Below, piece by piece: positions 1 through 42,423 of a stretch of DNA of 42,423 nt; position 1 is the first letter of the stretch; every line of letters begins with the position of its first letter. The translations under genes were made by a program, and so were the position numbers. The notes under the pieces are model-generated. The model had not been told where the DNA came from. It saw nothing but the letters and a program-made list of their open reading frames with translations, and did not search any database. Source of the DNA: an uncultured Eubacteriales bacterium (lineage in GTDB: Bacteria; Bacillota; Clostridia; TANB77; UBA1234); contig CASDSU010000011.1 of the NCBI GenBank assembly GCA_949283575.1, positions 1 to 42,423 of the forward strand, in the 5' to 3' direction.

Positions 1-1
1 T

Positions 2-745
2 GTTATAGTTCCTTACTACATTCTGATATGATATAATAGAAAATCAATTATTTGCTATAAGAAGTAAGTTATAGTTCCTTACTACATTCTGATATGATAT
101 AATTCTTTAACATCAGGATTATAGTTGTAGTTTGTTATAGTTCCTTACTACATTCTGATATGATATAATTCCCGTCTTGCTCATAAGCTTTTGTAACATG
201 TTATAGTTCCTTACTACATTCTGATATGATATAATGCCAAAGACCTGGATTTGCTTCATCTTCATGTTATAGTTCCTTACTACATTCTGATATGATATAA
301 TCCATACTGCATCAATAATATGATGAAGTATGTTATAGTTCCTTACTACATTCTGATATGATATAATTAATAAGTTAAAAAACAATTATAATCACCAGTT
401 ATAGTTCCTTACTACATTCTGATATGATATAATATTAGTTGATGATTATAACGTGTATATTGAGTTATAGTTCCTTACTACATTCTGATATGATATAATA
501 GAATCTTCAATGCTTGTTACTGTTTCACTGTTATAGTTCCTTACTACATTCTGATATGATATAATATGGAAGATAACAAATTAGCAGTTGTAAAGTTATA
601 GTTCCTTACTACATTCTGATATGATATAATGTAAGCATAGTAGGTGTAAAACCATCAGATGTTATAGTTCCTTACTACATTCTGATATGATATAATATGT
701 GGTTCTATAAACATTGCAGCAGTAAGGTTTGGTTCCATTTCCTCA
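2..745 (+). CRISPR. Type II-C CRISPR array, 11 intact repeats plus one degenerate terminal repeat
   Basis: Eleven identical 36-bp repeats start at 2, 68, 134, 200, 266, 332, 398, 464, 530, 595 and 661. Each begins GTTATAGTTCC and ends TGATATAAT. Spacers are 30 bp, except one of 29 bp at 566-594. A shortened, diverged repeat starts at 727 and keeps only the 5' part (GTTTGGTTCC), which marks the leader-distal end beside cas2. The array runs off the left edge, so the leader and newest spacers are not visible. Each repeat ends in a perfect extended -10 box (TGaTATAAT), as in Neisseria-type II-C arrays where every repeat starts its own crRNA. Confidence 0.98.
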
Positions 746-746
746 C

Positions 747-786
747 AAAAAAAGTAGCTATTCATTCTAAAAATAGCTACTTTTTA
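747..786. terminator. Bidirectional terminator between array and cas2
   Basis: GTAGCTATT and AATAGCTAC form a perfect stem flanked by A-run and T-run on the two sides. The hairpin can therefore end crRNA transcripts on the + strand and the cas operon mRNA on the - strand. It lies between the degenerate terminal repeat and the cas2 stop. Confidence 0.8.
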
Positions 787-793
787 TTGGTTT

Positions 794-1114
794 TTAAAAT
801 ATAGATAACTGATCTGCATTAATTTTTCTCTCCCTTATTGTCTTCTTTCCAATTAGTATTTCCATACTTGCATATTGTTTTTCCGTTACTTTCATACATC
901 TTATCGAACCTTTTTTGGGCAAATTTTCTTTTAATCTCATATAATGTTTGTTAACACCATCATCACCGTTACATATCCTAGAATATACTGAATATTGCAA
1001 CATATCATAACCATCTTTTATAAGGAATTTCCTAAATTGCGCATATATTTTCCTATCTCGTTTCGTTACTACTGGTAAATCAAAAAATACTATTAGTCTC
1101 ATATATTTACCCAT
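794..1114 (-). CDS. cas2: CRISPR-associated endonuclease Cas2
   Basis: A 106-aa protein with the Cas2 N-terminal beta strand and metal-binding Asp (MRLIVFFDLP) and the ferredoxin-like spacing of the family. Cas2 forms the Cas1-Cas2 integrase that inserts new spacers. The ATG at 1114 is kept because an AGAAAG box sits 8 nt upstream; an internal ATG at 1102 starts at the more usual MRLIVFF and is possible. The gene overlaps the end of cas1 by 8 nt, so the two are translationally coupled. It is the last gene of the cas9-cas1-cas2 operon. Confidence 0.95.
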   Translation of the reverse strand: MGKYMRLIVFFDLPVVTKRDRKIYAQFRKFLIKDGYDMLQYSVYSRICNGDDGVNKHYMRLKENLPKKGSIRCMKVTEKQYASMEILIGKKTIRERKINADQLSIF

Positions 1115-2009
1115 ATGTGTGTCTTTCTAGTGGTACAATTATTGGTACCAACAATTTTTCATAATCTTTTGATTGTATGCTAGTAGTAAACGAGCTAAGC
1201 ATTATATTTATTGCATTTAACACACAATTTCGCTTTCCGTCTATAATCACATCATAATTTAACAAATCTACTAATTCATTTCGTATTTTGGTTCTAAATT
1301 CGTCTTTTAAATTTATATTTTGTCTTGTCCATAAGTCAACTATAGGCCTAAAGGGTTCTATAAAATCATCTGCTAAATTATAGTTATTAAGTTCACTTTT
1401 ATGATGTATTCCTAAAGATGGTATATATCCATATTGTGCTATGCTTCTTGCTATTGCACCCCTTAATATGGTATACCCGTAATCTAAGCAAGCATTATAA
1501 ATATTATCAAAATTTCTATTAAATCCTCTTTCAAATAGTTCTTTAAAATAAATTTTTGCGACTTGACCTTCAATATTTTTCGTATCTCCAGAATCAATAT
1601 TTGATAACATTTTTAGTAATCTTTTTTCAATATCAAACTTTCCAATACATCTTAATACATACGCTTGATTAATTACTTTTTGTTTAATTATTCTTTGCCA
1701 ACATCTCTTTTTAAATGGTTCTGATAATAAAATTTGCTCTTTTAATACTTTAAGCTGTCTACTATGTTGATAGTACGGTAACAAGTAACCATTTGGAATG
1801 TGCTTAGAATCACAAAAATACACAACTGTATTATTTTCACATAATTTACTAAGCAAACTTTCTGTAATTAAAACTTGTTGTGATTCAATTACAATTGCAG
1901 AAATATCTTCTAGTGGCACACTCCAAATTTCTCCTTGTTCAATACATAATTGATTATTTTTTAATGATAGCTTTGAGGGATGAGATATAATCAAACTCCT
2001 CCAACTCAT
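1107..2009 (-). CDS. cas1: CRISPR-associated integrase Cas1 (type II)
   Basis: A 300-aa Cas1 of the type II-C subfamily. It has the typical N-terminal beta domain (SWRSLIISHPSKL, then the EDISAIVIESQQVLIT stretch) and a helical C-terminal half with the conserved GIHHKSELNNYNLADDF segment that carries metal-binding residues. It catalyses spacer integration with Cas2. The ATG at 2009 is preferred over a GTG at 2018 because an AGGAGG box (2016-2023) lies 8 nt upstream. That box overlaps the cas9 stop codon, which implies coupled translation. No csn2 or cas4 is present, as expected for subtype II-C. Confidence 0.96.
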   Translation of the reverse strand: MSWRSLIISHPSKLSLKNNQLCIEQGEIWSVPLEDISAIVIESQQVLITESLLSKLCENNTVVYFCDSKHIPNGYLLPYYQHSRQLKVLKEQILLSEPFKKRCWQRIIKQKVINQAYVLRCIGKFDIEKRLLKMLSNIDSGDTKNIEGQVAKIYFKELFERGFNRNFDNIYNACLDYGYTILRGAIARSIAQYGYIPSLGIHHKSELNNYNLADDFIEPFRPIVDLWTRQNINLKDEFRTKIRNELVDLLNYDVIIDGKRNCVLNAINIMLSSFTTSIQSKDYEKLLVPIIVPLERHTYG

Positions 2010-2021
2010 CTTTATCACCTC

Positions 2022-5000
2022 CTATTTTTTATTATTTTTACCTCCTTTCCTTTTTTCTTTTTTTACTTTATGATAATTTCCAAGGACGTCTACTTCGTAT
2101 TTTTCAAATATATCTAAATTTTGAATACCTATTCCTTCAATTCTTTTACTTCCATCATGCAAAATCACATTTATTGCACCTGTGTTTCTATGCGTCGAAT
2201 TATAATAGCAATAGATTGGTTCTTCTTTTTTCTTTTTTATGACAATCATATCATTCGGATAAAGAGAAAACTTAAATATGTAATTTTTATCCATTTCAAG
2301 CCACTCATTTTCTGGTTTATTAGCTTTTATAGCTTTATTAGGCAACTTATCTTTTACCATATGAGCCACATAAATAGGTACCAAATAATATTTGTCATCT
2401 TTAGTGAACACATCTACTCTTACCATATTTCCATTAGCAGCTAAACCTTTTTGAACTTCTACACCAGCATTCAAGACACTAGGAACTTTTATAGTTCTTA
2501 CAAGTGGTCCTTCACCCTTTGCAGAAAATTTTCTAAATTCAAAGTCATTGGGAAAAGCTTTTTCTGACTTAAAATCATACATCAGCAATCTTTGATATAT
2601 TCGATCATATAAATCTTTATCACTTCTATATAGTTCTTTACACTCTTCCTTATTAATTACCATTTCAATTTCTGCTTTTGATATTCTATTAAGTGGTTTC
2701 TTCACCGTGACCACGCCATTATCTTTGTTATGCTTCAAAGAATAAATTGTTTCTTCATGAGCTTGTCCACTTATTTTCCTATTAGGCATTCTTGATACAA
2801 ATATTGGCTTTACTTTTTCTATATCAACATCGTTATAATTTGTAAAATTGCCATATTTTAAATCATGAACTGGATTTTGACTCATTCTAGCTTCTAATTC
2901 TTCTTTAAAATTCTCCCATGGCCTTCCCATTTCATGAGTTTTATATTTTACATCAACAATTTCTCCAGTAGACGGATCAAAATATTCTCCATTTTTATTG
3001 GGATAATATAATTCTTTTTCTTTACTATATTCTCTAATTTTCTTTTGAAAGCTGTCCGTAGCACATGCAATTATTACAGCATCCTCTGCGTGATGCAAAT
3101 CACTTTCCGCACGATTTTTAGCCGGGATACCCCAATAATGTCTTAAAGCCGTTGTTGCTGCACCAACTATTGTTTTCACTTTTATTCTATTTTCTTTTTC
3201 ACCATGATTATCAAAAAGTAAATTCTTTTTCACAAAATTAGACATGTACCTAGCAATATATTTTGTATCAACTAAATTTCGTTCAATCCACTCATTTTCT
3301 TTTTCGGAATTAAAATTTTTTACTAATAGATTTTCTCTTTTCTTAAAGTTGTTTCTATATGTACTCTTAACCCATGCTTCATATTCTTCCCATTTCCCAT
3401 TCTCACTTAAAAATTCATATGGTGTCATATTTCTTTTTTCTTGGTTCTCACGTGACAATACTAAAACTTTGTTATTGTATGAATCATTAAACGATCTACT
3501 AAATGGAATTGCATGATCAATCTCAACATATCCATTCTCAAACAATCTATTATAATCTATTGGATTAAGTGAATATGCACTTTTTCCACCTTGTTCATGG
3601 TATAATTTTTTCTTTAACATATCTACAGGTTTTGCTTTTATTCCAAAATGTTCTTCTATGTCTTTCTTTAAATTGTCGTTCATCGCTCTATTTTCAAGCT
3701 GATCTTTTTCTGTTTTCTTTCTGTCTTTAAAACTTTTAGTTAGTTCTCGTGCTACTTCTATATGAATCTCAAACGGAGAACCATATTTATCTATTACTGC
3801 ATTTATAACTTTTCTCGTTTGAGTCACAGCTCTGTATACAACAGGATTTCTTATATCTTCTTTCGGAATAATAGGAAGTTTATATTTAGGATTTTCATCA
3901 TCATTTTTGAAATTATATCCTGCAAGTACGCATGCTTTATCATATTGCATACCCTCTTCTAAGTATGGCAATATCTTTTTCATTGTCTTATATGAAAGAT
4001 GTCCAAACTTTGTGAAATTAATCTTTAACAAAGCACTTATAGTGCAATTATCTAACTCTAACTTTTTTAACTCTTCTGTTAGAGTAACATCTGTTTTATT
4101 TAACGTCAAAACTTCTGCTATTTTATCTAACAAATCATAATCTTTTAAAATTCTTTCTTTTTCTCTACAATCATTTAACACACTCTTTATTTCGTGATAA
4201 CCAACCAATTTCACAAATATAGCCGATTCTTCAGTCTTTTTGACTATTTCTTCATAAGGCATTTTTTCATAAGAGCCATCTTCTTTTTTTATTAGTTTTT
4301 GATAATAATTTAAACCTGTAAAAACTGCTTCTTCTGGCAAATTTAAATCTTTTCTAATCTTACTGTACTTAATACCTGATTTTACTAAATACGCTTGATC
4401 TATTATCTTTTTCTTATCATCTTCAGTAAGATATATTTTTTCACCTTTTAAGGTATACGATAAATTATTAACTTTTTGTAAAAGCATAAATCTCTCAAAA
4501 GTATAGCTGTTCTTAGAAGCTCGTGGTTCTTCCTTCTCAAAAGTACATTTTCCAATCATCTTTCTTATAAGTTCTGCCGACATAAAAGCTTTTTGCCAGT
4601 TAAATACTTCTAAATACTCAGCTTCAAAATTTTCACTTGCTAAAGCGTTACCATATTCTCGTTGTTTTTCGAAGATTATCTTAATCTCTTCTACAAGTTC
4701 ATTTCTGTCAATACAATTATTGTATTGCCCACCTTTATTCCTCTTGCTTACCAGATATTTTTCATCTTTAGCAAACATTTCTCCAACAGTTCTATAACCG
4801 TTTGATTCCATATATAGTTTATTTAATTTTATAGCTTTAGTTAGTTTTCCATTTTCAGATTTTTCGTCAATTTCTTCTATCTTTCTATTAGATTTATAAC
4901 CTCTTCTTTTGGCAATCGCAGTTAAAACCCTTGCAAATTCTCTATTAGTTAATTTTCTATCTAACGCTTCCAGTCTTAATTTCCAAACATCTGTATCTTC

Positions 5001-5279
5001 TTTAGATAAGATATATAAACTTGCCACATTATCTTTATCAATTAAGTTATATTTAATAAATAATTCTTTTATTTTGTCCATTCTAACTTTCTTACGTTTT
5101 AATCTTTTTCTAAGACTTCTATACTCTCTTCTTTTTTCATTAACTGCACCACCATCTTTCGGACGCTCAGCTGCTTCAAAAAGTCTGACACCTAAATCCT
5201 CGATTCTGTTTTTTTCCAAGTTTATAACGGCCCAACCTATTGATTTTATTCCAATATCTAACCCCATAACATACTTCAT
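2022..5279 (-). CDS. cas9: CRISPR-associated endonuclease Cas9 (subtype II-C)
   Basis: At 1085 aa it has the compact length of II-C Cas9s such as the Neisseria enzyme (about 1082 aa). All nuclease motifs are intact: RuvC-I MGLDIGIKSIGWAVI with Asp8, an Arg/Lys-rich bridge helix at about 50-75, RuvC-II IHIEVAREL at about 505, HNH EIDHAIPFSRSF at about 586, and RuvC-III HHAEDA at about 730. It should therefore cut both strands of crRNA-matched DNA. The start is fixed by an AAAGGGG ribosome site 5 nt upstream. The tracrRNA lies just upstream on the same strand, so readthrough from its promoter may feed cas9. The PAM cannot be read from the sequence. Confidence 0.98.
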   Translation of the reverse strand: MKYVMGLDIGIKSIGWAVINLEKNRIEDLGVRLFEAAERPKDGGAVNEKRREYRSLRKRLKRKKVRMDKIKELFIKYNLIDKDNVASLYILSKEDTDVWKLRLEALDRKLTNREFARVLTAIAKRRGYKSNRKIEEIDEKSENGKLTKAIKLNKLYMESNGYRTVGEMFAKDEKYLVSKRNKGGQYNNCIDRNELVEEIKIIFEKQREYGNALASENFEAEYLEVFNWQKAFMSAELIRKMIGKCTFEKEEPRASKNSYTFERFMLLQKVNNLSYTLKGEKIYLTEDDKKKIIDQAYLVKSGIKYSKIRKDLNLPEEAVFTGLNYYQKLIKKEDGSYEKMPYEEIVKKTEESAIFVKLVGYHEIKSVLNDCREKERILKDYDLLDKIAEVLTLNKTDVTLTEELKKLELDNCTISALLKINFTKFGHLSYKTMKKILPYLEEGMQYDKACVLAGYNFKNDDENPKYKLPIIPKEDIRNPVVYRAVTQTRKVINAVIDKYGSPFEIHIEVARELTKSFKDRKKTEKDQLENRAMNDNLKKDIEEHFGIKAKPVDMLKKKLYHEQGGKSAYSLNPIDYNRLFENGYVEIDHAIPFSRSFNDSYNNKVLVLSRENQEKRNMTPYEFLSENGKWEEYEAWVKSTYRNNFKKRENLLVKNFNSEKENEWIERNLVDTKYIARYMSNFVKKNLLFDNHGEKENRIKVKTIVGAATTALRHYWGIPAKNRAESDLHHAEDAVIIACATDSFQKKIREYSKEKELYYPNKNGEYFDPSTGEIVDVKYKTHEMGRPWENFKEELEARMSQNPVHDLKYGNFTNYNDVDIEKVKPIFVSRMPNRKISGQAHEETIYSLKHNKDNGVVTVKKPLNRISKAEIEMVINKEECKELYRSDKDLYDRIYQRLLMYDFKSEKAFPNDFEFRKFSAKGEGPLVRTIKVPSVLNAGVEVQKGLAANGNMVRVDVFTKDDKYYLVPIYVAHMVKDKLPNKAIKANKPENEWLEMDKNYIFKFSLYPNDMIVIKKKKEEPIYCYYNSTHRNTGAINVILHDGSKRIEGIGIQNLDIFEKYEVDVLGNYHKVKKEKRKGGKNNKK

Positions 5280-5295
5280 AAAAACCCCTTTCCGT

Positions 5296-5413
5296 GAAAA
5301 AGAAGATGCCCCTTGTTCCGAAAAACAAGGGGCTATTTAAACTTCACATTTCATTGATTACTCAATCGAATTTATTATAGTAACCAACTACACTCTGATA
5401 TGATATAATTTGT
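5296..5413 (-). ncRNA. tracrRNA of the II-C system
   Basis: A sequence matching the CRISPR repeat with 6 mismatches over all 36 positions lies at 5374-5409. Read on the minus strand it is the anti-repeat. Four of the mismatches cluster at repeat positions 9-13 and would give the usual bulge. Downstream follow a small ATTGA/TCAAT hairpin and a strong 10-bp GC-rich hairpin (5308-5333) with a trailing U-rich run. A sigma-A promoter sits directly upstream, giving a transcript of about 118 nt. Exact ends are inferred. Confidence 0.88.
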
Positions 5414-5419
5414 AAGTTA

Positions 5420-5448
5420 ATGATATACTCATTAAACTAAAAAGTCAA
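5420..5448 (-). promoter_or_regulatory. Promoter of the tracrRNA
   Basis: On the minus strand TTGACT (5443-5448) is followed after exactly 17 nt by TATCAT (5420-5425). This places the start of transcription near 5413, just before the anti-repeat. Confidence 0.8.
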
Positions 5449-5560
5449 GACAATTTATCCCCTTTTACCTTTGATTATACCACAAAAACACAACATTTTA
5501 CATAATTTCAATTCGACAATATTCGACAAAAAGAAAAGAAAACAGCCCTTTTTAATGCCT

Positions 5561-5908
5561 TTATGAAGGAATACCTAATGATATACTTTCTGGTTCAATA
5601 TAAAGATTTCCATTATTCAAATCAAAACAAATAGGATTGTTTTGATCTCCATTAACAATATCTAGAATCACAAATCCTACAACACAATCTGCATCAAATT
5701 CAAATGAAGTAACATTTTCAAATGTAAAATTCCAAATTAGTCCTGATTCATTCTTTGATTCTGTAGCTATATCTTCAACAGTTATTTCAATGGCTTTTCC
5801 GCGATAATTTATATTACCAATTCTACAATCATGAAAATTATCATTGAATCAATATATTTAATTATTTCCTCATACCTTTTTAATACTTTTTTTGCGATCA
5901 GTCCACAT
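5561..5908 (-). pseudogene. Frameshifted hypothetical gene
   Basis: A coherent minus-strand coding sequence is visible (…FHDCRIGNINYRG… to …ISLGIPS stop) but two frame changes break it. One is at a run of seven A's near the start and one is just before the FHDCRI stretch. A good AGGAGG site precedes an ATG at 5908. No function is recognised. Its start overlaps the end of the truncated P-loop gene upstream. Either decay or two sequencing errors could explain the breaks. Confidence 0.55.
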
Positions 5909-6035
5909 ATTTTTCCTCCTCAGATAATTTTTTATCATTAAGAATTATTTCATCCGCATCATCTGCCACTGTTGATTTTCCTGCACCTGATGGACCGATT
6001 AGGATGATACTGTCTTCGTATAAATTTTTATTCAT
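5898..6035 (-). pseudogene. Truncated P-loop kinase-like ORF
   Basis: A 45-codon ORF with its own GAGGTG ribosome site contains a perfect Walker A motif (IGPSGAGKST) close to the N terminus, as in small nucleotide/shikimate-type kinases. It ends at once in unrelated sequence and stops inside the start of the next gene. This looks like the N-terminal stub of a kinase gene whose remainder was deleted. A genuine tiny protein is unlikely. Confidence 0.5.
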
Positions 6036-6116
6036 AGGATTCACCTCTTATTTGGTATATATTATATCATAAAAAATTCAGAACCTCTATTTTGATGATT
6101 TTTCTATCAAAAGACA

Positions 6117-6158
6117 CAAAAAAGTCATCAATTTTTGTATTTTGATGACTTTTTTCAT
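6117..6158. terminator. Terminator hairpin
   Basis: AAAAAAGTCATCAA and a TTGATGACTTTTTT partner flank an AT-rich loop, giving a stem with A and T runs on either side. It follows the DUF2726 gene stop (6225) on the minus strand. Confidence 0.6.
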
Positions 6159-6224
6159 ATTTTCTATGTGAGAGAATAAATAATAGTTGAATATGAAGTG
6201 CTATGTAAAGATACTTAGATAAAT

Positions 6225-6824
6225 TTAATTTGTTGTTTGTGTTATTGCTATCTTCTCCTTTATTTCATTCGTATTATACATGTATTGCACAGGAATATGT
6301 ATAACTTTAAATTTTAAGTCTGTAAATAATGCATCAACAAATTCATCTCTTTCCTTTCGTGCTTCTTCTTCATGAGATTTATCATCAAGTTCAATAGCCA
6401 TTAAAGGCTTTAATGTTTCTTTATCACATATTACAAAATCAAAATGTTTTCTATTAACTTTATTTATAAAAGTCATTTTATTTTCTACACGATATGTTTT
6501 TGTCCATAAAACATCTATCATTCTTACTTTTGGACATATTATTTGTTTATCATTATCGACAACGTCTTTCAGAATTTTGTAGAAATTCATTTCAGCTTTC
6601 GTAAGCAAAGAATTGGTAATTAAAAATGGGGATTTGGCTGTATCTATGTAATCATTTTGATTATATTCAGTTTGAGTCTGTTCAAATTTACTATAATCAA
6701 TCTCTTTATTTTTAAGTCCATCGTTATATAGTTTCATATCGGATTTGTACTCTTGCTTGCTTTTATATTCTTGATATTTTTTATACGCTATATAACCAAT
6801 GAGTATATATAAAATTAGTTCCAT
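6225..6824 (-). CDS. DUF2726 domain protein, membrane-anchored nuclease-like
   Basis: A 199-aa protein with an N-terminal hydrophobic helix (residues 2-14), a charged linker and a C-terminal DUF2726 domain. Diagnostic segments are KAEMNFYKILKDVV, ICPKVRMIDVL, KHFDFVICDKETLKPLMAIELDD and RKERDEFVDALF. DUF2726 resembles the PD-(D/E)XK/Vsr fold (the DFV…ELDD pattern), so a nuclease role is plausible, but no substrate is known. The start is supported by GAGGTGAACC just before the ATG. It stands alone between gene debris and an unknown gene. Confidence 0.85.
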   Translation of the reverse strand: MELILYILIGYIAYKKYQEYKSKQEYKSDMKLYNDGLKNKEIDYSKFEQTQTEYNQNDYIDTAKSPFLITNSLLTKAEMNFYKILKDVVDNDKQIICPKVRMIDVLWTKTYRVENKMTFINKVNRKHFDFVICDKETLKPLMAIELDDKSHEEEARKERDEFVDALFTDLKFKVIHIPVQYMYNTNEIKEKIAITQTTN

Positions 6825-6916
6825 GGTTCACCTCGATTACTTATAATTGTAACTAAATAAAATCAATTAATTGTTTTTCTATATGAATGTATTTCATTAT
6901 CTTTTTATATTATATT

Positions 6917-7537
6917 CTATAAAGTGTCCAAATCAATAAATTTTATGTTATTTGCTTTATATAATATAAAATTTTTGTAAAAATTATCACTTTCTATAAA
7001 TTCACTTTCATCTATATAGTCATAATAATACAAAATATATTTACTTAGCCAATCATCTATCTTAAAATTAATCCCATCCGTTTCTGTTACCATTTTCTTA
7101 TACTCTTTGATAACATCATCATACTTTCCTGCTTCGTTTATCTTACAAATATAACAAATAAATACTGCTTTTAAAATTTCATTACAATTATTTCGAATTG
7201 CCGTATCAACATTTGACATGTAATTATATTCATCGCTACGTATTGATGGATTCCTATACATTGATAAAGCATACATTTTATCGTGCATACTCTCCAAATA
7301 TTTAGAACGATACCCTTTTATAGGTATGTTAAATAACTTATCATCAGCTAATATTTTTGAATGTGAAAATTTATTTTTTTCAATCTTATCTAGTATTTTT
7401 TCAAAAGAATTTTTGTCTTCAAAAATAGTAGATACACAGTATTGATACGATACCGGATTCGGAAAGTACATTATTCTATTATTTCCATCATTTTCTAATA
7501 AATCATTTTTTGATAATTTTGCATATAGTTTATCCAT
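6917..7537 (-). CDS. Hypothetical protein
   Basis: A 206-aa soluble, acidic and tyrosine-rich protein that I do not recognise. It has no signal peptide, membrane segment or catalytic motif that I can see. A clear AAGGAG box lies 8 nt before the ATG, so it is probably a real gene. It is transcribed alone toward the DUF2726 gene, with about 90 bp between them, directly downstream of the left copy of the 210-bp repeat. Confidence 0.75.
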   Translation of the reverse strand: MDKLYAKLSKNDLLENDGNNRIMYFPNPVSYQYCVSTIFEDKNSFEKILDKIEKNKFSHSKILADDKLFNIPIKGYRSKYLESMHDKMYALSMYRNPSIRSDEYNYMSNVDTAIRNNCNEILKAVFICYICKINEAGKYDDVIKEYKKMVTETDGINFKIDDWLSKYILYYYDYIDESEFIESDNFYKNFILYKANNIKFIDLDTL

Positions 7538-7672
7538 ACACTTTTCTCCTTATTATCTCCTTGTATACAAGAGTCCTTTAATATAACCAGAAATATCGAC
7601 AAAAAGTGACAAATATATAAATTTCTATACAGATTTTTGGAGCTATGCTTTCTTTTCTGTACAACAATATTA

Positions 7673-7882
7673 TCTCCGGCCTTCCAGCTTCGATTTTTGT
7701 AGTCGTATCAAGGATTTGCAGGTTTTCGTGTTATTACTTTTGAAGCCTTGATGTGTGTGATTTTCTAAGAGAAGACGTCAAAAAACAGCCATCATTTTTT
7801 TTATTTTTGATGACTGTTTTTCTTTCCGTATTTTCTATATTTTCCATATTTTCCGTGTGGAAGACTGAACGATGACTGAATG
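7673..7882. repeat. 210-bp direct repeat, left copy
   Basis: It matches 18433-18642 in the same orientation over exactly 210 bp with 13 mismatches that I count (about 94% identity). It contains ATCAAGG/CCTTGAT inverted arms and a CAGCCATCA/TGATGACTG hairpin with flanking A/T runs. It ends 2 bp from the stop of the HEPN gene, for which the hairpin can act as terminator. No intact coding sequence is supported in it. Confidence 0.9.
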
Positions 7883-7883
7883 C

Positions 7884-8666
7884 TTATGGAGTAATTTTAA
7901 TTTTTTTATACTCTATTTTATTTATGAAATTATAATAATACACCATATATGTGCAAAGGAATTCAGCCTCATTTCTCCTCATAATTGTGTTTGTATGAGC
8001 ATATGTTTTATTATTCCTTGCATCATCAAAACTGCTCATTATCTTTTTAGTAGCAGATAATATTTCAAAGGTTGTACTTTCTTTAAAAATTTTATTTTGT
8101 CTTAAAATATTATTCAATTCTCCTGCCATTGAATCAAGTGTCTTTCCTTTAAAATCAATATTTAATTCTTCGAATATTGCTTCAAACTTAAATTTTAATA
8201 ATGTATGTAATCTATCTATAACAAATTCAAATTTACCTGTCGAAATTTTCTCATTTATTTCTTTTAATAAAATGTTTTCTACCTGTTTATTTTTTACCGT
8301 ATTCTTTGTAATTTCACTAACAATATTTTGGTATTTTTTCAAGCTTTTTACTATTTTTTTCATATCACTTACATGAGTTTTAGCTAAATACTTTTTCATT
8401 TCTCCATATTCAATAAAACTCTCTAATAATAAAACTACCTTATCATTTTCTTCATTTGTCAAAAATCTTTTTAGTCTTTTTGCCTTCGAATTTCCCAACT
8501 CATCATCTTTGTATTTTTCGGCATCAATATTACAACCCGTACTATTATTTATAAACTCTCGGAAGCTCGCATCAGAAAAATCCCAAACATATCCTGCACC
8601 TTTTTTTGTTTTCTTGCTAATATAATTCATAATTTTTTCAACTTCTGTACTTTTCAAATTCGACAT
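7884..8666 (-). CDS. HEPN/Abi-C-like putative RNase toxin
   Basis: A 260-aa protein whose C-terminal third is helical and carries ARNNKTYAHTN near residue 219. This fits the RN-x(4-6)-H active site of HEPN RNases, in a setting like the Abi-C (abortive infection C-terminal) domain. The N-terminal part (YVWDFSDASFREFINNSTG, followed by Lys-rich helices) resembles no domain I can name. AGGAGG lies 8 nt before the ATG. It is the third gene after the ATPase and TOPRIM genes but is separated from them by a strong terminator-like hairpin, so it is probably expressed at a lower level. The toxin role is inferred from motif and context. Confidence 0.7.
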   Translation of the reverse strand: MSNLKSTEVEKIMNYISKKTKKGAGYVWDFSDASFREFINNSTGCNIDAEKYKDDELGNSKAKRLKRFLTNEENDKVVLLLESFIEYGEMKKYLAKTHVSDMKKIVKSLKKYQNIVSEITKNTVKNKQVENILLKEINEKISTGKFEFVIDRLHTLLKFKFEAIFEELNIDFKGKTLDSMAGELNNILRQNKIFKESTTFEILSATKKIMSSFDDARNNKTYAHTNTIMRRNEAEFLCTYMVYYYNFINKIEYKKIKITP

Positions 8667-8689
8667 CTTTATCCTCCTTAAAACAAAAC

Positions 8690-8719
8690 AAGTAGAGTGG
8701 TAACTTCACCACTCTACTT
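8690..8719 (-). terminator. Intra-operon terminator/attenuator
   Basis: AAGTAGAGTGGT and ACCACTCTACTT form a perfect 12-bp stem with a 6-nt loop. On the minus strand it is followed by GTTTTGTTTT. It lies between the TOPRIM gene stop and the ribosome site of the HEPN gene. Confidence 0.8.
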
Positions 8720-8734
8720 ATCTTTAGTATGTAT

Positions 8735-9334
8735 TTACTTTTCATATTTTTTCACAACATAAGCACAATATTCAACAAGTTCTTCAATGTTTGTGTTTTT
8801 ACATTTTTCCAACTTTTTCTTAAATTCATCTAAATCTTTTAAACCTGCAAGTTCTTTTTGGAATAAGTCTGCATATACTTTACCTTTTTCCTTATCACTT
8901 GGTAGCTTGTCCACAAATTTAGCATTCTTCATTGCCTCATCAAAATGAGGCGAAAACCATATTGGAATTACGTAATCTTCAACCCATGTTCCTTTAAACA
9001 TTTCTCCCGATTTATAAAGTGCCGCTTCTCTTTCATTGCAATCATCTAAATCCATAATTGTAAATATTGGGCAGTCAATAAGCTTGTTATCTTGGACATT
9101 TGGTATAAACTCTTTTTTTACAGCACTCAAACTTTTTAATTTTGTATTTGAGAGAATAAACTTTAAAAGTCCATTTACTTGTATACTACTCCTACCATTA
9201 CAATTTGATATAATTACAATATTTATTCTAAATTTTCTTTTTAAATATTCCATCATCAATAGTTCAGATTTTCCGTGAACAATTACAATAGCTCTGCAAT
9301 AATTCACTGGAGGAGGAAATCTTCTATTAGGCAT
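8735..9334 (-). CDS. TOPRIM-domain protein (OLD/RloB-like partner of the ATPase)
   Basis: A 199-aa protein with a TOPRIM signature: a beta strand ending in the catalytic Glu (AIVIVHGKSE, Glu24), then IFTIMDLDD at about 93 supplying the acidic DxD. Stand-alone TOPRIM proteins next to AAA15-type ATPases occur in several anti-phage systems (OLD, PARIS AriB, RloB), where the TOPRIM part is the nuclease. I cannot assign it to one of these families. Its AGGAGGGG site lies inside the end of the ATPase gene, whose stop is 3 nt upstream, so the two are translationally coupled. Confidence 0.75.
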   Translation of the reverse strand: MPNRRFPPPVNYCRAIVIVHGKSELLMMEYLKRKFRINIVIISNCNGRSSIQVNGLLKFILSNTKLKSLSAVKKEFIPNVQDNKLIDCPIFTIMDLDDCNEREAALYKSGEMFKGTWVEDYVIPIWFSPHFDEAMKNAKFVDKLPSDKEKGKVYADLFQKELAGLKDLDEFKKKLEKCKNTNIEELVEYCAYVVKKYEK

Positions 9335-9337
9335 TTA

Positions 9338-10672
9338 TTACTTCCCCTCCTCTTGTGTTTCATCTATTAGTGTATTTTTAATGTCATCAAAATCTATATA
9401 TTCCCCAACTGGTATTCCGCCAAATAGTCCTTTAAAATATAGATCTCTTACATTATTATTCTTTTGTATTTTAAAATCATAATCTGTAATACAATTAATT
9501 TCTTTATTTCTATCATAGTCAAATGTTATCAGATATAATTCTTTTGGTGGTAAAGTTTCCAAAAGTAAAGTATTATGTGTTGTTATTATTAATTGTCCTG
9601 TTATCTCATCTTTCATTGACATAATTATATTTTTTACTAATAAATCGTGAATTCCATTATCAATTTCATCTATTACAACAACTTTTCCACGAATCGCATC
9701 TATCAAATTATTAAACTGTCCTAAAATTCTAAGTGTACCGCCAGACTCTTCTTTGTAAGATATTTTTCTAACTTTATTAGCTATTTTTTTCTCAAAATAC
9801 AACGCATAGTCTATTTGATTATCTTTTTCCTTTTTGTCATAATAAACTGCTTTTACATCCGCATACGCTTGAGTAAAAAATGAATTTAATATTTTTTCAT
9901 ATTTATCTAAAAGATTTAATTTGCTTTTATCAATTAAACCTTCTTCTATTCTAAAATTATTAAATACATTGCTTAAATATGGAATATTCGTTTTTTTGTC
10001 TAACTTAACTGTAATTTTAGAAAAATTATCTACTACATCTATTAAATTTTCAGAAACATTATCTTCGATAAAAGTTTTGTTTTTATTTACAAACTCTTCA
10101 TACAATATAGCTAAAAAAGAATGTTTTCCCCAATACTTTTCTATTTGTTCAGAAATTTCTTTTCTATATTTTGTTCCTTTGAAAATTTTAAGATTCAATT
10201 TATAATCTATTTTTTCTTCAACTTTTTTTATTTCGAAATGAAAGTTTCTTTTTTTATTTTCTTTATAATAAAGTTTTTCTTCTAAAATAGTATCATCAAA
10301 TTTCACATAGTAGTTTCCCTCAACACCGTCTAATAAAAAACCATATTCCACTTCTGTTGGCTCTGTTTCATCAATCATTCCCAAGCCTTCAATGCCCTTA
10401 AATAAGTCAAATATTTCTGGATACATATCCGATCTTTCCATGAACTCCTTCATATATTGAAAGTCTTTAGGCATCTCTTGCAACGCTTTATATGCCACCT
10501 TGGAAAATATTATTTTTCTCAAAGCATCAAAAGCCGTTACCAAATGTGTTTTACCACATCCGTTTTCACCATATATAGCCACAAAGTTCTTTGTTTTCTT
10601 TTGTGTTTCTTTTAAATTTAACGTTACATCTTTTAAAGATTTAAAATTCTTTAATTTCAAATACGTAAACAT
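9338..10672 (-). CDS. AAA15/OLD-like ABC-type ATPase
   Basis: A 444-aa ATPase with N-terminal FTYLKLKNFKSLKDVTLNL, Walker A GENGCGKTH at about 36, an ABC-like signature SGGTLRIL at about 309, Walker B VVVIDEIDNGIHD at about 334 and an H-switch ITTHNTLLL at about 364. This order is that of AAA15/OLD-family ATPases, which act as sensors in phage-defence systems with a TOPRIM nuclease. The ATG at 10672 is chosen over a GTG at 10684 because AAGGTGG lies 8 nt upstream. First gene of the ATPase-TOPRIM-HEPN cluster, with its own promoter. Confidence 0.85.
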   Translation of the reverse strand: MFTYLKLKNFKSLKDVTLNLKETQKKTKNFVAIYGENGCGKTHLVTAFDALRKIIFSKVAYKALQEMPKDFQYMKEFMERSDMYPEIFDLFKGIEGLGMIDETEPTEVEYGFLLDGVEGNYYVKFDDTILEEKLYYKENKKRNFHFEIKKVEEKIDYKLNLKIFKGTKYRKEISEQIEKYWGKHSFLAILYEEFVNKNKTFIEDNVSENLIDVVDNFSKITVKLDKKTNIPYLSNVFNNFRIEEGLIDKSKLNLLDKYEKILNSFFTQAYADVKAVYYDKKEKDNQIDYALYFEKKIANKVRKISYKEESGGTLRILGQFNNLIDAIRGKVVVIDEIDNGIHDLLVKNIIMSMKDEITGQLIITTHNTLLLETLPPKELYLITFDYDRNKEINCITDYDFKIQKNNNVRDLYFKGLFGGIPVGEYIDFDDIKNTLIDETQEEGK

Positions 10673-10710
10673 ATCAAAAACCACCTTTTTTATAAACTAT
10701 TACTTATTAT

Positions 10711-10758
10711 TATAGTTCTTTCTATAAAAACTATACCATGTTTGAGCAAAAAAATCAA
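10711..10758 (-). promoter_or_regulatory. Promoter and dyad operator of the ATPase operon
   Basis: On the minus strand TTGATT (10753-10758), 17 nt, then TATAGT (10730-10735) preceded by TG, giving an extended -10 promoter. A TATAGTT…AACTATA inverted repeat (10711-10717 and 10729-10735) overlaps the -10 box and could bind a repressor. Confidence 0.7.
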
Positions 10759-10913
10759 GGTTTTTATAATTTTAGATACATTTTGTATCTTTTTTGTTAA
10801 AATTTTATTATAAAATCATTACATTTTTTTAATTTTATATATTTTTTCAAAGTATCTTGCATTTTTTTTCAACCCAAGTTAACATCACAACAATTTTAGG
10901 AGGTGGTTTTATT

Positions 10914-11204
10914 TTGGATATTTTAGATATTATTTTTGAAGCACGTGTGAATGACGTTGCGACTCTAAGCGAAGAGGACAAGACTAACACCCCGTACCAT
11001 TCGAATAGTTCTGCTGCTTATGAAAAAATTGAAGCTTTACTGGGTGATTTTTGTCCAGATAATGCTTATGATGTTCTCGTTGCAATCGATGATTTTGTAA
11101 GCGAAATCAATTATGAGGCTGATTATTTTAATGAAAAATATTACAAGCAAGGTTTCTGTGATAGCATTGGTCTCATGAAATATATGTTAACTAAAAATTC
11201 TTAA
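10914..11204 (+). CDS. DUF6809 family protein
   Basis: A 96-aa protein resembling DUF6809, a small helical family common on Firmicute mobile elements. It has an N-terminal LDILDIIFEARV, a central helix (YEKIEALLGDFCPDNAYDVLVAID) and a C-terminal FCDSIGLMKYML helix. The TTG at 10914 is the likely start because AGGAGGTGG lies 7 nt upstream; the reading frame stays open upstream to an ATG at 10857. It is divergent from the ATPase operon and lies on the integrase side of the island. Function unknown. Confidence 0.7.
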   Translation: MDILDIIFEARVNDVATLSEEDKTNTPYHSNSSAAYEKIEALLGDFCPDNAYDVLVAIDDFVSEINYEADYFNEKYYKQGFCDSIGLMKYMLTKNS

Positions 11205-11816
11205 AAATTGAGCGATTTTCGCCCTTTTTTGATGCCTTTTTTTCATACTTTTTACTACTTATGCGTTTTTGCCATTTATCGTGTATTTTGCTTGTATCAA
11301 TCGTTACACGTTTTTTCGCATCCTCGAATTTACCCGTCGACACCACACCCCCTCTAGAAAAAGCATTTTTATTCTTTGAATGTCCCCTCACCGTTCCCTA
11401 TTTTCGATTTTTTTAAAGCATGCCTGGGGGGTTTGGGGTTGTAAATTTTCTCCACTCTTTGCGGTTTTATATTCACTTTGTCACATTGTTACATCAATGT
11501 GCAAACTTGTGACACGTGCTTGTCACTTCGTTACGTAGAGATAGATATAGAACTAGATATAGAGTTAGAAATAGATTTAGAAGCAGAAGTAGATTTAAAA
11601 TCAGATTTTTCATTTTTTCGCAAATTTTTTCAAAACTTTTTTCATTTACTCCTGAGTACCTTACAACCGCAAACTCCACTCCCAGTGGTATTTCAAAGCA
11701 TTTTATCCCTTGACTTTTTCCTTTTTTAGAGTTTTAATTAGAACAACAGTTCTTATTGGTTTGTAATTTCAATTAATGTTAATAGATTTTAAAATTTTGT
11801 TAAAGGAGTGATTTAA
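11205..11816. other. Decayed mobile-element segment with hexamer repeat
   Basis: No intact gene is supported here. At about 11534-11607 roughly eleven successive 6-bp units, most ending in TAG or CAG, encode an alternating acidic/hydrophobic stretch (EIDIELDIELEID) in one frame. This composition resembles the repeat-rich tail of phage or plasmid replication-initiator genes, so the segment may be the remains of such a gene just upstream of the integrase. That is inference. Confidence 0.45.
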
Positions 11817-12561
11817 ATGGCAAGTTCAATTGTTAAGAAAAAGAAAGCTACTCATCGTGGTCGTAACGAAGGTAGTGTCTATCAAAGAAAAGATGGCAAA
11901 TGGATGGGACAAGTTCAAATCGGTTTTAAACCAGATGGTTCTCGTAAGTTCATCACTAAAAGCGGTAAAACAAAACAAGAAATTACTAATTGGCTTGCTG
12001 AAACTCGTAACGACATTTTGAAAAATACTTTTATCGAGCCTTCAAATCTTACTCTTGAAGAATGGCTTTGGAATTGGATGACAACTTACAAAATGAAGCA
12101 AGTTAGTGCTAGCACATACACAAGATACCTGTAACACATCTTAATCAATAACTTGCCTTTTAACCCTATTGGTGTTCTTATACGAACGGCTCTTGGAACA
12201 GGTGCACGATTAGGTGAATTACTTGAACTTAGCCCAAAAGATATCGATTTTGAAAATAACATCATTCATATTCGAAACAGAGTTATTAGAGAAAATCTTT
12301 TCACTGCTGATGGTAAAAAGGTCGATACATACCAGATTGTTCTTGGACCTTTAAAAACACATAAAAGAAAAAGGGATATTCCAATAAACGATATAACCGC
12401 TTCTCTACTTCGAAAATATAAATTACAGCAAAGAAGCTTTTTAAGGAATAAAAATCTTGTTCCTACACTTGTATTTCCAAACGATTATAACGAACTTTGG
12501 GAACCAAGAGATGCAAGAGCAAAAGAAAGAAGCCATGGAAAGACTAAAGGGAATCGTATAG
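11817..12561 (+). pseudogene. int: Tyrosine integrase remnant 1 (Tn916/phage type)
   Basis: The N-terminal arm-binding domain (RGRNEGSVYQRKDGKWMGQV) runs to VSASTYTRYL and a stop at 12134. It resumes in another frame at about 12150 with the start of the catalytic domain (GTGARLGELLELSPKDIDF, which holds the first catalytic Arg). At about 12510 it jumps to the extreme C terminus (MQEQKKEAMERLKGIV, stop at 12561). The HxLR/HxxY catalytic segment is gone. Two internal deletions make it inactive. AAGGAG precedes the ATG. Confidence 0.9.
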
Positions 12562-12580
12562 ATTCCCTCTTCATTTTTAT
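12546..12580 (+). terminator. Terminator after integrase remnant 1
   Basis: GGGAAT and ATTCCC form a short stem overlapping the ancestral integrase stop, followed by a T-rich run. The same hairpin follows integrase remnant 2 at about 15149-15180. Confidence 0.65.
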
Positions 12581-13629
12581 ATCTTAATAACCCATCCTCT
12601 AGTTCCTTTAGCTTTTTCAATAAAACCTTTTTCTTGCATTTCCGACATTCTTGTTTTTACAGTTCTTAATGATTTACCAATTTGATTAGCAATTTCTTCT
12701 TGAGTCGCTGATGGATTTATTTTTAATATATTTATTATCGCCTGTTCTTCTAATGTATATTTTTGTGTCACTGAAATTTCTTCACTTGATTTTTGAATAT
12801 TATCTATATGTGTATATCTATTTTTTAATTCATACTGCGTATTTGCTAATAAATTATAAAAGAATTTTTCTAAAAACGATGTATCTTCAAATATATTTTT
12901 TTCAAAGTTTTTGTAATTTGCTCTTACTAATGAATTTCTAAAATACCATGAATTTTCTGCAAATACATCATCATTAATATTAAATCCAAACGTCCTTAAA
13001 TATTTGATTATAAATACCGCAGTTGTTCTTGTATTACCTTCACAGAATGGATGAACTTGCCATATATTTGACGTAAATTTAAAGAAATTTTTGATTGATT
13101 CTTCTAACCCTAAATCTTTATACTTAAAGTTTCTTTCTTGCTCAAAATCGTATTCTAATGCGTCTCTGATGGTTTCAAATGACGAGTATAAAACTGTATC
13201 ACCATTCAACACCCATTCTTTTTTAGTAAAGTTATAATTTCTAAAAGTACCTGCAGTTTCATATATATCTGTAAACAGTCTTTTATGGATATTTAATAGC
13301 TCTGCAGTTGAAAAATTAAATGCTTTTTCACTTAATATCTCTGTAATTCTAACAGCAACCTTATCCGCTTCTTCATTTTCTTTTTCAATCTCTTTTCGTT
13401 CATCTAAAGCTTCATAATACTGATCAATTCTGTCCTTAACTTCATAAATATCTATATTACCTTCAATATGTTCTTTGGCTGTTTTAATAAGATATTTTGA
13501 AGGTTTTAAACCATCAACATCTTGCAAGCCTATTGCAGTTTCCCATACTTTAGTTTTCTCAATTTGACTAGGCTCACCTTGCTTTATATATTCATTTAAT
13601 TCTAAATTCCAATCTCTTTTTTTATCCAT
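12577..13629 (-). CDS. Fic-domain AMPylase-like protein with N-terminal antitoxin-like segment and wHTH
   Basis: A 350-aa protein. The N-terminal helices (to about residue 75) end in TAKEHIEGNIDIYE, similar to the VbhA-type inhibitory helix, although the usual Ser/Thr four residues before the Glu is Lys here. The Fic motif is HPFCEGNTRTT at about 195, a common variant of HPFx(D/E)GNGR that keeps the catalytic His. The C-terminal 70 residues form a winged helix (ATQEEIANQIGKSLRTVKTRMSEM). Fic proteins transfer AMP or similar groups to target proteins. AGGAGG precedes the ATG. The wHTH and the palindromes upstream suggest autoregulation. Confidence 0.88.
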   Translation of the reverse strand: MDKKRDWNLELNEYIKQGEPSQIEKTKVWETAIGLQDVDGLKPSKYLIKTAKEHIEGNIDIYEVKDRIDQYYEALDERKEIEKENEEADKVAVRITEILSEKAFNFSTAELLNIHKRLFTDIYETAGTFRNYNFTKKEWVLNGDTVLYSSFETIRDALEYDFEQERNFKYKDLGLEESIKNFFKFTSNIWQVHPFCEGNTRTTAVFIIKYLRTFGFNINDDVFAENSWYFRNSLVRANYKNFEKNIFEDTSFLEKFFYNLLANTQYELKNRYTHIDNIQKSSEEISVTQKYTLEEQAIINILKINPSATQEEIANQIGKSLRTVKTRMSEMQEKGFIEKAKGTRGWVIKI

Positions 13630-13652
13630 ATCGATACCTCCTCGATATATAA

Positions 13653-13728
13653 ATTATACCATAAATTTGCACTATTTTCAATTCGAAAGTGCAATATTTG
13701 CACTTTAAAGATGCAAAAGTTGCACTTT
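13653..13728 (-). promoter_or_regulatory. Fic gene promoter with palindromic operators
   Basis: On the minus strand TTGAAA (13676-13681), 17 nt, then TATAAT (13653-13658) preceded by TGG. A perfect palindrome with 9-bp arms, AAAGTGCAA/TTGCACTTT, lies at 13686-13706. An imperfect second copy is at 13707-13728 and a half-site lies inside the promoter spacer. Confidence 0.8.
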
Positions 13729-13760
13729 CAGTTCTTCTTAATGTTATTATTACCAAATTT

Positions 13761-13780
13761 AAAAGAGGGATGGTTCCCTC
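13761..13780 (-). terminator. Terminator of the DUF7695 gene
   Basis: On the minus strand GAGGGA and TCCCTC form a stem followed by TTTT, 5 bp after the stop at 13785. Confidence 0.7.
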
Positions 13781-13784
13781 TTCA

Positions 13785-14018
13785 TTATTGCATCATTTTC
13801 CTATATTCTTTATCATCAATTTCTTTTGTTTCACTTAATTCTATAAAATCCTCTTCTGGACTATTTCTAAAAGAACGACTTAAATGCCAGTGTCCGCCAT
13901 CTACAGAACATGTCTCACATTTGCATGTTACAAATTGATGTATATCTTTAGATCCAATTATTTCCCCACAATGTTTGCATTGAATTTTATTAGATATTAT
14001 TATTTCCAAATTCAACAC
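13785..14018 (-). CDS. Small zinc-ribbon protein (DUF7695-like)
   Basis: About 74-77 aa. It carries IQCKHCGEII and VTCKCETCSVDGGHWHL, two Cys pairs suited to one zinc, followed by SPEEDFIELSE. The pattern matches a small DUF7695-type family found on Firmicute mobile elements. The start is uncertain: after an AGAGGTG box a TTG six nucleotides downstream is the best choice, and the frame stays open to 14018. Downstream of the DpnD/PcfM-like gene in the same orientation. Function unknown. Confidence 0.7.
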   Translation of the reverse strand: MLNLEIIISNKIQCKHCGEIIGSKDIHQFVTCKCETCSVDGGHWHLSRSFRNSPEEDFIELSETKEIDDKEYRKMMQ

Positions 14019-14038
14019 CTCTTACTTTCAAATTATAT

Positions 14039-14206
14039 TTATTCTTTGTAAATACTAATTTCTGTATCGATATAATCACTACTATCTAAAACAATTTCTT
14101 GCTTTCTATATTTTGATTTAGCTTTAATTATAGCTTCGCTTTCACTTTCCGCTTCTATATCAATTCTTCTTGATAATGTTTCTTTGATTTCAATTTTGTA
14201 ATTCAT
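14039..14206 (-). CDS. DpnD/PcfM family protein
   Basis: A 55-aa protein (NYKIEIKETLSRRIDIEAE, EAIIKAKSKYRKQEIVLDSSDY) matching the DpnD/PcfM family of small acidic proteins carried by conjugative plasmids and restriction loci. The ATG at 14206 gives the family N terminus; a longer in-frame start near 14227 overlaps the upstream pseudogene. Biochemical role unknown. Confidence 0.75.
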   Translation of the reverse strand: MNYKIEIKETLSRRIDIEAESESEAIIKAKSKYRKQEIVLDSSDYIDTEISIYKE

Positions 14207-14223
14207 ATAGCCATCACTCACTT

Positions 14224-14659
14224 TCAATGTTCACTCCAATATCTAATTTTAGCAAATAAAAGAGCCAATTTATATTTAAATCCAAATTTAAATGTCATTT
14301 CAGTCTTAAAAATATTTAAAACATTTTCTAAATAAATATCTTGAAATTTAGAAATTACTTTTTGTGTTTTATTAGAATTAATAGATGGACAATACTTTAA
14401 ATTATAATTTCTTAATTCTTCTATTTGTTTCAATGTTACATCTCTTTTACCACTAAGACCTCCCCAACCTGCAGTTATTGTTTCTTCACAAAAATTGAAG
14501 AGAAAAAATCAAAAAAGAACTTAATATTTCTTTGTGATTAACATCAGAAATTAATTTTTTTAGTTCTAATATAAAGCCTAATCCAAAAGCATCGTTTAAA
14601 ATTTCATTTACAATTTTATTTTGTTTTATATTTATTTCTCTATTTTCTATGTTTTTCAC
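14224..14659 (-). pseudogene. Frameshifted hypothetical gene
   Basis: Two consecutive open segments in different frames read as one protein. The first runs from a GTG at 14659 beside AAAGGAG to a stop at 14486. The second continues through ETITAGWGGLSGKRDV and KQIEELRNYNLKYCPS to a stop at 14224. One frame change near 14490 separates them. The protein is not recognised. Confidence 0.5.
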
Positions 14660-14695
14660 TCCTTTATTATCATTTTTACCTTTTTGGCATTAATA

Positions 14696-15012
14696 TCATC
14701 CCATCTTTAGTAATAAATTTTTCATCCATAAAATTACCACGTTTATAAATGGTAAGAATGTTCTTTTTCTCTCTTCATCAATATTAATCTCGTGTTTAGA
14801 AATATTATAATTGTGTAACATAAGTTTTAATTCTTCAATTATTTCTATTGATAACATATTCCTTTTTTCAATCTCTTTAATTAGTGCTCCCAAAGGTTTT
14901 GTTATTCCAAAGTCCATCGCCAATTTAAAAAATAGTTTTTTTGATAAAAGTAACTGCAGTAAATCCTCTAATTCAGCTCCGCAGTCTCTTATCATGTCTC
15001 GTGCAAATGCAG
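14696..15012 (-). pseudogene. 5'-truncated helical protein gene
   Basis: The frame encodes an all-helical C-terminal piece (FARDMIRDCGAELEDLL, PLGALIKEIEKRNM, NYNISKHEINID) ending at 14696. Its 5' end runs straight into antisense integrase sequence at about 15013, so the original start has been lost by an insertion or deletion. The YNISKHE segment is reminiscent of HEPN-like helical proteins, but no catalytic motif is secure. Confidence 0.5.
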
Positions 15013-15161
15013 AAATTAGTGCTAGCACATACACAAGATATCTGTACTTCATGAACATTCATATTGTTCCCCACATCGGTAAAATGAAGTTGTCTGATCT
15101 TCACACATAATGCCAGAGCAAAAGAAAGAAGCCATGGAACGAATAAAGGGAATCGTGTAGA
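15013..15161 (+). pseudogene. int: Tyrosine integrase remnant 2
   Basis: It begins at ISASTYTRYLYFMNIHIVPHIGKMKLSDLH, the same integrase region where remnant 1 breaks off. It then jumps directly to the C-terminal tail HIMPEQKKEAMERIKGIV and a TAG at 15161. It shares a stretch of about 50 bp with remnant 1 across the tail and terminator. The complementary deletions show that this is a second, independently decayed copy of a related integrase. Confidence 0.85.
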
Positions 15162-15242
15162 TTCCCTCTTCATTTTTATATGTTGTTTTTAATGTGTTCA
15201 ATTTGCGATTTAAAGGTGTCAAAAAGGCATTTTATATTCATT

Positions 15243-16187
15243 TTAGTATTCTTGTCCCAAGTAATTTCTTATCATACTCTCATATTGGTCTTGTGCATTC
15301 AAACAAGTATCTATTAAAAATCCTTTTTCACCATTTGTTTGATATTCTCTAAGTCCTCTATAATAAAACAATCTATCTTTCTCTAAAATAATAATAGGAA
15401 CAATATTATTTTTCAAACATTCCTTAACCATTATTAATCTTCCTATTCTTCCATTCCCATCTTGAAACGGATGAATCTTTTCAAACTTAGCATGAAATTC
15501 TATAATATCTTTTACTGTAATCTCTTTGATTGAATTATACCAATCTAATAATTTTTTCATATGGCTTTGTACATATCTAGGAGCAACAGTTTTTAAACTT
15601 CCAGCTTCGTTAGCAAGTTTCTTATAATCACCAACATTAAACCATTCTTTCTCCGCATCTGAAGTTCCTGTCTTTAAAATTTTATGAAACTCTTTTATTA
15701 GTTCCTCTGTCAACGGTTTTTCAGCAATATCAATCATATAATCAATTAATTTAAAATGGTTTGTTGTTTCTATAATATCATCTATCTGGATAATTGTATC
15801 TTTCTCAGCTAACATTGTTTTGGTTTCAAAAATATATCTTGTTTGCTCCTCCGTTAACCTACTTCCTTCAATATGATTTGAATTATATGTGAAAGCTATT
15901 TGAGTATTGTGATATAAATTACCTTTTAATTTCATATCTTTTTGTTCTCTAAGAATTTTCAAAATATTTAATTTAGAAATATCTAATTTTTCTTCATCTT
16001 TCAAAAGTTCATCAAGGGAAACTTCAAAAATTTCAGATAATCTCTTCAATGATTCTATATTAGGCTCACGAGATCCAGATTCATATTTAGAAATAGCTGC
16101 AGGCTCTAGCTCTAAATACTCAGCAACATCTTTTTGAGTTAAATTTTTACGTTCTCTATATATTTTTAATTTTTCACCTAAATTCAT
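15243..16187 (-). CDS. HTH-Fic protein, class II (self-inhibited) AMPylase
   Basis: A 314-aa protein. Residues 1-65 form a Cro/CI-type HTH (LTQKDVAEYLELEPAAISKYESG). An inhibitory helix with the classic (S/T)xxxE(G/N) motif, SNHIEG, follows at about 106. The Fic core carries the canonical HPFQDGNGRIGR at about 241. This is the class II layout, in which the N-terminal helix blocks ATP until displaced. Fusion to an XRE-type HTH suggests that it regulates its own promoter. AAGGGGTGA precedes the ATG. It is distinct from the other Fic protein in this window. Confidence 0.92.
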   Translation of the reverse strand: MNLGEKLKIYRERKNLTQKDVAEYLELEPAAISKYESGSREPNIESLKRLSEIFEVSLDELLKDEEKLDISKLNILKILREQKDMKLKGNLYHNTQIAFTYNSNHIEGSRLTEEQTRYIFETKTMLAEKDTIIQIDDIIETTNHFKLIDYMIDIAEKPLTEELIKEFHKILKTGTSDAEKEWFNVGDYKKLANEAGSLKTVAPRYVQSHMKKLLDWYNSIKEITVKDIIEFHAKFEKIHPFQDGNGRIGRLIMVKECLKNNIVPIIILEKDRLFYYRGLREYQTNGEKGFLIDTCLNAQDQYESMIRNYLGQEY

Positions 16188-16215
16188 AAAATCACCCCTT
16201 TTTGCTATTATGTAT

Positions 16216-16231
16216 ATTATACCACATTATA
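16216..16231 (-). promoter_or_regulatory. Tandem -10 boxes of the HTH-Fic gene
   Basis: Two TATAAT boxes on the minus strand (16216-16221 and 16226-16231) lie 29-44 bp before the start codon. The proximal one is preceded by TGG. No good -35 is visible. Confidence 0.55.
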
Positions 16232-16404
16232 TCCAAAAAGGAAAGTTTTTATTCACGTTTTATATCCATATATCCATATAGGCATTATTCAGGATGCTGT
16301 ATTATATGTAAATTTAGGTCTATAATTTTATAAACTTCAAATAAAAGAGCAAAATAAGTCTTTGATAATTGCATCAAGCACTCATTCTGCTCTTCTTTTG
16401 TAGA

Positions 16405-17844
16405 TTATTTATTCACTATTGCATTTACATCCATATATTCATTATTTGCATTTCTTACTTCAAAATGAAGATGTGTTCCTGTTGCATTTCCTGTTTTACC
16501 AACGATCATTATTTCATCTCCAGCATTAACACTATCTCCAGCTTCAACTAAAATTGTTGAGCCATGATGATAACTTGATATACTGCCATCTATATGTTTT
16601 ATTTCAACATAATTTCCTTTTTCTGTATCATATGTAGCCACTTCTACAACTCCACTTGCCGCAGCTTTTACTTTTGTACCTTCTTTGGCAACTAAATCTA
16701 TTCCGGTGTGCATCCTTTCTTCTTTCGTAATAGGATGTACTCTTGTACCAAATGTTAAACTTACATTTGTATATTCTATGGGCACAATATATTCAACTTT
16801 TGGAATTATTTTTTCTTGTTTATCTACTTCAGCAGAAATTCCAGCTATCATCTTTATCGTCTCGTTATCTGCTTTTGTTACTTTATCGCTTGCAAATGAT
16901 ATTGTTAAAACTGAAACCATTAATATTGTTACTACTATAATAAACATTGAATTTTTAATATTCTTGTTTTTCATTTGTATTATTCTCCTTTCAATTTCTT
17001 TTTTGCTACTGCATATACCTGGCATTTTGTTTTCCTTTAAATTGCACAATTCAGTAATTTTCAATATTGCCATACAGTATTCCTTTACTGTAATATTAGT
17101 CTTTAGCACTGAATTATCCGTTATAATTTCTAAATCCTGTTTTATTGTTTTAAATGCTATTTTTACAATTGGATTGAACCAATGTATTCGCTCCAAAATA
17201 TTAAATATTATGTATAAAATGTGATGATTTCTTTTATAATGATTTAATTCATGAACAATAATACATTTAAGTTCATTATCAGAGAAGTTTAATATTTCTT
17301 CTGTAAGCAATATTTGAGGATTAAATATTCCATATAGCGAAGGCATTTTTATTTTATCTTGAACAACTATTTGAACATCTTTATCTACATTCAATTCATT
17401 TTGACATTCCTTTAGAAGTCTTGAAAGTTTCTCTGGAACTTCAGCTGATTTTTTCGTATCCAAACTTTTATAAATCAATACATCTGCAACGATCAACGAC
17501 AAAGCAATTGAAAACCATACAAATGATGCAATTTCCTGCAAACTCATTTTTTCAGTATCTTCACTTGTTACATTCTCATCATTTACATTAAGATTTTCAT
17601 TATTTAATTGCATCGATTCCGCCAATACATAAGTTTTGTCCATGTTTATAAAATTTTTAATACTTAAATGACTTTGAAAATTTAAAGGAACAATTAAAAC
17701 TACCATAAATATAATCCATAGCAAACTTGTATTTTCTTGATTCACCTTATTTTTAATACACTTTCTAGCTATCAAAATAATAAAAAATACCAAACTTGCT
17801 ATTGTCGACATGGATAATATATTTATAAAAAGAGTTTCTAACAT
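16405..17844 (-). CDS. BlaR1/MecR1-type M56 metallopeptidase fused to an M23 (LytM) peptidase
   Basis: A 479-aa protein. N-terminal membrane helices at about 5-25, 42-60 and 105-120 precede a cytosolic M56 domain with HELNH at about 200, the zinc motif of BlaR1-type antirepressors. A further transmembrane helix near 300 (MFIIVVTILMVSVLTI) puts the C terminus outside. That part is an M23 domain with FGTRVHP, HTGID at about 381 and HLHF at about 458, the zinc ligands of LytM endopeptidases. In place of the beta-lactam-binding domain of BlaR1 it therefore has a peptidoglycan-directed module. It overlaps the BlaI-like repressor gene by one base. Confidence 0.88.
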   Translation of the reverse strand: MLETLFINILSMSTIASLVFFIILIARKCIKNKVNQENTSLLWIIFMVVLIVPLNFQSHLSIKNFINMDKTYVLAESMQLNNENLNVNDENVTSEDTEKMSLQEIASFVWFSIALSLIVADVLIYKSLDTKKSAEVPEKLSRLLKECQNELNVDKDVQIVVQDKIKMPSLYGIFNPQILLTEEILNFSDNELKCIIVHELNHYKRNHHILYIIFNILERIHWFNPIVKIAFKTIKQDLEIITDNSVLKTNITVKEYCMAILKITELCNLKENKMPGICSSKKEIERRIIQMKNKNIKNSMFIIVVTILMVSVLTISFASDKVTKADNETIKMIAGISAEVDKQEKIIPKVEYIVPIEYTNVSLTFGTRVHPITKEERMHTGIDLVAKEGTKVKAAASGVVEVATYDTEKGNYVEIKHIDGSISSYHHGSTILVEAGDSVNAGDEIMIVGKTGNATGTHLHFEVRNANNEYMDVNAIVNK

Positions 17845-18215
17845 TATTTATCCTCCTCATCTCCAACTAATTTTATTAAATCTTCTAAATCCTGTTTACT
17901 CAATTTATTTGACTTCGCAAAAGCTACCAGCATATTATTAATTGAGCCATTATATAACTTCTCGATAAAATTATTAGTTTCTTTCGATTTATAATCGTAT
18001 TCAGATACTTTAGGCTTGTATATTAATAAAGATTTATCCTCTCGAATCACATCAATAAATTCTTTATTAACAAGTCTAGTTACTAATGTCATAATCGTAT
18101 TGTTTTTCCATTCCTTTTTCTTTTTTACTTCACTAATTATTTCAAGTGAAGTGCTTGCGCCTTTTTGCCATAATACTTGCATTACCTCTAACTCTGCTTC
18201 AGAAATATTTTTCAT
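17844..18215 (-). CDS. BlaI/MecI-family transcriptional repressor
   Basis: A 123-aa winged-helix repressor. It starts ISEAELEVMQVLWQKG and contains the recognition segment NNTIMTLVTRLVNKEFI, both diagnostic of BlaI/MecI. Its partner protease is encoded immediately downstream. By family logic the M56 protease cleaves or triggers loss of this repressor when the cell wall is stressed, releasing the operon. The start is fixed by AAAGGAGGAG 5 nt upstream. Two operators lie in its promoter. Confidence 0.93.
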   Translation of the reverse strand: MKNISEAELEVMQVLWQKGASTSLEIISEVKKKKEWKNNTIMTLVTRLVNKEFIDVIREDKSLLIYKPKVSEYDYKSKETNNFIEKLYNGSINNMLVAFAKSNKLSKQDLEDLIKLVGDEEDK

Positions 18216-18235
18216 TTAAACTCCTCCTTTATCAA

Positions 18236-18288
18236 ACTACATTTGTAGTTTATATCTACATACTACATTTGTAGTTTGAAAAAGTCAA
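18236..18288 (-). promoter_or_regulatory. BlaI-type promoter with two operators
   Basis: ACTACATTTGTAGT, a TACA-nn-TGTA dyad typical of BlaI/MecI, occurs at 18236-18249 and 18262-18275. On the minus strand TTGACT (18283-18288), 17 nt, then TAGTAT (18260-18265), so one operator covers the promoter spacer and -10 and the other lies just downstream. Confidence 0.88.
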
Positions 18289-18432
18289 TATTTTTTTATA
18301 AAAAAAGTTAGTTCATCTATTATTCTATCGATTTGTCCTATTAGCTTTAGTAAATGACATATTTCAATATAAATATTGATAACTACACTATTGGAACTAC
18401 ACTCACTAGCACATATCAACCTCTCAAAAAGC

Positions 18433-18642
18433 TCTCCGACCTTCTAGCTTCGATTTTTGTAGTCGTATCAAGGGTTGGCAGGTTTTTGTGTTGTTCCTTT
18501 TGAAGCCTTGATGTGTGTGATTTTCTAAGCGAAGACGTCAAAAAACAGCCATCATTTTTTTGAGTTTTGATGACTGTTTTTCTTTCCGTATTTTCTGTAT
18601 TTTCCATATTTTCCGTATGGAAGACTGAATGATGACTGAATG
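18433..18642. repeat. 210-bp direct repeat, right copy
   Basis: Same orientation and length as 7673-7882, about 94% identical. It lies in the non-coding gap between the BlaI promoter and the ABC-F gene. The embedded hairpin (about 18538-18582) can terminate transcription. A 63-codon ORF inside it is not conserved as protein between the two copies. Confidence 0.9.
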
Positions 18643-18692
18643 GGAAAGACTTAATATTTGGTTTTTATATTTGTTATATGATCCATCTTAGT

Positions 18693-18724
18693 TTGTGCCA
18701 ACAGGGACGGACTCATTGGCACAA
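18693..18724. repeat. Hairpin repeat downstream of ABC-F gene
   Basis: Perfect 9-bp arms TTGTGCCAA/TTGGCACAA enclose a GGGACGGACTCA core. The same element occurs at 20241-20266, on the other side of the gene. Confidence 0.85.
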
Positions 18725-18727
18725 CAC

Positions 18728-20227
18728 TCACACTTCTAAACCAGCCTTCTCCACCTCAACCACCTTCGTCGCTATCTTTTCTATAAATCTTTCATCATGC
18801 TCCACAAAAATCATAGTAGTCTTATAATTCAAAATCATTTCTTCAATTTGTTCTCTGGTTAATATATCAATATAATTCAAAGGCTCATCCCATATGTAAA
18901 TATTCGCTTGCTCAGATATACTCTTTGCTATCAAGACTTTTTTCTTTTGTCCTTCACTCATGTCTTGAATGACGGTATCAAAGTCTTTTTGTAATAACCC
19001 CATTTTTATTAGCATCGCCTTGAATATACTTTCGTCTATTTTGTTTTCCTGTGCAAATGATTTTAAACTTCCTTTTAAATTTTCTGTACTTTGTGATACG
19101 TGAGATATTTTTAAATCTTTAAGCACTTTGATATCGCCATTATGTTCTAATTTTTCTCCTAATATAAGTTTTAATACGCTTGTTTTCCCAACTCCATTTT
19201 TTCCTACAATTGCTATTTTATCACCGCTATTCACTTCAAATGATATTGGCTTAAATATTACTTCTCCGTTATATTTTATTTGCAATTTACTTATTGAAAT
19301 TAATGGATTTCTACCGTTCTCTAAAATAACCATTTTTAATTTATCATTTCTATCAATATTTCTTAATAAATTACTTTTTTCATCTATTGCTTTTTCAATT
19401 CTTTGTTCAATTACTTTTGAACTTTTCATCATTTTAGCAGCTTTATGTCCTATGTACCCCTTATCTATAAAAGCTTCCGGATTGTTTTTTCGGCTCTTGC
19501 CTTTTTCAGCTTCATTTGACCATTTTGCAGTGTTTTTTGCAGCAGTTTCAAGTCTACTTATATCTTTTTGTAATTTTTCATTTTGCATTATTTCAAAATT
19601 ATCTTGTCTGTCTTTGTTTTCTTTCCACGTTGAAAAATTGCCTTGCACAATTTCTATACTTGAATTATTTATGGCAATTATATGATTTACAACTTTGTCT
19701 AAAAAATTTCTATCGTGCGATACTAATATGAAGCCTTTTTTCTTTTCTAAATAATTTACAATATTGTTTCGTGTTTCTATGTCTAAATGGTTTGTTGGCT
19801 CGTCTATAAGTAAAAAATTATTACCCTTTAGGAATAAACTTATTAAAAGAATTTTTACTTGCTCTCCGCCACTTAACAAATTAAAGTTTCTATATAGTAT
19901 TTCTGTGTCCGCCTTTAATAAATTTAATTCTTTTATTATTTCCCATTCTTCCGCATTTGGAGCGATTTCATTTACTATTTCTATCGATATTTTTTCTTTA
20001 TTGGCAATTTCATATGGAAAATAATCAAGTTCAACTTTTTTTGTTATCGTTCCTTTATATTCATATTTACCTTCCAATAATTTTAAGAAAGTAGTTTTTC
20101 CTTTTCCGTTTCTTCCAATTAACCCCAGTTTCCAGTCTGTGTCGATATTAAATGATACATTTTCAAATATATTATTGTAACTTCCATCATAACCAAATGT
20201 TAAATTATTTACACTAATTAAAGACAT
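18728..20227 (-). CDS. Lsa-type ABC-F ribosomal protection protein
   Basis: A 499-aa protein with two ABC domains and no membrane segments. Walker A sites are GRNGKGKTT at about 38 and GKNGVGKTS, signatures are LSGGEQ and MSEGQ, and Walker B regions are LLIDEPTNHLD and YIWDEPLNYID. The DTDWKLGLIGRNGKGKTT start and IWDEPLNY are characteristic of the Lsa subgroup. Members bind stalled ribosomes and dislodge lincosamides, streptogramin A and pleuromutilins. The 40-residue linker between the ABC domains is Lys-rich (NTAKWSNEAEKGKSRKN). Resistance is inferred, and other ABC-F roles are possible. Confidence 0.88.
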   Translation of the reverse strand: MSLISVNNLTFGYDGSYNNIFENVSFNIDTDWKLGLIGRNGKGKTTFLKLLEGKYEYKGTITKKVELDYFPYEIANKEKISIEIVNEIAPNAEEWEIIKELNLLKADTEILYRNFNLLSGGEQVKILLISLFLKGNNFLLIDEPTNHLDIETRNNIVNYLEKKKGFILVSHDRNFLDKVVNHIIAINNSSIEIVQGNFSTWKENKDRQDNFEIMQNEKLQKDISRLETAAKNTAKWSNEAEKGKSRKNNPEAFIDKGYIGHKAAKMMKSSKVIEQRIEKAIDEKSNLLRNIDRNDKLKMVILENGRNPLISISKLQIKYNGEVIFKPISFEVNSGDKIAIVGKNGVGKTSVLKLILGEKLEHNGDIKVLKDLKISHVSQSTENLKGSLKSFAQENKIDESIFKAMLIKMGLLQKDFDTVIQDMSEGQKKKVLIAKSISEQANIYIWDEPLNYIDILTREQIEEMILNYKTTMIFVEHDERFIEKIATKVVEVEKAGLEV

Positions 20228-20240
20228 TGCTCCTCCAATC

Positions 20241-20266
20241 TGCCAACGGGGACGGACTCATTGGCA
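20241..20266. repeat. Hairpin repeat upstream of ABC-F gene
   Basis: TGCCAA/TTGGCA arms around a GGGGACGGACTCA core, the same element and orientation as at 18693-18724. It lies 14 bp before the ABC-F start, within its leader. Confidence 0.8.
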
Positions 20267-20332
20267 CAGTCTTTTCTACAGACTCAAAAGCGTCTTCGAT
20301 TGGACACCCATTTTTCTAAAATACAATTATTA

Positions 20333-20764
20333 TTATCTTCCGACATTAGTCTGATATAGAAAGTCTAACTGACTTAATAGTTTTTTTTCTATCAATTCTG
20401 TATCATATCCTGAGTCTAAAACTATTTTATTAAAGATTTCTATTCCAGATGTAGCACATTTTTCCGCTTCTTCATACGTTTTTTCTTCGTTAGCATATAA
20501 ATCTATATCTTCATTATTTTCGATTTTTTTGCCTAGTAATATGCTTGAAAGAAAGGCTTTATCTTCTGTATTAATATATTCATATCTAATATATCCTTCT
20601 TTGCTTTTGATTGGTTTAGGCTCTTTTAGTCCCATACCAGCCATCATAATAAATATTTCTAAATTATTTACACTATTGTCTTCAAAACCCAAAATATTCT
20701 TTTCTCTCCAGCTATCAATTATTGCCCTGTCTTGCTTATTAATATTCAACCTATCTTTACTCAT
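20333..20764 (-). CDS. DndE/Dnd-associated-like small protein
   Basis: A 143-aa helical protein with NLEIFIMMAGMGLKEPKPI, GYIRYEYINTEDKAFLSSIL and a C-terminal helical part (EEAEKCATSGIEIFNKIV). Size, the MAGMG helix and position right after a DndD-like gene recall DndE or the small Dnd-system-associated proteins. The identity is tentative. It overlaps the end of the DndD-like gene by 8 nt (ATGAGTAA), so it is translationally coupled as the last gene of the operon. Confidence 0.55.
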   Translation of the reverse strand: MSKDRLNINKQDRAIIDSWREKNILGFEDNSVNNLEIFIMMAGMGLKEPKPIKSKEGYIRYEYINTEDKAFLSSILLGKKIENNEDIDLYANEEKTYEEAEKCATSGIEIFNKIVLDSGYDTELIEKKLLSQLDFLYQTNVGR

Positions 20765-22118
20765 TTATCGTTTTCACTCCTTCAATTTCTTGTTCATTAT
20801 CAGATAATTTAATAAATCTATTCGATGAAACATTATCGGAATAGATTTCTTTTACTTCCTGTGAATACTCATCAGGTGTAAAGAGCATTATTATTTGCTT
20901 TTGTTTCGAAATTTTTAGAAGCTCTTTTGCCATATTGATTCTATTTTCATCAGATACACGGCCGAGTGGAGAATCGACAACAAGAGGGCAGTTTTGACCA
21001 GAAACTTCATGAATGGCCATCGTGAATGCGTAAGCAAGAGCCATTGTTTCGGTTGCGCTCATCGATCCAGTCATTTCATTATCATTAATGTTAAACACTT
21101 TTAGTGAATATGAATCATCAATTGTTATTTTCTTAAAAGTGTCTTTTTTCCATATCATATTTGAAAAATATTCCCATGTTTTTTCCGTTATCTCTTCTTT
21201 TATTTCGTTCATTATATTGTCTATTATTTTTTCTAAATATCCAGCAAGTGATCGAAACACTCTAACTTGTTCTCTTAATGCATTAAATGCTTTTTGCTGG
21301 TCTTCATACTTTTTAATGGTTTCATTTATCTCATTCAAACGTGCTTGATAAATATCAATAAGCCCTTGTTGGTTATTAATTATATTCTCTAAATTATTTT
21401 TTTCTGTTATTTTATTTTGATAATCATTTTCTATGTTTGAAATATCCCTAGTTTCGTGATTTGCAAAAAAAGCACTTAAATCATCCAATTGTTCTTCAAG
21501 TTCCTTTTTGGTTTTTAGATAATATTTTTCTGATTGAATTAACTCATTTCTTTCATTTTCATAATTTTCTGCATTTTTAATAAGACTTTCCAAAGAGCCT
21601 TTTATTTCCATGAGATAGTTAGATGTACTCGCAGATACTTCTAGTTTTTCTAAAACACTTCTAATATGTTGCATAGCATGTTCATTAATTTCTCCATCAC
21701 AGACAGGACAGTTCTTTATATGATTATTAATAATATTTTCAATTTGTTGCTTATCTATACTAGGTGGCAGTTTTCCTTTTAGTTGTTTATCTTTAATTTC
21801 TTCTACTGTTCTTTTTGCGTATGGATACAAACTTAAATAAATCATATAATTTCTAATAAACTTCTTTTTCTTTACCTTAAAACTATCATGGTCATTTTCA
21901 ATAGATTCTAATCGTTTGCTCAAATCTTCTCTTTTTTCTTGTTTATTCTTTATTGAAGCATATTGTTTAAGTTGATCACTTAACTGCTCAATTTCTCTTG
22001 TTATTTCTGGAATTTTATATTGAGCGTCCTTTATTTCTTTGTTGGACTTCGAAATAAAACTTTCTTTTGCTGCCTTCTCATCATATAGTTTTTCATCAAT
22101 TCCGAGTTTTCTTACCAT
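20757..22118 (-). CDS. DndD-like SMC ATPase, C-terminal half
   Basis: A 453-aa reading frame. Long coiled coils surround a CPVC zinc-hook-like motif at about 136. The C-terminal half of an ABC/SMC ATPase follows, with signature-like GSMSATETMALAYAF and Walker B PLVVDSPLGRVSDE, close to the PL(V/I)(V/I)D(S/T)PLGRL pattern of DndD. It lacks Walker A, which is in the adjacent frame (22096-22758). Together the two give about 670 aa, the length of DndD. The ATG at 22118 lies 23 nt before the upstream stop. Either one frameshifted gene or a natural two-gene split. Confidence 0.8.
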   Translation of the reverse strand: MVRKLGIDEKLYDEKAAKESFISKSNKEIKDAQYKIPEITREIEQLSDQLKQYASIKNKQEKREDLSKRLESIENDHDSFKVKKKKFIRNYMIYLSLYPYAKRTVEEIKDKQLKGKLPPSIDKQQIENIINNHIKNCPVCDGEINEHAMQHIRSVLEKLEVSASTSNYLMEIKGSLESLIKNAENYENERNELIQSEKYYLKTKKELEEQLDDLSAFFANHETRDISNIENDYQNKITEKNNLENIINNQQGLIDIYQARLNEINETIKKYEDQQKAFNALREQVRVFRSLAGYLEKIIDNIMNEIKEEITEKTWEYFSNMIWKKDTFKKITIDDSYSLKVFNINDNEMTGSMSATETMALAYAFTMAIHEVSGQNCPLVVDSPLGRVSDENRINMAKELLKISKQKQIIMLFTPDEYSQEVKEIYSDNVSSNRFIKLSDNEQEIEGVKTINE

Positions 22119-22758
22119 ATTTTCTCTCTTTTTCTGTAGCTATAGCTTTAACACGTGCACAAGCATTTTGTAATAAAGTGACTTGAGAGATATTAAAGAT
22201 AGAGTTTTTAACATTCTCGGACTTATTTTTATTGAAATAATCTCTTAAATTTTCACCATCAAAGAAATAGTAATTGTAAATTGATTCATCAAAATATTGT
22301 CGTAGTAGCTCAGTCGTTCTTTCATCTTCTTCAAGAACTTCAGTATTTCCATTCTTAGTTGTTTTAGTAATCGTAAAATACGTTTTTCCACTTGATTCTG
22401 CTATTTTCATATTATTATTTAAGGAATTATAGTTAATTTTGAATTTTTGAAGACGTTCAAAATAAATGAAATCGTCATTATCAGATATTTTAATTGTAAC
22501 TGATACTAGAACTTCATCACCAGCATTCGCATCTTGAACAATTCCTTCATTTATCACTTTCAAGGCAGTTTGTTCATTATTCATATATAACTCTTTCTCA
22601 TATAAACACCAGAGTATACCATTTAAAAAAGTGGTTTTTCCAGTTCCATTTTTAGCTCGTAGAACATGGAGCTTATTATCTGACTCATCGTCAAAATTAA
22701 TTGTGACATCTTTATATTGTCTATAATTTTTAAAAACTATTTGTTTAATCTCAACCAT
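22096..22758 (-). CDS. DndD-like SMC ATPase, N-terminal half
   Basis: A 220-aa frame that starts VEIKQIVFKNYRQYKDVTINF with Walker A RAKNGTGKTTFLNG at about 39. It also carries YYFFDGENLRDYF, a segment shared with DndD proteins. It ends soon after entering the coiled coil. The ATG at 22758 lies 1 nt after the stop of the 56-aa gene upstream; a longer frame to 22791 is less likely. DndD is the ATPase of the DNA phosphorothioation complex. This half cannot hydrolyse ATP without the Walker B half encoded next. Confidence 0.8.
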   Translation of the reverse strand: MVEIKQIVFKNYRQYKDVTINFDDESDNKLHVLRAKNGTGKTTFLNGILWCLYEKELYMNNEQTALKVINEGIVQDANAGDEVLVSVTIKISDNDDFIYFERLQKFKINYNSLNNNMKIAESSGKTYFTITKTTKNGNTEVLEEDERTTELLRQYFDESIYNYYFFDGENLRDYFNKNKSENVKNSIFNISQVTLLQNACARVKAIATEKERKYGKKTRN

Positions 22759-22759
22759 A

Positions 22760-22930
22760 TTATTCGTTTCCTTTTCTGTTAATATAATCACATATTATTT
22801 TTTCATAAATTTCTTTATATCTGTGAATACCTTTATCTTCATGTTCTAAAATATCCAGCAGAACCGTTCTCAAACCTTCGTCCTTACATTCTTTTTTTAA
22901 CTGTTCATGAATTTTTTTACTGATTGCCAT
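22760..22930 (-). CDS. 56-aa protein within the Dnd-like operon
   Basis: ATG at 22930 to TAA at 22760 gives 56 aa. It is charged and helical (KKIHEQLKKECKDEGLRTVLLDILEHEDKG, written here only in part). It overlaps the helicase gene end by 14 nt and stops one base before the ATPase ATG, an arrangement expected of a real coupled gene. No family recognised. It may be a subunit or adaptor of the ATPase. Confidence 0.6.
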   Translation of the reverse strand: MAISKKIHEQLKKECKDEGLRTVLLDILEHEDKGIHRYKEIYEKIICDYINRKGNE

Positions 22931-24980
22931 CTAAATCTACCCCATTTTCTAAGAATACTTTTTTTACTTCATCAAAGTTAATTGCATTTTGAGCAATCTG
23001 TAATGCCCTCAATGCTTCTTTTTTCAAAATGCTATCATTTGTATTAACTATCAAATCATATATAATTGATTTTTCCTTGTTTGGTGCAATTCTTATAACT
23101 CTACCAATCCTTTGAACGTATTCTCTCGGATTAGTGCTGCTACTCATAAGAATTGCTATTCTTGCATTTTTAATATCAATTCCTTCATCTAAACATTTTA
23201 TACCTAATAAAACTTGAACTTGACCTTTTCTAAACTGGCTAATATATTCTTCTCGTTCAGTATTGCCAGATACTCCAACAATTCTAGAAGTCGATTCTTC
23301 TTCTGTTATCTTGCAACGAGTTATTTGCTTTGATGAAAGCGTTTCCATAACTTTACTAATTTGTTTGTCCGAACAAAATATAATAGTATCCTTTAAATTT
23401 CTGCCTTCGTTCAATCGATCAACTATGTTTTCAACAGCACCATATTTGTTTTCTGCATTTTTTAATACATTTGCTCGACTTATTTTTAGTTTAGAAATTT
23501 GATCTTCATTTTTGTCATCCTGATTCATTATGAATGCTATCTTTTTTGTATAACTATTATACTTAGAAAGTTCATCTTCATTTAGTTCAACAAAAACGGG
23601 AATGTAATAAAAATCATTTAAAAATGGTTTTTTAGTTAACGGATTAATAGTTGTTAATGCATCTCTAATCGTAAATTCAAAACTGTTATTTCCAAAATAA
23701 CTTCTGATTAGTTGAGTCCCTTCACTATCGTACATTCTCTCAGGTGTTGCACTTAAACCAATTCTATAATCATAAGAATCAATTAATGCTTTTTGCCTAA
23801 CATCTGAGCCAATTGCATGTACTTCATCACATATATATAAAATATTTAAATTATGTTTTGATTCATTAATTATTTTAATGAAATTTGAATTGGATGAGGT
23901 ATCGTGAGTTGTAAAAATAATACCATCTTTGTATATTCCGGAATTAATATCTAACATTATAGCTTCCAAATCTTTTTTCCATTTTGAATTGCTTCCATCA
24001 ATTATTTTTGAAATATCAAATTCTATCTGTAGTTCATTTTCTATATCATTCTTCCATTGTCTTGAAAGTGTATTTTGAGGTGTAGAAACAATTACCAAAA
24101 ATTTATCTACCTTTCCTTTTAAAGTCATAAAACATCCAATCGCAGTTCTCGTTTTACCAGTACCAGTCGCCATTTCCATTAAAAGCCTATGGTGATTATT
24201 GCTCCACTTTTCAACAGCCAGTTCCTGATGTTTGAACAAAGACATCGTGAACTCTCTTTCTTTCTTATCTGTTTTATACTTCTTCATTATAGATAAATCA
24301 TGAATGTTTCTTGGAGAAACTTCTATTATTTGTTGTTTTATTGATTCTGGCAAATCATATACCTGAGCAATCGATTCTCTTTTGTTATTCCAGAAGTCAT
24401 TAAATTTTTTTAAATCACTTGTCAAATAACCCAATTGACCAAATTCCCATGATTTAAAAGTCTTAAATTCTTCTATATTGTTCAACCATGCTTGAGCTGT
24501 TTCATTTATAGAGCCACTAAAGGAAATCATATTTCCTTCTTCATCTGTAAATATTCCTACCTTTTGATGAAATATACTTTCTCTAGAGTTTTTATCAATT
24601 ACAATTTTTATTTCCAATTTATCATTTTTTAACATCCAAGCCAATGCTTCCAAGTTATCATTACCTTTGAATTCATCAATATTAAAAGAATCAAAAATAC
24701 CAAGATGTTCAGAAAGTCTTTGATAATTATATTCTTTAATAACATAAAAATCTTGTTCTGAAAGTCTAGGGGATATAAGTAATTTCATTTTTCCGTTGTT
24801 TTTAATCAAACCCTCAATTCCTTTTGATGCTACTACCAGACTGCTGCTACTGAAGAAACCAGCAATTCTGTTATATTCAATACTTTCGCTTAAAATTGGT
24901 ATATAAAACCTTTCTAATAAATCTGTTTTAGAGGAATTCGATTCATAACATTCTTCAATATCCAAATCTTTAAAGCTCAT
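22917..24980 (-). CDS. PLD-like nuclease / superfamily-2 helicase (Dnd restriction-type)
   Basis: 687 aa. The N-terminal 230 residues form a PLD-like domain (FYIPILSESIEYNRIAGFFSS, then SIFHQKVGIF with an HxK motif near 139). An SF2 helicase follows: Walker A MATGTGKTRTA at about 275, DExH-type ICDEVHAIG at about 383, LSATPER, and motif VI QRIGRVIRIAP at about 627. This layout recalls the helicase-type restriction protein of some DNA phosphorothioation systems; only one HxK was seen, so a dimer may form the nuclease. The ATG at 24980 (GGAGA box) lies 2 nt after the upstream stop. Confidence 0.85.
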   Translation of the reverse strand: MSFKDLDIEECYESNSSKTDLLERFYIPILSESIEYNRIAGFFSSSSLVVASKGIEGLIKNNGKMKLLISPRLSEQDFYVIKEYNYQRLSEHLGIFDSFNIDEFKGNDNLEALAWMLKNDKLEIKIVIDKNSRESIFHQKVGIFTDEEGNMISFSGSINETAQAWLNNIEEFKTFKSWEFGQLGYLTSDLKKFNDFWNNKRESIAQVYDLPESIKQQIIEVSPRNIHDLSIMKKYKTDKKEREFTMSLFKHQELAVEKWSNNHHRLLMEMATGTGKTRTAIGCFMTLKGKVDKFLVIVSTPQNTLSRQWKNDIENELQIEFDISKIIDGSNSKWKKDLEAIMLDINSGIYKDGIIFTTHDTSSNSNFIKIINESKHNLNILYICDEVHAIGSDVRQKALIDSYDYRIGLSATPERMYDSEGTQLIRSYFGNNSFEFTIRDALTTINPLTKKPFLNDFYYIPVFVELNEDELSKYNSYTKKIAFIMNQDDKNEDQISKLKISRANVLKNAENKYGAVENIVDRLNEGRNLKDTIIFCSDKQISKVMETLSSKQITRCKITEEESTSRIVGVSGNTEREEYISQFRKGQVQVLLGIKCLDEGIDIKNARIAILMSSSTNPREYVQRIGRVIRIAPNKEKSIIYDLIVNTNDSILKKEALRALQIAQNAINFDEVKKVFLENGVDLDGNQ

Positions 24981-24982
24981 TT

Positions 24983-25663
24983 TTATCTCCATTCTATTTC
25001 GTGTAACAACGAATTGTTTTGTAGTATTAATTTCACAATATACTTTACATTTGATCTTCTTCTTTCGGCTGTACTTTTTTTTAGGCAAGTTAAAGCCATT
25101 TTCATGTAGTTAGCTTTTCCTTGTTTTGCATCAAAAATCAAGGAATATATAAATTTGTTCCTGAGTGCTATTCTCTTAATAATTTCAAGTCGACTACTTG
25201 AATCTAAATATACTGTAAATGCTCCAAAATTAGTATTTTTTACGTATATAGGTCTTTTACTAACGGCTACAAGAGATAACTCTTTAGCCAATTTTGCATG
25301 ATTTTCGCCATATTTAGTACAAGCACCTACAGTTTTAGCATTTATTAATGCTTTTCCCAAATCACAAAAAGATAATTCAGACTTATCAATTTCAAGAATT
25401 GCAGGAGTTTTAATGATAGCACTTTCAAAGTCACTAAATTGTACTATATCTGTAACACCATATTCTTTTTTTGTATTAATGCAATCAATAAATTCTTCTA
25501 TAGGAATGCTTAATAGAGTTTTACAGCATATCTCCAATGTACATTTATCGCCATTTTCTAATTCATTTACGGCTTCTTTATTTCCATTCAAAAATTCATT
25601 GATGTAATATTTGCATCTTTTATCATTTGTAAGATTTTCATACCATTTTTGATAAAAGCTCAT
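24983..25663 (-). CDS. Unrecognised protein between radical SAM and helicase genes
   Basis: A 226-aa protein (SFYQKWYENLTNDKRCKYYI… to …NNSLLHEIEWR). It has no signal peptide or membrane segment. The N-terminal half is helical and the C-terminal part is rich in Lys/Arg (CLKKSTAERRRSNVKYI), which could bind nucleic acid. I cannot assign a family. The start is fixed by GGGGGG, itself the end of the radical SAM gene, 5 nt before the ATG. The stop precedes the helicase start by 2 nt. Obligate co-expression with both neighbours implies a shared function. Confidence 0.75.
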   Translation of the reverse strand: MSFYQKWYENLTNDKRCKYYINEFLNGNKEAVNELENGDKCTLEICCKTLLSIPIEEFIDCINTKKEYGVTDIVQFSDFESAIIKTPAILEIDKSELSFCDLGKALINAKTVGACTKYGENHAKLAKELSLVAVSKRPIYVKNTNFGAFTVYLDSSSRLEIIKRIALRNKFIYSLIFDAKQGKANYMKMALTCLKKSTAERRRSNVKYIVKLILQNNSLLHEIEWR

Positions 25664-25664
25664 T

Positions 25665-26837
25665 TTACCCCCCATTATTTTTGTACAAATCTTCCATTCG
25701 TAAATCAAAGTATTTCTTTGCAATTTTAGGAAACTCTTTTTCAAATTCAGTTAGCGACCTTAATGAAGAACATAATTTTGTTTTATCTTTCTTTAGTTCT
25801 TGATTCGCTTCGCAGAATTGTCTAAAACTCATTTTTTTTATGATTGATGGTTGATTACACCATCTTGCCATTGTTATATAAAGTTCTCTGTACTTTGACT
25901 CTTTCCATGGAGTTTCATTTTTGTTTTGGAATCGCATCAAATAAGGCAAACAACCATATTGTAGTAGAAGAGCAATTCTCTTAAATGCATTTTCAATATC
26001 CTTTTCATCTGTACTTTCAAAGCCAACTAACACATAAAATTTAACTGTTTTTCTTTTGTTGTATTTTCTAATCATTTTTAACTTTTGATGTATTAAGTCG
26101 TAATCAGAAATATTATCAAATGCAAACGTAAAATCGCCATCATATTTTGAATTAAATAGCATTTCGCATTTTTCATCAGTAAGTAATCGTTCATCTAATC
26201 CTTGTTTAAATTTGAATTTTTTGCCTGTATCTATTAGTTGTTGCAACATTTCTTTCCACTGTGGGCATCCTAAAAAATTGTCATCAAGTAGACATATCTT
26301 TTTTCTTCTTTTATCATAGAATTCATCTAGTGGACTATGGTCGAAAACTCTGTCATATTTTTGATTTACGCAGAATTTACATTTTCTAAAGCATCCTCTA
26401 GTTAAAAAACCTATTGAGTAATCTCTGTATTCTTTAAATTGGCTTAAGAACTTTTCTTTTTTAAATTCCTCACCATTTTTAATTGCTTTTCTCTTAGCTT
26501 TATTCATTTCTGACGTAATCCATTTATTATATAGAGAGTAATCTGGTTTATGATGTTCGATTTTATCAGGCAAGTTTGGTGCTTTATCAAAGAAGAAACC
26601 AGTTCCACCAATGTGAACTTTTTTAGTTTCTTTTAACCAATCTGGTACCTTTGTATCAGTAAAAACTTTACAAACATATACTTGCGAATACTCTTTAAAA
26701 TGGTCATAGTCCATCAAGAGATCTACTTTGTATCCTTTTTCTTTCCAATATGCAGATATTTTCTCACAAGCCAAATTTGGAAACCTGTGCTTATCTCTGC
26801 CAATTAAGTCAGCATCAACTATTCCAATTTTTTTCAT
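25665..26837 (-). CDS. Radical SAM protein with N-terminal B12-binding-like fold
   Basis: A 390-aa protein. The N-terminal 110 residues look like a Rossmann/cobalamin-binding-like domain (KIGIVDADLIGRDKHRFPNL, VHIGGTGFFF), without a clear DxHxxG motif. The 4Fe-4S cluster motif CFRKCKFC follows TRG at about 149-156, then LLDDNFLGCPQW and KFKQGLDERLL. Radical SAM enzymes of this general type also occur in phages; their substrate is unknown. The ATG at 26837 with AAGGAT upstream is preferred to a longer frame. First gene of the operon. In this context it may modify DNA or a nucleotide, which is inference. Confidence 0.85.
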   Translation of the reverse strand: MKKIGIVDADLIGRDKHRFPNLACEKISAYWKEKGYKVDLLMDYDHFKEYSQVYVCKVFTDTKVPDWLKETKKVHIGGTGFFFDKAPNLPDKIEHHKPDYSLYNKWITSEMNKAKRKAIKNGEEFKKEKFLSQFKEYRDYSIGFLTRGCFRKCKFCVNQKYDRVFDHSPLDEFYDKRRKKICLLDDNFLGCPQWKEMLQQLIDTGKKFKFKQGLDERLLTDEKCEMLFNSKYDGDFTFAFDNISDYDLIHQKLKMIRKYNKRKTVKFYVLVGFESTDEKDIENAFKRIALLLQYGCLPYLMRFQNKNETPWKESKYRELYITMARWCNQPSIIKKMSFRQFCEANQELKKDKTKLCSSLRSLTEFEKEFPKIAKKYFDLRMEDLYKNNGG

Positions 26838-27049
26838 TTTATCTATATCCTTATTAAAAATATTTATAAAGTAGGTGTAAAACACCAAAAAACTACATTT
26901 TTATTTTAGCACAAAATCTATTCCAAACAAACATAAAATATGACTTGTATGCGCATTTTCACATAAATTAGCCTATATTTTGGCAATTTTTATTATCACT
27001 CGAATCTGTTAAAATATTTTACATTGTGTTAGCTACATTTTAAAATTCT

Positions 27050-27148
27050 TTATCTATAAAACGAGAGTATATTTTGTGAATCGTTGTTATATTGTAAGTG
27101 CCCAATCTTCTGCTTATTATTTAAGTTTATTATCCTATCGTCACTCAT
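27050..27148 (-). CDS. Possible 32-aa ORF after the DUF2075 gene
   Basis: The ATG overlaps the DUF2075 stop in the form ATGAGTGA, giving 32 codons (SDDRIINLNNKQKIGHL…). The overlap is what coupled genes show, but the length is near chance and no family is recognised. Confidence 0.25.
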   Translation of the reverse strand: MSDDRIINLNNKQKIGHLQYNNDSQNILSFYR

Positions 27149-29126
27149 ATTTATACTCCGCTCCCTCTTCAGCAACTTTCAATACATCACTATAGTCTTC
27201 CTGTTCCTTTATTTCATATCTAAAACTTCTATCCATATTAGAAATTCTAACTTTAAGATATTCCGCTAACGCTTTATCTTCGCAATAAACATAGCAACAT
27301 TTCGTTCCTCTTGTCATTAAAGTTCTATATGTATTCTTTATTATAGTATCAGCTATTTTCAATGCTTTTTCTGGTTCGTTTTTAAACATTGTTTTTATGC
27401 CTTTTAAAGAATTATCTGTTTTTGCCCTTTGAGTAAAATCTGTTATTACTTGTCCATTTTCATATCTTAAGTCTTTTCCAATGATTACACCCACATGGTC
27501 AAATTCTAGTCCTTGCGATGTATGTATGCAACCAACTTCATTTACCGAATCTGGATCAATCGCCCAAGTCGAAGTATTATTTAAATTCCACTTCATATGA
27601 AAATCATAATCAGGAAATTCTATGTCATATTCATTACCACGAGGATTATTTTTAGTAATCCAATTATAACAATATCCCGCAACAATTCTCGCTTTATTAT
27701 TAATTTTATTTAGTTCAAATATTTTTTCTTTTAATTCTGATGGACTATCACAAACTTGTATATCATAGTTCATTTCGAATCCGTCTTTGTTTGCTGTTTC
27801 CCTGATTTCTAAAACATCATCTAGCCATGCTAAATAACCATCTGATCCATTACATCTAAATTGTGACTCTAACTCTAGTTCTTCAATTCTATCATCAGTA
27901 ATTCTATAATGTTCTATATGCCTTTTTATCTCTTCGACAGTACCTATATCATGTATATCTATTCGTTGACTCTCATCTATAAAAAATACCGAAAACTTTG
28001 ATGCTTTAATTATTTCTTTTATTTGGTTTTCACCTACATTTCTAAACATACCTGATTTTTCATTTAATCTGTGTGCTTCATCAACTAATATTACGTCCAT
28101 CTCATTATTAGCCGATTCTACATATGAACCAGAACCTTTAAACATGTTATGAATTCTTGTCTTTTGGAAAGTTCCTGTCAATTTTGTTTCGAATACATTT
28201 CGTGGTGCTGCATTTTTTGTACAATATTGACATACCATTTCTTCATTTGTTAATTTTGCAAGCAAATTAATTGCCAATACCGTTTTTCCTGTACCTGGCC
28301 CACCTTTTACAATCAGACATCTTTTTTGATTATCTTTATATGACTTTCTAGCCATTTTCAAAGCTGTTTCATACACAACTTTTTGGTTGTCTAATAAAAC
28401 AAATTCAGGATTATTATTTAACATATTTGCTATACAATCTTGTAGAGCTTTTGATGGTTTTATTTTTCCGTTTTCAATCAAATATATTGTTTCTTTATTA
28501 TCTCCATATTTAACATATTGAGATATAAAATTTCTAAGTTTCTTATAATCACCACTAACAAATATAGGAGCTAAATCAATATAATTCTGAAAGCATGATG
28601 CTTTAATAACTGGTGGTGTTGTTTCAACATAGTTGTGCAAATATGCACAAGGATGCATTATTACATTGTTATTTTGCATCATTTCATTATAATCTTCTAA
28701 ATATACTTTATAAGACCAAGCTTGATAAGACGGATGCGTAACTTCTCTTATTGCTCCACCAGTATATGTACTTACATCTTTTACAATACCATCCTTTTCA
28801 CTAGAAATTTCTGCTTTTTGCCATTGTTTTAACTCTATTATTACACCAGTTCTATTTTCCTTTTCATCTCTTCCAGTTATAATAAAATCAATTCTCTTCG
28901 ATGTGTATGGAATTTTATATTCAATTGCAATACCACAATTTTTAGGAATCGATTCATCTGCCAATACATTTTTCATATATTGCATAGAATTCTGCCATGC
29001 AGTTATTTCTCTTGGATTTGGATTACTTCCTACTTTTATTCTATATCTTTGTTCAACTTTTCTAGCAAGTTCATTTGTTAAAACATCATCAACAAACTCT
29101 TCTTTTGTTGCTTCGTATACTATCAT
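27141..29126 (-). CDS. DUF2075 nuclease-helicase
   Basis: 661 aa. An N-terminal PD-(D/E)XK-like nuclease domain is suggested by RIDFIITGRDE at about 80 and GVIIELKQW at about 98 (D…ExK). A DUF2075/Schlafen-type P-loop helicase follows, with Walker A KGGPGTGKTVLA at about 275, Walker B ILVDEAHRLN at about 348, FIDESQRI, and IHTSQGLEFDHVGVIIG in the C-terminal part. The ATG at 29126 is preferred because GGGGG lies about 9 nt upstream. It is followed on the same mRNA by no large gene and preceded by a MazG-like gene 26 bp upstream. Such pairs recur in defence islands; a defence role is inferred. Confidence 0.85.
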   Translation of the reverse strand: MIVYEATKEEFVDDVLTNELARKVEQRYRIKVGSNPNPREITAWQNSMQYMKNVLADESIPKNCGIAIEYKIPYTSKRIDFIITGRDEKENRTGVIIELKQWQKAEISSEKDGIVKDVSTYTGGAIREVTHPSYQAWSYKVYLEDYNEMMQNNNVIMHPCAYLHNYVETTPPVIKASCFQNYIDLAPIFVSGDYKKLRNFISQYVKYGDNKETIYLIENGKIKPSKALQDCIANMLNNNPEFVLLDNQKVVYETALKMARKSYKDNQKRCLIVKGGPGTGKTVLAINLLAKLTNEEMVCQYCTKNAAPRNVFETKLTGTFQKTRIHNMFKGSGSYVESANNEMDVILVDEAHRLNEKSGMFRNVGENQIKEIIKASKFSVFFIDESQRIDIHDIGTVEEIKRHIEHYRITDDRIEELELESQFRCNGSDGYLAWLDDVLEIRETANKDGFEMNYDIQVCDSPSELKEKIFELNKINNKARIVAGYCYNWITKNNPRGNEYDIEFPDYDFHMKWNLNNTSTWAIDPDSVNEVGCIHTSQGLEFDHVGVIIGKDLRYENGQVITDFTQRAKTDNSLKGIKTMFKNEPEKALKIADTIIKNTYRTLMTRGTKCCYVYCEDKALAEYLKVRISNMDRSFRYEIKEQEDYSDVLKVAEEGAEYKYE

Positions 29127-29152
29127 AATAATTGCCCCCAAAATTAAAATTA

Positions 29153-29467
29153 TTATAATTTGTTATATTTCGTACTTACACCTTTGGCTTTTTCAATTGG
29201 ATATTTCTTTGCTGAGATTTCCATTTTATCTAATATTATTTCTTTTGGATCAACTCCAATTTGATGAGATAATAATATACAATAATTCATTACATCGGCA
29301 ATTTCTTGTTTTAATTCATCTTTATCATAACTATTATTCCATTGAAAACATTCCAATAATTCTCCCGCTTCTATTGCAATAGATTTTGCTAAATTCTCTG
29401 GCGTATTAAATTGTAACCAATCTCTATCTTCTGCAAATTTAACTATTTTTTGTTCTAATTCTTTCAT
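29153..29467 (-). CDS. MazG-like nucleotide pyrophosphohydrolase
   Basis: A 104-aa all-alpha NTP pyrophosphohydrolase. NLAKSIAIEAGELLECFQW and KQEIADVMNYCILLSHQIG carry the ExxE…ExxD metal ligands of the MazG/dUTPase-like fold. It hydrolyses NTPs or dNTPs to monophosphates. Located 26 bp upstream of the DUF2075 gene and probably co-transcribed. It could clear a nucleotide signal or substrate as part of that system. Confidence 0.85.
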   Translation of the reverse strand: MKELEQKIVKFAEDRDWLQFNTPENLAKSIAIEAGELLECFQWNNSYDKDELKQEIADVMNYCILLSHQIGVDPKEIILDKMEISAKKYPIEKAKGVSTKYNKL

Positions 29468-29551
29468 ATTTATCTATCCCCCATCTATTGCTATCGTATC
29501 ATAAAAAACTTTAAATATCTACGTATTATAATGTCTACCATAACTATATCA

Positions 29552-30274
29552 CTACAACTCTACATAATCATACATATTATAACAAATAACTTTTGTTCCA
29601 TTAATCATTTCTCTTTTATATGGTGTATGTAAATATCCATGTATGCAATATGGTACTTTATTCTTAAATATGTAATACAAGATCCCAAATAACCCATGAT
29701 GAGCAACGTCATTTCTGTCAGAAAACCCATATGGTGCATCATGACTGACTAATATATCTACCTTTTCTTTATCATTTAAAAATTCAATACTCTCTTTTTG
29801 AGTAAAAGCTGGAAAATCATCTGGTTTATACTTATAACTACCTTGTATTCCTAATAACTTAACTCCGTTCACTTCAACAACTTGTCCGTTCAAATTCTTC
29901 AAGTTAAATTTTCCAATGTAATTATGGTCATGATTTCCAAGTAAAGCATATATTTTTTCTTTATTTACATATTTAAGAATCGTATTTAGATCTCCAACGC
30001 TATGGTCACCAAGCAACAAACATACATCATATTCCTCATGCTCTATCATAAATTTATAAAATGCATCTTCCTTTAAACATCCATGTGTATCAGCTATAAC
30101 AATCATTTTAATTTTTTTATTAAAAAAATCACATTTACCAAACATCTCTAATAATGTATTTTCTTGATTCTTATATTTGGGATTTATTCCATACAAAAAT
30201 TGTGTATCTTGTTTAGTTTCTTTGACTATATTTTTATAATATTTTTCCATCTTACTTTTACTGAATTTAAACAT
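29552..30274 (-). CDS. Calcineurin-like metallophosphoesterase
   Basis: 240 aa with every motif of the family in order: IADTHG, LLLGDHS, LLGNHDHN, ILVSHDAP and CIHGYLHTP. These ligate two metal ions for phosphoester hydrolysis. An N-terminal extension of about 55 residues precedes the catalytic domain. It follows a coiled-coil gene with only 8 bp between them, so the two are co-transcribed. The substrate cannot be predicted. Confidence 0.85.
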   Translation of the reverse strand: MFKFSKSKMEKYYKNIVKETKQDTQFLYGINPKYKNQENTLLEMFGKCDFFNKKIKMIVIADTHGCLKEDAFYKFMIEHEEYDVCLLLGDHSVGDLNTILKYVNKEKIYALLGNHDHNYIGKFNLKNLNGQVVEVNGVKLLGIQGSYKYKPDDFPAFTQKESIEFLNDKEKVDILVSHDAPYGFSDRNDVAHHGLFGILYYIFKNKVPYCIHGYLHTPYKREMINGTKVICYNMYDYVEL

Positions 30275-30282
30275 ATTAACCT

Positions 30283-31131
30283 CTATAAATTCGAAAAATT
30301 AATTGAATCCAATTTTGATTCCAAATCTTGAATTTTTGAATATAAACTATCATAAGCATATGGATCTAATGAATTGTTTAATTTACTATTCAAATCACAT
30401 AATTCATTCTTTAAATCATTAATTTTAGAATATAAACTACATGTACCAAATTCACTTAAAGCTGAGTCTGTTGTATTATATATATCTTCTAATTTGTCTT
30501 TTATTGTATAATCATTATCATCTTTAAATTCATTGTATACTACATCAATTTTTTCTCTTAATTTGCTCAATATTTCCGCAGGAGAATCAGAATATGTATT
30601 TATTGTAGCATTTATGTTTGTGGCTATTTTATCAATTTGACTACTTGTTTCGTTTAATTTTGGCACAGTATCGTTAATGTTTTTAATAACTTTATTAATA
30701 TTATCTTTTATTCCAATTATTTCTTTTAAAGTAGTATCTATATCATTAATTTTTAACATTACATTTTTTATTAAATTTTCAAATTCTATTATTTGAGTCT
30801 TTTCATTTTCTATGTTTAAATTTAACATATCTTCAGCTTTTTTCAATGTATCTATATTACTATTTAATTCTTTAAAAATGTTTTTATAATTTTGGATATA
30901 CGAGATTTTATTGTTTAAAACTTCCACATTATTATTATTAAATTTTAAAGCTAACATCATTTCAATTAATAATTCTTTTTCTGTTAATGACCCCCAATAT
31001 TCTTTGTCTTTAGTAACTGCATTAAGTAAGTTGTTAAAACCATTTTCAGCTTCTCTTTTCCCTTGATTGTAACTCTCTTCAACCTTTTTCTGCCATTCTT
31101 CTTGAAGTTTTTTGGTGTTGAATATCTTCAT
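30283..31131 (-). CDS. Coiled-coil protein
   Basis: A 282-aa, Asn/Lys-rich, soluble protein. From about residue 75 to the end it is almost entirely predicted heptad helix (INKVIKNINDTVPKLNETSS, LYSKINDLKNELCDLN). There are no enzyme motifs. The ATG at 31131 is chosen because GGGGATGA lies just upstream. Forms an operon with the metallophosphoesterase downstream. The function is unknown; it may be a structural partner or sensor for the esterase. Confidence 0.7.
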   Translation of the reverse strand: MKIFNTKKLQEEWQKKVEESYNQGKREAENGFNNLLNAVTKDKEYWGSLTEKELLIEMMLALKFNNNNVEVLNNKISYIQNYKNIFKELNSNIDTLKKAEDMLNLNIENEKTQIIEFENLIKNVMLKINDIDTTLKEIIGIKDNINKVIKNINDTVPKLNETSSQIDKIATNINATINTYSDSPAEILSKLREKIDVVYNEFKDDNDYTIKDKLEDIYNTTDSALSEFGTCSLYSKINDLKNELCDLNSKLNNSLDPYAYDSLYSKIQDLESKLDSINFSNL

Positions 31132-31181
31132 TTTTATCATCCCCACTTAACAATTTATTTCAAAAAATACTTTCTACAAAT

Positions 31182-31592
31182 TTAGCTTTTTAATTTTTCT
31201 ATATACCCTTCCACTATCGGAATTCTTGCCTTATCTTTCTCTCTTGAACTCGATTTTAAATATTCCAAATATTCAAATATGTTTTGAACCATATAACCAT
31301 TCTCTAATTTTTCTGGTTTGTATTTTAAATCTTCAATATTACCATCGCAAACGCATTCAACTTTATCATTTACGATGTACCAGCCGTTTTCTTTTTCTAC
31401 TAATTCATAACTTTCTTTTAGCTGTTCTAACCCCTTAAATGTTACGGCAATATCTAAGTCTCCAGCGTTTTCATATATTCCTCTTAAAACTAACCCACCA
31501 GACGATAAAACCCAAAATTCTTCTTTGTCAATTTTTAATGTGTTCATTAAAGCTATTAATTCTTCTTTATTCATTCTATTAGACATTTTCAT
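31182..31592 (-). CDS. Nucleotidyltransferase-like protein
   Basis: About 134-136 aa. WVLSSGGLVLRGIYENAGDLDIAV matches the GG/GS…DxD core of minimal nucleotidyltransferases, followed by a small alpha/beta remainder and a C-terminal helix. The first Asp pair (DLD) is present; a third acidic residue is not obvious. Function likely nucleotidyl transfer, target unknown. It is downstream of the NifX-like gene by 11 bp. Confidence 0.65.
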   Translation of the reverse strand: MKMSNRMNKEELIALMNTLKIDKEEFWVLSSGGLVLRGIYENAGDLDIAVTFKGLEQLKESYELVEKENGWYIVNDKVECVCDGNIEDLKYKPEKLENGYMVQNIFEYLEYLKSSSREKDKARIPIVEGYIEKLKS

Positions 31593-31603
31593 TTCTCCTC
31601 TTT

Positions 31604-32011
31604 TTATTTATTTCCAGTACAACCACCTTTATCTTTACTGCAATCATGAGTTGCACAATCATGATCATGATTATGTCCATGATGATTACATTTTTTGTTT
31701 GGGTCATATTTTAATTTCCCACTGATAAAATCCTTAACTGATTCGTCTGCATCTCCTGTAACACCAGGATATACTTTTATATTATTCTCTTCTAAAATGT
31801 TTCTCGCTCCGCTTCCAAGACCTCCACATATTAAAATGTTAACACCTTCAGATATTAGAAGCTCACCTAATAATCCATGTCCATTTCCGTTTGTATTTAT
31901 TATTTTTTCATTAACTATTTTTTCTTCATCAATTTCATATATTTTAAATTGTTGTGAATGTCCAAAATGTTGAAATATTTCTCCGTTTTCATAAGTCACT
32001 GCTATTTTCAT
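31604..32011 (-). CDS. NifX/NifB-type dinitrogenase iron-molybdenum cofactor domain protein
   Basis: 135 aa. Residues 1-105 form the NifX/NifB C-terminal fold (KIAVTYENGEIFQHFGHSQQF, ICGGLGSGARNILEENNIKVYPG), which holds metal clusters. The last 30 residues are rich in His and Cys (CNHHGHNHDHDC, CSKDKGGC) and could bind metal. Members without nitrogenase genes are common in anaerobes, with ill-defined roles in Fe-S or metal handling. A good ribosome site (AAGGAGG-like) precedes the ATG. Confidence 0.88.
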   Translation of the reverse strand: MKIAVTYENGEIFQHFGHSQQFKIYEIDEEKIVNEKIINTNGNGHGLLGELLISEGVNILICGGLGSGARNILEENNIKVYPGVTGDADESVKDFISGKLKYDPNKKCNHHGHNHDHDCATHDCSKDKGGCTGNK

Positions 32012-32031
32012 ACCTTTTCCTCCTTAAATAT

Positions 32032-32343
32032 TTATTCTTCCACCTTCTCTAAATATATCCTATCTTTAAATGCTCCACGTTTTTCTACTTTTCTCGTCCT
32101 GATTTTTTCAAATTCTTCAAGCGATACACCCTTAGCATCTAGCAAACCATATATCACTTCGACCACATCCGCCAATTCTTCCACGTTTCCATCTGCAAGA
32201 TATTCGTTTACTTCTTCTTGAAGTTTTATGTTGAGTTCGCTCAAATATTCTTCTTCATTCAAAATTCTTGTTACAGGCTTCTCGCCTTTCTCTTCAATTA
32301 TTTTTGGGATTCTATCTCTAACCAATTTATTGTAAACACGCAT
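32032..32343 (-). CDS. MazG-like phosphoribosyl-ATP pyrophosphohydrolase-type protein
   Basis: 103 aa. It starts RVYNKLVRDRIPKIIEEKGE and carries ELNIKLQEEVNEYLADG and EELADVVEVIYGLLDAKG, the acidic metal-binding helices of MazG-like proteins. The ATG at 32343 with AAAGGAG is preferred to a longer frame. Likely hydrolyses a nucleotide triphosphate. Not obviously linked to the DUF2075-associated homologue. Confidence 0.85.
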   Translation of the reverse strand: MRVYNKLVRDRIPKIIEEKGEKPVTRILNEEEYLSELNIKLQEEVNEYLADGNVEELADVVEVIYGLLDAKGVSLEEFEKIRTRKVEKRGAFKDRIYLEKVEE

Positions 32344-32446
32344 TTTATTTGCTCCTTTCGCATCGATTTTCTCATTTAAATATATCACAGCTGTACCTTT
32401 GATTCAATATTGACTCGCATACAAATACCAGATGTAAACTGGCACA

Positions 32447-32478
32447 AAAATATCCCCCAGCGAAGCTAAGGGATATTG
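32447..32478 (-). terminator. Terminator of the CDF transporter gene
   Basis: AATATCCC and GGGATATT pair around a 13-nt loop. On the minus strand a T-rich run follows. It lies just after the stop at 32496. Confidence 0.65.
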
Positions 32479-32495
32479 TGTTTTGAGTCAAATAT

Positions 32496-33590
32496 TCATT
32501 TTTCCTCTTTGGAATCTTTCATCGGGTCATACCACAGATTCTTGTGTTTTCCGTGCCGGTCCCACGTCGGGATTTTCTTATATTTTGTGGAACAACAGCT
32601 GCAGCTCGTTTCACCTTTGAAATGTATCAGTTTGTCGTGGTGATACTCGTGACAGCCACACTGCCCATTATGCCCAGTATGCGAATGTCCGTGATGATGG
32701 TGATGGTGATGATGACCATGTGCATGCGTTGTCACGTCAACATGACATTCTTTTTCAGTGCATTCTTCAGTGGCACCTTCAATCTCAAGTGTGACATGGC
32801 TTATACCCAGTTCTTTCAGTTTTCCCCTAACTGTCTGCTTCAAAAGCACCACATCGTCAGAATCTGAAACCACATGCATGGTCGCGTAGTTGCTCATTCC
32901 ATCCATACTCCAAATGTGAATGTGGTGAACATCGCTTACGCCTTCGACTTCAGACAAGGTTTTCCTTACTCGCTCAACATCAAATCCAGTCGGCGTTTTT
33001 TCCAAGAACAGATCCAGAATCGCCTTAAAGGATTTCAACGCATTTACCATGATGAAGATTGCGACGAGAATCGAGAGAATCGGGTCGATAATGCCAAAGT
33101 CGGTAAACTTCATTGTTACAGCTCCGATTAAGACAATTACCCATCCTAAAACGTCCTCAAGCATATGCAAATTGACGGCTTTTTGATTGAGTGAATCGCC
33201 TTCACGTGTGAAGTATGCTGCCAAGAAGTTCACGCTCGCACCAATAATCGCAAAGATAATCATTCCGTCATAATTGATTGCGACAGGTTTGATAATGCGA
33301 TTAATGGCATTTGCGATGACGAACGCTGAACCGACAATCAGAATCGTACTGGTAATGAGTGCACCCAAAACCGAATACCTTGCATAACCATACGTGTATT
33401 GACCGTCCGGCTGCTTCTTGCTCTTCTTTTCAAGCGCGTACGCAAGCCCAATGCTCAGCGCATCGCCCAAGTCATGCACAGCATCCGAAACAATCGCAAC
33501 ACTTCCAGTGAAAATACCTCCAATCAATTCAAATACCGAGAAAAAGGCATTCAGCAAAAATGCTACTAGGATGTTCCGTTCCGTCTTCAT
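32496..33590 (-). CDS. CDF-family metal cation exporter (CzcD-like)
   Basis: 364 aa with six transmembrane segments. Metal ligands sit in helix 2 (VSDAVHDLGDAL) and helix 5 (HMLEDVLGW), as in zinc-exporting cation diffusion facilitators. A cytosolic domain with HIHIWSMDG follows. The C-terminal tail is unusually metal-rich: eight consecutive His in a His/Gly stretch at about residue 295, then CGCH and CSCC. G+C is clearly higher than in neighbouring genes, which suggests transfer. Probably exports zinc, cobalt or cadmium using protons. Confidence 0.92.
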   Translation of the reverse strand: MKTERNILVAFLLNAFFSVFELIGGIFTGSVAIVSDAVHDLGDALSIGLAYALEKKSKKQPDGQYTYGYARYSVLGALITSTILIVGSAFVIANAINRIIKPVAINYDGMIIFAIIGASVNFLAAYFTREGDSLNQKAVNLHMLEDVLGWVIVLIGAVTMKFTDFGIIDPILSILVAIFIMVNALKSFKAILDLFLEKTPTGFDVERVRKTLSEVEGVSDVHHIHIWSMDGMSNYATMHVVSDSDDVVLLKQTVRGKLKELGISHVTLEIEGATEECTEKECHVDVTTHAHGHHHHHHHHGHSHTGHNGQCGCHEYHHDKLIHFKGETSCSCCSTKYKKIPTWDRHGKHKNLWYDPMKDSKEEK

Positions 33591-33715
33591 TCGATGATAC
33601 CTCCTAAATTATTAGTTTGCCCCTTTTTACACCATTTTTCCTGCATTATACAACGCTTCCTGCTATTAGTCAATTTTAAAAAGGTGACAAAAAAAGAGCA
33701 AGATTTAATCTCGCC

Positions 33716-34771
33716 CTATTTTCTCTTTCTATTTATTTTAGATATCTCTTTGAATTTTTCGTTTTTCGCCTTTAAATATCCTTCACTATCACTATTATAC
33801 ATCGCTTCATTTTTTAGCTTCAAATACGCATTATACCTCTCACGCGATAATTCTCCATTTTCGATTGCTTCTAGTATTTTGCATCCCGGTTCACTTGTAT
33901 GCGTACAATCAGAAAATTTACACATTCCTAAATATTGTTCAACGTCTGAAAATGTTTTTTCTAATCCTTCGTCGCAAGCCCACATTCCAAGTTCACGCAT
34001 TCCTGGTGTATCTATTACCATTGCTCCTGTTGGGAGCATAATTAGTTGCCTTACTGTTGTTGTATGTCTTCCTCGCGAATCATCCTCACGTATTTCTCCT
34101 GTTGTCATGACCTCTTCTCCCATTAATGTATTTACAAGTGTTGATTTTCCAACACCTGATGAACCCAAGAATACAATAGTCTTACCAGCTACAAAGTATT
34201 TATTTAATTCTTCAAGTCCAATTCCATCCATACAGCTCACTGCATGGACATCAACTCCTATTGCAACACTTTCTACTTCACTCACATATTCAAGATAGTT
34301 AGAAACCAAATCTCGTTTAGTCAAAACTATTACAGGAATCGCACCTGACTCCCAAGCTAAACTTAAGTACCTCTCGATTCTTCGAACATTGAAATTATCA
34401 TTTAGTGATTGCATTATAAATACATAATCAAAGTTTGCTGCAACTAGTTGTTCACGCTAATGATGCTTTTCGTGATTTCTGTCAGCTGTCGATGAAACTC
34501 TTGAAAACGAACTGTCACGCTTCAATGTTTCAAGTATCATGCTATCTCCGCTATCATTCCATTCTATCATGACAAAATCTCCTATAGTCGGATATATTGC
34601 ATTCGGATTATCATAATAGCTTCCTCTTTTAATTTGCGCATATGTTTTTCCTTTATCACAAACAACTTCATAACGTTCTTTATACGTAGTTATAATTCGT
34701 GCAGGAATCCCAACTTTTTTATTTAATAATTTTTCTTCTTTCAAACCATAGTTTTTTATATTCATAATCAA
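33716..34771 (-). pseudogene. rsgA: Ribosome small-subunit GTPase RsgA, interrupted by an in-frame TAG
   Basis: An N-terminal OB-fold part (to …TADRNHEKHH) ends at a TAG at 34457-34459. The same frame resumes without a shift (REQLVAANFDYVFIMQSLND), so a single codon breaks the gene. The rest is complete: the circularly permuted G4 TKRD precedes G1 GSSGVGKST, then G3 DTPGM and the zinc motif C…CTHTSEPGC. RsgA matures the 30S ribosome. Because other genes here stop at TAG (cas9), recoding is unlikely. A point mutation or base-call error is the simplest view; translation could restart at the ATG at 34414. Confidence 0.85.
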
Positions 34772-34803
34772 TCCTTCATTAAATATATCTTTTTCTTGTT
34801 TTT

Positions 34804-35298
34804 TTATATTTCAATCTCTTCTTCCGTACACAGCCCATTTACAAATTCTTCAAATGTATTTGCTAAAATTGTTATTTCATAATCAAGTTCTTGATCTATA
34901 TGAACTACTCTCGGTTCGCCTTCACGTCCACATTCTCTATAATCTAAAAATATCTTTTCATGACCGGCAGATGGACAATCGCATATCGCAACTCCAATAT
35001 CAGGATATTCCCATTCTTCTATCCAAAATTTACTTCCGTATGAACCACAAAGTGAATATGTTTTTTCTCGTCCAATACCATACATTCCTGTCAATTTAAC
35101 ATAGCTGTCCTCATCTAGCTTAAAAAAACATCTTTTTAATCTTCCACCATTATGTTCTCTCATTAATTCTACATATGATTTTGGTAGCTTATACCCAAGT
35201 TCCATTTCTATTTCTTCCAACATTTTTTCATCAAACGGTTCTGATACATAGTATTCAGTTGAATGTTCACTTTCTATCCATAAATTTTCTTTATTCAT
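34804..35298 (-). CDS. SMI1/KNR4 (SUKH) family protein
   Basis: 164 aa. MLEEIEMELGYKLPKSYVELMREHNGG is the signature N-terminal helix pair of SUKH proteins, and the C-terminal ANTFEEFVNGL is also typical. SUKH proteins are often immunity proteins for polymorphic toxins. No toxin gene is visible beside it, so it may be an orphan immunity gene or have a housekeeping role. Confidence 0.85.
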   Translation of the reverse strand: MNKENLWIESEHSTEYYVSEPFDEKMLEEIEMELGYKLPKSYVELMREHNGGRLKRCFFKLDEDSYVKLTGMYGIGREKTYSLCGSYGSKFWIEEWEYPDIGVAICDCPSAGHEKIFLDYRECGREGEPRVVHIDQELDYEITILANTFEEFVNGLCTEEEIEI

Positions 35299-35328
35299 TT
35301 TACATTCTCTTTTATTAAATTACTTTCA

Positions 35329-35688
35329 TTACAATTTTTCTTCCCACTCTTTTTCTTTAAATCCAACCAATACATCTTCACCATCTATCACTACTAACGG
35401 CCTCTTCACTAGCATCCCATCGCTCGCCAACAATTCAATTTTCTCATCGTCACTCATCGTAACAAGCTTATCTTTAAGTCCAAGTTCTTTATATTTAAGT
35501 CCGCTCGTATTGAAAAACTTTTTCATTTCCAAACCACTTAACTTCACCCATTCACTAAGCTCACTAACCGATGGATTTTGCTCGACAATATGTCTATCTT
35601 CAAATTCTACGCCATGATCTACTAGCCATTTTTTTGCCTTTTGACACGTTGTGCATTTCGGATATTCTATAAACAATACTTTCTTCAT
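35329..35688 (-). CDS. ArsC/Spx-family thioredoxin-fold protein
   Basis: 119 aa with CTTCQKAKKWL near the N terminus, giving a CxxC where arsenate reductases have CxxS, and KRPLVVIDGEDVLVGF with the cis-Pro. This is the Spx/YffB/ArsC group. Whether it is a reductase or a transcription-related Spx-like protein cannot be told. The ATG at 35688 is fixed by GGAGGT upstream. Confidence 0.85.
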   Translation of the reverse strand: MKKVLFIEYPKCTTCQKAKKWLVDHGVEFEDRHIVEQNPSVSELSEWVKLSGLEMKKFFNTSGLKYKELGLKDKLVTMSDDEKIELLASDGMLVKRPLVVIDGEDVLVGFKEKEWEEKL

Positions 35689-35732
35689 TTTTACCTCCAA
35701 AACAATTAGACTTTTAATGGACGTCCCCAAGT

Positions 35733-36668
35733 CTAAAATACTACTGGTTCAAATACTACTTCTACTTCATTTTCAGTTCCAAAGTTTTCAGTATATGTTA
35801 TTTTTATTATCTCATCATTTTCTTCTTCATAGCTTCCTATTATATCGACTCTTGAGCCATCTTCCTTTTTCACTAATTGATATGTTATTGTTTTGTTTTC
35901 TATATCAATCCAATAAAATCCGTAATCTTCGTAAATACCATCTAGCTCACTTGTAACATAGTCTTTATAAAAATCTCCTATTATCTCAAACATCACGCCT
36001 GGTGTTTCCATATAATTTTCTCCATACACCTCTGTAAGTTCAACTGTTTCTCCATTTGCATTTGCCGATGTTGGGATCCATCTTGCTGATATCAAGGAGT
36101 TTGTTAAACTTAACTCTTTCTTTTGTTCTTCTGTTCTTTTTTCAAATTCAACAGTATAGTCATTTCCGTCAAGATAATCAGCTTCTTCATATATAATCTT
36201 AGTAACAACTCCATCTACATCTTCATATGTTCCATACATTACATTTCCTGAATTAAATGTATATGTTATTTTCTTTGTTTCTGTATCAATTTCATATTTT
36301 CCATAATTAAATTCTTGTTCTTGATCTGGCTCATACCATATTAATGAATTATAAAATGTTCCATCTTCATAGAATGAAATTCCACCTAAATGTCTAACTA
36401 TAGTTCCATATACCATAGATAAAGATGACACTTCATCACCACTATATATACTACTTGGACGCCATTCGCCTTCTGCTATTAATGCCGACTTAATCACATC
36501 CTCCATCGACTTTTCTTCATTTTGCATTTCTTGATTTTGTACTTCTTGGTTTTCAATTTCTGGATTTACAACTTCATTATTGTCTCCAGATTTCAAAAAG
36601 ATAAATCCACCTGTTAATACTAAAACTACCGCAATAAGCACTATAATTATTTTCTTCATATCATCCAC
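35733..36668 (-). CDS. Membrane-anchored extracellular protein with two repeats
   Basis: 311 aa. An N-terminal hydrophobic segment at about 5-25 (IIIVLIAVVLVLTGGFIF) lacks a lipobox Cys, so it is a membrane anchor or uncleaved signal. An acidic Glu/Gln/Asn linker follows. Two related beta-rich units of about 115 residues then begin with E(G/A)xW(R/I)P(S/T)S and end in a (V)EFE pattern. No function is recognised. Likely a surface protein. Confidence 0.7.
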   Translation of the reverse strand: MDDMKKIIIVLIAVVLVLTGGFIFLKSGDNNEVVNPEIENQEVQNQEMQNEEKSMEDVIKSALIAEGEWRPSSIYSGDEVSSLSMVYGTIVRHLGGISFYEDGTFYNSLIWYEPDQEQEFNYGKYEIDTETKKITYTFNSGNVMYGTYEDVDGVVTKIIYEEADYLDGNDYTVEFEKRTEEQKKELSLTNSLISARWIPTSANANGETVELTEVYGENYMETPGVMFEIIGDFYKDYVTSELDGIYEDYGFYWIDIENKTITYQLVKKEDGSRVDIIGSYEEENDEIIKITYTENFGTENEVEVVFEPVVF

Positions 36669-36707
36669 TCCTATTAATTTTTTACCATTCTATCATAACT
36701 CCAAAAA

Positions 36708-36824
36708 TTATTCTACAATTCCATAACCATTACTTACAGGATCTTTAAACAAACCTATTTCTGGAGTATCATATGTAAATTTCACAAAACATATTAATAA
36801 CAAAATTAATACAAATAATGCCAT
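36708..36824 (-). CDS. Possible small membrane protein
   Basis: 38 codons from ATG 36824, or 45 from a GTG at 36845. A single hydrophobic helix (ALFVLILLLICFV) is followed by a polar tail ending GYGIVE. It lies downstream of the 208-aa membrane protein in the same direction. The ribosome site is weak, so this is tentative. Confidence 0.35.
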   Translation of the reverse strand: MALFVLILLLICFVKFTYDTPEIGLFKDPVSNGYGIVE

Positions 36825-36863
36825 CCCTTCGAGTAATATATACACGCTTTTGTATTATATATT

Positions 36864-37490
36864 CTATTTTTCTTCCAACCAAGTTACATTCGTCACGTAT
36901 AGTAATTCACACGCACCATCACCTCTGTCTTTTCGTGATAGACTTGTACCCCATTTAAAATAGCCTCCATTATCTGTTCTGGCATAAGTCTCTACTAAAT
37001 ATCCGTCAAGTTTTACGTACTCACCAGCCTTCACGCTTCTAATTAGCTTTTCAACGTCCTTGTCACTTGATATTATATGATTGTTTGAGAAGTAATCATT
37101 TAATTTCTTTTCTCCTCCTACACTTCTTAACCATTCAACATCTAAATAAGTTATTTCAACATCAGTACCATCTACATTTTTTACTGTCCCCCCGGTTGTT
37201 TGAATTTGTATTGGATCTGGCAAATCTCGTAAACTCCTTACGTATTCTATGTTTTTCTTTGCTGTACTTCCACCTTTTCCAAAATAAATTATTGCCGCAA
37301 CGATGGTCAATATTATGCCTAATTCAAACAGATTTATTATGAGATCACTAAAGTCCATTCTTCGACGTGTTCTTATTTCTTCATCTTTTTTTGCAAGCTT
37401 TCTTACTGCAGCATTATATGTTTCAGCATCAATTTCTCCCGCATACAGTAGTTGTTTCCATTCTTCAATTTCTTTTTCTAAATTAAACAT
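36864..37490 (-). CDS. Hypothetical single-pass membrane protein
   Basis: 208 aa. A cytosolic N-terminal helical part (EWKQLLYAGEIDAETYNAAVRKL) resembles the short helical SHOCT-like segment. A transmembrane helix at about 52-70 (LFELGIILTIVAAIIYF) follows, then an extracellular domain of about 135 residues. No named family. Located immediately downstream of the small HTH regulator gene, which may control it. Confidence 0.65.
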   Translation of the reverse strand: MFNLEKEIEEWKQLLYAGEIDAETYNAAVRKLAKKDEEIRTRRRMDFSDLIINLFELGIILTIVAAIIYFGKGGSTAKKNIEYVRSLRDLPDPIQIQTTGGTVKNVDGTDVEITYLDVEWLRSVGGEKKLNDYFSNNHIISSDKDVEKLIRSVKAGEYVKLDGYLVETYARTDNGGYFKWGTSLSRKDRGDGACELLYVTNVTWLEEK

Positions 37491-37528
37491 ACTTTACCAC
37501 CCCCTGCTTGCATTATTTCTTCATAGAT

Positions 37529-37744
37529 TTATTCTTCGCTATATTCCAAGACATCTCCTGGTTGACAATCCAAAGCTTTGCATATGGCTTCTAAAGTTGA
37601 AAATCTTATAGCACTTACTTTACCGTTTTTTAGTTTAGATAAATTAACGTTTGTTATTCCAACTTTTTCAGCAAGTTCTTGCAAAGATATTTTTCGATCA
37701 GCCATTATTCTATCTAATCTTAATATTATTGACATATGCATCAC
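37529..37744 (-). CDS. Cro/CI (YozG-like) HTH regulator
   Basis: 69-71 aa made entirely of an XRE helix-turn-helix (LQELAEKVGITNVNLSKLKNGK, shown in part; then LEAICKALDCQPGDVLEY). This small type usually regulates membrane protein genes next to it. It lies 6 bp downstream of a 78-aa membrane protein gene and is probably co-transcribed. Confidence 0.88.
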   Translation of the reverse strand: MMHMSIILRLDRIMADRKISLQELAEKVGITNVNLSKLKNGKVSAIRFSTLEAICKALDCQPGDVLEYSEE

Positions 37745-37750
37745 CTCTTC

Positions 37751-37987
37751 TTATATCAATTCGCCAGACAATTCTTCAAAGACAACATATTGTTCACCTG
37801 AAAGTTCTTGTTGATTAACATCAGCGTTTTCAGTAATAGTCATACCAACTCCAATTGCTGTAATACCTACTAAAACAATTCCAACTATCATTAGCATTTC
37901 AAGTCCTAATACAAATTTTTCAAATATTCTGAATTTTTTTGTAGCTTTTTCTTTATCATAAGTATAATAAAATTTAATTGTTAACAT
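37751..37987 (-). CDS. Small membrane protein upstream of HTH gene
   Basis: 78 aa with one hydrophobic helix (LEMLMIVGIVLVGITAIGV) and an acidic tail. DUF2975 membrane proteins normally precede YozG-like regulators but are twice as long with four helices. This could be a shortened relative or unrelated. Confidence 0.55.
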   Translation of the reverse strand: MLTIKFYYTYDKEKATKKFRIFEKFVLGLEMLMIVGIVLVGITAIGVGMTITENADVNQQELSGEQYVVFEELSGELI

Positions 37988-38111
37988 TAAAACAAATCAT
38001 ATCCATATATTACCATACATATTTACTTTTTATGTTAATATTGTTATAATAATACTTGCATAGTCAATAGCTTTGCAACACTTCAAAATCTATTAAATTG
38101 GAGGTATGCAT

Positions 38112-38660
38112 ATGTTCAACGCTTCTGCCCTGCTTCGCTTTTTCGACGACCATAAAGACCTTCCTCATGTGAGTAAATACCATCGCGAAGGCTATAGAGA
38201 GCACTGTCTCCTGGTTATTGACGAGATGGCCAAAAGGACTTGTGACTCCACTTTGATCATCGCAGCCTGCTTGCATGACATCGCAAAGCCGCGCACACAA
38301 GGTTACAACAAGGTAAATGAACCATGCTTCTATGGTCACGAAACAGTGACCGATGAAGAAATGAGCCAGTTTCTGAGCCTCGATGACCCGCGTTATGAAC
38401 GCATCAAGGCGTTGGTACTTTGTCACATGACACCCTACAACGTGATCAACAAGGACGAGGCTGACAAGGTTATACCGAAGCTTTGTCGAAAAGCTCTGAA
38501 GAAAGGTGGCATCGAACTCGAAGTGGATGATGCTTTCATCTATGACGTGATGCTCCTTCACGAAGCCGACGACACCGGTACCATTCGCTCCGATGAGAAT
38601 TTGACCGGTATCACTGAACGTATCGAAAAAGTCATTCAGTACATTACTGAAATGGAATGA
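38112..38660 (+). CDS. HD-domain phosphohydrolase
   Basis: 182 aa. The HD metal motif is visible: an upstream His (YREHCLLVID), then CLHDIAKP and GHE, with a distal Asp. Such proteins cleave phosphate from nucleotides or RNA ends. The start at 38112 has GGAGG 7 nt upstream; a second ATG at 38106 is too close to it. G+C is well above the surroundings, suggesting acquisition. A stand-alone + strand gene with its own terminator. Confidence 0.85.
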   Translation: MFNASALLRFFDDHKDLPHVSKYHREGYREHCLLVIDEMAKRTCDSTLIIAACLHDIAKPRTQGYNKVNEPCFYGHETVTDEEMSQFLSLDDPRYERIKALVLCHMTPYNVINKDEADKVIPKLCRKALKKGGIELEVDDAFIYDVMLLHEADDTGTIRSDENLTGITERIEKVIQYITEME

Positions 38661-38667
38661 GAAACAA

Positions 38668-38702
38668 AAACCTGTGAGTTTGCTACCGCAACTCACAGGT
38701 TT
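38668..38702 (+). terminator. Terminator of the HD-domain gene
   Basis: AAACCTGTGAGTT and AACTCACAGGTTT form a perfect 13-bp stem with a 9-nt loop, 8 bp after the stop. A-runs and T-runs make it usable in both directions. Confidence 0.85.
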
Positions 38703-38742
38703 CTCATTTAAATTATTTTAATTATTCCAGTCCAAATTCTAT

Positions 38743-39699
38743 CTAAGTATTTAAATTTAACCTCTTCAAAGTCAATATATTTTCACTGGCATCTGCTAAA
38801 ATACCAACTTCTGCCTTTTCTGTAGCAACTTCATCAAATATTACAACAACTACTGAAGAATTAATTGTTACACAATCTCCATTCAAATCTACTAATTCCT
38901 TATTGTCCTTATCATATTTAACATTATGCATAGATTGAACTGTATAATAATGCATCTAATTTGTTTTCTCCATTTATAGTAGCAATAGTGAAAGCTCCAG
39001 AAATATACTCAGCACTTCTCCATAATTCATTTCCTACATTCTTATCAGCGAATTCATATACTTCATCTTCATCAATTGTACCAAGTTCAATATAATATCC
39101 TTCATCTCTTTCAACATTAGTACGTGTTGCAAAGAAATCAACTGTTTTCCTTTTTTCCTGTTTACTATTTCATTAAATAAATCATTTTGAACAGCAATTG
39201 CAAGATATTTTTATAAAGAAGGGGTTATTGTATCTCTGTCAGAAAACTGATTTAGTATGTCTAAATCATATTCTGTATATTCTAGATTTAATGCTAACAC
39301 TGTAGTTACAATAACATCTTCTCTTAAAGAATCCTCTTCTGGTTTAAAGAAATATTTATCACCCATTTTATAAGCTGTAAAATATTTTCCGCCTACATCA
39401 ATAAATTCTTTAGACCATCTACTATCTTCAATATCTTCATATTGGATGTCTACTTCCTTCTGAGTAAGCTCTAATGTATTTACAACTATTTTAGTAAATT
39501 CTTCTCTCGTTACATTTTTTTCAGGATAAAAATTTCCATCCGGATACCCATGTAATATATCTTTTAACCTCATTGCTTCAACAGCTGTGTATGCCCAATG
39601 ATTTTGTGATAAATCATTATACGCCAAAACAGATGTTCCAAAAACAAATGTAAACAATATGATTAAAAATATAAAGTTACACTTCTTGAAATTATTCAT
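38743..39699 (-). pseudogene. Decayed S-layer-homology (SLH) domain protein
   Basis: A signal peptide (NFIFLIILFTFVFGTSVLAY region) precedes an SLH domain (DLSQNHWAYTAVEAMRL, GYPDGNFYPEKNVTREEFTKIVV) and part of a second. The frame closes at 39211. Homologous-looking coding then continues in other frames (TVDFFATRTN, YYIELGTID, SGAFTIATINGEN) to 38743, with at least two frame changes. SLH domains anchor proteins to cell-wall polymers. Only the N-terminal 162 residues could be made. Confidence 0.7.
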
Positions 39700-40154
39700 A
39701 TCAATCTCCTCCTTAATTATCTATTTATACCAGTATTATCTACATATAATTATACTGCGTATTCCTGTATTTTAAAGCATTGCAACAATTAGGGTGCTAT
39801 CTGTTTTTTCATCAACTCTACGGAAATACATAATTTGGAAGAAAAAAATTTTTTATTTATATTTTTTTACAAAAATATTTTGAAAGCGATATAAATCTTA
39901 CGGAGACAATGGTTTATCAAAATCTGCGTTTTTTATCATTATGCAAAGTTTTTACTTCAAAAACAAATAAAAAAGACCTTAAAATAATATTATTTTAAGA
40001 TCTTCTTTTAATATTACTCTCTGTCCGAGATAAGTATTGGTCTGCATAACTGACTTTTTTATTCATTTTTTATGAATGCCCAATAAAAAGGAGCAAGGTT
40101 GAGATACACCTTGCTCCTATGGGAAACATACTATTCAGTTCACCAAATTGGAAT
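39700..40154. other. Non-coding gap with two terminator hairpins
   Basis: No gene is supported. It holds a perfect 22-bp palindrome CTTAAAATAAT/ATTATTTTAAG at 39978-39999 and the hairpin at 40090-40117. The rest is AT-rich sequence that would carry the promoter of the SLH gene. Confidence 0.6.
40090..40117 (-). terminator. Terminator of the ECF-sigma operon
   Basis: GGAGCAAGGT and ACCTTGCTCC form a perfect 10-bp stem. On the minus strand it is followed by TTTTTATTG, downstream of the lipoprotein gene stop. Confidence 0.85.
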
Positions 40155-40544
40155 TTACTCAATTCTTACTTCCACGCCTTCAACTTCAACATAAACGGTT
40201 TTGTCCGTATCAGTATCATTCTGCATAGATATACCGATTTTGAACCAATCGCCTTTTACGGCATCAAACTCAACAGGCATTCCAGGTGTTAAGTATGTTG
40301 CTACATATCCAGTTTCAACATTTTCATTAACAGGTGACAGCAGAACCTCTGTATCTCCTAATCCCTCACCAGAAGAAATAGTAATCTTTTTGCCTATTGC
40401 TGATATTTCTTCGTCTGAATAAACGAATGCCTCTGTGCTTCCAGCAGGTACGGTAATGCTTATTGTGTAAGTTTCGCTTTTCCCGCAACCTGCCAAAGCA
40501 AGAACACAGACAAAGGCTAAAACAAGAGCTATCAACTTTTTCAT
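40155..40544 (-). CDS. Small secreted lipoprotein
   Basis: 129 aa. The signal peptide KKLIALVLAFVCVLALAGC ends in a clean lipobox (LAGC), so it is lipidated at Cys. The mature part is beta-rich and acidic with no known domain. The ATG at 40544 with AAAGGAG is correct; the longer frame overlaps the anti-sigma gene. Last gene of the ECF-sigma operon, so likely a target or sensor output of that system. Confidence 0.8.
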   Translation of the reverse strand: MKKLIALVLAFVCVLALAGCGKSETYTISITVPAGSTEAFVYSDEEISAIGKKITISSGEGLGDTEVLLSPVNENVETGYVATYLTPGMPVEFDAVKGDWFKIGISMQNDTDTDKTVYVEVEGVEVRIE

Positions 40545-40587
40545 ATAATCACACTCCTTTGTCAAATTCAAGTTTGTCTGACTGTTT

Positions 40588-41517
40588 TTAATCTGTGGGA
40601 CCACTGACTTCGGAATTCTCTGTGCTTACATACCCACAAAGTTCCAAAATTTCTTGAGGAACAAAACTGACTGATAATTGCCCCGTTTCACTCAAGCCAT
40701 TAAACCACTCAAGCCATTCAAGAGTTTCTGCGGATAAGTCAGATTTGTTCAAAGTCTTATCAAGGTATTTAACTGTTTCTGCCTCATTGTCTTGCAGTTC
40801 TATACATTCACCACTCAACAGAATTATCGTGCTGATATCCAATCCCTCTGTATTGATTTCAGGCATTTGAGACACCTCTGGTTTCATAACTGTATCAGGG
40901 AGATAATAGGCTGTCTTGCCGATTACAGCATAGATGATTTCATTATCCTGCACCAAATACATAGGAGTGTCTGCGGAAGTTTCAGCCGCAAGAGCCTCGA
41001 TTGCCTTACCAAGTTCTCCAGCCTCACTCCATGCGGTCAGCAACTTGTCGCCAGACTTTGTTACATAATAGATACGAGAGATATTTGTACCCTCATAGTC
41101 AAAGTACCACACATTGAAGTCTTCTGTGGTTGCTCCCTCAACAAAGGTGAATACACGGATACCTTTCCCTATGAACTTGTCACCGTTATATTTTGCCATG
41201 TGTGCGTCATACTCTGCAAGGTCAGTAGTGGTAGAGATATAGAGGTCAGCAGGTTCATAACTTGCAGGAACAGTATATTCAACTACATTATAGACTGGAT
41301 TTTTCACACTCTGCAAACCGCTGTGAGGGTTTTGGTCGGAATAATCATTGTTCAGCATAGGGATAGCCAGACCAACCACAAGGCACAGACAAGCAGCCAT
41401 TGCACCCCATTTAACCCAAGCGGGGCGAGACTTCTTCTTGCTCATAGCCATACCAGCAGAGGCAACTTTCTGCTCATCCACCTCACCAATGATATTGAAA
41501 AGTTCTTCTTTCTTCAT
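40588..41517 (-). CDS. Putative membrane-bound anti-sigma factor
   Basis: 309 aa. The N-terminal 35 residues are cytosolic and begin KKEELFNIIGEVDEQKV. One transmembrane helix follows at about 35-53 (WGAMAACLCLVVGLAIPML), then an extracellular domain of about 250 residues. This is the layout of the membrane anti-sigma factors that partner Clostridial ECF sigma genes. It overlaps the sigma gene by 4 nt (ATGA), so the two are made together. Confidence 0.75.
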   Translation of the reverse strand: MKKEELFNIIGEVDEQKVASAGMAMSKKKSRPAWVKWGAMAACLCLVVGLAIPMLNNDYSDQNPHSGLQSVKNPVYNVVEYTVPASYEPADLYISTTTDLAEYDAHMAKYNGDKFIGKGIRVFTFVEGATTEDFNVWYFDYEGTNISRIYYVTKSGDKLLTAWSEAGELGKAIEALAAETSADTPMYLVQDNEIIYAVIGKTAYYLPDTVMKPEVSQMPEINTEGLDISTIILLSGECIELQDNEAETVKYLDKTLNKSDLSAETLEWLEWFNGLSETGQLSVSFVPQEILELCGYVSTENSEVSGPTD

Positions 41518-42074
41518 AGGTCATAACCCCTTTCTATAAGATAATTTTTCAGTTTGATACGAATACGAGTAAGGGTAACAGATACATTCCCCTCGCTCAT
41601 TCCAAATCGTGTTGCAATTTCTGATACAGGGATTGCATACCAATAACGGCACAAGAAGATGTTGCACTTCTCTTGTGAGAGGGTATCAAGAAAACTGTTG
41701 ATTGCCCGAACAAGTTCTTTCTTCTCAACCTCTTGTTCTACGGTGTCGGCACCAGATACACACTCACCCAATTCGTCAAGGACAAGTTCGATTTCTCCAC
41801 CGCCACGCTTATCGGCGTGTCTGTGTCTAAATCTATCAAAGGACAGATTTCTTGTTATCTTCCCTAAATAGGTAGAAAGAACATTAGGGCGATTAGGAGG
41901 AATGGAATTCCAAGTGTTCAAGTATGTATCGTTGACACATTCTTCTGCGTCCTCATTGTTGCCAAGTATGTTCTTTGCAATCGCCTTGCAGTACCCACCA
42001 TATTTAGAGGCTGTCTCTTTGATTGCATTGGAGTTTCTTTCCCAATACAGATTTACTATTTCTCTATCTTCCAT
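41514..42074 (-). CDS. ECF-family RNA polymerase sigma factor
   Basis: 186 aa. Sigma region 2 is seen in CKAIAKNILGNNEDAEECVNDT and region 4 in CRYWYAIPVSEIATRFGMSEGNV, and nothing lies between them but a linker, which defines ECF sigmas. The ATG at 42074 has AAAGGAGG 7 nt upstream. Base composition is more balanced than in the left part of the window. First gene of a sigma/anti-sigma/lipoprotein operon, probably autoregulated. Confidence 0.92.
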   Translation of the reverse strand: MEDREIVNLYWERNSNAIKETASKYGGYCKAIAKNILGNNEDAEECVNDTYLNTWNSIPPNRPNVLSTYLGKITRNLSFDRFRHRHADKRGGGEIELVLDELGECVSGADTVEQEVEKKELVRAINSFLDTLSQEKCNIFLCRYWYAIPVSEIATRFGMSEGNVSVTLTRIRIKLKNYLIERGYDL

Positions 42075-42423
42075 AGACAGACCTCCTTTCACCTATATAC
42101 ACGGAAACCGTCTGAAAATCTTACACCTTTTCAGACGAAAATTTTCATCTTCTCATATATTGTAGCGTACCAACCCCATTTGTCTCATTCCAGAGCCGAA
42201 AATTTACAAATTCACAATATTTTCAGATTGCTAACCTCTTCATATCAAAGGAAATTGGCTTGTATTTGAACTTGGCAAGCGGTATCCTTTGACTTGAAAG
42301 GGCTTTTAGGCTAAAAAAAGTTTAAATTTCGTTTTTGGAATGAGACAAATAGACCGAAGTATGCTATAATATAGCCATAGTTCGGAACTTTTTGCTGTTC
42401 TTTTCGTCTATATAGACAAGGAA
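42075..42423. other. Right-end non-coding region with hairpin, 15-bp inverted repeat and promoter
   Basis: A 10-bp perfect hairpin (CGTCTGAAAA/TTTTCAGACG, 42109-42137) lies in the leader of the sigma gene. A 15-bp inverted repeat, ATTTGTCTCATTCCA at 42178-42192 and TGGAATGAGACAAAT at 42336-42350, follows. A TATAAT box at about 42365 points rightward to a gene beyond the window. No gene is supported within it. Confidence 0.65.

Follow-up and report, generated by a model that had tools for sequence, protein, structure and literature searches.

A radical SAM enzyme (rSAM) and a 226-aa partner protein (p226) form a two-gene module that occupies the slot beside the restriction effector PbeABCD usually held by Dnd or Ssp genes or a methylase, and this module is new to the literature and libraries we searched. 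The pair recurs with other restriction genes and has phage cousins, which suggests an undescribed mark by which self is distinguished from foreign DNA. One copy lies in the window analyzed here, a 42,423-nucleotide stretch of DNA from an uncultured Eubacteriales bacterium.

Operon layout and the PbeABCD effector

The operon is genuine and spans 20333 to 26837, with every gene on the minus strand and neighbors abutting or overlapping. The original prediction placed six such frames here, and its location and their abutment stand; the zinc-hook ATPase, however, is two ORFs rather than one. The features are as follows.

25665–26837, minus strand: rSAM, radical SAM enzyme, CxxxCxxC at C149/C153/C156
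24983–25663, minus strand: p226, constant rSAM partner with a predicted winged-helix fold
22917–24992, minus strand: PbeA, PLD (HxK) domain and SF2 helicase; 24992 and 24980 are alternative starts
22760–22930, minus strand: 56-aa small protein in the PbeB position, by position, size, and the same-position ORFs of relatives
22096–22758, minus strand: N-terminal half of PbeC, an ABC ATPase region with Walker A NGTGKTT (PADLOC PbeC E 2e-30)
20757–22118, minus strand: PbeC C-terminal half, coiled coil, CPVC zinc hook, and second ATPase half (PADLOC PbeC E 5e-40)
22096–22125 (about 22,100–22,120), minus strand: single-nucleotide frameshift splitting PbeC, placed by the frame switch in tblastn with four intact relatives
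20333–20764, minus strand: 143-aa protein in the PbeD position, by position and the same-position ORFs of relatives
26838–27140, no strand: intergenic stretch that precedes the operon and presumably holds its promoter, the sole sizeable noncoding gap before rSAM

Within that upstream stretch (26838–27140), a promoter/terminator scan returned consensus promoter matches no better than chance.

The operon had been read as Dnd-like, with a DndD-like ATPase and a DndE-like protein, and this assignment has to be replaced. By profile, the helicase and ATPase match PbeA and PbeC, placing the set with PbeABCD (CxC ATPase) and ruling out a Dnd core that lacks DndC. This effector is already described: the PLD-helicase is PbeA and the zinc-hook ATPase PbeC, with the 56-aa and 143-aa proteins as putative PbeB and PbeD. 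PbeA matches its PADLOC profile over residues 38–709 (E 4e-194) and TIGR04095 dnd_restrict_1 with E 2.4e-92, under that profile's cut-off, and carries HxK, Walker A GTGKT, and DEVH motifs. PbeC qualifies as a DndD-like ABC ATPase with a CxxC zinc hook (CPVC) even though its ORF is split. Its relatives are uninterrupted where the window copy shifts frame, and because of this 1-nt frameshift the window copy of the system may be inactive. The two small proteins have zero matches in Pfam, NCBIfam, and PADLOC; their putative assignment as PbeB and PbeD, the latter being the cognate of DndE in the literature, follows from position and from similarity to the same-position ORFs of relatives (39–45% identity to L002/L005 for the 56-aa protein, 28–36% to L002/L090 for the 143-aa protein).

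The radical SAM enzyme and its partner

Both the cluster motif, a CxxxCxxC unchanged across 40 homologues, and the barrel fold (AF2 model, pLDDT 93) place rSAM in the radical SAM superfamily, and Pfam PF04055 scores it at only 13.4 bits, beneath cut-off. The closest PDB folds are MiaB (Foldseek E 5e-9), MgmA (Z 17.9), AprD4 (Z 17.2), and RimO. The methylthiotransferases MiaB and RimO and the B12-type radical SAM methylases (MgmA) share its two-domain fold at a sequence identity of just 11–16%, and the MgmA match is a likeness of fold only, silent on cobalamin binding by the N-terminal domain. The cysteines of the MiaB auxiliary cluster are missing from the rSAM family, in which those of CxxxCxxC are the sole invariant cysteines; since the 40 homologues share no N-terminal cysteine triad to hold a second 4Fe-4S cluster, a MiaB-type sulfur-inserting enzyme is ruled out. 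MiaB itself modifies tRNA. No viperin-type structure is among the PDB matches listed, which excludes nothing, and phmmer searches of PDB sequences with rSAM, p226, or the DUF262 effector introduced below gave no result.

No family in Pfam, NCBIfam, PADLOC, or PHROG accounts for p226, the only hit being DUF7226, which 2 of the 13 members match at E 0.011. Its AF2 model (pLDDT 94.4) has winged-helix matches over residues 77–144 and 148-residue matches to the FokI recognition domain (Z 7.2) and to SspB (6JUF; Z 6.7), a likeness that is weak and that sequence profiles do not show (hhalign probability 0.2% against DUF4007). On the strength of this model, p226 is probably a DNA-recognition or adaptor protein. 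Only 3 of 341 genomes of the class carry p226, all three being rSAM carriers with the genes adjacent (P = 6e-7), and none of these 341 genomes yielded a p226 gene separate from rSAM. The two are fused into one polypeptide in locus L046, and a second fusion is likely elsewhere among the loci described below. Identity to the window protein is 24–40% for p226 versus 64–73% for rSAM, p226 varying much faster.

Effector exchange, phage relatives, and phosphorothioation genes

Together, rSAM and p226 occur in 13 loci, each with one of three restriction-type effectors, a recurrence that rules out chance adjacency of rSAM. Six loci carry PbeABCD (the window, L002, L005, L089, L090, and L046), which bears out the recurrent linkage to the ATPase and helicase that had been proposed as a check; four carry ParB1-nuclease-SNF2-ParB2 (L003, L004, L008, and L096); and three carry GmrSD_N/DUF262 (GmrSD-like) proteins (L006, L007, and L094). 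A sample of the Spirochaete phylum yielded no additional loci, a p226 scan of viral contigs found one locus only, on the same contig as L046, and literature searches turned up no description of a radical SAM enzyme with Dnd/Pbe, ParB/DUF262, or PLD defense operons. The rSAM tree contains supported sister pairs with unlike effectors and requires at least six effector changes, against four on the p226 tree, so p226 tracks the effector better than rSAM does. Neither the constancy of p226 as the rSAM partner nor the exchange among three effector types figured in the original prediction.

The window rSAM belongs to PHROG 9298, a phage family annotated as "radical SAM domain protein" (E 4.6e-55), and two viral-contig copies (L019 and L020) are 64–70% identical to it and fall within its clade. 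Methylase-like ORFs are enriched around the phage genes (25 of 300 nearby versus 6 of 711 distant ORFs, p = 3.5e-9), and in phage L012 rSAM has a ParB-N6/N4 methylase on one side and a C5 methylase on the other. Some phage copies lie near ThyX, so a role in nucleotide metabolism would fit as well. Most phage copies have no neighboring p226 or effector that we could find, with methylase or nucleotide-metabolism genes there instead; because these enzymes occur without it, p226 seems dispensable for the chemistry in phages.

Signal-effector logic would likewise account for one pair occurring beside three unrelated effectors: infection would lead rSAM to make a small molecule, as in viperin or CBASS, or a phage product would be sensed by p226, and the neighboring effector would be switched on with no self-mark involved. 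The rapid variation of p226 would suit such a sensor. We nevertheless consider this unlikely, since elsewhere PbeABCD is tied to DNA modification, whose exact slot rSAM fills, and since close phage relatives adjoining DNA methylases would be unexpected for a producer of antiviral signals.

The modification slot is seen in the distribution of phosphorothioation (PT) genes. As originally stated, DndC, DndB, and cysteine desulfurase are missing here; no homologue of these, of SspD, or of SspB was found in the 42-kb window. None of the six PbeABCD sets with rSAM carries DndC, SspD, DndB, SspB, or a cysteine desulfurase, whereas all five sets without it (one on contig C38 of the host genome and L104–L107) carry a DndC/SspD-type sulfurtransferase, making the two mutually exclusive beside PbeABCD (Fisher p = 0.002, a small test of 11 loci). 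A dndC elsewhere in the genome, named beforehand as grounds for refutation, does exist in a dndBCDE operon on C38, but this operon is accompanied by its own second PbeA/PbeC/PbeD set. No dndC scored above cut-off in the whole genomes hosting L002, L089, and L090 (three of five rSAM-Pbe genomes scanned in full) or in those of any ParB- or GmrSD-type locus.

That the window PbeABCD might instead use the C38 phosphorothioate mark in trans, with the rSAM pair an unrelated passenger such as a tRNA or protein modifier, gains some plausibility from the coexistence of the two operons in this genome and from a dndC in the genome of L005. It is improbable all the same: C38 already has its own effector genes, rSAM-p226-Pbe is found in genomes without dndC (G001, G140, and G231), and a passenger would not explain the confinement of p226 to the company of rSAM in the 341 genomes, the L046 fusion, or the pairing with two further restriction-type effectors. 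Least probable by our estimate is a type IV-like logic in which rSAM-p226 strips or alters modified bases, for instance those of methylated DNA, and the effector restricts modified phage DNA, for despite one effector class being GmrSD_N-like, a type IV restriction family, and phage rSAMs adjoining methylases, published PbeABCD works with a host mark (PMC6459918) and rSAM-p226 replaces the marking genes.

Proposed mechanism and relation to known systems

The best reading is an alternative modification coupled to restriction, because rSAM is recurrently linked to the Pbe set in six loci without dndC or dndB; the original prediction of a different DNA modification survives in this form, its wording changed from Dnd to PbeABCD. 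On balance we favor a role for rSAM-p226 in making or reading a DNA mark for self/non-self discrimination, with the effector attacking unmarked DNA. The system would be a PbeABCD-type defense in which the phosphorothioation module has been swapped for rSAM-p226. In the most probable mechanism, rSAM would put a carbon-centered modification on host DNA, or on nucleotides entering DNA, and p226, through its winged helix, would provide DNA targeting or tie the mark to the effector. PbeC and PbeD would then scan DNA, and PbeA, as translocase and PLD nuclease, would act on mark-free DNA or block its replication. More tentatively, and at somewhat less than even chances, these loci may represent a restriction-modification-like class in which rSAM installs a new DNA mark, PbeABCD, ParB/SNF2, and GmrSD-like effectors are interchangeable, and phages counter with their own rSAM so that their DNA resembles self. 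If rSAM does mark DNA, it would provide a new modification for self-recognition and open a natural phage counter-strategy to study.

PbeABCD is the effector of DndCDEA-PbeABCD (Xiong et al. 2019, PMC6459918), which corresponds to the CxC ABC ATPase-DndE systems (Rakesh et al. 2024, PMC10853773). Published PbeABCD requires host DNA modification, and modified virus DNA evades it; stripped of the PT genes it showed no toxicity and gave no protection (PMC6459918), which means that Pbe genes can lie idle. Its described partners are PT genes or cytosine methylases (PMC6459918, PMC10853773), and the main text of neither paper names a radical SAM partner. Over half of PbeAC pairs (320 of 553) have no adjacent PT genes (PMC6459918), and rSAM-p226 offers a testable answer to which mark a subset of them uses.

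Among the known systems, DndABCDE phosphorothioation has the DndC PP-loop sulfurtransferase in its operon, a gene missing from the window and found on C38 in a separate operon. SspABCD phosphorothioation differs in its SspD-type and desulfurase genes, both missing from the window, and the profile comparison of p226 with DUF4007, the SspB domain, was negative; yet it adjoins PbeABCD in L104/L105, the same operon neighborhood as rSAM-p226, and its SspB aligns weakly with the p226 model. DndCDEA-PbeABCD has in common with the window PbeA and PbeC by profile and, judging from gene order and size, the putative PbeB and PbeD, and is likewise a compact operon with modification-type genes adjoining the effector, but where it has DndC, DndA, DndD, and DndE, the window has rSAM and p226.

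The operon and its genomic setting

The original prediction described a Dnd-like operon in which a radical SAM enzyme takes the place of DndC/DndB, and the cluster of frames that it claimed is present on the minus strand, from 26837 to 20333, with neighbouring genes that abut or overlap by a few bases and start codons that were checked.

1107-2018, Cas1
2022-5279, Cas9, 1085 aa
8735-10684, region of an AAA_21 (AbiEii/OLD-like) ATPase (9338-10684), then a 199-aa ORF
16405-18215, fusion of a BlaR1-like M56 peptidase with an M23 peptidase domain, plus a BlaI-type repressor
18728-20227, ABC-F protein, directly downstream of the operon
25663-24983 (-), p226, the 226-aa partner protein
26837-25665 (-), rSAM, the radical SAM enzyme
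27141-29467 (-), Schlafen group 3-type helicase protein, 666 aa, with a MazG-like pyrophosphohydrolase before it, just upstream of the operon

PADLOC profiles identify the helicase as PbeA (E 4e-194) and the ATPase as PbeC (E 2e-30 for the N-terminal half, 5e-40 for the C-terminal half); ORFs of 56 and 143 aa, neither with a profile match of its own, occupy the PbeB and PbeD positions. PbeC does not read as one ORF: a one-base frameshift near 22,100-22,120 leaves it in two, and the proteins of four relatives span the site, matching in two frames. The break may reflect a genuine mutation, a fault in the assembly, or termination followed by reinitiation.

With Cas1 and Cas9 at the start of the window, the operon lies among several defence genes, and the AAA_21 ATPase with its 199-aa ORF is possibly another two-gene defence pair. 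The ABC-F protein is nearest the Lsa family of ribosomal protection proteins, at 690 bits, below the curated cut-off of 750, and the BlaR1-like fusion joins a sensor to a cell-wall peptidase domain.

One rSAM-p226 module, three effector sets

Used as the query against the genome collection, rSAM recovered seven relatives, 61-73% identical to it; sampling the phylum and class added others. A p226 homologue lies within the operon in 13/13 rSAM loci outside ordinary phage contexts, less certainly at L096, where it is only a divergent C-terminal extension. Beyond rSAM-p226, each of these operons carries one of three sets: PbeABCD (the window, L002, L005, L089, L090 and the viral-collection contig L046); ParB1, a small nuclease-like protein, SNF2 and ParB2 (L003, for which the small ORF is not listed, L004, L008 and L096), whose ParB proteins give only weak PADLOC matches to PD-Lambda-5/PDC-M38A; or a GmrSD_N/DUF262 protein (L006, L007 and L094). 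At L090 rSAM is convergent at the operon's far end, at L046 rSAM and p226 form a single 632-aa polypeptide, and L005 comes from a possibly misbinned MAG labelled nanoarchaeon. p226 is tied to rSAM: a search of 341 class genomes found rSAM in four genomes and p226 in three of these, next to rSAM each time (P = 6e-7), a count showing that p226 was not found alone rather than that every p226 would be detected, as its alignment contained rows from all three genomes. The fourth genome has rSAM in a phage-like region (L095).

Three sister pairs in the 29-row rSAM tree, all starred as supported, have unlike effectors: L002 (Pbe) with L003 (ParB), L006 (GmrSD) with L008 (ParB), and L096 (ParB) with L046 (Pbe). 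The rSAM tree requires at least six effector changes over 13 tips, the p226 tree four. Identity to the window protein is 64-73% for rSAM (first set of relatives) and 24-40% for p226. The contrast fits a division in which rSAM supplies a conserved chemistry while p226, tracking the effector, acts as adaptor or specificity subunit.

The rSAM model (pLDDT 93) is closest to the solved folds of MiaB, RimO, MtaB, MgmA and AprD4. Nothing points to MiaB's second cluster in rSAM, because the three cysteines of CxxxCxxC are the only ones invariant across 40 homologues. The p226 model (pLDDT 94) contains a winged helix (77-144). Its matches over 148 residues are to the recognition domain of FokI, with Z 7.2 and rmsd 3.6, and to SspB, with Z 6.7 and rmsd 3.5; at such Z values a shared arrangement may be enough to explain the likeness. 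Since a comparison with the DUF4007 profile was also negative, a role for p226 in DNA recognition is a lead rather than a result.

Sulfur genes in the host genome and at other Pbe loci

The original prediction counted a dndC/dndB homologue directly associated elsewhere in the genome among the findings that would refute it. Taken literally, this is the case: the 1.8-Mb, 38-contig assembly carries dndC (353 bits, above the family cut-off) on contig C38. The sense of the objection does not apply, because the dnd operon there has its own effector. A single run (L009, 493-11848) encodes PbeA, PbeC, PbeD, DndB, DndC, DndD, DndE and an Mrr-type nuclease, with PbeA, PbeC, PbeD, DndB and DndD assigned by order, size and similarity to the L106 and L107 sets, and PbeA also by profile. 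This gives the genome two sets of PbeA/PbeC: that of C38, paired with a normal phosphorothioation operon, and that of the window, paired with rSAM-p226.

Searching PbeA in the class sample used for rSAM and p226 gave four other carriers, L104-L107. A DndC- or SspD-type PAPS-reductase-family protein lies in the same run as PbeA in these and C38 (5/5), the sulfur partners being Dnd genes in C38, L106 and L107 and SspB/SspD-type genes in L104 and L105, and in none of the six rSAM-Pbe loci (0/6, p = 0.002). Searched whole, the genomes of L002 (completeness unstated), L089 and L090 also lack dndC. At L104 (1080-14587) and L105 (3384-17629), PbeABCD is joined to the SspB/SspD-type genes, together with a large protein of 1,174-1,213 aa, the one copy tested having no Pfam match.

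Phage relatives and known Pbe systems

Homologues of rSAM occur on 69 viral contigs, or 54 once near-duplicates are removed. Methylase-like ORFs cluster near phage rSAM: 25/300 at up to three genes' distance versus 6/711 farther off (p = 3.5e-9). The reference methylases were drawn from a single rSAM neighbourhood, so position within the same contigs served as the control. The order at L012 is an AdoMet synthetase-like protein, a ParB-N6/N4 methylase, rSAM and a C5 methylase. At L062 (6501-8858), an intein bearing a LAGLIDADG domain interrupts a phage C5 DNA methylase that adjoins an rSAM homologue. The rSAMs of L019 and L020, phage-like on inspection of their ORFs, are 64-70% identical to the window rSAM and fall inside its clade, with no p226 in the sequence examined. 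Because virus DNA carrying the host phosphorothioate mark evades published PbeABCD (PMC6459918), a natural reading is that phage rSAM would be a copy of a host self-mark enzyme. The best inference, held with somewhat better than even confidence and short of demonstration, is that the rSAM-p226 module marks DNA.

PbeABCD itself is already known, with phosphorothioation genes and cytosine methylases as its described partners (PMC10853773); 320/553 PbeAC pairs lack dndCD, and base-modifying genes lie near 155 of those 320 (PMC6459918). Neither the main texts of these papers nor a full-text search gave a radical SAM partner, which a supplementary listing may hold unremarked. The window combines a known effector with an apparently undescribed rSAM-p226 module that would drive it and is shared with two other effector types.
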